This document shows, piece after piece, positions 1 through 64,000 of a stretch of DNA of 64,000 nucleotides (the stretch's first letter is position 1; each line of letters starts with the position of its first letter). This DNA is from Pocillopora verrucosa. Lineage: Eukaryota; Cnidaria; Anthozoa; Scleractinia; Pocilloporidae. Where the stretch lies: assembly GCF_036669915.1 (NCBI RefSeq), contig NC_089319.1, positions 16,926,012-16,990,011 of the forward strand. The letters run 5' to 3'. The notes under the pieces were generated by a model that was given only the letters and a program-made list of their open reading frames with translations, had not been told where the DNA came from and made no database searches. Position numbers and translations under genes: made by a program.

Positions 1-1499
1 CTTAGTGACGCGGCCATCGCAGGTCAAGATCACGGTTTGACGTAACCTTCTATACAGTTGTGGCGAGAAATTATGCACGTTCCCTTGAAAGACCGGATGG
101 GTTAAAAAAGCTTCAATTTACGTGAACCAATTTTTCTTGATAGTTCTATCATCTCGATATCTGTTGATGAGAAAACACGACTTTTAGCTTCAAACTGTTA
201 CGTGCCAGTATTTAAGGACAGAAATATAACCAGGAAATACTTAGTTATTGAGGGAGCAATGTGTTACTGTTTTCAACGAGGATACTTGGTAACAAAATTG
301 CGAAGTGTTTCGGGAAAAATTCGAGCTTTTTTTTTTACGAGTTTCCCAGACAAACATTTCCTGCTTAGATATCTTATCATGAACAATATATGAATTGCGG
401 CTCTTAGTATTTATCAGCGCAGAAGTGGGTTAAGTAGTATGGGAAGACAACAGCACCGAAAAAATAGGAAAAAAACACTTCTAAGTCCTCTTCAAAGTAT
501 AACCTTTCAATTGTCTTCTTTTTTTTTTCTGCAAATTTCCGTTCGTCATAATAATGTGATTATCAGGCACAGATCAGACTGTGAGGCTGCAGTTTTGGAA
601 CAATGTTTAAAACGAAATAGAAAGTAAACCGTGAAAAAACTGCGCGTCTAAACTTTCTAAATTTATTTTCATCACTACGGTTTTGGCAGAAATCTGGATT
701 ACTTCTAAAATGGATTGCGTAATTTTAAATGAACACCCTCTGCAGCAAATGAGAAAAGTTTATTGTTTAATTAAGGCCTGGACTTGGAGAAAAAAAAAGC
801 GCACTATGAATGCGTTTTTCAAAATTTTGGAATTTTTGGTGTGCAAAAATTGAAACTATGAAGACGATTGATAGTTGACACTGGGTAGTATCTTGTGCAA
901 TTGGTACGTCTTTCAAACTGTACAAGCTCAATTTTGATTCTCTTTTGAATGCCATTTAAGAATCCGGCCGGTGATTTTGACATGAATCCAAATTATACAC
1001 AAAGCTATTCCAATCAAGCAGTAATCTGTTGTTTTAACCGAGTAAATCCCTGAATAGTAAAGCAAATACTAGTTGTAAACTTGATTGAAAGTATTTTAAA
1101 TGTTATTCCTTTATTGCCTCGAATTGCAAGTTGTTCAAGCTAAGCTAGGATGCATCTCTTTATTCATATTTCTAGAAAATTTCCACAAATTATGTTATTT
1201 CTATCGGCCAGTAGCGAGTTTTCTTCATATTTGTTCACTTCGTCGCCTCTCTGCATTATCTCGTTATTCATCTAGATAATCATTGCGCTAAAAATAACAA
1301 TGAACTTAAATTAACTACTATTAGTTTAGGGCCGGCTGAAAAAACAAAGGATTTGTTATGTAGATAGAAAAGATAGAAGAACTCTGTTTGGGCTGAAAGC
1401 TATTAATTTACAAACATTGCTTAATCTCCAGTTAATTTTACTGCGATGTCTTTCATGCAGCCGGCTGGTGTAGAACGCGAGACAGTAAGCCGACAATGA
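1..1499. other. Non-coding stretch, no gene seen
   Basis: No ORF with domain-like composition and no splice-consistent exon chain was found on either strand. The sequence is AT-rich with short poly-A and poly-T runs. Confidence 0.5.
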
Positions 1500-1899
1500 A
1501 TGACTGCTGATAGACTGGCTGACGAAAATGGGTTAAACGCCGCCGAAAACTGTTTTACTTTGGCCAGTTATGATATGCTCGCTTCTCTTCGGAAACGAAT
1601 TAAAAACGGAAAGGGACGGCGTTTAAGCCGACAGCTTTATCTCTCACGGATCGTGCACGCTAAATACAGACAGCAAACGTGAACATTACTTCTCAAATGA
1701 TTTCCATGCGCAAATAATCACAATTTGAAATACAAAAATGAGGTTGTAACCCCATCTAATTGGCTAACGTGTCACACTTCCCTGTCATCAGTGGTTTGTT
1801 ATTTATTTTTTCAGCGGAAGATGGCCATGCCGGAATCTTCAGAGATTGCGTGATAACTCATCCGAAGCGCTTACTTTCTCACGGTTCTTTGTAATCTAA
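1500..1899 (+). CDS. Possible small two-exon gene, 87 residues, unrecognised
   Basis: An ATG at 1500 opens a 59-codon exon that is richer in G and C than its surroundings. A possible donor follows at 1679 (AAC|GTGAAC, weak), and a good acceptor (TTTTTTCAG) precedes 1815. Joining 1500-1678 to 1815-1899 keeps the frame and ends at TAA 1897-1899, giving 87 residues. The product is basic in the middle (LRKRIKNGKGRRLSRQLYL) and ends in SRFFVI. No signal peptide, membrane segment or known domain is visible. The unspliced frame stops at 1682, so without splicing the product would be a 60-residue peptide. The weak donor is the main doubt. It could be a chance ORF or a 5' exon of something longer. No function is claimed. 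Confidence 0.3.
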
Positions 1900-4800
1900 T
1901 TTCCTTAGTTATTGAACACGATGACAACAGCTTCGCATTAATAGCTTTTGAATTAACTGCAGTAATTATTTAGGTAAATTAACAAACGTTGTCTTTGTCC
2001 ATCAATTATCACTTATTCTAAAAGCGGTTTGTTTAGTTTTTGATGCATCGTTAATTGGATTAAACCTTCGCGATAAATTTAGAACTCTCATTTAATTATT
2101 TTTCTTTCAGATTTGAAAGGTCAAATAGATATCTTTCGAAGGTAGGTAATTGGAAAGAAATTGATGTTTTGTCCAATGTCGTAACCGTAGTGAAATTACT
2201 TCAAATTTTTATCTATCTCTCAATATGTATTTATAAATGGTTGAGTTATATATAGACGGATGGGTTTTCGTAGATACATAGCGATAAAATCTAAATTTGT
2301 AGACGTACAATTAATAATAGTAATTAAGACAGGCTTAAAGCGTCGCAATCAAAACGACTGAATAACTATGAAGAAACAAATTACCTGAGGTTATCCTTAA
2401 AGGATATCTCTACTAAACGATAAAAATACATAAACGGTTAATTATAGCAAAATGTCATATCTTTTTATCTCCGAGACTAATTCCCATCAGCGTAAATAAA
2501 CAGGTAATTTAAAACAAATAGGTCCTTATGGTGTGAATTAGTAAAAAACTAAACGTAGACAGTATGGAACGACACAATCAAAAGTAATTTAAGATGCCAG
2601 TCGCGATAAGATCGAAGGACAACGCATTAAGTCGGTCAATATCAACGAAATGCTCGTCATAGGAATCTCGCGAGAGCCACGCGAGAGCCACGCGGGAGCA
2701 TCGGACGACAACCGTGTGCATGCGCTTTGCTTTAAGAAGTAAATCTGATTGGTGCACGAGAATTGGACCAATCAGTGGGCAAAGGGAATCACCAAGTTAG
2801 CTATTGCAAATCAAAATTGTTAAAACTTTCCTAAAAGCATGGGAAGTTCTCGTTACTATTAGACAGCATCTTGGGTCTGCCCTAAAAGGAGTGTTTCGTA
2901 ACCATCAAAGTACTTTGAATTTATGTTTAATGTCAAGGATAAAATGAGAAAGCCCTACTGATGCTTCACATCGTGAAAATTTCGGCCTTGTCTCATCAGA
3001 TCCAAAATGAACCTAGTATTTCGTTGGACTTTTTCTTTAAAGAGGTCTAGCATTAAATTAAAAAAGGTCTGGTTCATTTCATAAGGCGTTGATCGTCAAA
3101 ACAGAACGGTTTGAGTTAGAAAGCGCAATGAAGCATTCTTTTGGAGACAGCTTTATTAGAAAGAGAGTCTCTCAGAAACTCTACTGTTCAATAGAACAGA
3201 ATAGAAGTTTGTCCTCATTATGAACCTTTTATACCGCAACAAGCTTGCCAAACTGCCTAGTGACTTATGTTAAATTTCGCGTGCGTCTACCACGAGCAGG
3301 ATCCAACTGAAGAAGACAAGAAATGAGATTAATGAAAGGATTTCCTGAATTTGCCAATAGCACAGAAAATAGATTGTTCTTCGAAAGCATTCGTTCGTGT
3401 CTTCCGGCCGAAATGATGCTCGGTGAGTCTTGTCTCTTTCAACACAACGGTGTTACTTAGCACTCTATGCGCAAATACATCCGACCTCTTTAGGGCTGAA
3501 AGAAAGTCTGGTCATATAGCATAATCGTGCTTGGAAACGATGCATGATATTTCTACGTAGGAACGTGAAGAAAAAGGAATGATCTCGCAGGTTTCTCTAA
3601 CTTAGAAAGGCTAGACTTTGCACTAATGAAGTGACAACTCGGCTTTGGCAGACCTTGAAATCTGCTTTCAGTATAATATGCGAATCGACATCGTCTCTCT
3701 CTTGCTTAAGTCTCCTAATCAGAGCTTTATATATAATTATCTCCATCCTGCGCAGGGAGATATTTCAACGTACAATCTGAACCGTTGCACAAAAACCAGG
3801 GTTATCAGAACATATCTGACATTAAAACTAATTCCTAAAAGCTAGAACACGAAATACGAACTAGCTCGAATGAGGGGCACTGGTTAAATTTGAGGAAAAC
3901 ATCACGAAAAATTATGATTTTTTAAAATGAGGCTAAACAGATACACAGATAGTTATCATCATCTATACTGAATCTCGTGAGGATAATTGGATGCATTAAA
4001 GGAAATTCCTAAGAGCTTGTATCACTGACAAGAAGATAGCACGTTTAATTCCTGTATTGGTATGAGAGATCACGGAAGATGGGGACAAAAAGATTATAAG
4101 AGGTCATCAGACTTGCGTAACTGCGTTTCATGCAAGCATGACGAGGCTTTATCCTTTAATTCACGGTTTCTATTGCATAGCATAGGGAACATTGATCCTA
4201 AATACAGTAATTGATAAGAAGATTTTCTCTAGAGTTGAGGATTCTTTTTTTTCTGAAGCAATCTTTCTCTTCGTACCTCGTCGATAAATGTAGGGTACCT
4301 GAATTGGCATATACATAATCCATCTCGAACATTCTTCGGAGATACGTGGGTAACTTACATTGTGTTGTGGTTTGGAAAAGAACTTGTTGTTTTATTCCAG
4401 AATGTTCTCTTATCTGTTCCTATAGGGCAACGCCTCTTTAAGTCGGTGTAAATAAATCAGGAGACTGAAGGATCTTGAAGGCGTTATAAATCCAAATCCT
4501 TTGTACCACATCACGTATCTTTCTTGCTTCAGCTTAAAGGGTTGCCAAGAACTACAAGACACAGAATTTAACTGAAAAAAAATCTCAACTATGCCAAGAC
4601 ACAAAGAAATTAAGAGGATTCTGTAATCAAGGAAGCTCTTGATTACAGTAATGTCCTCATCCGATATTGTATATTGAAAAATAAGTACCATACTTATAAG
4701 TAAAATGCGAAAGCACCACCATGTTTTAATAGTCGATAAAACCTTGTAGCTAAAAAATACCTGGTGCGAAAAACCGTGATCGTTTCTTGACCTTTCTTTC

Positions 4801-6131
4801 CCTTAACCAGTTCAAAGGAGAACTAGCTGATTCGAATCTTAGATGTCGTTCATGTTTTCAGATTCTCATGCAAACGCTAAGTCTGTGTTAGGTACATCAA
4901 GCCTTATCAAGGTTTTAAAAAAAATCAGTGAGAAAGACTCTTCTAAGTTGAACGTTTTTTTTACATTTTTGACTTATCAGGCTGCAAGCGGATAAATTGC
5001 TTATGAACCAAAAATATTTTGAAACTTTGTCGGCCTGGTTTGGTGGCAGAAGAATGCCGGCATAATTCTTTATTGATAACTGTAACATCGTGGATCATGT
5101 TTGTGTAAGTTCCGGATCAGTTTCGGACTCGATCAGATCACATTTAATCTGCTTTCTTCAGCGCATTATATAGCAATTGTATATGAGCGCAGTTCCTTCG
5201 AACATAAATTTCCAGACCCAAATACCTCTGATCATCAGATGTAAACAAATCATCAATAAAGTAAAGGACAGAAAACCGAATGACACAACATGCAGACTAC
5301 TTTATTAGTTTCTCTCGTGACAGATTACAATAAACGCAACGTTTGATCTTCTAGACAGGTAAAAGATTACAATAACATTCTCTGAGCCATAACTCGCCTT
5401 GAATTATTTGTTTGTTTTTTGCTTGATAACAGTGTGGATTTCAGAAAATATAATTCTAAATTTGTAAAATGATGCAATGTGTTGTGATGACGTCACATCT
5501 AGGAAAGATCCACAATTTCTTCAAACATTTCGTGTTTTCACACTTCATGTCAGCCTATTTTTGTTAAAAAAGAGAAAACGAAGGAGGCTAATACCATAGT
5601 AAAAGCACCTCAAAATATTTAACGCCTAAACAATATAGTCGATATATGTATGTGAAAATTAGATTTAAGATATCATCGATGTTTGTGTAATATTTTTTAA
5701 CTAATTTTGCTGTAATTTAATGAAATGCAATGCAAAACCTTCATGTGCCATTTGAGGACCAAAAAGAATTTTTTAGTATCTCTTACCCTTGTGGTTCTCG
5801 TGGGTACAGTTTTTGATTTGGCGATATTTGAAAGAGACGCTTTCTACTTTTTCTTTTTAGAACCTTAGTTCAAAAAAAAAAAAATGGAGAAAACTGAATG
5901 ATAGCTTAAACAAATTTGACTTTAAAGTGATTTAATTAAACCCATAGTCCTTCTGCAGCTCTTGAAGTTGCAAAGAGCGACATAAAAATGGAAAAAAAAA
6001 TTGGAATATAGATGTTTTCATGTTTTCATCAACACTTCATTTCGATATTCTTTGTACATTGCAAATCACATGTTTACTTAACAATAAAAATATTTCAGCT
6101 CTCTGCGAAAAAATAATCAAAAGAAATGGAA
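1900..6131. other. Non-coding stretch with a short tandem repeat
   Basis: No convincing exon was found. A GAGCCACGCG decamer is repeated about three times at 2669-2698. The part next to 6131 is the 3' flank of the sulfatase gene. Short ORFs here have no recognisable composition. Confidence 0.45.
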
Positions 6132-9100
6132 TTAATTCCTAGCGTTTTGGCAGTGTCTTGCGACCACCGCAACCATAGCAACAACAGCAACACCGACGAC
6201 CATTGCCGAAGCAATCACGACAATCACGACCGAGGACACAACGACAGCATTGTCGGATGTATCAAGCTGGACGACTTTCTCGCACTTGGTGTTATTGCCC
6301 GCGGTCTGCACAGCGGTGATGTCATGAGCAGCCAGTGTTTTGTTTTTGGGTTTAGCACTGTCATCTTCATCCATGTCAATGTAATCGGTGATCTCTCCGA
6401 TTTCAGATTTACTGTCTGGGCTCTCTGGGGTTTTGCTGTCAGCTTTGATCTTGTGGCTGTGACTGTGAGTATTGGTTTTCTTCGCTTTGGGAAGGTGCAG
6501 AGTAATTCTGTCGCCTTGAACGTGTGTGGTGACTGAATCTGACTCTTCGCTCTCTGTTCCCATGATAAGATAGCGACGACCGTCAATGGTAATATTACCG
6601 ATGAATTTATGAACTGCCGGCTTTTTCTTCTCTTTGTCAGGTCTCTCTTTCGCCACAATATGCTCCCTTCCTTTAGCCTTGGCGTCGTGCGATTTCGACA
6701 GAATCTTTTTATCTCCCAGTTTGCCGAACACTGAGATTCCGTCCGGTAGTCCAGTCAGGCTACACCCATACCTGAGCCTACGTCTTTGCTGGTCAGTGGT
6801 TTGCTAGTTGCTATTGGCCCTTCTTTATGTGAAGTTAATTCTTTGACGTTGCTCTGCTGCTTGTGCGCTTCGTCTATAATATCGAATATCTTCGGTATCT
6901 CGCGCTGTCCGCTACCTCCCGCCGTGAACGCGCTTGGTGACGTGGACTCATCGATTATGTCGAGAATTTCTGGCAGTGTGCTTATCTTGTCCGAGTGTGA
7001 ACCAAACATGGACACCTTGTGAGTTAATTTCACAGGCGATTGTGTTGGAATCAAAGAAACTTCCTCCACGTGGCTCGATGCCAGGTGCTTTGAGAACCCG
7101 TTCTGTTTGACAACGTTCTGAACGTCTTCTGGTACGAGAGACTGTTGAGTTGGCCATGCGTGTATTGCGGGCATTTTCTTGCTCGGCTTTACAGTCATCG
7201 GGTTGAAATATTTAACAGGTTTGTCGTGCTCCTCCTGCACCATGTGCTCTACTTGTTTCAAAGTGTCAGGGATGAGCTGCACTGGTTTAGGACTGGGACG
7301 AAAGTCAACAGTTTGATGCTGGAAGAAACCTTTGAGGAATCCGGTCGGTCGGAAGGGTTGCGGCCTCTGTGCTGAATAATCCAGCTTCTTCTGCGGCACA
7401 TCGGAGACGATCGCCGGAGGAATGGAAGGTGGAGGTGTGAATCGTGAAGCTGTAGAAGCAGTCGACTCCGTCATGACAGCTGGGGGTGCCGTGGTTGGTG
7501 TGGGAGCGGTTTTTGCTGTTGTTGCTAGGGTAGCGGGTTTACCTTGATTTGGATCTCGGAAATTAATGATGATATCCTCGACCTCTGTGGGGGCTGCTTC
7601 CTTCTTCGGGGCGGAAGCAGTCACCTGGTCGCTTAAGAAATGATTGAGTTGGCTCTTGGAAGGATTGCCAGGGGAAAATTTTGGTGAATCATAATATGAA
7701 TTCGGATACACGTAATCATTCATTGTCTGATCAATATCCGGTGAGTCCCGCCATGGGCCCCAGACTCCTCCGTGCTGATCAGGATTTGCGCTGTCATCTG
7801 CTTGAGGGTATGTCGCGGGTGAAGATTTTCGATAGTAAAACTTAAGCCTGTCAATCATGACTTTTAAGGTGTTTGGCATAAAATCTGCCAGGTTGTGGTA
7901 TTCGCATGGATCCCACTTGATGTTGAATAAACAAGGCTTCAACTCGGGGTTACAAATCGGTGCTTTTGTGTACAGAAGAGGATGTGGGTGCTTTAAAGTA
8001 CAATCAACTGCCGCATCTTTGAGTACACTTGGCTTAGGAGCCTGGTCCAACTCGCGCTGACTCTCTGGTCTTGGGTACCAATCACTATAGAAACTGCGGT
8101 TTTGATGTACTATCATCTTGTAGTCTCCAATTCTCAGAGCTGCCCTCTTCTCTTTCATGGAATCCAGACCGTGTAGGATCTCGTACCTTGGAGACTGGGC
8201 ATCGCTAGAAATTGTTTCCCATACATTGAATCCGTCGATGGATCCCAGGCCTTTCACGTCGCCGCCGGCCAGATGGTAGACGGTCGGAAGCCAATCGGAA
8301 GCGTGCAGTAAGGCAGTTGAAACTCGACCTGGAACGCGAGTAATGCATAATTGTAAATATCACTTCGTATTTCATAATCAGCAAATGATTAATAAGTTAG
8401 TTTTACCTCTCTTCTTTATGAGTGGGCTATGGATAAATCCAACTGCGCGGACACCTCCTTCCCATAGAGTATTTTTGGCACCTCTTAGCGGGTAGTTTGA
8501 GCCTGCACTGTTGTCCAATCCACCAGCGGCTGCTCCGTTATCGGTGGTGAAGATTATGATGGAGTTCTCGTAGAGTCCTTTCTTCTTCAATGTTGTTACT
8601 AATTGTCGAACCGACTCGTCCAGAGCTGACACCATACCTGTAGAAAACCGAAGATTTTGGTGCATAAAGTTTATATAGTGCAAAGCAAATATTGCGTGGG
8701 TTATTGTATCATATGAGTCCTTGGCATCTACAAAAAGAAAAATCTACTGTGGAATTTTTTAGAAGGCTACTGTAGTGGTCTTTTAAAAATTTGATATTCT
8801 AGAATTGCGACTGAGAATTGAGCTGAAAGAATAAATGTGCGCTGATCAGGTGCAAGTGCAACAACCGAGGAAGTATTTGGGATCTTGCTATGCAAGATGA
8901 TGCTGTTCATCGTGGTTACATAGATAAACGAACGTTTAATCGTTTGTCTCACAATGTAGAGTCAAACTATCAACTGTATTGATCGCGACGTTTTGACTGC
9001 TATGCTGCTGGTCTTCGTCAGGCAACGAAGTCGTAAGTTTACGCGTCGACTCTTAAATGTCTATACATCGTGAGACAAACGAGTAAACGTTCATTTCTCT

Positions 9101-11816
9101 ATTTTAAACCTATGAACCTCGCACTAGTTAATGATGAACCTGTCAAAGAGAAGTTCTTGAAATAAAACTTTCGTAATATGAAGAAGTAATCCTGGATTGT
9201 GTGATTTCACGCGCTCTGTGATTGATCTAGAAATCTCATCTCCCATCTTTTCAACCAATCAGAAACAAGACTAAAATCAATCACCGCTCTGTCATTAGCG
9301 TTTCCTCGCGCCACAGGGTACTAGTTTTTACAATCAATTTTCCCTAGCTTTGTCACCATTTTTCCTCGTTCTGATTGGACGTTTGCTTGACTTAAGTTTT
9401 GTTTTTTGACACATCATCGTAAAGCGCTCTGTCATCATCTCATTACCTGCAAACGTCCTTCTTTTCTCGTCTCCGATGTATCCCAGCCGATCAAGGTATT
9501 TCTTTGGCACCTGAAGAGGGTTATTCTGGTTACCAACGTGAACAGCTTGTTGGGCAAAGTACAAAAACAACGGCTTGGTGGCGTCGTGATCATTGAGTAC
9601 TTTATCAGCCTCGCGTGTGAACAGGTCTGTGCCATAGGTACCTGTTTCATTGTACACGACCTGAAAACAAAAGCGGACACAGTTAAAATGCTTTAATCAT
9701 TTTCCTCCGCAGAACTTGCGTTAATATCGCAAGCGTTCGGTGTTATCCTCCATTTTACTGTAGCTTGCGAGCTGGTCCTCATCATTAGACCTTCAGCACG
9801 GGCGTTTCTTCAAAAGTAAGAAGCCTTGAGCTGCACAAGGCGGTAAGAAGTCTGCATGGCGGCAAACCTCTCCCCGAATCGTCTCAAATCTTCCCGCATA
9901 CGGAAAAACGCGCGTCTTACAGTACTAATAATAAAGGCTTGCTCGCTGGCTAGTTCTAAAGTTGCACGAATATTTCATGCAACTTAGATGTCATCCATCT
10001 ACTTGCTTGTTGTCTAAGCACCTTATGCAGTTAAGTTTTTCTATTCTGCTTTACTGTAGCCAATGTATCTCGCGTGCGATAGGTTTTCCTTTTCTTTTTG
10101 AACAATTAATCGGAGTAAATAACAAACTGTGAAATAAATAACAAAAGTGAAAACAAGAATTTTTTAAAATCATCACAAAGTGCTTTATGAACCCCAAATA
10201 ATGCTTAAATTACTCACGTCCAAGTTTCGTCGTAAATCCAACCCATAGCTTCCGTCATAAGACACGTGACTAAAGTAATCTTGTCCCGACGTCAAGAAGC
10301 CGTAGAAGGAATCGAACCCCCTGTAAGTGGGAGTAAATTCCTTGGCAAAGAAACCCAGCTGCCACTGCGAGAAGAGAGCAGATTACTGATTACGACAAAA
10401 TGGGATCGAAGCTTAGTGTTGCACTCATGGAATTCAAAGGTAAATTAACGTAAAACAGAGGTTCGTGAACACTTGTGCCGGTCAATGGAGTTTTGCGGCA
10501 CTTGTCCGTTTCTTTAAGCAGTCTGGCCTTGATTTTGTAATCCTTGGTAATCTTCTCTATGCTACTTTTAGTTAATTTTCCCCAGTTTGGTGTTTTTATT
10601 TCTTATTTTGCTAAACTAATATTGTGTAGTTATGCAGTGCTGCCTTTCGCAACGAAAAAACTCAACCAGTCGTTCAGTACTTTGGCAAAAACTTGTCACG
10701 CCATTCTTATGACCTCTTGTTTGTGCTTTTAAAGACCAAAGCTTTCTGTTAAAAAAAAGTCTTTCCTTTTCCTAAGTAACCAATCGCTTTACTTCGGCCA
10801 ACTGAGAAAATACATATATTTTATAATCACCACAAGTTTACCTTTCCTACAGCGTGGGTTGAGTAACCTAACTGTCTCAAATATTCCGGCAGAAGCTTTT
10901 CCTTTAGTGGCACTCCATATGGTTGCCTGTTATGTATCGTGTCATGTTGAAGGCCTGAAAATTTTTAGGAAAAAGCACAAGATTGTTCAAAGTTGCTGGT
11001 TCCTTTTTAGACGCCCCATGTATGCCCTCTATCATTTGCGCACTACGTATCTGTTACGCGCTTTTATGGCGCATTTCAAGCGAGCAACAAATGAATGAAA
11101 ACATCGATAATCGCCCGGCCTTACTGACTTTTCTTCGCTTGGTGCATCGCGTGAGTTTCCTCTATATGGCCTTTACTAAGTGCCAAGATCTCACGCGGAG
11201 CCAACTAAGCTTGAGAATCCGGGTACGAGATCAGACTTGCCTTCGTGATTGCAATTCAATTTTTGAATATATATCATTACTCTCAATTGAAATAGTCTAA
11301 TCCAAAAATACTTATTTCTTACCTAAATTCAAGGCATATTTTCCAGTCAGGAACGCAGCCCTGGAGGGTGAGTCAATCGGGGATACGTAATAATTGTTAA
11401 GGATTACCCCGGAATTTGCCAAGCCATCAAGTGTGGGCGTGGGGATCTGTGGCGAGCCGTGAAAACTGACGTCATCCCAGCCCTGAAAAAGACACAGCTT
11501 TGTTAGAAATGTGCCCCCGAAGTAGAATTGAGTGATGATAAAATGAGATGAGTGGTTAAAAATTGATTCATAGCTGTGGTGGATACTCATTCCCTATCCA
11601 AACTGATTAAATTTTGAACTCTGAATATTGCATTTCTAGTGTTCTGATGGGTTCACCCAGCTCCGGTTATCAGCTCATAATCCGCGTCACCTCATATGAA
11701 AATGTGCTGCGCCACCTATTTCAGAGCTAAAAAACAGGCTCCAAATATTAAAACGTTCGGGATTTAACAAAATTTAATCAAACAATTATTTTTCTTGTTG
11801 GTTAAAGCCAACTCGA

Positions 11817-11849
<33 letters not shown>

Positions 11850-12433
11850 AGTCCAACTTGCGCTCATGAAATAATTGTTGATTATCCAGAGACTGCATCG
11901 TAAACACACTCTTAATTTGCGCCCAGATCCTATCAGTTTAAATTTGAGTTCATTATGAATTCGATTTTTGTGACATTGACCGCTTGCTTCTTAATAAATT
12001 TGACGCTGATTGCTTTTAGTTCGTATCTCAACGCTGTGGTGTGACAGTCATCCACTTCCCCTCTCCCCCCCTCCCCAAAAAAAAACTCGTTTTTCCTTTA
12101 TCTTATAAAAAGAAATAGGTTTTAAGAAAATAATTTAAAAATAACCTGAGATATTGAAGATAAATTAAACAGCTCTTCGAACGCGTTAGAGATAAAAAAG
12201 AATCAATCAAACGTTTTTCCTTTTACATAATGCATACGTGGAAGGTTCAATCTCTAGGGTAACTTTATTGAGGAAAAAAAATAAAATATACTTACTAAAT
12301 CATCGGCTACAATCATAATGATGTGAGGCTTCTGTGCCTGTTGGGGTTGCTGGGCATGGAGACAGTGGATTAAGTAAAATATAACTAATATTCCAAGGGT
12401 CAGTGACCGGGAAGTGCGACTGAATGAAGCCAT
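6132..12433 (-). CDS. Arylsulfatase B-like protein with altered active site and a C-terminal membrane anchor
   Basis: Seven exons with GT-AG borders in consistent phase: 12433-12296, 11482-11323, 10954-10842, 10364-10218, 9660-9447, 8637-8407, 8328-6132. The start is followed by a hydrophobic signal segment ([15 protein letters not shown]). The sulfatase fold spans about residues 35-480. Metal-site D44, D45, D290 and N291 are present, as are R87, K137, H227 and K312, by alignment to remembered human ARSB positions. The formylglycine cysteine is replaced by Asp83 (SPIDSPSR), and the GKWHLG histidine is Gln139 (GKWQLG). A long Pro/Thr/Ser-rich tail follows, then an acidic/basic stretch and a hydrophobic segment ([17 protein letters not shown]) near the C-terminus. 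This suggests a type I membrane protein that binds rather than hydrolyses sulfate esters. The last exon changes frame near 6,767; with one missing base restored the product is about 1,066 residues. Confidence 0.88.
8929..9094. mobile_element. MITE-like foldback inside a sulfatase intron
   Basis: The 5' arm (from about 8929, containing CGTTTGTCTCACAATGTA) is repeated in inverted form at 9060-9094 (TACATCGTGAGACAAACG). The arms are about 33 bp with a few mismatches. The element lies between sulfatase exons 5 and 6 and has no coding capacity. Target-site duplication was not resolved. Confidence 0.55.
11781..11880. mobile_element. Palindromic MITE-like element
   Basis: A near-perfect 31-bp palindrome at 11806-11836 (AGCCAACTCGACG... 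/ ...CGTTGGCT) sits inside outer inverted arms AACAATTATT (11781) and AATAATTGTT (11870-11879). It lies in the intron between sulfatase exons 1 and 2. It is non-coding and probably a non-autonomous foldback element. Confidence 0.5.
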
Positions 12434-15400
12434 AAAATCTACGAGAAGAAAAGGAATGTTAGCTCAGTCAGGATCGTGCACACACTTGGTGATTTGAGTC
12501 ATTTGGTTCATAAACAACTTTCATTTAACATTTTAAAAAGACTCCGGTTGATCAGCCCTCCTCGACGTGTTCGGATTTCAAAAGAATCCAAGTGATCCTT
12601 GGATAAAAGTGTTCAATAAGTCTTCATTAAAATTTGAAATTTATAGATTTTGTGGCTATAAGTGTGATTTCTGATTTGTGTGATAATTATGGAATGATTT
12701 TTCGTTCGGAAAAACTCGGTTTATAAAAGTGAAATGAAAACAAATTCAATGAGAAATTAAACATAAAAAGTCATCCTTTGTCGTCTCTTAATGACGTGAG
12801 GCGATGTAACCAAGCGAACGAAAAAAACTCTGACATTCACTGAACTCACTACGGTTCGAATCCTCACGATTTCACCAATGTATCTTGCATTTTACGTATA
12901 ATTTAAACGATCCCTTTTCTGTTCTGTTGTAACTTTTCAGCTCTCAGCAGAAGTTTGTTCGTAAAAGCTGTGTTTCAAGAACAAGGTCTTCAAATAACTA
13001 CCAGCTCATTATGAAAACAGGACCAGCCGCGTAGTGTTTGGAGAAAATTAGTTACCTCGACACCTAAAGGTCATTTGTGACTGGTACCATGACAAAATAT
13101 GTGTGGAGCGATCAACAGCCTTTTAATCGCGGAAGCAGTGTTCGAAAGTTTGCGAGATATACATGTACGAGTTAAAAATTCAAATTTAATATTTTTCATC
13201 ATAAATGTCTTTCAAAGAGACGAATAAAAGAAAATGGAAACTCATTAAAAAATACTGGAGCTCTTAGTTATAAAAGCTACCTCTCTCAGGTCATATAAAT
13301 CACCATTATATGTTATATTTACGGTAGTTTGATTTTTTTATAGGTTGAAGAAAAATGAATAAAACAGCGTCGCACATCGTTCTCTCGCACAAATAGTAAC
13401 GGCCTTTTAGTTTTCTTTAAATTCATGTTCAATTTTGACTGGACCAAAAAAAAGAAATTTAGTTGTATCATGTTACTGAGGATCATTATTTTCAAGGCTT
13501 TTTCCTCGCCCAAGGAGTGTAAATCTTGCAAGTCGCAGCATTTTCAAAAGAAGCAAAAGGCAGCAATGAAATAGTCGATATTATATATCGTCTGGTGTTG
13601 AAAGTAGGCTTTTGTTAATCTTAAAAATTTGAAAATTACAATTATTTGTGATTCGTCAAGTTTATCAATCTATGACCAGTTTGTTGGCACTCTTGTTTCT
13701 GATACCTCTTTACTTAGAATGAGTTATTTAGCTAAAAAGAACGAATAAAATATTTTAACCAAACATGGCGATAATCTATAAACGTTCGTGAATCAAACCT
13801 TTAAAAAACAGCCTTGATCAATTTCACAACTTTAACAAGCTAAGTCTTGTGCTCTGCGGCCAGTTACTGAAAGTTTTATGAAAGTTCATTTTGCTTGTGA
13901 TTTTTCGGTTTTTTTTTCAATCCTTTTTAAATTTTAACTTCCATTAAGAGCATAGATTTATCATTTTTTGTTGGTGAAATTGACATGAGCCTTCATATTT
14001 TGCCGAATTTTCGAAGCTTTGGGTAGTTTTCATCTTTATGTACACCCTGTCCCTATTGGTATTTTTTGAGATAGGGTGATTTTATTCTTTAAAGATGAGC
14101 GATAATTGGAATGAGAGACTCGACCGAAATTGTGGAAATCACGCATTCAATTCAGTTTGAATTTTTACCATTTATCAAATATTTTACCTAACATAAATTA
14201 ACCAGTTCGTAGTTGTTCACTTCTTTTGTGATTTTCGATGGATGCTGATTATTACGTATTTATGAGATGCCTTTGTTTCAAGTTTAGAAAGTACTCTCCA
14301 GCGATTACGGGGATGAAATCCTCGGTATTTCATGAGATACCTGGTTAAATTCGTAATGTTTAAGCAGAAATAATTAAAAACTTGATTTCGTTGAAAATTA
14401 ACGAAAGTCAATTGAAGCGCTAAAGAAAAATTATCATCGGTGAAATGAAAGTACTTGCCGGATCTCTGATTTCATTCCATGTCAGTCAATAAAGTAAACT
14501 TTCCGTTGAGTTATAAGCTTTTTGTAAAGGCTTTCATAATTTGTATCATCCACAGAATCACCACTGAAATTATTTAATAATCAACTTATCGACTGTGCTG
14601 ATGAACTACCTCGCGTCGTAAGAGAACAGACTTGTATCTTACCTTGTGAAACAACTCCCATATTTCTTTATCCTGTTTTCCCGTCAACACTTCTTAGCTT
14701 GAGACAAACAATATCCATTCCTTTGAAAATTACCTCATGTACAATTTTTTTCTTCCAAACGATGGTTAACCACACCATCTTGTAATGAAATAGCCCTGAA
14801 AATATAGCTGCGTTCAAGAAACGAAGCAAACCCGCGAGATTTAGTCGCTTCGCTAGTTTACAACTGCCAACAAGCGAGTTTTCCTAATTTGGATTGTGAT
14901 CAACAGGTTCTACCCGCTCGAAAAAACCCGCTAAATTATTGAAGCGCGCGAAAAATTTGACAAAGCCATTTGAAATTTACCAGAAAAAAACCCTTTGAAT
15001 TTACCACTCAACCGTGGAGACAACAGCAAAAGGGCGGCCTTCATCTGAGGACGAGGCAAGTTGGTTTGAAACGTGAACAGTCCTGTTGATGAGATAGCCT
15101 TCTTTGAATTTATATTATATCACCGTGGAGACAAAGGGGAGAGGTATCCTCAACCTAGGGGGACGAGGTCAATTTTTTGTGATTTTTATGGTAAAGGCAG
15201 TTATGAAAGTTAATCTCAAGGTTAAGGTGCTTCCTCCGTTTTGCTCTGCCAGCATACCTTTACATCCGCATGAAAATCATATAATTGGGGGAATGGGCTC
15301 GCGCACTGCACATTCCAATAACATGGTAGTGTTTTTTAATCCATGATCAAGTAAAGAGGTGTGACCAGTCTTAAGCACCTCGAACGAGCACGTGTGACGT

Positions 15401-17585
15401 ATATTTTTATTTTACAAGTTATCGCACTTTAAATATGGGAAATAATTTTAAAAAATTATTCGAAGGGAAAAAAAGATAAAGCTAAGAGCGTGCACTCGAG
15501 GATGCACATTACTGACCTTGAAAGGAACGACTCGTGGAACGTTTTGAGTCGATTGCCATTTAAATTGGCATGATTTTCCCACAAATTATAAATCAAAATT
15601 GTTCCATACGCTCGAGACTTCTACCTATCAGTTTTTTTTTCAAGTGTTACTTTAAAAATCTTGCTTGCAGCAAAGATATGCCGTGAACCGATGAAATGAC
15701 GTGCGTTATTAGTGCCAGTACAGGAATAATGGTATAAGTTTGGCCCGGCCATTTAATCTCCCTAAACAAGTTCGGTTACCCATCTTTTTATTATTTCTTT
15801 GAAACAGACATCGGCAAGGTAATTTTATGGAAAGTTTAAAAAATTGTTCGTAAACCTTTTTTTCTGAGGAATCACCATAATTTTTTAAAAGTTATAGGCT
15901 CCCTCCATACTGACAAAGTTTTACCGGTGACTTGTCAAGATCTTGGCTCAAGGAGATGCAGTCTTTTTATCTCTTCTTTTCTGCTGATGACTGATCATGT
16001 TTTACAATCACATGATCCTTATCAAGATAAGTTTTATTCATGCCATCCTCATCGATGACATTTTTTTTTAAGACTGTGCTTCTAAAATGGAAAGTAGGCT
16101 GTGAGTTTTAAGGAATTTTAACGTGCGCAACCATGAGTGTGCTTTTAAAAGGATTTACTGCAAAAGATATTAATTTAATCTTGAGGAGTCAGTCTTTCAG
16201 ACGCATTTAAATTGAGTGTAATGTCCCATTACGTAATCTGAAATTATTGAGAACTGAATCGGTTATTTTTATCGTTTTAATGTGGCTCTTGCGATCATGA
16301 GGTTCTCTTGTGAGGTACTCGTAACCCTACTTTAGACCGGGTTTGGTTCGAGAAAACCTACCGTAGGGATTCGATTTAGCGTCCGGATCGCTTATTTCCT
16401 CATGGTTCCGCTAGGGACGACGCTCACGTTTCGACACAAAGGCGCTTATTGGGAACAGGTCGTTTATTATTTTTTGAGAAATAGCAGACACTATGCAAAT
16501 TTAATTTTCTTGTTTATTTAAACAGAAACCGTAGCATAAACGTGTAAACTGAACAAAAAATATACAGTGAATAATTGCATACTAAAGTCTGTAGGGGGAA
16601 TGTACTCTAGCACTGCTATCACTGACACAGACTAGGGGTGTCTATGGAAATAAAGGCTCTTAATTGAATGAGGGTGCTTATAACCTTATTAAACAAAACA
16701 ATCTAGATAGAAGGCGCTTTAAACCAGAAGAGCGAGCGCTTATTGGAAAAAGGGCGCCTAGACAAATTATTACCATAAGCTTCTCTTCGCATTAAAACGC
16801 AGAAATGATCTCTCATGGTGCGCAATCAATTAAAAATATCAAAATAAACTGATGGAGGAAAAGCGTTTAATCATTAGCTCTGTTGTTTTGTAAAGATTTT
16901 TAATCAGTCCTAACATCTCAGCTCTGTCGTTTATGATTAGTTTATTGTACAGTTCTTCCAACAATGTGTCCGCCTTGCTCCACCTTCATATGTTTGTGTC
17001 GCAAATTTAGAGAGTGCGAGGGCTCGTTTAAAATTAATGTTATTCTGTAATTCAACATATTTTCATAGTTTTTATGCTACAGACTTTATATTTTAGAAAA
17101 TGAGAAAACGTAAAACTGAGAGAACAAATAAACTGCTGTAATATTGATCTAGAAAATACATGCGAACAAAGTACGTTTTTAACTAAACTCGAAAAGTATC
17201 AATTTGATAACGTGATCTTAACAAATAAAACGATCAACGATTTTCATAACCCTAACAAGCACAAGTGACAGGTTTTTTAAAAAGCATTTTGATGTATTTC
17301 ACATTTAAACCGGAACTATGGAAATTAAACGGCCGATGCGATGAAGGACATTTGAAATTTTGGAAATCATGAATTAAAAAACCAAAATAAAAAAAGAAGC
17401 TAATGAGTACATGTTAGAAAAGAAACCTGTCTTTAAAATAAGAACAACTCGGTAAATCTGTCAGAAATCATTATGCAATAGGCAAGTATACTTTGCTACG
17501 TAGTTAAACGGGAAGTCCCCCTTAACGTGATGAGATGTACAATTGTGATATTTTTTTTTTTTGTAAATAGGAGGTTTCCTTGCAG
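12434..17585. other. Intergenic stretch, 5' flank of the sulfatase gene; degenerate repeat near 16.4-16.8 kb
   Basis: No exon chain was found. Between about 16,435 and 16,760 a motif close to GGCGCTTATTGG recurs several times in direct orientation (16,440, 16,665, 16,705, 16,735, 16,760). This suggests a decayed tandem or interspersed repeat. The remainder is AT-rich without recognisable content. Confidence 0.4.
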
Positions 17586-18179
17586 TTATATCGGCGGTAA
17601 ATAGATAATTTCGCCGTCCTTTTTCCGGCGGGATAAAGGAACGTATACATTTTCTTGCCGACTCGATGGTTCAACTGGAGATAGACTTGGTAGGGAAAAG
17701 CGTGTGTAAGTTCTTTTAAACTCCTCAGATCTCCTTCGGCTCGCTAATACTTCACTCAGTCGCCGACGGAACTGTTTGTTTGTGACTCCCGTTACTTGGG
17801 AGCGTGTGGTTCTCTTGCCTGCCGGTAGCTCCTTATAAGCAGCTTGCTGCACGTCGAAGATGCGTCGAATTTCACGCTCAAATTCGCGATGTAACAAGTC
17901 CTTGGTTTTTTCCAGGCTCGAGTCAAGAGAGCAGTTCATTGTCTTGGCATAACGGACAGCGTTAACAATCTTCTTATGAGGACTTGTTGACAAAATCGAC
18001 TCCTCCCGTTTCATTCGCTCGTCCATCGCCTCCAACAGAGAATTATGATCAAATTCTCCGTGTTTACTCTTAGCAGTGCATAACAACGAATTTATTTCTG
18101 AAGTCGAATGTCCACGTAGCGAACTGCCTTCGCCTTTCAAAGATTCCGGATCACACTTAATAAACTTGACAGCTTTCAT
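17586..18179 (-). CDS. Unrecognised intronless ORF, 197 residues
   Basis: The ORF runs from ATG 18179-18177 to the stop at 17586. An in-frame TAA lies ten codons upstream, so the start is well fixed. The protein is highly charged and basic overall, with a helical, Lys/Glu/Arg-rich middle (about residues 55-150, including HREFEREIRRIFDVQQAAY) and a conserved-looking C-terminal tail ending DGEIIYLPPI. There is no signal peptide, membrane segment or known catalytic motif. Codon use is balanced and less AT-rich than the flanks, which supports real coding. Nearest neighbours are KY1 downstream in coordinate and the sulfatase, both on the same strand but kilobases away. Function unknown; it could be a lineage-specific nuclear or cytoskeletal protein. 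Confidence 0.6.
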   Translation of the reverse strand: MKAVKFIKCDPESLKGEGSSLRGHSTSEINSLLCTAKSKHGEFDHNSLLEAMDERMKREESILSTSPHKKIVNAVRYAKTMNCSLDSSLEKTKDLLHREFEREIRRIFDVQQAAYKELPAGKRTTRSQVTGVTNKQFRRRLSEVLASRRRSEEFKRTYTRFSLPSLSPVEPSSRQENVYVPLSRRKKDGEIIYLPPI

Positions 18180-20380
18180 TCGCAAGACAGTCAAAAAGTA
18201 GCTTTAAAGGGTTCCATGTCAGAGCCACAATTGAAGATCCTTAGCTGTACTTAAAATTTTTCACCGCCCTCTAAACTTTTTCCTCCAGTTTTGTACGACT
18301 AAGGCGCTTAAAACTTTCAATTTAAGGAAGTAATTAACTCGTCCATCTGCTCATCTAACAAAGAAAACTGATAGCGGATTGGTTTCCTTTTTATTGAAAA
18401 TTAAAAAATATATTTTCTATTATGACTTTTCATCAGCATTTGCATAAAACGCAAGGTGTTCAAACTAAACCTACTTCCACAAATTGTGACAAATTTTGTG
18501 CGCGTTTTTATTCAACACTGTAGCTGTTAACACTAAAAACACCATTAATTATTTTCCTCTTTAGCAGTAACACTTAACCTAGCTGTTCAGTTTGTCTTTC
18601 GATTCGTTAAGTCACTTCGACAGAGCGAAAACTTAAGTTTCCACTGCACAAAAAGATCGTTATCTTTTTTCATGAAAATAAAACTTGTAAAAGCCGACAT
18701 CTAAGCGGTAATTTCTGTATAAATCTCCTAAAGACAGGCCAGGATCCTGATTAACTTTTAGCAACTGTCAGCCGCGGACGTAATAATGGAGATAGCCAAA
18801 GTAAAAATGGAAAAGAAAGAGATAATTCAACAAGTCTATGTAAAGTTGGCGTTGGAACGTGTATCTGGCAAAAATAAAATAAAATAAGTTAACGTTTACC
18901 TCTTAAAGAACGAGCTAATTATCATAAACAATTTAAAAAAAAGTAATTTAGTCCTCTGCAAGAAAAATTTAATTTGGAATGGTGTTTTGTCTGTTTGGCT
19001 GTTTTCAGAATATTTATCAGCTGTTTTGAAGTGTGGGTTGTAATTTACATCTTGTTTAATCTCCTTCAGGGTTTCTTTACCGATCGAACCCCATATTGCC
19101 TTTAAATGCAGTATGAGTAAAAATATACTTCGCTGGTTAATGGAACAATGACGCAGTGAGACATTAGTCTCTTGCATAACATAGCGGGATTATCTACTAA
19201 TGACCAACAGTTTAGAGTCCACAAAAAACAGCTGTTGACTTTACCCTACCGGATACTTGCGTCCGACTACGAACAGTTCCGAACGATTTCGGACAATATC
19301 GTCCGTCTTCCGGAACGGCTGCGCTCGATTCCGGTTTCTAGCGTCCGTCTTCGGGCGGTTCCGTCGGATTTGTCTAACAGTTCCACGACTAGGCTCACTA
19401 TTCAAAAGGCATATCTCGGATTTTTCACGGGGGAGAGGGGGGGAGGGCACCTACATCGCAGCTCTACCTGGGGCATTTACGGACTCGTTGGCACGCAGCA
19501 GGAAGGACATCCACCACTAAAAAATGTTTATGCCTGGTGTATTTCTTCGGTTTTATGCATTGTCACTCCATAATTTACAACGTCTGTACAGGAGAAAATC
19601 AACTATTGGTATTCTCTTCATCTGTATGATGTTAACAAAAATGATTAACAAGGTAAGAAATTTTCTCGCAAATGGGGGTATTGACAAGCATTTCAGACCC
19701 CCCCCCCCCAAGCTATTGTCTTCCACTTATTTTGCCACAACGGGTTTTGGTTTGGTTTTTTACACATATCACGATACTGATAGGAATTTCTACTCTCTTG
19801 TAATGTAACTTTTAATGGGCTGTAACCTCGCGCCTCTGGTAATTAATTACTATTACGCCTCCGTAATAGTACGATCTACAGCTTGCTACTCTCTTGAAAT
19901 CAAATCGAAAGCCCTACCACTCCTTTTCCTATAAAACCAGTTCCCTCGTAAAAGATGTAACGGCTTTGAAATTTATCTTTTATGTTTTTTTTTATTCTGG
20001 TTTAAACGCCGCACAAGGTAAATTGTGCATGAGCAATAGTTTTTATCAAGGACCATGAAATAAACGAAAATAGTTGAATGAAAACTCGATTGGAATAAGT
20101 GCTTATATCACACGTTTTATATACATAAAAGTAAAAGAAACCTTCTCCCCTTCCTAAACAAAGATGTTAATTCTTACAGGCTGTCCAAACATCCAAGAGC
20201 CTATGGCGTATGCAATGCAAGGAAAATTTAAACAATCTGGCATAAGAATTACAGTAACAACTGGGGAGAGAATCTCCTGAAGATACAGCGAATAAATTCG
20301 AATTTTCAGCAATACATTAATTAGATGAAAGGATTATTAAAACCTATGTGCTTCTGATGTTTTTCCTTCTTGAAATGACA
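18180..20380. other. Intergenic, with a CpG-rich patch and a poly-C run
   Basis: 19,255-19,390 is unusually CpG-rich, with many TTCCG/CGGAA-like pentamers in both orientations. A run of 12 C lies at 19,698-19,709. No supported gene; 20,381 upward is the KY1 3' end. Confidence 0.4.
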
Positions 20381-22801
20381 TCATTTCTTGAATAACAATT
20401 TGTATGTACAAAGATACACTTGCTTTGTGCTCTCGATCAATGGATTTTTTCCGAACATATTCAGTTTATATTTCCCAGCTTTAGGAAGCTCACATGTTAT
20501 GACAGCCATCTTGTCAGCGGTTTCCACTGGACAAGAGTTGCCAATCTGCTTGTCATTTGCATCAAACAGCCACGACGTAATGGAAATACCGTGAGGATTA
20601 GAAAATGTGACTTTCACAATACTTTCACTTGAAGTAATGTTCTCCAACTGATCTACCAGCTTCAGTCCCCACTCCTTAAACTCGTCCTTCAGGTAGGGGA
20701 AGCCTGGGTTTGAGCTTGCTGCTTGATCAGACTTGATCATGAATGTTGCTAAATATTCACTGTCTTTGCTCTCGGGTTTTTTACCAAACACATTCAGTTT
20801 ATAAACACCAGCTTCAGGCGCATGAGCAAGAATTGTTTCAACATACTCCGCTGTGTTACTGAAGCACAAATTGTGGTCAAGATGTTGTTTTTCCTTCATT
20901 AAACGACCAAAAACTGATACATTCTCCGGGGTCTTCAGCTTAACGGAAGCTCGTCCATCCGGGGCATAAATATTGTGCTGGGGCTCTTTGAGTTCCAAGC
21001 CCCACGAGACAAAGCTGTCCGACAATCGCGGAAAGCCTGGTACAGGCTCTACACCAGCGAGTGCATTTATGTAGTAGGTACACACAAACGTATCTGATTT
21101 TCCCTCGCCATAATACTTGGCAAACACTTTCAAAGTGTACTCCCCAGCAAGTGGGCAATGCACCATCACTCGAAAGCCACTCTCTGTCCTCTCTGAGTAG
21201 CAAAATGAAAATTCACCGAAGTCTTTTTTTAGTCTCTTTTCGTCTCCCACAAGATCAAGCCGACCCACGATGTGCGAAATTTGAATGTTAAAGTTCTGTA
21301 ATGAGATGTAGGCCTTTCCATCGTCGGATACAGTGTTCTCTAATGGATGATCAAGACTGAATCCTGCTTCATAAAACTCACTTCCCAATTGTGGGAATCC
21401 GCCTCGATTTTTCTTAACTCCTCTTTTGGCCTGGATAATGTACTCTATTCCACCATGCCATCTAGTATGGATCAGCTCGTCCCTTACGTACAAATTCAGC
21501 TTGTATTTTCCTGGGGCAGGGAACTGTGCTTTGAGCTTCACTTGGTTCACCCCGCAGGGCAGAATCTGTGTCCATCTTCTTCCTTCGTATTCTCTTCCTG
21601 AGAAGTCCTTCAGATCACCTCGTAGCATCTTCAACGATGGAGTGTAGAACATCATTTCGATGTGATCTGCATCAGCAATATCATACATGCTTTCCTTGTG
21701 ACTGAGAATTTCCACTCCCATTTGGTGAATTCTTCCAGAAGGCACAACCAACTTCTCAAACTCTTCCTTACTGATGGGTTTCTCAAGGAGCTGCCATTGT
21801 TCGTCCGATGGGTAGTGGCTGTAAATTGCATACTCGGGGTCCATCAGGAACATGGACACGTTTGGGCTGCGATGGAACATCAAATCAGCTCCTAGGTAAC
21901 CAGCACCCCACGTGGGGTCACAAATGAACCACTCACCGTTGACTAGGACGCCATTCCACGCATGATTTGTCTCTTTAATCTGCTGGCCGGGCTCGAAGCC
22001 ATAACCCTTGGCGTAGCCATTTATGGTATGCACCTGAAGATCTGCAGCTTTACCAAGTGCGTCGAAAAGATTCGCATAACCAGCGCACACTGCTGTTCTA
22101 TGGCGTAGCACGCTTTCGGCATCGCCACTCTTTCTCTCCGTCCTTCCAAAGAAGCCATCCGCATCGTAGGCGACATTGAAACTCAGCCAGCGGAAAATCG
22201 CGTAAGCTTTGTTCCTGTCTCCCTCCCATCGACTTGTCAGGTAGGTGCTCAGTTTTTCGACGCTCTCAGTTTGTTCCACTGGTGTCGCGAACACGTGTGC
22301 GTCGATCTGCTTCTCGATTCCCGAGCGCTGTTTAAATTTTTCTAGTCGAATCCTTGCAAGAAACCGTCGAATGTTCGTTTGAATAAAAGCGATCGTTTCC
22401 AAAGAAATATTCGTTGCTGTAATGATATTTTCAGCATTTTTGTGATGAAATACCACCGACGGTCGAGCAAACAGGCCATGCCTCGGTGCACAAGTAAAAT
22501 AACGAACTCCATCGAAGAATCCATCGTTCCCCTGTGGATGTGGATGGTCTAACTCGATTCCTATCCACTCACCGCCACTTGGGCCGCTTAGATAACCGAC
22601 AAACTTGACAGCACCCGTGTATCCAGAAACATGCACTCGATAGCCGATGGAAAATTGATTTTCACCTCTCTCAATGAGGCTGGTGTCAGGAGCTTTATCC
22701 TCGGGTGCAGTCGGTTTTGATTCAAAGTTGTCGTTCGTATTCTGACTGTGATTTGTTGTCTCGACGGCTGTTTGGACCGATTTTGATGTTCCACATCCCA
22801 T
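20381..22801 (-). CDS. KY1: CAP-Gly / IQ / transglutaminase-like (kyphoscoliosis-type) protein, 806 residues
   Basis: A single uninterrupted coding exon from ATG 22801-22799. It starts MGCGTSKS, a Gly2/Cys3 motif typical of myristoylated and palmitoylated membrane-peripheral proteins. A CAP-Gly-like domain spans about 51-118 (GEWIGIELD, DGVRYF, HGLFARP); the usual GKNDG appears as QGNDG. An IQ-type helix spans about 136-156 (IQTNIRRFLARIR). The transglutaminase-like core spans about 200-300, with Cys239 (AVCAGY), His280 (TNHAWNG) and Asp295 (CDPTWGAGY) as a complete triad. About four beta-sandwich repeats of roughly 100 residues follow, each ending in a motif like GKYKLN(L/M). Vertebrate KY and invertebrate hillarin share the core and C-terminal region; the CAP-Gly and acylation motif suggest tethering of membrane to microtubules. 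Peptidase activity is inferred only. A non-coding 5' exon probably lies at about 23,318. Confidence 0.9.
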   Translation of the reverse strand: MGCGTSKSVQTAVETTNHSQNTNDNFESKPTAPEDKAPDTSLIERGENQFSIGYRVHVSGYTGAVKFVGYLSGPSGGEWIGIELDHPHPQGNDGFFDGVRYFTCAPRHGLFARPSVVFHHKNAENIITATNISLETIAFIQTNIRRFLARIRLEKFKQRSGIEKQIDAHVFATPVEQTESVEKLSTYLTSRWEGDRNKAYAIFRWLSFNVAYDADGFFGRTERKSGDAESVLRHRTAVCAGYANLFDALGKAADLQVHTINGYAKGYGFEPGQQIKETNHAWNGVLVNGEWFICDPTWGAGYLGADLMFHRSPNVSMFLMDPEYAIYSHYPSDEQWQLLEKPISKEEFEKLVVPSGRIHQMGVEILSHKESMYDIADADHIEMMFYTPSLKMLRGDLKDFSGREYEGRRWTQILPCGVNQVKLKAQFPAPGKYKLNLYVRDELIHTRWHGGIEYIIQAKRGVKKNRGGFPQLGSEFYEAGFSLDHPLENTVSDDGKAYISLQNFNIQISHIVGRLDLVGDEKRLKKDFGEFSFCYSERTESGFRVMVHCPLAGEYTLKVFAKYYGEGKSDTFVCTYYINALAGVEPVPGFPRLSDSFVSWGLELKEPQHNIYAPDGRASVKLKTPENVSVFGRLMKEKQHLDHNLCFSNTAEYVETILAHAPEAGVYKLNVFGKKPESKDSEYLATFMIKSDQAASSNPGFPYLKDEFKEWGLKLVDQLENITSSESIVKVTFSNPHGISITSWLFDANDKQIGNSCPVETADKMAVITCELPKAGKYKLNMFGKNPLIESTKQVYLCTYKLLFKK

Positions 22802-23460
22802 TGTCGGCTGAAAGAAACAAATAGCTACTGTCCAGTGTCGTCGCTTGTTTAGTGTAGCGTGAGAGAACTACTGCGCCACAACAATCTCTGCTTGTGTCTG
22901 AACAAAGGAACGTTGCTAATGGCAACATATAATAAGCAAATTGATCAGTCATGGATGATCAATGAAAGAGCACCAGTGAGGTTAAATGATGTAAATGGCA
23001 GCCGCGAAGCACAAAGAGCACTAAAAAAGCTTAATTTTCTAAGTTTAACCTTGTATTGACATATAGCTATGATGGCCATCTGCAATAATAACAACATCTG
23101 CTTCAAACGCGAGAAAGCCGAAATGGGCAGATCATCTTCATCAGATCTAAATACAGGAATGGCTCCGACCTGTGATTGGATGATAAAAATTGTAAAAATT
23201 AATAACTTATATCTTAACTCCTTGCTCGTGAGTATGGTTAACCGCGCGTCTCGAAGCGGAATAATGAAATGTCAATGTGAAATCACCGATGAGTCACACA
23301 AGAAATGGCTACTTACATAATGAAGAAAAGGCAGAGTCTAGCTTGTTCAGCGACGTCGTTCAGCGATATTCCGGCGATGAAAAAGGCATCCGCTGAGAAG
23401 CTCCGCTGAAAAAACTTATTTAGTCAGTTTAGGCGGACGACCAGAGACTGGAGCGTTTCG
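22802..23460 (-). promoter_or_regulatory. KY1 5' flank: likely 5' UTR intron and first exon
   Basis: Just upstream of the KY1 ATG is a clean acceptor (TTTCTTTCAG at 22817-22808), and a strong donor (TTAT|GTAAGT) lies at 23,317/23,316. This suggests a non-coding first exon reaching to about 23,460, spliced across a 0.5-kb intron. The same flank is copied beside the two KY1-like fragments at 43.4-43.7 and 53.8-54.1 kb, and the first-exon part is copied in inverted orientation at 31,565-31,755. Transcription start not determined. Confidence 0.5.
23255..23460 (+). repeat. Inverted duplicate pair of the KY1 first-exon region (copy 1)
   Basis: The sequence around CGATATTCCGGCGATGAAAA and GCGGACGACCAGAGACTGG here matches the reverse complement of 31,565-31,755. 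The two copies flank the transposon-like element and the PHD remnant. Confidence 0.6.
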
Positions 23461-23809
23461 TGTATTTCACCGCAGGCAGGAATGGCTCCAACTCATACGT
23501 ATATTAATTTTTTTTTCGTTCTGGCTAAATAATTTATTCACTGAGATAAAAAACTGAAAGAGTGATTTATTAGGTTCTTCTTATGTTGAAGTCTACAGTG
23601 CTTGCAAATGAAGCCCTCTTTTATTACTACAGGGCCATGTAGTTTCTAAGTTTTAAAATAATGCAGCAACTGCATCTCACGTTTGGAAAATCACGCAATG
23701 TTGCGTGACGCTGCGACCGATGTTTTTAATTTACAGTATGCTCTCCTGGAGAAATATGGCTTGGCCACTATCGAGAGAGTTTTTTTTCGTGGGAAATTGA
23801 TTTTCTAGG

Positions 23810-24068
23810 TTATTGTTCACATGAAGGACAAATCCATTCATCGGGGTCTTCATCTGTTTTTGCACAACACCTAAAGGAAGAAAGTCGCGGATTAATTTTG
23901 CTTGGTAATTTCTAACAACTCCACTAGACCTAAAAAAGGAAGAAGACGAAACAAACCAAAAAAACGTCTTACCAGTCAAACCAGTGGCAGTAGTTCTCGC
24001 ACTGAATCATGTCGTAGTACCTTGACTGTTTGCAGTGATGGTACAACCAGTCTTCGAACAGTTTTCGG
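23810..24068 (-). pseudogene. C-terminal remnant of a PHD-finger protein
   Basis: Two exons join in phase: 24068-23973 (acceptor TTGTTATAG, donor TG|GTAAGA) and 23870-23810 (acceptor CTTCCTTTAG, stop TAA 23812-23810). The joined frame reads as the end of a PHD zinc finger: CENYCHWFDW, CCAKTDEDPDEW and then ICPSCEQ at the C-terminus. No upstream exon was found in the 190 bp before the transposon-like element at 24,261 or beyond its far end, so the gene is probably a fragment. PHD fingers read histone H3 tails, but in cnidarian genomes such C-terminal fingers also occur in transposon proteins, which fits the setting. Confidence 0.5.
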
Positions 24069-24274
24069 CTATAACAAGAAAGAGTAAAATGATTTTATAA
24101 AACTTGTTCTAAAATTAATGAAGGCTGTTCATCATATGACGCTGTATTGGAACGAGTATATCTCCTTTGCTATTGTATCACACTACCGTTTTAGACAGGG
24201 TATTTATACCACTTAAATTTAAGAAAGAATGAGTAGAACATAAATCACATTTTCAGTAAACACAGGACGAATGC

Positions 24275-24500
24275 TCTTATTTCAGTGCCTTTAGGCAAAA
24301 CGGAAGGCATCCCTAAAGGTTGACTTAAGCTTTAGGCGTCTTTAATTGTAAACCGAAATATTCAAAAGCTAACAGTTACCTTTCATGAATCTTTAATTGA
24401 ACATAAGGTGAACTTTAATAACGTAAATCTTTTAGCATCCTTTAAGTGGTCTCTTTTTTGGCACAAAAGGAGGTTTTTAATTAATATACATTTAGTTAAC
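24275..24500. repeat. Left subterminal CTTTAA-type repeats
   Basis: Repeated short motifs such as CCTTTAGG, CCTAAAGG, TCTTTAATTG, CCTTTAAG and CCTTTGAGG occur at roughly 20-40 bp spacing. The mirror set lies at the other end of the element. Confidence 0.55.
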
Positions 24501-24728
24501 CTTTGAGGTGAGAATTAAACGAGTCTCGCTGTTTTGACATCTTTAATTGACGCACTAAAGATAGTCTAATTGTAATCTGAATTGTCAATAGGAAATGCAT
24601 CACAAATTAGCCAGTACTTGCGTCGGACAGGAATAGCAAATTTTGTTCCATGTGCAGCAGCAAATTTTGTCAAAATATCTGAATTGAAAGCAACGGGTTT
24701 TCATTTTCGCATCTCCTTTATAGAACGC

Positions 24729-27700
24729 ATGGAGTGCGATGACAAGAAAGGATATATTTACTGCGCTCATTGTAATGACTTCGTGTCACGTTCAACTTTC
24801 GAAAGGCATGAGCGAAAACGTAACAAGTCGAACTTGACAGATACTTTCGGGTCGACTTCAAATTCCCGTAATTTGTTTCAAGAAATTTCAAGTAAAGGGA
24901 GCATCGTATTAGAAATAGTAAGTATCTTTACACAGAGGAAAGTCCTAGTTGCTTTTAAAAGTTTGTGGTAATAAGAATATTCGACTGTATTTCTAAACTT
25001 CAGCTGGTTACTAAGTAAATATCCAATAATTTCATACAGTTAAGATTGCTTTTAGATTAACTGTGATCTCTTTCCTCAAAAGATTCCACTTAAGGTTCCA
25101 GCTTCCATCTTTTATGAACAAGTAGATTCTGTAGTATGCTTTCCAGTACAAGTAAGTAGTATGCTTTCCAGTACAAAATTGAACAAAATGTGACCTTGGC
25201 AAGGTATAGTCAGTTTATAATTACATTCTATTACAATAAAGTGAAATGAGGCCTTTGTTTCAGTTGGAAACCCAACAGGTGGAGTTCCCAACCCTTTTAC
25301 TTCATGGACTGGTCAATAAGCAACTCTCCCTAACACACTAGCAATACATCAATATTCTCACAAATATATCAAAAAAACTGTACGAAAGGCATTTAGAAAA
25401 ATAATATTGAGATCCTAGGGGGTGAAAAGGGTAGATAGGGGCACATAGTATACAAGTTAAAATATTGTTTTCTGAAATTCATCTGTGAACAGGTAGATTC
25501 ATAATAACAAATGAAATATTCTTCAGATTAAAAGACTGCGACTCCAGAGAGTCTGTGTATGCATGCATTAACCTAAATATTACACAGCATCATTCAACGT
25601 TCCAAATTTCAGATTCTGTTACTTGTACTTCAAAGCCTTGAAAAATAAAATGAATGAGCATTGCGACAAAGAGCCTTTAACAAAAGACTTCATACATACA
25701 GTGTATTAAAAGAACAATTATAGGAAAGAACCTAAATTGACCAGAGATTAAGAGTGTCTCAAAAAAATTACTCAGAAAGTTGTCAATTGCAGTCTGTACC
25801 GAACTCCAAAAACAATACTAAACAAAATAAATTGGAACAAAATATCTAGGTTTAGAGAAATGAATGTGGTCATAACCTATCCACATCTTTCTGAGGCCTG
25901 GCAATATATGAACTTTGACCTTTGCAGCCTATGCTAGGTATTGAGATTCCACTAACTGAAACCCTGACATTCTTAAAACCTTACAACAAGTATGTACGTA
26001 GAGAGAGTCTCAAACAAAAAAATGACAATAAAGAGAGAGAGAGTTTGTTCTTGAAAGAGTTGAATGTCTATACCCACTTACATCTTCCTGGAGCCTGGCA
26101 ATATATGGATTTTGACATTTGCAGCTTGTGCTAGGCATTGAGATTCCACTTACTGAAAAACTTGACATTTTTAAAACCTTACAACCAGTATGTATGAGGG
26201 ATAACTGATTTTTGACTGATATAACATAGACAGTTACTTCTTGTGGCCCCTCTCAAGTTAAGCTCTGAAAGCTTCAGTCACCATTCAGTTCTGCTAATGC
26301 CATAATTTTTTGATGTTGTTCAGTTAAGAAGCAGATACTCTCCAACTTGGCTATAGTTGTTTTGCATTCCTTTGACTTTGAATGTCAAGTGTGCCAGAGA
26401 AAAGAGAAAAGTAAATTCCTGCTCGAATACAGACACAGTCCTCTGGTGGTTACAGCCGACAACCGAAATGGGTCTGGCCTCCAGGTTTGAGACCTATTTA
26501 ACGGCTCAGTGCACGTATCAAATAAAAAAAAAAAGTAGGGACCATAAAGCATAAAAATAAAAACGATACGAGCATATCATTGCCGAGGTACCAAAGGGTA
26601 AGACCGAAGTATGGGCAATCTGCACTGCACCTCTCCTCGGGACGCAAAAATAAACAAGCACTGAGAGGAGCGCACGAAACTCTCCACCCAGCTGGGATTG
26701 CCTTCTCTGGGCTGACTGCATGAGGTTTGAATCCTCACAAGGGACTCAAATTCTAATGTTTTTTCTTTCACTATCCTACACAAGATACCATTAGCCATCT
26801 GTGATCCAACTTGTCCATTGGAAGTGAAATGTCTTCTTCTGAAACATGATCCTCAAGCTGAAAAAGAAGAGTGCTTGAAGTAAATGACGTGTGCTTATAA
26901 CCCAGTGGCAGATCTAGGGGAGGGCCCCCCTCCCTTATTTTGGGTAATGAAATGCAGAGGGAAGAAAAGCCAGCACAAAAATACATGTACAAAACAGTTG
27001 GTTTCACCCAGTGACCAAAAAGCAGTCACTCGTAAGCTGTACCATGCATTAAGATTACATATTTTGAAAAAGACCTGACAGGCTGAAACCTACTTTCAAC
27101 TGAAACAATTGTAGCACAAGAAAATTGTGGTAACAACTGACTAGTCTACATATGAACAGTTCAGTTTGGGACTGTACCAAGTGATGAGAGCCTATGTTAT
27201 TGGAAGATTTTGTCACGTCTATACCCACTTTCAAAGGAAACAACAATATCACAAAGTTAAAAAATGTAAATGTAACAGAAATGTGGTCACTTGTAATGAT
27301 CCAGGAGCATTAAGATCTGACTAAAACTCTGTCACTCACAACCCAAACCTTGCAGAAAGATTCCACATTTTGAAAAACCTGACATACTCAAACCTACTTT
27401 CAGTTTAGAAGCCATACATTCAAATGCATGAAAATTGTGTGTAAAGCCTGTCTTGTCTACTTATGTATAATTTGTCAAAAAAATTTTTTTGACACTTGTC
27501 TCTGGAGCCTGAACCAAGCATTGATACTCTATATTCTTTATATATCCTTAAGCATATCTTATTTTACTTTGGACTGAGTAAATGTTTATCAGAAAGCCAA
27601 AAAATGCTTAATAAAAATAATGTGGTCACTCACAATGATCCAGGAGCATTAAGATGACTAAAAACCTCTCACTTGTAATCTGCAACTTGTATGGAATTTT

Positions 27701-29911
27701 CACAATTTGGAAAAAACCTGACATTCAAGAAGCTACAACTCATGGCCAAAGTACTCAGCACCCTGCTCTCCCCTTACTTGGTGGTTGACAACCTTACACT
27801 TAACAAAGTAAAAAGTAAATCTTGAAATAAACTCCTTAATAAGTTTCTTGCAAGTCCCACCTCCCCCCCCAAAACAATGTTGCCTGAAACTCTGAAACTA
27901 GTCACCATTTTGCAACACCAGGCAGATTCAGCATATTTGATTGATATTACTCATCACAACCTAAAAAATGGTCAACCAGACCAGCTATTATTAGGGAGAT
28001 GACAATCAGTTAAGAATTAAGACATACTTTAATCCCTAATTGCAATGCAAATTTTTCCCATTGCCAAACTTTCAAAGGTGTCCTTGATGTTTATGTTCAT
28101 AACAAGTATCATGTATGATTACTTAAAAGTTTTAAATTCAAAATACAATCAAGGAATGAAGCTTACATTCCTTAAATGGCACTGACATAAGGTTTTTAAT
28201 GACCATACTCCAGTATTCATGCGAGCTCAATGCCACAACTGCTCTTTAGGCACCCCATATCTATCGAGGCCTCCTGACTAAAATGTCTTTACCCTAATAA
28301 GCCCACTCCTCTCTCCTCCCACTAAACAAAAATTCTACAGTATTGGTTGTATTGTTATTGATTTGACTGTATTAAATTGAGCTTATCTTGTTATTTATTC
28401 CTTTCTAGTCAAAAAACATCCAGACAAAATCGCGCTCACAGTTGGTCAATTTGTCTAGAGCCCAGTCCTTAAAGATACCCTGCTTTTAGTCTGTACCATC
28501 AGTTAGTGTCTTTAACCACTTTTCCCTCAACAAAAATTTCATCATAGAACTAGCATTCAGTAACACAGTTAGATATCATGCAACTTCTAATGAGCACCCT
28601 CATTATATGTTTCAAATTTAGGACAAGTAGAAGGGTATATTTTTAATTTTTTCCTAATTTACATAATAACTTTCTCAAATGTTGCAGAAATTTAAATATG
28701 TTGCAAACTAGAACTTTCAGGTTAATTTCTTGTCTCTGAAACATTAAGTTCAGTGTAAATCCTCAACAAAGCTTACTTCACACCTTAGCAATGAATCAAC
28801 AAGGACATACTGCAAATTTATATAACTTATAATAATAAAATATTCCTATGCGGCCAGCCATAAATGATTATAAATTTGAACATTGTCATTTAATTATATG
28901 GGAATCTTTTTATAATCAACTTCTCATGGCATTTTGATAATTATTTCTTTGAACAGCTGCTTTACAAAGATATTTTAAAACGTGCCTAGAAACACATAAG
29001 CTGAAGAGCGGTAATCGCTATGAGGCACATAAACAAAAAACAAGAAAGAGTGGTCGCCAAAGAGAGGTATTTATTGGGATACTATTTTAACATTTTACTT
29101 TTCATATACCCTGCTGTTTCCCACTGAATGCATTTTTTTTTGCCACTTCAAAATTGGATGGCTTAGCGTATAGACACTTTTAAGGGACTGTGTCCTGTCA
29201 AAATTGTTTTGTGCCTATGAGAGCAATTGTTAAATGAATTATGTATTCTAGTCTGTATCTAGAGCCTTCCTTACAAAGAAAATCTTTGTAAAGTAAATTT
29301 GGTAATTGTATAATATTATTTTAAAGATGGATCTGTAGTTGAGGAAAAGAATGAAAAATATTAAGATGTGATTTGAGATCAATGATAGCTTGTATGGACC
29401 ATTTGATGAAAAATAAAGGACAAGGAGACTCTATAGTATAACATGCTTAAGAATTCCATTCTTACACTGTGTGCACATGCATATCAAGAGAAATTAGTAA
29501 TTTGGATCATATTTTCCATTTGAGGTCTTATAATACCCTTCTCATGCTTGTTGTATGTTTTTGTTTTTTCAGAAGTTAATGAGACGAACTACAGCCCTGG
29601 AGCTGGTCAACTGGGCTGACCAGCACGAAAAGGGGAGAGTGGCGGAGGTTCTTGTGATGGAGGCGATGAGCAGTGAAGAAAGCTGTTACGAGGATGATAA
29701 TATAAATAACTCAAAATTAACAAAATACTCTGTCCATCGCCTTCAATGGGAGAGTAGAAGAATGAAAAAAATAAAAAAAAAACTTGATAAGGCCTATAAG
29801 AAAAAACTCACTTCAAGAGCTAAGGAGAGAATCCTACCCAGAGTTGATGGGCAACCTTCTCTGAGATGCCCACCAACTGAAAATTTTCCAGGGTGGGCAA
29901 TAAGGCAGTAA
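24729..29911 (+). CDS. Transposon-type gene, split; zinc-finger N-terminal exon and acidic/basic C-terminal exons
   Basis: Exon 24729-24917 starts at an ATG and ends at a good donor (GAAATA|GTAAGT). It encodes a Cys-x2-Cys ... His finger ([18 protein letters not shown]). Exon 28957-29066 (acceptor TTTGAACAG, donor GAG|GTATTT) and exon 29573-29911 (acceptor TTTTTTCAG, stop at 29911) join in phase. They end with LELVNWADQ, an acidic MSSEES segment, a Lys-rich helix and WAIRQ. Finger-plus-MSSEES proteins are common in uncharacterised cnidarian transposon genes. The middle exons cannot be found in 24,918-28,956, so the whole CDS is not proven. Its location inside inverted ends argues that it belongs to the element, not the host. 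Confidence 0.5.
25875..26200. repeat. Diverged tandem duplication inside the element
   Basis: 25,880-25,995 and 26,070-26,196 share a unit running through GCCTGGCAATATATG, TTTGCAGC, GAGATTCCACT and TTAAAACCTTACAAC. Looser relatives occur around 27,000, 27,300 (GATCCAGGAGCATTAAGAT) and 27,640 (the same motif), suggesting an old array over about 25.9-27.7 kb. Confidence 0.6.
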
Positions 29912-30298
29912 AAAAAATTGTTTTATCAATTTAAGGTGACAAATTGATTGTTGAAAAAAGTATTAATCAGCCATGTCTAGAATGAAGGTCTTTTACATGC
30001 CTGCGTGAGACTTCTTTTTCATTGAATATGTTAATTAGCAATTTTAATGGTCTCACTATCTAAAGTAAGTAATTGTGAATTCTTCAATTTTAATTGATAG
30101 CTATCGCAAATTTAAATTGATTTAGAAAAATATACTGATTTTTTAGATTGATAGGTTGAACTTATTTTTTATTGTTAGTATCATTTCAAATTGCATTTCT
30201 TAGTGGCTGGATTTGAGAGTGGAATTAATAGCTTTTTGTGTTGTGTGTTGCTACAGCTAGTTATATTCTGTAGTTCTTATATTTTTATAGTGATAAAG

Positions 30299-30325
30299 AT
30301 TCTATTCTATTCTATTCTATATAGA
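30299..30325. repeat. (TTCTA)n pentanucleotide microsatellite
   Basis: Four to five TTCTA units follow TGATAAAGA. Such tails can mark the 3' end of a retroposed element, but no element body was identified here. Confidence 0.7.
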
Positions 30326-30639
30326 TGACTGAGATTATATGAATTATACATTAATGAAAGAGAAACAATCTTAATAAAGTATGACAATTAGTAATTCAAA
30401 CATTTGGATGTCTCTTTTTTAATTATGTATGTGCCTCAAATGAGATATCATCCGCTTTATTGTGGGTTTACTCTATCTTAGGGGAGGAAGTGAGTTTTGA
30501 ACGAAACTATTTCATCACTGCAATTTCAAACATTCTGTAATTACTTGTATGTGTGATGTCTCTTTTTTCTAACAATTTAGAAGTTTCCCAAAATATTATA
30601 AGTTATCATAATATAAATGTGGGTGTGATTAAGCAAATC

Positions 30640-31080
30640 AAAAGTCAATTTAAGGTGAAACCTACAGCTTTTAGAGGCACTTAAAGGTCACTAAATGATG
30701 AATTTTAACAAAACTTGAAATTTAAGAGGACCTGAAAGTACAACTAAAGATGAATTACGACAAAACCTGCAACTTTAAGTAGTACTTAAAGGGAAACAAA
30801 AGATTAAAGAAACCTTTAAGTTGCCTTTACAAGTAGAAGTTTTGGCAATTAAAGACGAGTTTACGAGAATTAGGAGGATTCTTAAAGTCAATTAAATGGT
30901 TATTTAGGTTTACTTTCATGTGATCCTAAAGTGTTCATGAAATGGTTCATAAGGAGACTTTAATTGACTTCTGAAAGTTCAATTAAAGATTCATTTCAGA
31001 ACTTTCGTATGTCACCTAAAGATGTCTTAAATACTTCTAATGTTAACCTTTAAGTTACCTTTAAGGAAGCTTAATTTAGT
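30640..31080. repeat. Right subterminal TTAAAG-type repeats
   Basis: Dense TTAAAG, CTTAAAG and CTAAAGATG motifs run through this interval. They mirror those at 24,275-24,500 and end at the right terminus. Confidence 0.55.
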
Positions 31081-31564
31081 CATTTCATCCTGTGAAAGTA
31101 CACGAGCCATCCTAACCTAATTTGTCAACTGCCAGGCATCTGTAAAGAACCACTTCAATTTTTCAAATTTGAAAATTTCCAGCTAAAACCGTGGTTCCCA
31201 AAAATATTTCTCACCTTGCCTAACAAATTTTCAAAAGAAATTTTCAAATTTTTCACAACTTTGCCTATTCCTGCTCGTAGGTCCAGCCAAGCCCTTATGG
31301 TCATTGGTCCCCGCAATAGCCGTTCACAAAGGCTTATAAAAATAGGCGTTTGTTAACTTGTAAAACTCCCTGAAGAAGCCTACGACAGTTAGACGAAACG
31401 CATCAGAGAATAAAGAAGTTTTAAAACTACTGTTCGCACAGCGCTGCTCACTAGTTTAGTTTTAAATCTTTTTCCAAAAACTGTTTAAAAAATTACTAAA
31501 AAATTATTGAAAAAAAATCAATAAACGTTTGAGTCGGAGTTATTCCTGTCAGCGGTAAAATACA

Positions 31565-31755
31565 GGAATGGCTCCAGTCTCTGGTCGTCCGCGTGAACTG
31601 ACTAAATGAATTTAGTCAGCGGAGCTAGTCAGCAGATGACTTTTTCATCGCCGGAATATCGCTGAACGACCTCGCTGAACAAGCTAGACTGTGCCTTCTC
31701 TTCATTATGTAAGCAGCCATTTCTTGTTTGACTCATCGGTGTTTTCACATTGATA
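31565..31755 (-). repeat. Inverted copy of the KY1 first-exon region (copy 2)
   Basis: It matches the reverse complement of 23,255-23,460, including the motif ATCGCCGGAATATCGCTGAA and the TTCATTATGTAAG donor, here read on the plus strand. Confidence 0.6.
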
Positions 31756-31761
31756 TTGATA

Positions 31762-31994
31762 TCCTTGCTGATGGGTTTCTCAAGGAGCTGCCACTGTTCG
31801 TCGAATGGGTAGTGGCTGTAAGTTGTATATTCGGGGTCCATCAGGAACATGGACAGGTCTGGGCTGCAATGAAACATCAAATCAGCTCCTAGGTAACCAG
31901 CTCACAAATGAACTTCTCAAACTCTTCCTTGCTGATAGGTTTCTCAAGGAGCTGCCAGTGTTCGTCGGATGGGTAGCGGTAGAGGCTGCAAATT
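31762..31994 (-). pseudogene. KY fragment, internal part, itself partly duplicated
   Basis: 31,765-31,905 matches KY codons for about residues 304-347 (SMFLMDPEY, HYPFDEQWQLLEKPISK). A second partial copy of the later part (residues about 326-352) follows at 31,906-31,992. Both are cut off abruptly, and no start, triad or C-terminal repeats remain. It faces the opposite way to the adjacent first-exon copy, so the arrangement is a rearrangement scar and not a gene. Confidence 0.75.
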
Positions 31995-32746
31995 GTCACC
32001 AATCTCCCGGAGGGGCCTTAGAATTAAGAGGAGGTCTAAGAAGGACTGAGAAACAGACAATGTCATTCCCCGTTCTGACCGTCTTGAAACGGAGGACATT
32101 TTGAGTGAGCTCCATTTAGAGAGTATGGTAGCTCAATCTAGACGTGAATGGATCGTTTCTTCCGTAATTTTGGCTTTGACGGAAAAGCAGGTCGAGCGAC
32201 TGGGTGTTTCGGCGATTGGAGATCGCGTTCGATTGCGGCTGCGTCGCGGAAAGTTTGAAGAAAACACTGCTGAGACCTCCACTGGCGGTAGAAATGTAGC
32301 AACATCAAGCGAAAGACCTTCAGCTGATGCAATCCGCTAAAGAATTGAGATGCAACCTAGGAGGCCAGTTAAAGATCTATCTCAGACCAATTCAAAGAAA
32401 TCTGTCCACCAAATCTCTTATTCCTCAAAATTATTATGAAGTGAAGGAGAGATGCACAAGTTTTAAGAAGAAATTCCCGATGAGTGAGCTTCGTACACAT
32501 TCTTTTTACATGCGCACTGCTAGTCTTAGTAGTGATTCAGATTCAGAGGGGCAGACCACCAAAGAAAGTCACACCCTGGAAAGTAAAGTCCCTGCTTTAC
32601 CAGTTTATAATCCTTTATAACTACAGAGTAATCAAGCTGTCGACGAGCAGGATTTCGCTCCTGTAGTTTCCAGTCAACCTAGTGTCGTAGATGAAAAGGA
32701 TCCTATCGACACTGTCATAAGTTATTGTAGGGCAAAAAATATTCAA
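31995..32746 (+). repeat. SAM-like-domain repeat, copy 1
   Basis: Shared with 46,444-47,106 from GTCACCAATCTCCCGGAG to GGCAAAAAATATTCAA. In both copies one frame encodes a stretch resembling a SAM domain (LALTEKQVERLGVSAIGDR, here about 32,175-32,230) but then runs into stops. Both copies directly follow a truncated KY fragment, with different junction bases. Probably a dispersed transposon-derived sequence inserted in KY copies. The host protein is unknown. Confidence 0.55.
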
Positions 32747-33639
32747 TTCCTGTTGAGATTCTGCGTTGCATGTAGAAATACATCGTTACTGGTAGGGCCT
32801 TAGTGATTAATTCATATAGCGAAACCTTAATTAGAGGGGGAAGCAAATCACATCAATGTGGATAGAATGAACTTACTTAAAACAAATGTGTGGGGGAAAG
32901 AAATGCTAATTTACATTGGTAATTAAGCGGTTCAGGCTCCTGCTTTCACCTCTCTTAGACAAAATCTGGGTCTACTAATTACTTTTTGGGTTTGATTAAT
33001 TGTTTATTTATTTATCTAATTTTTTAATAATTCAATTCCAGGTAGCTGGTGATTCAGTGAAGGGCCACGAAGAAGGTCGTTACGCATACGTAATGTGTCA
33101 GACGTGTAGTGATGTGGTTCGTGTTTGCGTTATTTTTTCTCCTGTACGGACAACTGTTTTGGGCGATAAAACAGTCTAGAGGACGTATAAATGGGGTTTC
33201 TTATTGCTGGAGTGGTTTTGGTTTTGAGAAATGGACGAACGTAAGGGATTTTGAAGATTATTCAACCTGGGTTTCGCTGGTTTTACGAAGCTGATTGCGA
33301 TCTATAGCATTGGTTGCCCTGGAATTCAAACAATGGTTTTCTTGGACACCTCATTGTGTCGCTGGGCTCCTCAAACACTCGTCGCGATTCGGTAAAGATC
33401 AAGCTGAGGCGACACAAAAGACCGCGTGCTTATTATGCGAACTCGAATGCCACTTTCCATCTTATTCTAGATGTAGGCGACTTAGTGTTTAAATTGAATG
33501 ATTGTTCCTTTAATTGGAATGGTCAAGAATGGACACCTGCGGGGTAGACATTCTCTTCCAAAGGGTGCTAATTTGCATAATCCTCGTTCTCTGGATCGCG
33601 TCAGTGTTGTTCCTAAATTTTCTTTCAACAGGGAATTCA
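32747..33639. other. Unassigned stretch, possibly the 5' part of the LINE
   Basis: A short stretch near 33,040 (GDSVKGHEEGRYAYV in one frame) could be a remnant of a LINE ORF1. The frame breaks repeatedly, and nothing else is recognisable. Confidence 0.3.
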
Positions 33640-36043
33640 CCTCGCGCCCTATGAATGCCCGTTCAGTATGCAACAAAACTCTTATCATTTTGCTGTGGAT
33701 TACAAGGTAGATTTGTTGGGGATCACAGAAACATGGTTGCATATGGAAGGTAGTGACATGGCTATTGGACAGCTCTGTCCGAATGGTTATCGTCTCCTGC
33801 ACACCCCACGGTTGACAGGACGAGGCGGTGGCGTAGGCCTTCTTTACAAGCAAGGCATTGGCTTTAAATCTAAAACAAGGCTATGTGAGCATTCTTTTAA
33901 ATCATTTGAATGCATGGATGTCACCTTTGTTGCTAGTAAGAGTTTGAGAGTAATTGTTGTTTACCGTCCCCCCGGAGAGTGCGTCAGTTGGAGTCTTTCT
34001 GGAGGGATTTTCTAGTCTATTGCGAGAGACTGTAATATGCCCACAACAGCTTTTGATATACGGGGGTTTTAACTTCCATATAGACGACAAGGCCGATAAG
34101 GGCACGACACGACTTGGAGAGCTACTGGATTTGTTCAATTTAAAGCAACATGTGTGTCTATCCACTCATAAACGAGGTCATATATTGGACTTGGTCATTA
34201 AAAGGAATGAGACTGAGAGTGCTTTAAGCCTAAAGAACGTCACAGTCGTGGAACAGTTTATCTCTGATCACAAGGCTGTTTGCTTCAATCTGAGCTTACG
34301 GAAACCAGTAAATGAGAGGAGTACTGTTGTCTCTCGTAAATTAAAGGGATCTGATTTTGATGCTTTCAATGAGATGATTATATCAACTGGTTTGTCGGAT
34401 GGAGGTGTATCGCACTGTATTGAGTTGTTGGCTAAGAAGTATGATGTGTTGTTGTGCAAGGCTTTGGACAAGCTGGCACTTAAAAGAACTCGCACTATTG
34501 TCATTCGACCGAATGCCCCTTGGTATAATGAGGAGATCGCCACTCAGAAAAGGAAGAGGCGAAGGCTCGAACGTAAATGGCGTTCGACTAGTCTCGAAAT
34601 TGATAGGGTGAATTATTTGGAACAGTGCAATGTTGTAAATGCAATGCTTTATCAGACGAAAGAACAGCATTATTCAACAGTTATTCAGGACAATGCCCTC
34701 GATAGCAAGTTACTTTTTCGCACAGTTGATAAATTACTACAAAGGAATACAGACTTAAGATATTCGTCTGCAAACAGTGACCAAGAACTCGCGAATGCTT
34801 TTGCTGATTTCTTTAGTGCCAAGATTGTGCGAATTCGTGATGAATTGCTGGTTAGGAAAGAACAGCTGGGGGAGCTCCTTATGAAGGATTTTTACTGTTC
34901 ATTATGCTTTAGTGAGTTCGTAATGGTAACAGGTGAAAATGGCTTAGGACTGATTAGGGGTTCCATCAAGGCATGCGCACTGGATCCACTTCCAGCGAGT
35001 ACCTTGCGGAAATGCTATTCTAGTCTTGTACCTATATTTAGAAGAGCGATTAATTTGTCATTATCATCCGGAATGCTGCCCAAGGAACTAAGGATCGCGC
35101 TCAGTGCTATCACCTCTTCTCAAGAAGGTAAATGCAAATTTTGAGAAATTTAGCAACTTTCGCCCTGTGTCAAATTTAAAGTTTCTATCTAAATTGATAG
35201 AAAAAGCAGTGTTTGTACAATTGAATAACTACCTCGACGAAAATGATCTACACAAGCCTCTCTAATCAGCGTACAAGATCTTACACAGCACAGAAACTGC
35301 GCTTCTCACCGTCACAAATGACATTAAGCTATCATTGGACAAAGGCAAGAATGTTTTCCTTGTTTTATTAGATATGTCGGCAGCATACGATACTGTTAAC
35401 CATACCTTGTTGCTGGCACGAATGCAGAAATCATTTGGCATGAGAGGAACTGTTCTGCAATAGTTCAATTCCTATCTTTCTGATAGAACTCAGTTTGTTA
35501 ACATCAATGAGGTGAATTCTACAATACGTGATCTTCCCGTGGGAGTTCCCCAAGGTTCAGTTCTGGGACCTGTACTCTACCTTTGTATACTGCGCCACTT
35601 GCTAAAGTGATAAGATCTTATGGCTTGGATTATCATCTATACGCTAATGATACTCAGTTATACTTTGCATTCAAATCGGTAGATGTGGACGCTGCTAAAT
35701 CAAGGGTCGAGAGCTGTATTTCTGCTATTTGTCGCTGGATGGATCTCAACGAATTGAAGCTAAACCACGGCAAGACGGAGGTCATGCTCATCCACTCAAA
35801 GTATCGTCCCTCTCCATCCTTTCAGTCCTTACGTGTTGGTGATGAGAGCGTGGCTGCCTCTCAGTCAGCTAGGAGTCTTGGCGTCATCTATGATGAGCAC
35901 ATGTCTTTTCATGCACGTGTCTAGCATCTGCATATCATCATTTTATCATCTCAGGAACCTATCTAGAATTAGAAAGTATCTCATTAAAGAATCAGTAGCA
36001 GTTGCCGTTCACGCATTTGTCACATCGAAACTAGACTATTGTA
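33640..36043 (+). mobile_element. CR1/L2-type non-LTR retrotransposon, inactive and 3'-truncated
   Basis: Pieces in several frames give an APE-type endonuclease (NARSVCNKT, VDLLGITETWL, VVYRPP, SDHKAV) at about 33,650-34,310. A linker follows to 35,140, then reverse transcriptase ([43 protein letters not shown]) at about 35,160-35,930. The GDFN endonuclease motif is GGFN and the catalytic YADD is YAND. Stops at 35,263 and 35,461 and frameshifts near 33,700 and 33,990 also break it. Coding similarity stops at about 36,043, exactly where homology to 49,372 onward begins, so the 3' end was lost at a duplication junction. Clade is judged from motifs only. Confidence 0.85.
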
Positions 36044-36879
36044 AATTTCGTGAAATAAAAACAAACCTCATTTCCATAAATGGACAATGTTGTCGAAAAC
36101 AGCTAGACATCACACGCTGCGCTGACGCCAGTTTTCATTTTAGTCTGGATAGATGGCTGAGGCTTATATTTGGACTCACTGTGTATTACCTTTAAATTTC
36201 TTTAATTTTATTTTACGAATCAAACCTTTCACTACCTACTCATTTTTATGTGAGTCTTAAACTTTGAAAACTGGAAACTTTCCGTAAACATGTAAATTCG
36301 CCTTTTCTTCTTTTTATTAGCACTTAAATTAAATAAATTTACCAGCTAAGGATGTCATGAGACGACATGTTCAGCCAATCAGAGGAGAGCAAATTCCTCG
36401 TAATGATTAAAAATTATATCTGACCGCAGCATGTAGTTGGACAGGTATTGACCGTTTATTCTGTTTTTCTACCTTTCAATTATTTAAACGTTGCACGGTT
36501 CAAAAACGAGACAATTTATTTAATACCAGGTTTAGGACTTTAAGTGGGGTACTACGGAAAAGAAAGCTGCTTACGATCAATAGGGACACCCTTCACTTCG
36601 TATCCGCAACATCGCCTAGCTTCTGTTTTCCAGAGGAAGTATCCAAGTTGGAGGCTTTTGCTTACAATATCAACAAAAGGAAAGAATATACCTTTAAAGG
36701 CCAGGCCGTATTTTTAACGTTGGAAGTCAAACTTTATCTGCTTAACATTTATCTGCTTAATATTTATCGACAAATTTAATTGTTTACATTTCTACACCAT
36801 CTTTAACTACGACCACAGAAACTCGTCTTTGAGATCGAGATCACACAAATGTTCAGTGACTTGTATGAGTAAAACATGT

Positions 36880-37049
36880 GACTTGGTTACCCAAGGTTTA
36901 TCAAGGAGTAGGGGGAGAGCGTTGGTCGAAATGGAATTTCGCGAGTTGCTTTTCGAGGTTGGAACGACTTGGTTACCCAATTTTTATCAAGGAGTACGCG
37001 GAGAGTGTTGGTCGAAATGGAATTTCGCGAGTTGCTTTTCCAGGTTGGA
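36880..37049. repeat. 85-bp tandem duplication
   Basis: The segment starting ACTTGGTTACCCAA at 36,881 recurs at 36,966 with few differences (both continue GTCGAAATGGAATTTCGCGA). Block 2 has only one related copy near 50,117. Confidence 0.75.
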
Positions 37050-37345
37050 AAACGTGGAGAAAGGACAATGTTCAACGACCGAAAATCGATCCACATGTTA
37101 TGAAAGGCTGAAGAAAAGAAGTTGAGCCATATTGGTGGGAGAACAACGCACTCTCCCATACTGACAGAAACTAAGATGTTTCACTACAAACACTATAGAG
37201 GGACATTGATTAAAAATTAAAATTATTGCAAAACTTCAACTCAGTGCAAGAGGCGTCTTGATTTTCTCTCCGCTATGTTGCCGTGAAAAAGAGCCATGTA
37301 CCCAGTCTCACTCACTGATAGTCGAGTGGGACTGGTGTTCACAAT

Positions 37346-38231
37346 ATGAATGTTCGTTCTGAAGCAGGAGGAAGATCGAGATACCAAGATTTAATTCGAA
37401 GGTGAGTTAATCGAGTATTTGCTACCAAATCACAAGTTTTATTAGAATTTCTTAAATTCAAACTAGATTTCTAAATTTTGACATCTTTGGGAGTTAAAAC
37501 CATCCTATATTAAGAACACATTCTCCTCCTCCTTCCTCGACTGGATGAAAACTTGTTTTCCACGCCTTGCGAGATAGCTAGTTGACGAAACCAAATCGTA
37601 GTAAGCCAACAGAGGTCACATCCATTTTAAGTTAGTTCGAGATCAATTTTTGCGAGCGGAGCTCAATGTTCAGAATTAATTATATATACTCAAAATTATA
37701 CCCAAATAGTTTGAAAAAAAATGCCTTCTTGCTCATCGATATTGGTTTTGATTTAGGTTCCTGGTTATAAGTGAAATGGCATCTTCGCACTCACTGGTAA
37801 GTGTCTTATATCACTACTCACCCTTTATGCACGGATGAAATAGAACCGGCCCACAACGTAATGCGAAAAGAAATCATACACCAGTATATCTTAAAAAACT
37901 AATCTTTGAAAGAAGAAAGAAATTGCTTTAAATTAAAAGCAATATGCCTACTCATATTTGTCTGCATATGTGCAATGCTCGTTTTCATAGATTTTCAATA
38001 TCTAATTTTCGACTCTTAATATACACACAAGTTTTAAATTTCTCCTTACCTGATTTTTTTCAAGTTGATGTTATGTGCGTTTGTTTTTATTTTTGTGAAT
38101 TTTATTTTTTTTTGTTTACCCTGATTACTGTATTTTATGTCTATGTAAGGGGGGGGGGGGGGAGCTCATGGTAAAAAGCTCGATGGTTTCCAAGTGAGCC
38201 TCTTCACCAGGAAGAATGAATGTAGTAAAGA

Positions 38232-38266
<35 letters not shown>

Positions 38267-38402
38267 TGAGCACTCTGGCATGGCTTAGATGATCCCACAT
38301 ATGTGAGATCACTTGGGGTGGCTATATAGTCTTACCTCCATCCTAGCATCAGCACTGCACTGATGAGGCCCAGAAGGCCGAAACAGTACTGTCTGCAGTT
38401 AG

Positions 38403-38436
<34 letters not shown>

Positions 38437-41400
38437 CTAACTGCATATATATGCATATATAACTATATATAACATGCATATATAACATGCATATATAACT
38501 ATATATATATATATATATCAAAGGAACACAGAGTAAGTGAAAAATTTTTATGCTTTATATTTGGTGAGTAGCGCGTTCATCTTTTGGGAAAAAATGAAAA
38601 TTTGTTTTCATATTCTCAAACCTAATAGAGTGTTTCGGATCTCTCATTTTTGTAACACTTCATTGTAAATTTATCCGGTGGAGGTGACATTACTTATTGA
38701 CAGCATCATTTCTCTGTAACCATTCTTCATGACGTTTCTTCACCACAGTTTCTAGAGAGTGCACCTGAACATATAGAGGGAAGGAGCGGTAATGACACCC
38801 TAGAGAGGTGAGAATCGTTACTTGATGTACCAAAATTTGTTTTGTAGATCACCTCTGATCAGAGACACCTTTTCGATTTGGAAGAAGAGCACAGGAAGTA
38901 AAATTTCAGTTTAAGGTCCATCAATACCGTCATGAGTATAGACTACGTTCTAGACAACGTGAAAGAAGTGTACGTTCGGCCCAGTTTGCTGTCGTTTGGT
39001 CCATTTCTAAAGTAGTAGCTAGGTGTAAATTGGGGCATTTTTGTGTAGTTGGGTGTAGTTTGAGCTGGTCTGCTGTAGTTGGAGCAGTTTGGTGTAAGTT
39101 GATATAATTTGGAGTAATTGGTGTAGATCAGTGAAGTTTGGTGTAGTTGATGTAGTTTGGTGCAAGTTGATGTGGTTGGTGTAGTTAGGTGTGGCTGATG
39201 TAGCTTGATGTTCCTGGCGTTGTTGGTATGGCTGGTGTAGATTGGTGCAGAGCCTTATGAATGTCTAAAACTATTAAAGGTTAAATTGATTGTCAACTGA
39301 TTAAATAGCGTTTATAAGAGGAGTAGTCAGAGGAAAAAAAGGGAAGACGGAATTATGAGAAATAATATGCGTGTTTCATCTGATTTTCAGTGTTGATATA
39401 CTGTCTGATGAAATGAGTGGAATACTGGAAAGTGTCTGTGACGTGCAGGTAAGCCATGCTCTCCTACAACGAATTAATTATGAAAATCAATCAGTTGTGC
39501 AGAATGTTTTTGATATAAATCTATTTTCACTCTTAAGGGTTTCAAGAATTCGATAATTTAGGCTCATTTTACGCTGTGCATCAACAATACAATGTTAACG
39601 CGTGTACCTCAACTCAAACTGAATCAAAAGGCCGATAATCTAGATGTAAAACATATGTGGAAGATCAAAAAAATCTGCTTATTAATGCATAAACATCTAT
39701 TTGTTTTCAAAATCAGGATAGTTCGGGAATCCCACCTGTATTGAGCGAGACCTCAAGGTAAGTCCATTTAGTAGACAATTATTTATTCCGTAAGAGAAAC
39801 TTACCGGGTGTAATAATGTGCAAAAATATCAGAATGAAAAGCATGATATCAAAGAAAGAGAAATCAGGTTAATATAGATCAAGAGTTTAATTGTGGTTTT
39901 TCTTCTCTTTTATCTTTCATGTTGTTTTCTTTCAGAGACAGGGAGGTGAAGAAAGAAGTCAACTCACGGACTATAAGAATAAGAGAATGGATACTAGATC
40001 AGGTGGGTAAGGAAACTGCATGACTTGGTCTTAGGTCCACAAACTTCAAACCTCAAACCCTGGCTGGTAATTATCAATTAGAGAAACAAACAATGATGAG
40101 AACAACGTAGTTACAACTGAAATCTCCAATCAGTCCTTAGTTCCTAACACTGCACAAGGTCACCCTCAAGAGGCTAACCAAATAAAGTTCTGTGACAGTC
40201 AAGTGATTCTTAGGGACGGACCATTACTTCTCTGGAGAGGGGTATGAGAAATGTTCTTCTACAAACATTTTTTTCCAACATCATCTTCGTGCAAACATTT
40301 TTTTTTTCCATTTCTTTTTCAGTGTTCTTTTTATTTGGGCTAAATGTTGCCATTGCCTTACTGAAATATTTTACGAATGTGTAATGTATGTCAAGAACTA
40401 CAGCTGCTTGAACCATTTTGTCTATCGTTTTCTGGATTTTATTCGTTTGTGTCGTTCATGAAATTAATTGACTTCTGAAATATGTATTAAGTTGCAATGA
40501 TAAATATAACCAAGATCGAAGAATATTATTTTTTACATACAGTTTTGAGGAAAATACCTGATATATGAGGTTTTGTAGTAGGACAAAATGTTGACAAGTA
40601 ACGTTGAGGTTTGATTGCCACAATAAGTTCCCATTTTTTCAAGAAATCTTCAGACAGTCATTTTCCGATTTGTCATTTGCTTAATACAGAGTGACCACAT
40701 TTTAGTGCCCAAATTGTGTTAATTTTTATACTAATGCTTCAAGTTGTTATGTTATCTTTTCTAATTTCAGTTTTGGTTATGATATTTTTTAATATCTTAC
40801 CTGACTTCTCCGCAAACATTTTTTTTACCTTATCACGTTTGCAAACAATTTATTTTGTCTTTTCAGACCTTGCAAACAATTTTTCCAATATTTCTTATAC
40901 CTCCCCTTCCAGAAAAATAATGGTCCGTCCCTTACCACACCATATTTTGAGCTCTAGGAGAGTACTTTGCGTCAGTGGGAGAGTATAACAGGGTAATTTA
41001 GTAGTATCGACTGAGTTTAAACTCATTACGGCGGCCAATTTACGTTATTAACTCAGTTGATAATACTAAATTAATCAGTCTGGAGCAGTCTGGTGTAATT
41101 TGGTGTAGTTGGTGCATTTCAGTGTGGTTGATGTAGTTTGGTGCTCTTGCTGTTGTTGGTGTAGTTCGGTGTAATTTGGTCTAGTTTAGTATAGTTGGTG
41201 CAGTAGGATATAGTTTGGTGCAATTGGTGTGCTTGGCATACGTCGATGTGGTTTGGTGCAGTTTGGTGTACTTTGGTGTAGCCTTGTGTAGTCTGGAGCA
41301 GTTTGGCACAGTTTGGTGTAATCATGATAGCGGAGCTCGAGGAGCGTAGCCCCATAGTTATACAAAATAGTAGTAACCCATCAAGCCGAGAAAATTTGGA

Positions 41401-42346
41401 TGTACGACCCTACGACCGTACAACCGACCGTACAAGGTGCTACTTTTAGCATGCACGGCTAACTGTACCGCGAGCACTATCTTATAATCAGTCCTCTACA
41501 CGGACACGGAGAAGTTGCGAATGAAAGTCCATTAATATTACCACGCACTTTATCCATAGTAGGAGCTTTAGTTTTGCTGAAGAGAAGTGCGGGGAAAAAA
41601 AAAGTGAGCTCCGCTTTTAGGCTTGCCTAAATCTATATATTATTTGGTGCAATAAGTGTGGGCTGTTGTTGCTGCTATAGTTTGGTGTAGATGGTGTAGT
41701 TGACGTGGGTATGTGCATTTCTGTGCAGTTGGCGTAACTGTTTGTAATTGGCTTACTTTTGTGCAGTTTGAGTTAGTTGGTGTAGTTTATCATTTCGTTG
41801 GAGCAATTTAGTGTAGTTTGATGAAGTTTTGTGTAATTAGTGTGCTTTGGGGAAGTTGGTGTAGCTGGTGTGCTTTGTTATAGTTTGGTGTGGTTGGTGT
41901 AGTTTCGTGAAGGTGGTGTAGTTTTTTGTATTTTTATCAATCAAGTATGAAAATACGAGACCATGAATTAACAAGCAGAAATATGCGTGATCACTGTTTT
42001 ACCCTATTCTTACCGTAATAAGATCAAATCTTTAACTACGTTCATGAAGTCCTAGATATAAAATCACTCTCCAGGTAAACGCCAAGAATTAACCCATCCT
42101 GTAAGCACAAATAAAGCGCAGAACATTTTGGTTTAAGTTATTCACGCTGTCCTCAATCGTTATGACTGCTGCACAGTCATTAAATGTGGGATTATAACGA
42201 TCACCTTCAGAACGAATGAAAATATTATCATCACAAACGTTCAGTACTTTCTAGCCTAGTAAGGGTTTTCTTTTGACGACTAATTAAAGCTGTAATGTCT
42301 TTGTATAAGATTTCGTTCTTTTATTTCACAGGCAACTGAAGGATAA
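37346..42346 (+). CDS. Unrecognised small multi-exon gene, about 108 residues
   Basis: Seven short exons join in consistent phase with GT-AG borders: 37346-37401, 37757-37796, 38848-38897, 39391-39448, 39717-39757, 39936-40002, 42332-42346. They run from ATG to TAA and total 327 nt. The product is acidic then basic, with segments such as ITSDQRHLFDLEEEHR, VDILSDEMSGILESVCDVQ and RTIRIREWILDQ. There is no signal peptide, membrane segment or known domain. A further exon-like piece at 38749-38807 is open but, if included, throws the next exon out of frame and stops at 38914; it may be a cassette or poison exon. The introns carry a LINE-free mix of microsatellites, the ribozyme and minisatellites. 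Block 2 repeats the later exons, which supports their reality. Function unknown. Confidence 0.5.
38149..38162. repeat. Poly-G run of 14
   Basis: An uninterrupted run of 14 G. It could adopt a quadruplex and is prone to assembly length error. Confidence 0.9.
38233..38262. repeat. (TA)n microsatellite upstream of the ribozyme
   Basis: About 15 TA units directly before the sequence carrying the hammerhead motif. TA repeats are favoured insertion sites of Penelope-like elements. Confidence 0.85.
38354..38399 (+). ncRNA. Hammerhead ribozyme, type I
   Basis: All conserved core bases are present. Stem I pairs ACTGCA (38354-38359) with TGCAGT (38394-38399), 6 of 6. CUGAUGA is at 38360-38366. Stem II pairs GGCC (38367-38370) with GGCC (38376-38379) around loop CAGAA. 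GAAA is at 38380-38383. Stem III pairs ACAG (383-386) with CTGT (389-392) around a two-base UA loop. The predicted cleavage is after C38393 (GUC). Such type I motifs with minimal stem III are known from animal Penelope-like elements and retrozymes. Flanking TA repeats agree. No reverse transcriptase belonging to it was found nearby, so it is probably a short or truncated, non-autonomous copy. Confidence 0.92.
38396..38443. repeat. Perfect TA-centred palindrome at the ribozyme 3' end
   Basis: GCAGTTAGTTAT and its complement ATAACTAACTGC bracket about 12 TA units. The left arm overlaps ribozyme stem I. Further palindromic TATGCATATA sequence follows to about 38,515. Confidence 0.85.
39000..39250. 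repeat. TTGGTGTAG-type minisatellite, intronic
   Basis: Degenerate units around GTTTGGTGTAGTTG fill this part of the intron between the third and fourth exons of the small gene. On the minus strand one frame is free of stops, giving Thr/Pro/Asn/His-rich spurious ORFs. Confidence 0.75.
40992..41073. mobile_element. Palindromic MITE copy (GGTAATTTAGTATTATC family)
   Basis: Left arm GGTAATTTAGTAGTATC and right arm GATAATACTAAATTA bracket CGGCCAATTTACG. The same family occurs at 51,554-51,631, 52,044-52,119 and 58,311-58,616. Confidence 0.6.
41090..41330. repeat. TTGGTGTAG-type minisatellite
   Basis: The same degenerate unit as at 39,000. It lies in the long last intron of the small gene, directly beside a MITE copy. 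Confidence 0.75.
41640..41940. repeat. TTGGTGTAG-type minisatellite
   Basis: Continuation of the intronic array after an unrelated stretch at 41,340-41,640. The block 2 counterpart is 52,400-52,690. Confidence 0.75.
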
Positions 42347-42929
42347 AAAAAGGAACCGAAGTAATTTAATATGTTTTAGTTTTCTGTAATGGGTTACTAT
42401 AAGGATTAATAGTAAAAATAAATTTGAGTTGTATATTTTAAATTATTTTAAAGGATAGGCTCTTTCAAATTTTATTTTCTGTCAATGAAAAGAATTTTAC
42501 CCATATCTTGAGCTATGACAGTGAAAACATCTCATTAAGATGGAATTCTTTACAATCCTTAAATGTTCAATAAAAAACCACTGTTTACCTACATGCTTCA
42601 TCTTTGTAATATGTCAGAATATGCAACACACAAAACGTTCAATTGCGATTATCTTATAGCTTTGGGGTGCTAAAAGAAATGGAAACTCAAGTAGGTCATC
42701 GCCTCTAAATATTCATTAAAGTATGTGGTACCCGAACGAACCTCTAGTTGCCATTGATTCATTAGTTCCTCTTCTTTGCGAGCTAAGCCCAGAAAATAGG
42801 CCATTTTACAGTTGTGTACTTAGTTGCCAAGCCTTTGATTTGGAGTGAGGCTGAAAGAAACTTCGTTGTGATAGAGACCGGTTTCTAGTTAACACGATAT
42901 CAAAATAATTTACATTTGAAAAGGAGCAA

Positions 42930-43357
42930 CGTCGAATGTTCGTTTGAATAAAAGCGATCGTTTCTAAAAAAATACTCGTTGCTGCAGTAACATTTTCAAC
43001 ATTTTTGTGATGAAATACTGCCGACGGTCGAGCAAACATGCAATGCCTCTGCTCACAAGTGAAATAACGAACTCCATCGAAGAATCCATCGTTCCCCCGT
43101 GGATGTGGATGGTCTAACTCGATTCCTCTCCACTACCGCCACTTGGGTCGCTTAGATAACCGATAAACCCGACGGCACCCAATATCCAAAAACATGCACT
43201 CTGTGGCCGATGGAAAGTTGATTTTCACCTCTCTCAATTAGGCCGGTCTCAGGAGCTTTGTCGTCGAGTGCAGTCGGTTTTGATTCGAAGTTCGTCTTCT
43301 GACTGTGATTTGTCGTCTCGACGACTGTTTGGACCGATTTTGATGTCCACATCCCAT
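42930..43357 (-). pseudogene. KY1-like 5' fragment, block 1
   Basis: It matches KY1 from the start codon (43357) through the CAP-Gly region to the IQ helix (AFIQTNIRR), then stops matching at about 42,930. A single-base deletion right after MGCG shifts the frame, another shift occurs near 43,180, and the rest of the gene is absent. The KY1 5' flank is also present to about 43,680. The block 2 copy at 53,375-53,803 shares the early deletion, so both descend from one broken ancestor. Confidence 0.8.
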
Positions 43358-45020
43358 TGTTGGCTGAAAGAAACAATGGCCACTGTCGTCGCTTGTTTAG
43401 TGTAGCACGAGAGAACAACTGCGCCTCAATAATCTGTTCTTGTGTTCTAATGAAAAAGGGAACGTTGCTTATAGCAACATAATAAGTCGATTGCCATGAT
43501 CAGTCATGGATGATCACTGAAAGAGCAACAGCAAGGTTAACTAATGTAAATGGCAGCCATAAAGCAAAAAAAGCAGTAAAAAAGCTTCATTTCCTATGTT
43601 TCACCTTGTGTCGATATATAAGTACGATGGCCATCGGCAATAATTACAACATGTGCTTCAAACACGAGAAGGCTTAAGTATGCAGGTTATTTCAGCGGGA
43701 GTCATCATTATGTATTTTTTTGGCAAAATCAGGATCCGGGTGTTCAGGAGTTTGGGATCACGGATCAAACGTTATTGGAAAATAAACGAAAATTAATAAT
43801 AGAAAAAAATAGAAACAAAGTAATAAATGATAAACGCATCATCGGCAGAAATATTGGACAAGATGGCGGCCGCGCTTGCGCATTTCGTCCATAATGGCGT
43901 CTAAATAATTTAAGAAACGGTATGGAAATTTATAAAATTTCTAAAATATAACAATCAGGAGCTCATGGTTCCGTCTGCTCTCGATCGAGACATATTCAGT
44001 ACTGATTCTGCTATTCATCAAACCTCACAGGGACTCGATAAATAAAAACCACTTACTCCCCGAGCCAGTTCTTTTATCATTGATTATTGACCTAGGTCGC
44101 CATACATTTCTTCAAAATCCGTCGTTCTCCATCTCAAACACTCGCCTATTACAGGAAAGTGCATCAATAAAGTCAACTGCTCTCGATCGAGTTGACTGCT
44201 ACAGAGTTCGAAGCGTCCAAATATCCTGTAAAATTGCCATTTCCTCCTATCAAAAAAGTTCCCAACGCGCCAGAATATCCCTTATTTTCCATGTTGAGTA
44301 AGTGACGCCATATTGAAAACTATGACTGAAATAGTCAAACACGAGCAACGCTGATCTTCGAATCGTCGGCCATATTTGTTTATGTTCTTGCAGGGAAATA
44401 AATTAGTTCTCGGTCCTTTTCGGAATAAAAATTTGCCAGGCATTGAATGCAAATTCAGTAGTCTTAGCGCGAAAATTAAATTAAAGCAAATCAAAATTCT
44501 GACATCATGTCATCGCTCTGCCTCGAAAAATCCCAAAGATTTACTTGCAGGTCTTCTTTTCTTTTTCTTTTCATCAAATAGAAGATCTGCGGTGCTCAAA
44601 TTGTATAAGTCATGGTACGAAACACTCTTCTTTGCAGATTGAGCCGTGATCACCGGCATATTGAATAATTCTCTTGATATTCTATTGTTCCGGAGTGTAA
44701 GACGATATACCGCTGATAATTGTTAGCGGGCTCGAAATATCCTTAATTTCTGGCGATGTACAACTGTTCAATAATAATTATACGCGAAATACTTGATTAA
44801 AGTTCGCCTGTTTACAACTTTTTGAGAAGTAACTTAGTTATCTTAGATCTCTTTGAAGACCACAAAGAATTTCCCTCGTGTGTTCTCTAATCAATGACAA
44901 TTATGCCAGACCGATAAAAACGGGAGTTTAAATGCTCTAGGCAACTTGTGAAATTGGAGTCTTAAAATAGGAAAACGATTCAACTCAAGCTCTCGTTCAA
45001 GAGACCAGTCATTTTTCCTC

Positions 45021-45140
45021 GCTCGGGTGGGGAGGGAGGATTTGGGGGAATGACATGTTTTTCAGGGGGAACGGAAGGGGGAGTCGTTATAAGCAGACTA
45101 TAAGGGGGGGGGGCTATAGAAAACTGACTGTCAAGGAAAG
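45021..45140. repeat. G-rich patch, block 1
   Basis: Several runs of four to ten G (GGTGGGGAGGGAGG and similar) occur; the counterpart is at 54,513-54,645. Potential quadruplex-forming sequence. No gene. Confidence 0.6.
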
Positions 45141-45344
45141 GGGGGGCATCAGAGTTCTACAGAGCCTAAGGGAGTATCAGGTAGAATTGAATTGTGGCAC
45201 AACTAGACTCCTCTGACCCCCTGCAAGGCGACAAATGATGACCAGTCCCTGAACTCACGATTAGAAAACGCAATGTGCTTCATTTGCTCACCAACGAAAT
45301 ATTTTTGGTCTTTAAAGTCGCATTTGGTTTAATTAGCTTAGGTA

Positions 45345-46421
45345 TAATACTTTGTATGTACAAAGAAACACTTGTTTTGTGCTGTCAATAGATAAATTTG
45401 TCCCAAAAACATTTAGTTTAAACTTCCCAGCTTTTGGCAGCTCACATGTTATGGCGGTCATCTTGTTTATGGGCATCAAACAGCCATGGCTTTAAAGCGA
45501 TACCGTAAGGATTAGAAAGTGTGACTTTAACATGGCTGACATGTGAAACGATGTTCTCCAACTGATCTATCGGCTCTAGTCCCCACTCCTTAAACTCGTC
45601 CTTCAGGTAGGAGAAGCCTGGCTTTGAGCTTGCCGCTTGATCAGACTTGATCATGAATGTCGCTAAATATTCACTGTCTTTGCTCTCAGGTTTTTTACCG
45701 AACACATTCAGCTGAAAAACGCCAGCTTCAGGCGCATGGGCCAGAATTGTACCAACACACTCCACTGTGTTACTGAAGCACAAACTGTTGTCAAGATGCT
45801 GTTTGTCCTTCATCAAATAACGAACCACTGATACATTATCCGGGGTCTTCAGCTTAACGGAGGCTCGTCCATCCGGGGCATAAATATTGTGCTGGGGTTC
45901 TTTGAGCTCCAGGCCCCACGAGACAAATCTGTCAGACAATCGCGGAAAGCCTGGTACAGGCTCTGCACCAGCGAGTGCATTTACGTAGTAGGTACACACA
46001 AACGTATCTGATTTTCTTTCGCCATAATACTTGGCAAACACTTTCAAAGTGTACTCCCCTGCAAATGGGCAATGCACCATTACTCGAAAACCACTCTCCG
46101 TTTTCTCTGAGTAGCAAAATGAAAATCCACCGAAGTCTTTTTTGAGTCTTTTTTCCTCTCCCATATGGTCAAGTTGGTCCACGATGTACGAAAATTGAAT
46201 GTTAAAGTTCTGTAATGAGATGAAAGCCTTTCAGTCGTCGAATACAATGTTCTCGAATGGATAATCGAGACTGAATCCTATTTCATAAAACTCACTTCCG
46301 GACTGTAGGAATTCGCCTCGATTTTTCTCAACTCCTCTTTTGGCCTGGATGATATACTCTATTCCACTATGCCATCTAGTATGGGTCACCTCGTCCCTTA
46401 CCTACAAATTCAGCTTGTATT
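45345..46421 (-). pseudogene. KY2-like 3' half, broken
   Basis: It matches the KY2 C-terminal beta-sandwich repeats from the VRDEVTHT region to the end (IVSHVSHVKVT and LKPWLFDA agree with KY2 rather than KY1). Homology starts abruptly at 46,421, where unrelated sequence leading into the SAM-like repeat is joined. An in-frame TGA occurs near 46,232 (FDD*KAF), and a deletion near 45,465 removes the KQIGNSCPVE region and shifts the frame. No triad, CAP-Gly or start remains. Confidence 0.85.
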
Positions 46422-46443
46422 CGGTGCTTTTGTCGTTATGATC

Positions 46444-47106
46444 GTCACCAATCTCCCGGAGGGCCTTAGAATTTAGAGGAAGTCAGGAAGGGCCTGAAAA
46501 ACAGAGAACGTCATTCCCCTTTCCAACCGTCTTGAAACGGAGGACATTTTGAGGGAGCTCCATCTAAAGAGTTAAGTAGGTCAATTTAGACGTGAATGGA
46601 TCGTTCCTTCCGCAATTTTGGCTTTGACAAAAGAGCAGATTGAGCTACTGGGTCTTTCGGTGATGGAGATCGTGTTTGATTGCGGTAACTTTGCAGAAAC
46701 TTCGAAGAAAACAGTGCTGAGACCTCCACTGGCAGTGAAAATGTAGCAACATCAAGTGAAAGACCTTCAGCTGACGCAATCCGCCAGATAATTGAGATGC
46801 AACCTTGGAGGCCAGTCAAAGATCTATCTCAGACCAATTCAAAGAAATCTGTCCACCAAATCTCTTATTCCTCAAAATTATTATTATAATAGTGATTCAG
46901 ATTCAGAGGGGCAGACCACCAAAGAGAGCCACACCCTGAAAAGTAAAGTTCATGCTTTACCAGTTGATAATCCTCTATAACTGCATAGTCCTCAAGCTGT
47001 TGACGAGCAGGATTTCGCTCCTGTAGTTTCCAGTCAACCCAGTGCCGTAGATGAAAAGGATCCTATTGACACTGTCATAAGTTATTGTAGGGCAAAAAAT
47101 ATTCAA
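46444..47106 (+). repeat. SAM-like-domain repeat, copy 2
   Basis: Same limits as copy 1 at 31,995-32,746 but about 90 bp shorter internally. It also directly follows a truncated KY sequence. The SAM-like frame is broken by small indels. Confidence 0.55.
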
Positions 47107-47569
47107 ATTGCGGGGTTATAAGAGTTCTGCAACAGTATCTCTTGTATACCCAAGCACACACATATTATGTTCATTACATCCTGTTAACAGGATAATAAAG
47201 TCTAAATTAAAGAAATATTTCTTTAAACAATCACTAAGAGTTCCTGGTAAACTTGGTCCATGCTGTTGATCTTTTAGCCTGACTTCATGCACCCAGATCC
47301 GCCACACAACTGAACAGCACATCTACAAGGGCTACTTGTCCACAATAGAAGGAAGGGTCATTTTTTTCTTCATATATGACTTTTTTATTATTCAGTAGAA
47401 TTCACAACTTCTCTTTGTTTGCTTCTTCAAATAGGTGGGAGAGGAAAAGGAGTGACTTTAGCCCATATTTTGTGGTTCACTACAGGGTAAGGTGAAGAAC
47501 CTCTCTCGGGATTTAAGCTGCATCTCACACCAAACGTGTCCAATACACCCAAACCGCTACGATTCCTCT
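47107..47569. other. No gene seen
   Basis: AT-rich sequence between the SAM-like repeat and the CpG-rich minisatellite, without supported features. Confidence 0.4.
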
Positions 47570-48170
47570 ACACTCGTTGACGAATCGACACACCGGAAGT
47601 CGAATCGTGTGTTACCATACCGGAAGTGGAGGGTGGTAAGCAATGTGTGAAAATGAGTAACACGCTATACCGGAAGTCGAATCGTGCGTTAACGTACCGG
47701 AAGTCGGGGGGCGTGAGAAATGTGTGAAAATGAGTAGCATGAAAAGAGAATTTACAACATGAACCTTCCACGTTCTAAAAGCGTGAAACGGCCGGAAGTC
47801 CGTTGTCAGAATATTATAAATATTAAAAATGAACCTTCTTCCTTCCTAAAGCGTTAAACAGGGAAATTAAATGTTGATGAATCGACACGATTCGCACGGG
47901 TCGTAAAGCAAAGTCGATCCGTCTCACCGGAAGTCGATTCGCAAAAGAAGGCAGTACATACTTCAGCGTTAAATTGGAGTATTATTTTCAATGTTGACGA
48001 AACGACACGATTCGTACAGGTCGACTAGACTCGTCATTAGTGAAGTCATCCGTCGCCGGAAGTCGATCAGTAGAAGTAAGCGTTAAATTAGGGTGTTCAA
48101 TGTTGACGAATCGACACGATTCGCACGGGTCCACTTGACTCGTTATTAGCAAAGTCGATCCGTCTCTGTT
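47570..48170. repeat. CpG-rich minisatellite with recurrent CCGGAAGT
   Basis: Units of roughly 110-125 bp begin near AATGTTGACGAATCGACACG (47,870, 47,990, 48,100). Shorter units occur before 47,800. CCGGAAGT appears about seven times, in the same orientation. This is the core of ETS-family binding sites, though here it may simply be part of the repeat. Not coding. Confidence 0.65.
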
Positions 48171-48350
48171 TCTGATAGAAATGTAAATTATTTGTTGTAG
48201 GTTTCCCCGATTCTCAGAATACAGAAAATTGGGTGATTTAACGGTGCATTTGAGGGAAAGACTGCGAAGAAGTGGAGCAAGTTATACAAAGCCCGTCAAG
48301 GGCCTCTGTTCTGCTCGTGAAATCTCTTGTTTCGTGTTCACCACCATGAT

Positions 48351-48720
48351 TAGGGACTTTAAGCAAACCACGACGGCGACGGCAACGAGGACATGGAAAA
48401 ACAAAAGATGTAATTGGCAGAACAATAGCTCAGCGCGTGCGTTTTAAAACTTTGTACATTTCTTAGCCGTTCCATGCAAAACAACAACGTGAAATCACCA
48501 CAATTTGCGTCGTCTGCGAACCGAAACCGCGACGGCAAATTATTTCAGTTTCCATTTGGAACTCAACGCTTCTTTTATACCTTCTGCTGAAGTTGAGGTG
48601 TGGCGCCGTATGAGACGGTAAACACATGTAACCATTTTTGGAATTCTAATTAAAGGCAGAAATTTATTTTTTAATCGAAGTCTTCCTTGGCGTTGCCGTC
48701 CTGACTGCTTAAGGTCCCTA
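48351..48720. mobile_element. MITE with TAGGGAC/GTCCCTA ends
   Basis: The left end TAGGGACTTTAAGCA with CGACGGCGACGGCAACG is mirrored by CGTTGCCGTC and TGCTTAAGGTCCCTA at the right. It is about 370 bp with no ORF. Flanking T/TTA suggests a TA target. Confidence 0.6.
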
Positions 48721-49371
48721 TTAAAGCCTGTGTAGCACTAATTATAGTGTCAACTGGCGGTATTTTGAAGAACCAATGTACAATATAAATGGTAACTGGA
48801 ATGCCGTGATAGTCGCTAAAGTTTCCTTCAGAGTTTCCTTAATCAAAACTTGATTATATTGAATCGAAGGATTAAAACTACAATAGGCAATAATGCAACT
48901 ATAGAATTGGACCTCGCTGCCTGGGGTGAAACGGCTACGTAACGAGATATTGACGTTGGTTGTTCAAGACGTTTACAAGGATTGCAAACCACGACTTAAG
49001 ATTTTCATATCTTTTGCAGCTTCTACGTTGAAATTTTGAGGTCATGGCCACAAAACATCGAGGACGATGAAAAGGACTTAGAGAGCACAGTGGCAAAATA
49101 ACGGGTACAAAAACGTTGTAGACTAAGACAAAAAGAAACTGAAGTGTCTACATTCCCGAAACAAGAAAAGGTTAAAGAAGTGCGGGGTCTATGGAAAGCA
49201 GTCTCAAAATTTACATCAACGAGCTTTAACTAATTATAAAGGAGGAAAGCACAAGCATTCTGTGTCAAGAGCACCTGAGTCTTCACGTAAACTATCGTGA
49301 CTTATTTCAACTCTTCTCTAAAGAACGTCATAACATAACGATCAGAAACAGTGTGAGTTTTCGAAACCCAA
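48721..49371. other. No gene seen
   Basis: Ordinary AT-rich sequence up to the start of duplicated block 2. Confidence 0.4.
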
Positions 49372-51553
49372 ACTGAGAAATTCAAAACAAGTTTCATTTC
49401 CATAAATTAACGATGTTCTTGAAAACAGCTGAAAATCACACGCTGCGCTGAGACCAATTTTCATTTTAGTCTGGATAGATGGCTGAGGCTTGTATTTGGG
49501 CTCACGATGTATTACCTTTGAATTTTTTAAATGTATTTTACGAATCAAACCTAACGCCATCTACTAATTATTAAATGAATCTTAAATTTGCAAAACTGGA
49601 AACTTCTCGCAAACATGTAAAGTCGACTTTCGTTTTGTATTGTTTGTATTTTTTGTCGTGTAAATTCACCAGCACAGGAATAAATACTCCCTGGGATGTC
49701 ATGAGACATGTTCAGCCAGTCAGAGGAGAGCACTTTCCACGTAATGGTTAAAATTAAATCTGACCGCAGCAAGTAGAGGGCAGGTATTGGCCCCCTTTTC
49801 TTCTTTTTATACCTTTCAATTTCAAAACATAGCATGGTTCCTTGCTTTGGATTGTCTCAAAAGCGAGGCGATTTATTTAATACCAGGTTTAGGACTAACA
49901 CGAGTCACTTTTCAAGCTTCGCCTTAAATTATAGTTTTCAAAGAGTTCAAATATGCTAACGAAAGAGAGACTTCAGAAAACAAGTGGAGGACGGAAAAGA
50001 AGGCCGCGTATGATCAATAGGGACACTCTTCACTTCGTATCTACAACATCGCCTAACTTCTGTTTTCCAGAGGAAGTATCCAAGTTGGCGGTTATTGCTT
50101 CCAGTATCACAAAACGTTGGTCGAAGTGGAATTTCGCGAGTTGCTTTTCGAGTTTGGAAAACGTAGAGAAAAGCGACGTTCAACGACCGAAAATAGATCC
50201 ACACGTTATTAAAGGCTGAAGAAAGGAACTTAGGCCAAATTGCTAGGGGAAGAATGCACTCCCCATACTGACAGAAACTAAGATGTTTCATAACAAACAT
50301 TATAAAATGACATTGACTAAAACTTAAAATTTTGCAACACTTCAATTCAAAGCAAGAAGGCGTCTTTATTTTCTTTCCATATTATATTATATATATTATG
50401 CGAAGCCATGGGTTTTTCGAGCTTTGTAACCGAGCCTACGCACTGGGAGTCGAGTGGGACCGGGTACAAAATTACCCATGCTGCTCTGGGCCTGTACATT
50501 TCATTCCGAGTTGAGTTAAATATAGTATGTACTTGGTATACCGTCTAAAAATGAGTGGAATTCCGGAAAGTGTATCTAACGTGCAGGTAAGCTATGCTCT
50601 CCTACAACCAATTAGTTATGAAAATCAATAAGTTGGGCAGAATGTTTTCGACTTAAGTCTATTTACTCTTAAACATGAAACTCTATTCATGAAACTCATG
50701 AAACTCTCTAACATGAAACATTAATGAAACTCTTAAGGTTTCAAGAATTCAATAATTTAGGCTCATTTCTACGCTTTGCACCAACAATTAAATATTGAAG
50801 TGCATCTCAGCTCAAACTGAGTCAAAAGGCCGATAATGTAGATATAAAACATGTGGAAAAAATCTGCTTAGTAGAGCATAAACATCTATTTGTTTTCAAA
50901 ATCAGGATAGTTTGGGGATCCAAAATTCAACTAATGGAGGTTTGAGCCAGACCTCAAGGTAAGTTCGTTTCGTCTGGAGAAGTTTGGTGTAAATTGGTGT
51001 AGTCGGTGCATTTTAGTGTGGTTGATGTAGTTTGGTGCTCTTTCTGTTGTTGGTGTAGTTCGGTGTAGTTTAGTAATTTTGTTCTCAAAATCAGGATAGT
51101 TTGGAGATCCAAAATTCAAATAATGGAGGTTTGAGCCAGACCTCAAGGTAAGTTCGTTTCGGTAGACAATCATTTATTCCGTAAATGAGATTTACCAGGT
51201 GTAATAACATACATCAGCTTAGAAAATACCACAATGAAAAGCATGATATCAAAGAAAAAGAAATGTTAATATAGATCATGATTTTAATTTTCCCTTTCTT
51301 TTCTTTTATCTTTTATGTCTTTTCTTTCAGAGACAGGCAGATGAAGATAGAAATCAACTCACGGACTATAAGAATAAGGGAATGGATACTAGATCAGCAG
51401 GTAAGAAAACTATATGACTTGGTCTTAAGTCCACAAACTTCAAACCTCAAACCCTCGCTGGTAATTATCAATTAGAGAAACAAATAATGATGAGAACAAA
51501 AAAGTTACCACTTAAGTCTCCAATCAGTCCCTTAATCCTAACACTACACAAGG

Positions 51554-51631
51554 TCAGTATTATCAACTGAGTTGAAACTCTTTATGGTGGCCAATTTACG
51601 TTATCAACTCAGTTGATAATACTAAATTACC
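51554..51631. mobile_element. Palindromic MITE copy
   Basis: CAGTATTATCAACTGAGTTG on the left and GATAATACTAAATTACC on the right, around GGTGGCCAATTTACG. Confidence 0.55.
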
Positions 51632-52043
51632 CAGTCTGGAGAAGTTTGGTGTAAATTGGTGTAGTTGGTGCATTTTAGTGTGGTTGATGTAGTTTGGTGC
51701 TCTTTCTGTTGTTGGTGTAGTTTGGTGTAGTTTAGTAATTTTGTTCTCAAAATCAGGATAGTTTGGGGATCCAAAATTCAAATAATGGAGGTTTGAGCCA
51801 GACCTCAAGGTAAGTCCGTTTTGGTAGACAATCATTTATTCCGTAAGTGAGATTTACCACGTGTAATAACATACATCAGTTTAAAAAATACCACAATGAA
51901 AAGCATGATATCAAAGAAAAAGAAATGTTAATAAAGATCATGATTTTAATTTCCTTTTCTTCTCTTTTATCTTTCATGTCTTTTCTTTCAGATGAAGAGA
52001 GAATTCTCCAATCAGTCCCTTAATCCTAACACTACACAAGGTC

Positions 52044-52119
52044 AGTATTATCAACTGAGTTGAAACTCTTTACGGTGGCTAATTTACGTCATCAGCTTAG
52101 TTGATAATACTAAATTACC
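52044..52119. mobile_element. Palindromic MITE copy
   Basis: Same family and layout as 51,554-51,631, also followed directly by TTGGTGTAG-type minisatellite. Confidence 0.55.
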
Positions 52120-52690
52120 CAGTCTGGAGAAGTTTGGTGTAATTTGGTGTTGTTGGTGCATTTTAGTGTGGTTGATGTAGTTTGGTGCTCTTTCTGTTGT
52201 TGGTGTAGTTCGGTGTAGTTTAGTATAGTTGGTGCAGTATGATGTAGTTTGGTGCAGTCGGCGTACTTGGCCTACGTTGGTGTGGTTTGGTGCAGTTGGT
52301 GTACCTGGCCTACGTTGGTGTGGTTTGATGCAGTTTGGTATACTTTGGTGAAGTTTGGTGTAGCTTTGTGTAGTCTGGAGCAGTTTAACACAGTTTGGTG
52401 TAATCATGTTATCTGGCGCGCTAAGTGTAGGTTGTTGCTGCTGTAGTGTTATGTAGATGGTGAATTGACGTGGGTTTGTGCATCTTTGTGCAGTTGGCGT
52501 AACTGCTTGTAATTGGCTTACTTTGTGCAGTTTGGTTTAGTTGGTGTATTTTATTGTTTCGTTGGTGCAATTTAGTGTAGATTGATGAAGTTTCGTGTAG
52601 TTAGTGTACTTTGGGGTAGTTGGTGTAGCTGGTGTACTTTGTTTTAATTTGGTGTGGTTGGTGTAGTTTCGTGAAGGTGGTGTATTTTTT
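52120..52690. repeat. TTGGTGTAG-type minisatellite, block 2
   Basis: Long degenerate array in the last intron of the truncated small-gene copy. Shorter pieces at 50,980-51,075 and 51,640-51,745 sit between the duplicated 53-nt exons. Confidence 0.75.
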
Positions 52691-53374
52691 AATATTTTTA
52701 TAACTCAGGTATGAAAATATGAGACCTTGAATCAGCAAGATTTCTTTATTTTATTTCACAGGCAACCGAAGAATAGAAACAAGAAACCAAAGTAATTGAA
52801 TTTCATTGAGTTTTCTATGAGGGTTTTCGTAAGGATTAATAGTCAAAAATAAATTTGAGCCGTATGTATAAAATATTTTTAAAGAAAAGGCTCTTTCATA
52901 TTTTTTGAAATATTAATAATATTTCTACCCAGATCTATAGCTATATTAGAATGAAAAGATGTCTCATGGCGGCGAAAAAATCTCATTAAGATGGAATTCT
53001 TCACAATCCTCAAATGTTCAATGAAAAACTATTGTTTACCTACATGTTTTATCCTAGTAATATGACAGAACATGCAAAATAAAAAACGTTCAACTGCGAT
53101 TAGCTTTGGGGTGTTAAAAGAAATAGAAACTCAATATGGTCATCGCCTCTTAATGTTTATAAAAGTATGTTGCGCCTGAACGAACCTCTTGCTGTCATTG
53201 ATTAATTAAATGTCTTTTTTTTGCAAACTAAGCCCAGAAAATAGGCCATTTTACAATTGTGTACTTAGTTGCCAAGCCTCTGATTTGGAGTGAGGCTCAA
53301 AGTAACTTCGTTGCGATAGAGACCAGTATCTAGTTAGCATGGTAACAAAGTAATTTACATTTGAAGGGCAGCAA

Positions 53375-53803
53375 CGTTGAATGTTCGTTTGAATAAAAGC
53401 GATCGTTTCCAAAGAAATATTCGTTGCTGCAGTAACATTTTCAGCATTTTTGTGATGAAATACCACCGACGGTCCAGCAAACATGTCATGCCTCTGCTCA
53501 CGAGTGAAATAACGAACTCCATCGAAGAATCCATCGTTCCCCTGTGAATGTGGATGGTCTAACTCGATTCCTTTCCACTCACCGCCATTAGGGTCGCTTA
53601 GATAACCGATACACCTGACAGCACCCATGTATCCAAAAACATGCACTCGGGGCTGATGGAAAATTGATTTTCACCTCCCTCAGTCAGGCTGGTTTCAGGA
53701 GCTTTTTCGTCGAGTGCTGTCGGTTTTGATTCGAAGTTCGTATTCTGACTGTGATTTGTTGTTTCGACGACTGTTTGGACCGATTTTGATGTCCACATCC
53801 CAT
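53375..53803 (-). pseudogene. KY1-like 5' fragment, block 2
   Basis: Matches KY1 from the start (53803) to the IQ helix and stops at about 53,375. It has the same one-base deletion after MGCG as the block 1 copy and another frame change near 53,650. The CAP-Gly part (GFFDGVRYFT) is otherwise readable. The KY1-like 5' flank extends to about 54,120. It lies 1 kb downstream of the intact KY2 stop codon. Confidence 0.8.
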
Positions 53804-54512
53804 TGTCGGCTGAAAGAAACAAATGGCCACTGTCGTCGCTTGTTTAGTGTAGCGTGAGAGAACGACTGCACCTCAATAATCTGTTCTTGTGTTCTGATGA
53901 AAAAGGGAACGTTGCTAATAGCAACATAATAAGTCGATCGCCATGATCAGTCATGGATGATCACTGAAAGAGCAACAGCAAGGTTAACTAATGTAATGGC
54001 GGCCATGAAGCACAAAAGCACTAAAAAAGCTTCATTTCCTATATATTTTTCACCTTGTGTCAATTTATAAGTACGATGGCCATCGGCAATAATTGCGACA
54101 TCTACTTCAAACACGAGAAAGCATAAATATGCAGGTCATTTCAGCGGGAGTCACCATATGTATTTCTTTGGCAAAATCAGGATGTGGGTGTTCAGGAGTT
54201 TGGGATTACGGATCAAACTTTACTGGAAATAAATGTAAATTAATAACGGAAAAATAGAGGCAAAGTAATAAATGATAAACGCATACAACTGTTCAATAAT
54301 AATTCTACGCGAAACACTTGATAAAAGTTCACCTGTTTACAATTTTTTGAGAAGCAACTTAGTTACCTTAAATCGCTTTGAAGACCACAAAGACTTTCCT
54401 TCGTGTGTTCTCTAATCAATGACAATTATGCCAGACTGACAAAAACGGGAGTATAAATGTTCTAGGCAACTTGTGAAATTGGAGTCTTAAAAATAGTCAT
54501 TTTTCCTCGCTT

Positions 54513-54645
54513 GGGTGGGGAGGGGGGATTTGGGGGACTCACATGTTTTTCAGGGTGAACGGAAGGGGGATCAGTCGTCACAAGCAGACTATAAGAGGGG
54601 GGACTATAGAAAACTGACTCTCAAGGAAAGTGGGGGGGGGGGGAG
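54513..54645. repeat. G-rich patch, block 2
   Basis: Counterpart of 45,021-45,140, with runs up to ten G. Confidence 0.6.
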
Positions 54646-54817
54646 CATCAGAATACTACAGAGCCTAAGGGGGTAACAGACAAAATTTAATTGTGGCACA
54701 ACCAGACTCCTCCGACCCCCTGCAAGGCGATAAATGACGCTGAGTCCCTGAAACGAAATGTGCTTCATTTGTTTACTAACGAAATGTTTTTGGTCTTTAA
54801 AGTCGCATTTGGTTTAG

Positions 54818-57271
54818 TTAGCTTAGGTATAATACTTTGTATGTACAAAGAAACACTTGTTTTGTGCTGTCAATAGATAAATTTGTCCCAAAAACATTTA
54901 GTTTAAACTTCCCAGCTTTAGGCAGCTCACATGTTATGACGGTCATCTCGTCTGCGGTTTCCACCGGACAAGAGTTGCCAATCTGCTTATTATTGGCATC
55001 AAACAGCCATGGCTTTAAAGCGATACCATGAGGATTAGAAAATGTGACTTTAACATGGCTGACATGTGAAACGATGTTCTCCAACTGATCTATCAGCTCT
55101 AGTCCCCACTCCTTAAACTCGTCCTTCAGGTAGGGGAAGCCTGGGTTTGAGTTTGCTGCTTGATCAGACTTGATCATGAATGTTGCTAAATATTCACTGT
55201 CTTTGCTCTCAGGTTTTTTACCAAACACATTTAGCTGAAAAACGCCAGCTTCAGGCGCATGAGCCAGAATTGTGCCAACATACTCCGCTGTGTTACTGAA
55301 GCACAAACTGTTGTCAAGATGTTGTTTGTCCTTCATTAAATAACCAACAACTGATACATTCTCCGGGGCCTTCAGCTTAATGGAGACTCGTCCATCCGGG
55401 GCATAAATATTGTGCTGGGGCTCTTTGAGCTCCAGGCCCCACGAAACGAAGCTGTCCGACAATCGCGGAAAGCCTGGTACAGGCTCTACACTAGCGAGTG
55501 CATTTATGTAGTAGGTACACACAAACGTATCTGATTTTCCCTCGCCATAATACTTGGCAAATACTTTCAAAGTGTACTCCCCTGCAAGTGGGCAATGCAC
55601 CATCACTCGAAAACCACTCTCTGTCTTCTCTGAGTAGCAAAATGAAAATCCAGCGAAGTCTTTTTTGAGTCGTTTCCCCTCTCCCACCAGGTCAAGTTGG
55701 CCCACGATGTGAGAAATTTGAATGTTAAAGTTCTGTAATGAGATGCAAGCCTTTCCGTCGTCGGATACAATGTTCTCGGATGGATAATCAAGACTGAATC
55801 CTGCTTCGTAAAACTCACCTCCTAATTGTGGGAATCCGCCTCGATTTCTCTCAGTTCCTCTTTTGGCCTGGATAATGTACTCTATTCCACTAAGCCATTT
55901 AGTATGGGTCACCTCGTCCCTTACGTACAAATTCAGCTTGTATTTTCCTGGGGCAGGGAACTGTGCTTTGAGCTTCACTTGGTTCACTCCGCAGGGCAGA
56001 ATCTGTGTCCATCTTCTTCCTTCGTATTCTCTTCCTGAGAAGTCCTTCAGATCACCTCGTAGCATCTTCAACGATGGAGAGTAGAACATCATTTCGATGT
56101 GATCTGCATCATCAATATCATACATGCTTTCCTTGTGACTGAGAATTTCCACTCCCATTTGGTGAATTCTTCCAGAAGGCACGACCAACTTCTCAAACTC
56201 TTCCTTACTGATGGGTTTCTCAAGGAGCTGCCATTGTTCGTCGGATGGGTAGTGGCTGCAAATGGCAAATTCGGGGTCCATCAGGAACATGGACACGTCT
56301 GGGCTGCGATGGAACATCAAATCGGCTCCTAGGTAACCAGCACCCCATGTGGGCTCACAAATGAACCACTCACCGTTGATTTGAACTCCATTCCACACGT
56401 GATTTGTGTCTTTAATCTGCTGGCCCGGCTCGAAGCCATAACCCTTGGCGTAGCCATTTATGGTATGCACTTGAAGACCCGCAGCTTTACCAAGTGCATC
56501 AAATAGATTCGCATAACCAGCGCACACTGATGTTCTGTGGCGTAACACGCTTGCGGAATCGCAAGTCTTTTTCTCTGTCCTTCCAAAAAAGCCATCTACA
56601 TCGTAGGCGACATTGAAACTCAGCCAGCGGAAAATCGCGTAAGCTTTGTTCCTGTCTCCCTCCCACCGACTTGTGAGATAGACGCTCAGTTTTTCGACGC
56701 TTTCAGTTTGTTCCTCTGGTGTCGCTAACACATGTGCGTCGATCTGCTTCTCGATTCCCGTGCGCTGTTGAAACTTTGCCAGTCGAATCCTGGCAAGAAA
56801 TCGCCGCATGCTGGTTTGAATGAAAGCGATTGTTCGAGGATTAATACTCGCGGCTTCCTCAATTGTATCCACATCTGTGTGGGGAAACACATTGGACGGT
56901 CGAGCAAACATGCCATGTCTTGGTTTACACGTAAAATAACGGATGCTTTGAAATAACCCATCATTTCCTTGTGGATGTTCTCGATCCAACTCAATTCCTA
57001 TCCAGTCACCATCGCCTAGTTCGCTGAGACTTCCGATGAACTTCACACTACCTGTGTATCCAGAAACATGAACGCGGTCACCGATGGAAAATAGGGGATT
57101 TGTTACGCTTTCTGTAAGCTCGGCCTCATGAGAAAAGATTCGCGGCTTGTTGCTAAGAGAGTTCGGCTTTGATTCAATGTTTTCGTTGACTTCGCGTATA
57201 AACGGCTCGGTTTGGCCCTCATTTGTAGATACGACAGCAGTTTCGACGGATTTCGACGACCCACATCCCAT
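54818..57271 (-). CDS. KY2: CAP-Gly / IQ / transglutaminase-like paralogue, 817 residues
   Basis: A single coding exon. The first ATG is 57271-57269; upstream in-frame codons (TTG ACT GAG GCA ACA) are not a start. The N-terminus MGCGSSKS again fits dual acylation. A CAP-Gly-like domain spans about 62-129 (GDWIGIELD, IRYF, HGMFARP; QGNDG for GKNDG), an IQ-type helix 147-167, the transglutaminase-like core about 210-310, and then about four beta-sandwich repeats. Cys250 (SVCAGY) and His291 (TNHVWNG) are kept, but the triad Asp is Glu306 (CEPTWGAGY), so activity may differ from KY1. KY1 and KY2 are closely similar from the CAP-Gly to the end and differ most in the first 60 residues. No first-exon homology to KY1 was found upstream. 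Same strand as KY1, with broken copies between. Confidence 0.9.
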   Translation of the reverse strand: MGCGSSKSVETAVVSTNEGQTEPFIREVNENIESKPNSLSNKPRIFSHEAELTESVTNPLFSIGDRVHVSGYTGSVKFIGSLSELGDGDWIGIELDREHPQGNDGLFQSIRYFTCKPRHGMFARPSNVFPHTDVDTIEEAASINPRTIAFIQTSMRRFLARIRLAKFQQRTGIEKQIDAHVLATPEEQTESVEKLSVYLTSRWEGDRNKAYAIFRWLSFNVAYDVDGFFGRTEKKTCDSASVLRHRTSVCAGYANLFDALGKAAGLQVHTINGYAKGYGFEPGQQIKDTNHVWNGVQINGEWFICEPTWGAGYLGADLMFHRSPDVSMFLMDPEFAICSHYPSDEQWQLLEKPISKEEFEKLVVPSGRIHQMGVEILSHKESMYDIDDADHIEMMFYSPSLKMLRGDLKDFSGREYEGRRWTQILPCGVNQVKLKAQFPAPGKYKLNLYVRDEVTHTKWLSGIEYIIQAKRGTERNRGGFPQLGGEFYEAGFSLDYPSENIVSDDGKACISLQNFNIQISHIVGQLDLVGEGKRLKKDFAGFSFCYSEKTESGFRVMVHCPLAGEYTLKVFAKYYGEGKSDTFVCTYYINALASVEPVPGFPRLSDSFVSWGLELKEPQHNIYAPDGRVSIKLKAPENVSVVGYLMKDKQHLDNSLCFSNTAEYVGTILAHAPEAGVFQLNVFGKKPESKDSEYLATFMIKSDQAANSNPGFPYLKDEFKEWGLELIDQLENIVSHVSHVKVTFSNPHGIALKPWLFDANNKQIGNSCPVETADEMTVITCELPKAGKFKLNVFGTNLSIDSTKQVFLCTYKVLYLS

Positions 57272-58310
57272 TGTTGCCTCAGTCAAGTTGTTAGCAAATA
57301 TTTAGTCTGCGTGCTTAAGAACACCCTCTCGTCACACTGAAAAGGAGTTCTTGATGCGATCATGTGATAACCAACGGGAACACAGTAACGTAGCGTTGCC
57401 AACAACAAATGGTTTAGCCATGATAATTAGTGAGATCTGAATGAACAAAATAATCCCAGGGGTTTTTCTCTTTTTTCCAAAATATAAAAAACAAAAAACA
57501 TAGCGAGAATTTAGCCACCTGCATGTAACTGTCGTCTCTCAAAAACAGAAATCATTGTTTTCAAATATCAGTTTAGAAGCAAGAAGCAACGAGGTTAATC
57601 CTTCACTGAAGCGTTTTTTGAATAAATTATCGGTAACAGCTTTCCCTCAAACAAGCGTAAACGATCATCGAGCTGAAACTCGAGGAAAAGGAGTCAAAAC
57701 TTGTTTCTTTATTAGATTTTATCTATTCCAAATAAAATGTCCCGAAAAGGAAAAAAACATGAATAATGTAAAGCTAGTGGTGTACTTTCCGAGGAGTAAA
57801 GGTTAACCGTTATCACATTGTCAACAAATGGTAACGACCTATTATTCTCCAAAACAATGACAAAGTTCTTCAGAGTTCAACAGAGATAAGAACTGTTTTG
57901 ATTTAAAATTTTGGTATTCCAAAACATGATAAAGAACCCTTAAGAAAATGTATTAAAAGTGTCCTCAAGCGAAGGAAAAAACAGGTATCTACTCTCTCAC
58001 CTTTGACAACAAGGTTATTCAAAGATCGCTCAGTGTCAGCCAAATTTGATCGTGTTTGTCCGTGAAAAAATAATTAACACACCAAAATAATTAATTCGGA
58101 TCGATGCTAATCGTCTCATATCACCTTTTCGCAAAGACAAGCTAAACACGCAAGATATTGTCCCCACAATACTGTAAACACTCATCTAACACCTAGTAAT
58201 AATTTTTTTTTTTCATTTGACCTGCAGATGGAAATCAAACAAAGAAATGATCCCCGTAGTTGGACTGCAATTCCAGCACTTTCAGAAAAAAAGCCTAAAA
58301 AATATTCAGG
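57272..58310. other. KY2 5' flank, no gene seen
   Basis: No exon recognised. The KY1 5' flank is not conserved here, so KY2 has its own promoter or uses an unrelated first exon. Confidence 0.4.
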
Positions 58311-58616
58311 GTAATTTAGTATTCTCAAATGAGTTGACAACGTAAATTGGCCACCGTAAAGAATTTAAAAGCTGACGTTTCGGACGTTAGCCCTTCATCA
58401 TTCGCTCTTTGCGGTGGCCAATTTATGCTATCAACTTATTTGATAATACTAAATTACCCCGAACATTTTTTGATGTTTCTCTTCTGAAATTTCTTGAATT
58501 GCAGTACAACTGCGTCATTCGCTCTGACGAAGGGCTAACGCTCGAAACGTCAACTTTGAAACTCTTTACGGTGGCCAAGTTACGTAATCAACTCAGTTGA
58601 TTTTATTAAATTACCA
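58311..58616. mobile_element. Two adjacent or nested palindromic MITE copies
   Basis: GGTAATTTAGTATTCTC at 58,311 and GATAATACTAAATTACC at 58,442 bound one copy, with the inner motif GACGTTTCGGACGTTAGCC. A second partial copy (GACGAAGGGCTAACGCTCG, then GGTGGCCAAGTTACG and TAAATTACC) ends at 58,616. Confidence 0.6.
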
Positions 58617-58635
58617 TGTTATTCTCTCCCACTAA

Positions 58636-58671
<36 letters not shown>

Positions 58672-58682
58672 GAAAAATATTC

Positions 58683-58755
58683 AGGCTTGCACGGGATTCG
58701 AACCCATGCCTCCCGGATACTAGTTGGACGCTACTTGCAACTGAGCTACGAAGCC
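58683..58755 (-). repeat. tRNA-derived SINE-like sequence
   Basis: On the minus strand a perfect B-box (GGTTCGAATCC, 58703-58693) follows a good A-box (TAGCTCAGTTGCAAGTAGC, 58747-58729). The ends can pair (AGGCTT with AAGCCT). The anticodon stem pairs poorly, so it is a tRNA-derived repeat rather than a working tRNA gene. Confidence 0.6.
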
Positions 58756-58799
58756 TCCAGGCTTCTTTCCTGCATCTGGGGTCCACTCGCGAGGATAAT

Positions 58800-59675
58800 T
58801 TTTTAATTAAAACATTTGAAGGAAACGTATATTATGGTTTATACTGCAATAACTAAACGATTTATAGCTACTGAATGGTGCTTTTACTCGGCACATCATA
58901 CTGTGTCATGGAGTTCAAACTGTCAAGCCTGCGGATTTGTGACCGATAATCGAAACTTCTTTAATCCATAAACCCTAAGAGTGTCCGGCTTCTGATTTCT
59001 CCTTACAATACCACACTTGAATATAATGTAACGGTCATGAGAATGAAGGGAATGATCACCAATTTAAGAAGCTCCTGATTGTCAAACAAATTCTCTTTGT
59101 TATTACCATTGGAAATGTAAAGAGACAGTGTGGAGAATATGAACACAAATGCTAAGATGGAAAGGGTTAAAAAAATGATCACTAACGCTATCTTAGGTTT
59201 TTATATCTGCTTTTTCAACATTTTCCGATCTTCTTCTAAGAGAGTATCAGTTAATATAATCTCTTTGGACCTTACAGAAATGTGTTAAAATAGTGATACA
59301 TTTATATATCAATATCATTTAACATTTTTAACGTGAAGGACCTTGCCTCAAGCAAGGTGAAAACATAGCTTATGAGTCAGTTCTCATGGATTGAGTAGAA
59401 TGGTAGCTACATGCGTTCCCAGAATGCTTAAACACTAAACATAAACAAGAACTTGCCAGTATTTTACATGAGAAAATAACAATAATAAATAAACTAACTT
59501 TAAGAGATTGGGCTGAAATATCCTCAAGAAGCTAAACCCTAATATAAGTCCCTTGAGTTGAAGAAAGGTAGACACTTCTATTTTCAAGAACGCTTTTCGG
59601 AATAAATAAAAGTTGTGCAATGAAAAGATCGACCTCCCCTCTCATCAAGGAGAGAACAAGACAAAAATGAAAGTC
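58800..59675. other. IFT27 3' flank, no gene seen
   Basis: AT-rich sequence without supported features. Confidence 0.4.
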
Positions 59676-62600
59676 CTATGTCAATGTCTTCATCTGTTCA
59701 ACTTTCTCCTTGTAAAGATTGTGAAACTCTTTAGCCAAGTAGTAGAATGGAGCTTCCACGTTCTCATGGTCTTTCTAGAAAAATAAAAGGGAAAAAAAGT
59801 ATGTTCTGAGGAAACGAGTTTCCACCATGGAAAGTCGATTGGAAGGAATCTGGGATGGTATAGCACAAAGAGGAGTAATGATATGCCACAGATGGAATCA
59901 TAAGGAGAAAATACACTTCATAGCAAGCAGTGCATGGTCTGAACAGAACATAAAGAAAATTTCACATCAGTGCAATTTTTTCCTATTGAAAAAATGGCAC
60001 TTGAAAATTTGTTCAAGAATATTATTTTACATAATTTTTTGTAACTGAGGTTTTAAGATAATCCCCACCATAAAAATATCTAACTACTTCCTAAATATAA
60101 AATTGATGACATTTTATCGGCAGAAACAACAGCAGGCTAAAGGGAACTTTAGAAGATAGCTCTTTCAGATGGAGTGTCATAAAAACCAAAAATAAAGTAA
60201 TCAGAATGACCAATCAGAAGAAAGGAATACACCCCAAAGGACCAAGGGGAACACAAAATAAAAACAAGCAAACTGCCTTGTGCACAGGAAAACGTGAGTG
60301 ACCAAGTTGTGGTTGGTTTAAGTTTGTATCTGATTGGCTATAACAGCAGTGGCACAAGTTTCTCAGGACAAATTACAGAGCAAAGTAAAGTAACACCAAT
60401 GCCATCTCAAATTTTCAATGGGTGTTTATGTGAGAAATATTGTTGATTCCTTGTGTAGTTTCATCTTTTGAGGTTTACCTCTAAGGCTTTGTTACTAGTA
60501 AGTGGGACTGTCATTATGCTCAATTTTCAGTATACAAGGAGAGGCAACTTACCGCAGAGCACTCAAAGTATTCAAGCCCTTTAGAAGTGGCAAGATCTCT
60601 GCCTTGTTTTGTTGATATTAATCGTCTTTGTTTCAGGTCTGTTTTAATGGCAACCAGGGCACCTTGAAATCAAATAAAAATTTGTTAAGTCAGGCATCAC
60701 CATAATTTTGCCTTCCTTCCTTGGCTAACATCTAACACAAAACGTGTTTAAATGACTGTGAATGTCTGAAAATGATATATGTGAACTGCTGTTTAAGATA
60801 TGAATATGAAAGTGATCTTCGCAGTAACAAACATTACTTAAGCAGTAGTGAAAACAGGGCCTGAAAAAAATTCAGGCCTGTACAGGATTTTTTATAAATT
60901 CACAGTATTGTAAAGGTTATGAGTTTAAATCCTGTACAGATGTGAATTTTTTCAGGCCTTATTTTCACTACTGCTTAAGTAGTGTTCACTGCTGTGGAGA
61001 TTGCTTCCATATTCAAAATTGTGTTTCTAGTGTTTATACATTTTGGTTATTGCCTTAAGTTATTTTTCTAAAGAGTTTAGGACATTTTCATCTGATTCTG
61101 TTTAACTGCAACTTACTCAACCATTTGAGGCTTCTCTTATTAATTTGCTGATTGCATCTATGTAAATTTCAGAGACTCACCTGGTAAACTTTGGTTTGGT
61201 TTTTTTGCTCTGCATCTCTCATACCACTTGTTACAGGCATTAAATGACTGTTCATTTGTCACATCATAACCCACAAGGAACATGTTTGGCTGTGTCCACT
61301 GCATGAGCAATAATAACACAATTTTATTGACATTGTTGGAGCAATTGGTCATCTTTTACTGGGCAAGTTACAACCTAGCCCCTACTACAAATCTAGTATT
61401 CTAATGACTGAGGAGTGAAGTAAAGATATAGCTACATTCATTTAATACAGTACCAGATCAATTTTAACCTGGTTGAAAAAACTGACGAGACATTCAGTTG
61501 ATATGGAAGGATTATTCATTCTTGCTTGGTTCATATCAAACTGACAAACCAAAAGAATTTTAACTTTTATCACAAGTCTCACCACATAATGCATTGGCCC
61601 ATGTATAGAGTGCTACATTATCAAATCCTTCATGGTATTTCTAGCTCAAGGCTACCATGAAGTCCAAGTGACTGTCTAGGCATTGTGTCACACCATTAAA
61701 ATTTTCAACCATTACAGCTAAAACTTTGTCCTTTGTTTTAGCAGGTAGATTTTTGAGTGACAACACCCACAATACATGCTAAGTTAGCATAGTCCTACAT
61801 GGACAGAATATCTAAAGTATACACATCTGATTCAATAATAAATTGCCTGCTTTCACGATAAAGGTACCTACATGTTGTTGTACTATGTCTGCAAACATTT
61901 CTTTTCCTGCAGAGTCATAAATGTAGAGTTCCTAGCAAAAATAATAGAAGTCAAAAAGCCTGTGGAAACTCTCTTAACCCTTAAACCATCAGTATGCATA
62001 TTCTCCATACTGTTCTCTGTATATTTCCTATCCTGCTGATAAGGAGAATGTGTTTAACAATCAAGAGCTTCTTTAGTTGTTGATCATTTCCTTTATTCTC
62101 ATGACCATGATTCAGAAGTGATATTGTGAGGAGAAATTAGATGCTGGTCACTCTAAAGGTCAAAGAGTTAAGCAGCCGACTCAACCCTTGTGTTTCCAGA
62201 GGGTTTCTTGAACGGGAAACATCATCCATTTCTGGGTGACGTGCTTCTTTAAATTACAAACATAGCAAAGATAGTCTCGCATCATAATTGTGATCAAGCT
62301 TTCCTACTTAGTTCAAGTAATTTAACACCAGCAGAGTGACGTATCCTGCTAGTTAAGCTTCCTGTTGCTAGTAAAAGTACAGTGATGTCTGGATTAGTTT
62401 TTAGGTGCTTTAGTTATTACTCAGTAATTCAGATCAGTTGTTCTGTTACTCAGCTTGCTAGCACATATACATCAATTGTATTTGCCTTGTAAGCATCTAT
62501 CTGGGTTTTCTTCCAGATGGCCTTTTGAATTTTTGTTTTGTTGATATTATGTTTGATTATTCTTTTATTATTAGCTTAAACGTATCAAATAAGAGTTGTG

Positions 62601-63714
62601 TATTTGTGAAAATATTAGTTGTTAAGTAATCTTGTAACGATATAGACTGTCTTTGTCCCAAACATTAATTGCTTGGTGACTTTGTGTTATGGGTTAGAGA
62701 TTTTACATTCATTTGATTTAGAAATTTTAGTTTGTAAAAACAAATTTCTGCTATCAAGAAAGACCTACCACACTGTCAGAAGTCTCTGGGATGTTAACAG
62801 ACTTAATGCACACTTCCACTCCTGCCGTCTGAAAACGAGTTACAAACATTTGATTTTTATGTGAAGTGAAAAAAAGGATGACCAAAATTTCATTTGGTGC
62901 AATTTTATTAGGGTGCAGTCTGTATATGATACAGACTCAGCCACAGTTTGAAGCTTATCTTAGTTTTCAACCCAGAGTCTAGCCAGAAAACAACAGAATA
63001 AGGAAGAAAACTGGCCACAGCACACAGGTTTTCCCTGCTCCCTAAAGGAGGATCAGCTACAAAAGGAATTGGTGGGAAGTAAACAAGATGGACTATTCTT
63101 GAAAGACCTTCTTCCTTGTTCCTTAGGTGCCCAATCTTCATAAATTTCATCTGCATCAAGAAATAATCAATCCCTTGATACCAATTTTACTCAAATAATC
63201 TATGCAGCCCCCTATTCCTTGCCCAACACAATATTCATGGGACTCGTGAGGTTCAAGTAATCAAATTCTCACAAGACCAGATAACCCCCGAGCTTACATA
63301 TAACTTGAGAGATATATCGTCATGAATAAAGCCTTTTTGGTGAATCATGATCCTCTTATAACAAAACTATAGAGAAAGCTTACCATTGTATAATTTTTCG
63401 GAAAGTGTGTACCATCGCTGTGAAATGTTTGTGTTAGGGCACTCTTACCCACACATGGGTCACCTGAAACACAGATATAAAATATATTTTATTGGCAGGA
63501 ATCAGCTCACAAACCGTTCCTTTCGATGTAGCTGTAATGTTACTGTACACCACATCGACAAAGATACAATGACCAACGATATAAGCACACGCTTTGAATT
63601 AATAACATGAATATAAAAAGGCGTTGGGTGCTAAGATAAAGCAAAGCTTCGTCAATTCAAAGCTAAATCTATATTTTCACCTGCAAAAATTACTTGGGCT
63701 CGAAGAACCACCAT
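59676..63714 (-). CDS. IFT27: Intraflagellar transport protein 27 (Rab-like 4 GTPase), 186 residues
   Basis: Seven exons with GT-AG borders and matching phases: 63714-63681, 63463-63384, 62828-62769, 61931-61872, 61298-61181, 60662-60553, 59774-59676. They total 561 nt, or 186 residues, the same length as the human protein. The P-loop is GDPCVGKS. Switch-region DSAGKEMF carries Lys where Rabs have Gln, as in human IFT27. VGYDVTNEQSFNACNKW and NVEAPFYYLAKEFHNLY also match the family. The G4 motif, NKxD in Rabs, reads IKTD. No C-terminal prenylation cysteine is present, as expected for this family. IFT27 pairs with IFT25 in the IFT-B complex and helps export BBSome cargo from cilia. The gene shares a short divergent promoter region with the exon at 63,900. 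Confidence 0.96.
60821..60992. mobile_element. Foldback element in an IFT27 intron
   Basis: Long inverted arms contain ACTTAAGCAGTAGTGAAAA and, further in, GGCCTGAAAAAA and CTGTACAGGATT. The loop is about 35 bp. It lies between IFT27 exons 5 and 6. The GCCTG and ACAGGATT parts recall the tRNA-derived repeat at 58.7 kb. Confidence 0.65.
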
Positions 63715-63899
63715 TTTGTTTTCTGCGAGCCAGCGCTATGTGTAGCGGAAGTCAGCTGGTTACCGGGACGACGTCTTGTAATCAGAAATACCTGAAGTGA
63801 CTTTTAGTTTTTCGACCAAACAATCGGTAGTTTACTATGAATTTATTTGCCATAGAATCCACTTGAGGTTCTAGATTGTCCACTTAGCAAAAATTTTGG
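63715..63899. promoter_or_regulatory. Short divergent intergenic region
   Basis: Only about 185 bp separate the IFT27 start codon (minus strand) from the plus-strand start at 63900, so both promoters must overlap here. No TATA box or X-box was confidently placed. Confidence 0.5.
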
Positions 63900-63958
63900 A
63901 TGGCAAGCATTTATTTGCCTCCGATCGCTCGTAAAAAGAAGGTAGACGGCTACCCACG
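63900..63958 (+). CDS. First coding exon of a divergent gene, cut by the window edge
   Basis: ATG 63900-63902 opens 19 codons plus two bases (starting MASIYLPPIARKKK) up to a strong donor (CACG|GTGAGT) at 63959. Without splicing the frame stops directly after the donor, which supports real splicing. The rest lies beyond the window. Head-to-head placement with IFT27 suggests shared transcription, perhaps in ciliated cells, but the product is not recognised. Confidence 0.5.
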
Positions 63959-64000
63959 GTGAGTTTGACTTCGAACGCTTCTCTTCTAAATATTTAATAT

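Follow-up and report, generated by a model that had tools for sequence, protein, structure and literature searches.

A putative 5′-truncated retrozyme copy with a well-formed hammerhead motif in a TA microsatellite of the coral Pocillopora verrucosa

Hammerhead ribozymes are described in large numbers in stony corals. The report on Acropora millepora (PMC7229834) gives more than 6000 type I hammerheads, of which 1508 are canonical and lie in tandem repeats of 220–240 bp, and mentions similar elements in other stony corals. These non-LTR retrozymes are non-coding and dispersed, carry a type I hammerhead with helix III, have a GC content below 45%, include variants of ~225 and 245 bp and form tandems of up to 62-mers. 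Retrozymes are proposed to spread via circular RNAs made by their ribozymes.

Penelope-like elements and Terminons provide a second comparison. In the accessible parts of two reports (PMC11167929, PMC3846280), Penelope-like elements have type I hammerheads, AT-rich targets, partial tandems and microhomology at their 5′ junctions. Their hammerheads lie within reverse-transcriptase-encoding elements and, according to the accessible parts of two further publications (PMC6155905, PMC7761336), are mostly minimal, usually without helix III and loop contacts.

The element described here lies in a 64-kb stretch of P. verrucosa DNA, hereafter the window, and spans 38262–38402 on the + strand. We read it as a 5′-truncated copy of a non-autonomous non-LTR retrozyme, reverse-transcribed in sense orientation into a pre-existing TA microsatellite of an apparent intron; from the sequence, we give this reading a probability of about 0.86.

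The hammerhead motif occupies 38354–38399 (+ strand) and is found by direct reading, by a descriptor and by Rfam. Stem I pairs ACTGCA (38354–38359) with TGCAGT (38394–38399), followed by the conserved core CTGATGA (38360–38366). Stem II pairs GGCC (38367–38370) with GGCC (38376–38379) around the loop CAGAA, the GAA of the core lies at 38380–38382, and stem III (ACAG/CTGT, 38383–38392) is closed by a UA loop of 2 nt. An equally valid alternative for stem III consists of three base pairs (ACA/UGU) closed by a palindromic GUAC tetraloop. The type I core is complete (CUGANGA...GAA, A15.1–U16.1 and H17), and the three stems of 6, 4 and 4 bp are entirely Watson–Crick, with stem I open. An earlier note on this DNA had claimed a full conserved core and perfectly pairing stems with a two-base loop on stem III; direct reading confirms both, and the motif is real and well formed. 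By the same reading C17 is position 38393, which places the predicted cleavage at 38393/38394. In the outer part of stem I, CUA and UAG can pair enclosing an 8-nt bulge, which with loop II gives a candidate loop 1–loop 2 region; in the full unit, folding alone suggests an alternative pairing of CAUCCUAG with CUAGGAUG.

A descriptor requiring at least 5 bp in stem I and at least 3 bp in stems II and III, G–U pairs allowed, returned 38354–38399 as its sole match when both strands of the window were scanned. It matched seven times in 451 Mb of simulated order-2 sequence, never with stems of 6/4/4, which corresponds to an expectation of ~0.002 per window. In the covariance search suggested in the earlier note, Hammerhead_1 (RF00163) was the best Rfam match when a 69-nt region was scanned alone, located exactly at 38354–38399 (E 5.2e-5), with all 45 model positions matched and every pair standard; its 26.0 bits fall below the gathering score of 34, and the motif is not filed as a member of RF00163. 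Wider scans report Hammerhead_HH9 instead, at 25.1 bits (gathering score 52) and, over the whole window, E 0.068. No Rfam family reaches its gathering score over the window, and no hammerhead family does so in seven related loci (L009, L019, L020, L024, L043, L044, L051). Rfam matches to miRNA and snoRNA families over the TA tracts, all below gathering, were set aside as repeat artefacts.

Could the motif be a chance hammerhead-like sequence in TA-rich DNA? Its sub-threshold Rfam score would fit such an origin, as would the folding energies: the isolated 46-mer has a minimum-energy fold other than the hammerhead, favoured by 3.6 kcal/mol (−14.7 against −11.1). The hammerhead likewise costs 5.2 kcal/mol in a 243-nt circle (−65.3 against −70.5), and the 67-nt stretch 38344–38410 folds barely better than its shuffles (z −1.20). 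Yet the low expectation per window opposes coincidence, as do 75 hammerhead matches in 268 kb comprising the window and fetched loci mostly chosen for the motif, against none in the reversed control. The motif also belongs to a copy family: a 39-nt ribozyme pattern allowing up to 3 mismatches occurs at 136 places in the genome (353 Mb, 52 contigs searched) and nowhere as the reversed control. We consider a chance origin contradicted by this family and next to impossible.

The family also supports the mobile-element origin proposed in the earlier note. With a 141-bp query centred on this region, at least 45 matches were obtained, the best 40 of 182 candidates having been scored; the matches listed are dispersed over the genome and, save partial or secondary ones, 97–100% identical. 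By strand, the 136 ribozyme copies are unevenly distributed (48 on + and 88 on −). For the following measurements, the window, 39 further loci and sets of 4 and 12 were combined into 56 loci, 55 of them measurable; some share flanks and are not independent (L033/L034; L045/L067; L014/L022/L036).

Three of the 56 fetched loci (L009, L024, L043) carry a second hammerhead on the same strand exactly 243 bp upstream, and their inner repeat junction reads TGCAGTTAGATATAGC; pattern matching adds a further pair with this spacing in an unfetched locus (C10:15850252/15850495). Tandem dimers therefore exist elsewhere in the genome, as anticipated in the earlier note, but with a 243-bp period and not with the 38.26–38.40 kb unit it had proposed. 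The longest of the 55 measured copies begins 314 nt before the cleavage site, nine copies exceed one unit, and beyond 314 nt the flanks appear locus-specific, a few shared repeats excepted. The 5′ ends are variable and fall at unit positions 84–100 (23 copies), 4–10 (16), 231–240 (6) or elsewhere (10). TA or AT forms the first element base pair in 37/55 copies against 16% of unit positions, an inflated figure as alignment ends reach TA by chance.

Retrozymes have hammerhead-delimited units of ~170–400 nt that stand in tandem in some copies, and the 243-bp spacing in three loci lies within this range. They are further expected in many copies with a GC content under 50%, in line with the 136 places and the 44% GC of the unit. 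As described, the coral elements agree in topology, helix III, dispersal, tandem organisation, unit length and GC content. In contrast to A. millepora, tandems are rare here, many copies are shorter than one unit, and the insertions are linked to TA microsatellites. Retrozymes also hold two hammerheads within a copy, whereas the window copy, ~141 bp from near 38262 to near 38402 (132 nt before the cleavage site and 9 nt past it), has one. We accordingly class it as a truncated member of the family and not as a complete retrozyme.

Substitutions were compared in 39 of 40 aligned copies, L039 being left out for a 1-base deletion. Changes common to at least three copies affect 0/46 ribozyme sites and 8/92 other sites (7/91 without the junction position), and rarer changes 8/46 and 16/92, respectively; this pattern is no more than suggestive of selection on the ribozyme. 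Compensatory stem changes, which the earlier note had named as a test, are absent from these 39 copies of the young family but occur between different hammerhead families of the genome.

A degenerate hammerhead pattern was found at 115 places in the genome (control 1). Among the matches listed, most belong to the window element's family and at least eight, some with paired stem II changes, to others. The 75 matches in the window and fetched loci include families with stem II pairings of GCGC/GCGC, GTGC/GCAC, GTGAA/TTCAC and GTGG/TCAC; in L047, one of five tabulated hammerheads, stem I is lost. Outside this genome a degenerate hammerhead pattern had no match in viral contigs or in genome contigs, collections which are uninformative for animals.

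A minimal hammerhead-like motif, CTGACGAAGGGCTAACGCTCGAAACGTC, occurs at 3959 genomic places with up to 2 mismatches (control 0), evenly on both strands (1950 and 2009). We take it to be associated with Penelope elements. One instance lies in the window at 58524 (+ strand) with A.C at the base of stem II; nearby, a 151-bp inverted repeat (58309–58459) matches Rfam MIR6135 below gathering.

The abundance of this motif would favour reading the window element as a fragment of an autonomous Penelope-like element with the hammerhead in its pseudo-LTR. Type I topology, AT-rich targets, partial tandems, 5′ microhomology and inverted arrangements are common to both, and an indirect Penelope link may be drawn from these shared habits and the literature. 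However, no measured copy exceeds the 314 nt after which flanks look locus-specific, no reverse-transcriptase-encoding element was seen joined to the copies, and helix III is present here, unlike in most published Penelope hammerheads. Descent from such an element is accordingly improbable, and the non-autonomous retrozyme is the better description.

The surroundings of the copies point to a preferred target. In the window, an (AT)14.5 tract at 38235–38263 forms the 5′ junction and shares TA bases with the first bases of the element, and a TA-rich tract at 38404–38518, containing a 36-bp degenerate repeat in 2.8 copies (38409–38509), forms the 3′ junction. Throughout the family, tracts of at least (TA)3 border 54/55 copies on the 3′ side and 47/55 on the 5′ side; for comparison, 1.1% of the window lies no further than 12 nt from such a tract. 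Furthermore, an array on contig C4 contains relatives of the left flank, and four of the five paralogs (L083, L084, L085, L086) have an empty TA tract at the matching site: only TA-rich sequence, of differing length, precedes the right flank. In the fifth, L082, other hammerhead-like motifs follow the TA tract, and the 601 bases fetched end before the right flank. The flanks and the empty tracts bear out the TA microsatellite target named in the earlier note, the empty paralogous sites giving a direct view of it. Among the papers listed, judged by titles and the opening lines of abstracts, none was recognised as dealing with the targeting of TA microsatellites by retrozymes of animals. Other hammerhead-like elements lie near or within the retrozyme's TA tracts in L020, L023, L051 and L082, which suggests that TA microsatellites are shared landing sites for such elements.

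The window itself contains a direct duplication: 36058–37271 and 39393–42800 recur as 49384–50378 and 50533–53245, and the second copy lacks an equivalent of the 2.1 kb with the retrozyme (37272–39392). On the − strand, Pfam identifies CAP-Gly, transglutaminase and KY-like Ig domains in two long frames (20381–22867 and 54818–57301), shorter frames resembling the CAP-Gly/transglutaminase frames lie at 42806–46230 and 53251–53670, and degenerate TTGGTGTAGTT-like minisatellites are located at 39043–39247, 41091–41281 and 50994–52684.

The location within an intron had also been proposed in the earlier note, and paralogy upholds it. Upstream, an apparent exon at 37757–37796 on the + strand (..AG|GTTCCTGG...ATG...CTG|GTAAGT) encodes MASSHSL; with its GT donor at 37797 it is conserved, donor and acceptor included, in a C4 paralog (MASPHPL). 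Downstream, the apparent next exon (38749–38807, + strand, 3′ end uncertain here) begins ..CACCACAG|TTTCTAGAG and matches the C4 exon beginning FPANAPDIL; four C4 paralogs keep this open exon (FP[A/V]NAPDIL...) with acceptor and donor, and the matching acceptor in the window is 38747–38748. The conserved exon, donor and acceptor thus place the retrozyme within an apparent intron, with the ribozyme in sense orientation.

Cleavage of the host pre-mRNA by the window ribozyme is possible in principle, and the window copy, if transcribed, would make at most one cut in the host intron. Domestication of the ribozyme for gene regulation would go further. The intronic sense position would suit it, and conserved intronic hammerheads are reported in amniotes (PMC6155905, accessible part). 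Against it, the paralogous intron lacks the element in four of the five C4 loci, and the same sequence is scattered genome-wide at the identity of a recent repeat. A domesticated function is very unlikely on these grounds, and a lone ribozyme or host regulatory element was likewise rejected as unlikely for a scattered repeat with empty paralogous sites. The suggestion of a small circular RNA from the window copy does not hold, since a circle requires two hammerheads in tandem and the window has only one; alone, this copy cannot release a circle.

What, then, was reverse-transcribed? In contrast to the 5′ ends, the 3′ ends of the family are uniform. Copies end 8–9 nt past the predicted cleavage site, and their 3′ junctions read GTTAGTTA in 49/55, GTTA then TA or TG in 5/55 and otherwise in 1/55; the terminal sequence is TGCAGTTAGTTA followed by TA repeats in the 49 copies and TGCAGTTA followed by TA or TG in the five. 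At L080, the 56th locus, the truncation falls within the core, and the copy likewise ends in GTTAGTTA. Since a cut linear monomer would end in GTC, the extra 8–9 nt imply a template RNA that was uncut at this site or re-closed. The reverse-transcribed RNA was thus probably not cut at its terminal ribozyme, being either circular or, in our preferred reading, a read-through transcript that had inherited its (UA)n tail. On a circle, the next letters past the cut would be GATATAGC, in contrast to the GTTA that precedes the TA repeats in 49/55 copies and is absent from the internal repeat junctions seen. One inherited GTTA step explains these copies more simply, whereas a circle would need reproducible slippage; the five GTTA–TA copies fit either template alike.

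In the retrozyme reading preferred here, the RNA would self-cleave, and loci with several ribozymes would yield 243-nt monomers and circles. An enzyme of the Penelope kind would nick TA tracts and prime on an RNA left uncut at its terminal hammerhead, and 5′ ends would be joined via TA microhomology. We tentatively propose, as a possible but rather doubtful further step, that copies arise by target-primed reverse transcription of uncut read-through transcripts, the (UA)n tail derived from the parent's TA flank annealing to TA microsatellites, with circular ribozyme-cut RNA a by-product and not the intermediate of copying. If so, the ribozyme's own cut, when it came first, would limit copying. 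The accessible part of one report (PMC11167929) describes insertion in vitro as unaffected in hammerhead mutants. SINEs and LINEs with microsatellite tails similarly combine a uniform 3′ end, a following simple repeat and variable 5′ truncation; unlike them, the retrozyme includes a ribozyme whose action, if any, would remove the tail.

At the 3′ end of the window copy lies a perfect 52-bp palindrome (38394–38445), whose left arm starts at the first base after the predicted cut and whose right arm repeats the last bases of the element in inverted orientation; TA-rich repeats that contain TAACTGCA or TAACATGCA steps come next. If read-through copying is true, this palindrome could have been left by a reverse transcriptase that ran off the end of a cut RNA. 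In the 400-nt flanks examined at 56 loci, the window alone shows an exact inverted 8-nt tail, which starts at the predicted cleavage site, and the inverted copies in L033, L034 and L051 continue through the ribozyme. Inverted tails as a general habit were not accepted, as nothing follows from a single case and TGCA is a palindrome in its own right.

The window copy is most likely a dead end. The element is of a known kind, in an ordinary setting, and what makes it useful is that the 3′ ends are uniform and that empty TA sites exist. Young copies that end just past the cut site, with a step absent from internal repeats, offer a genome-level test of whether the template of retrozyme copying is cut, circular or read-through.
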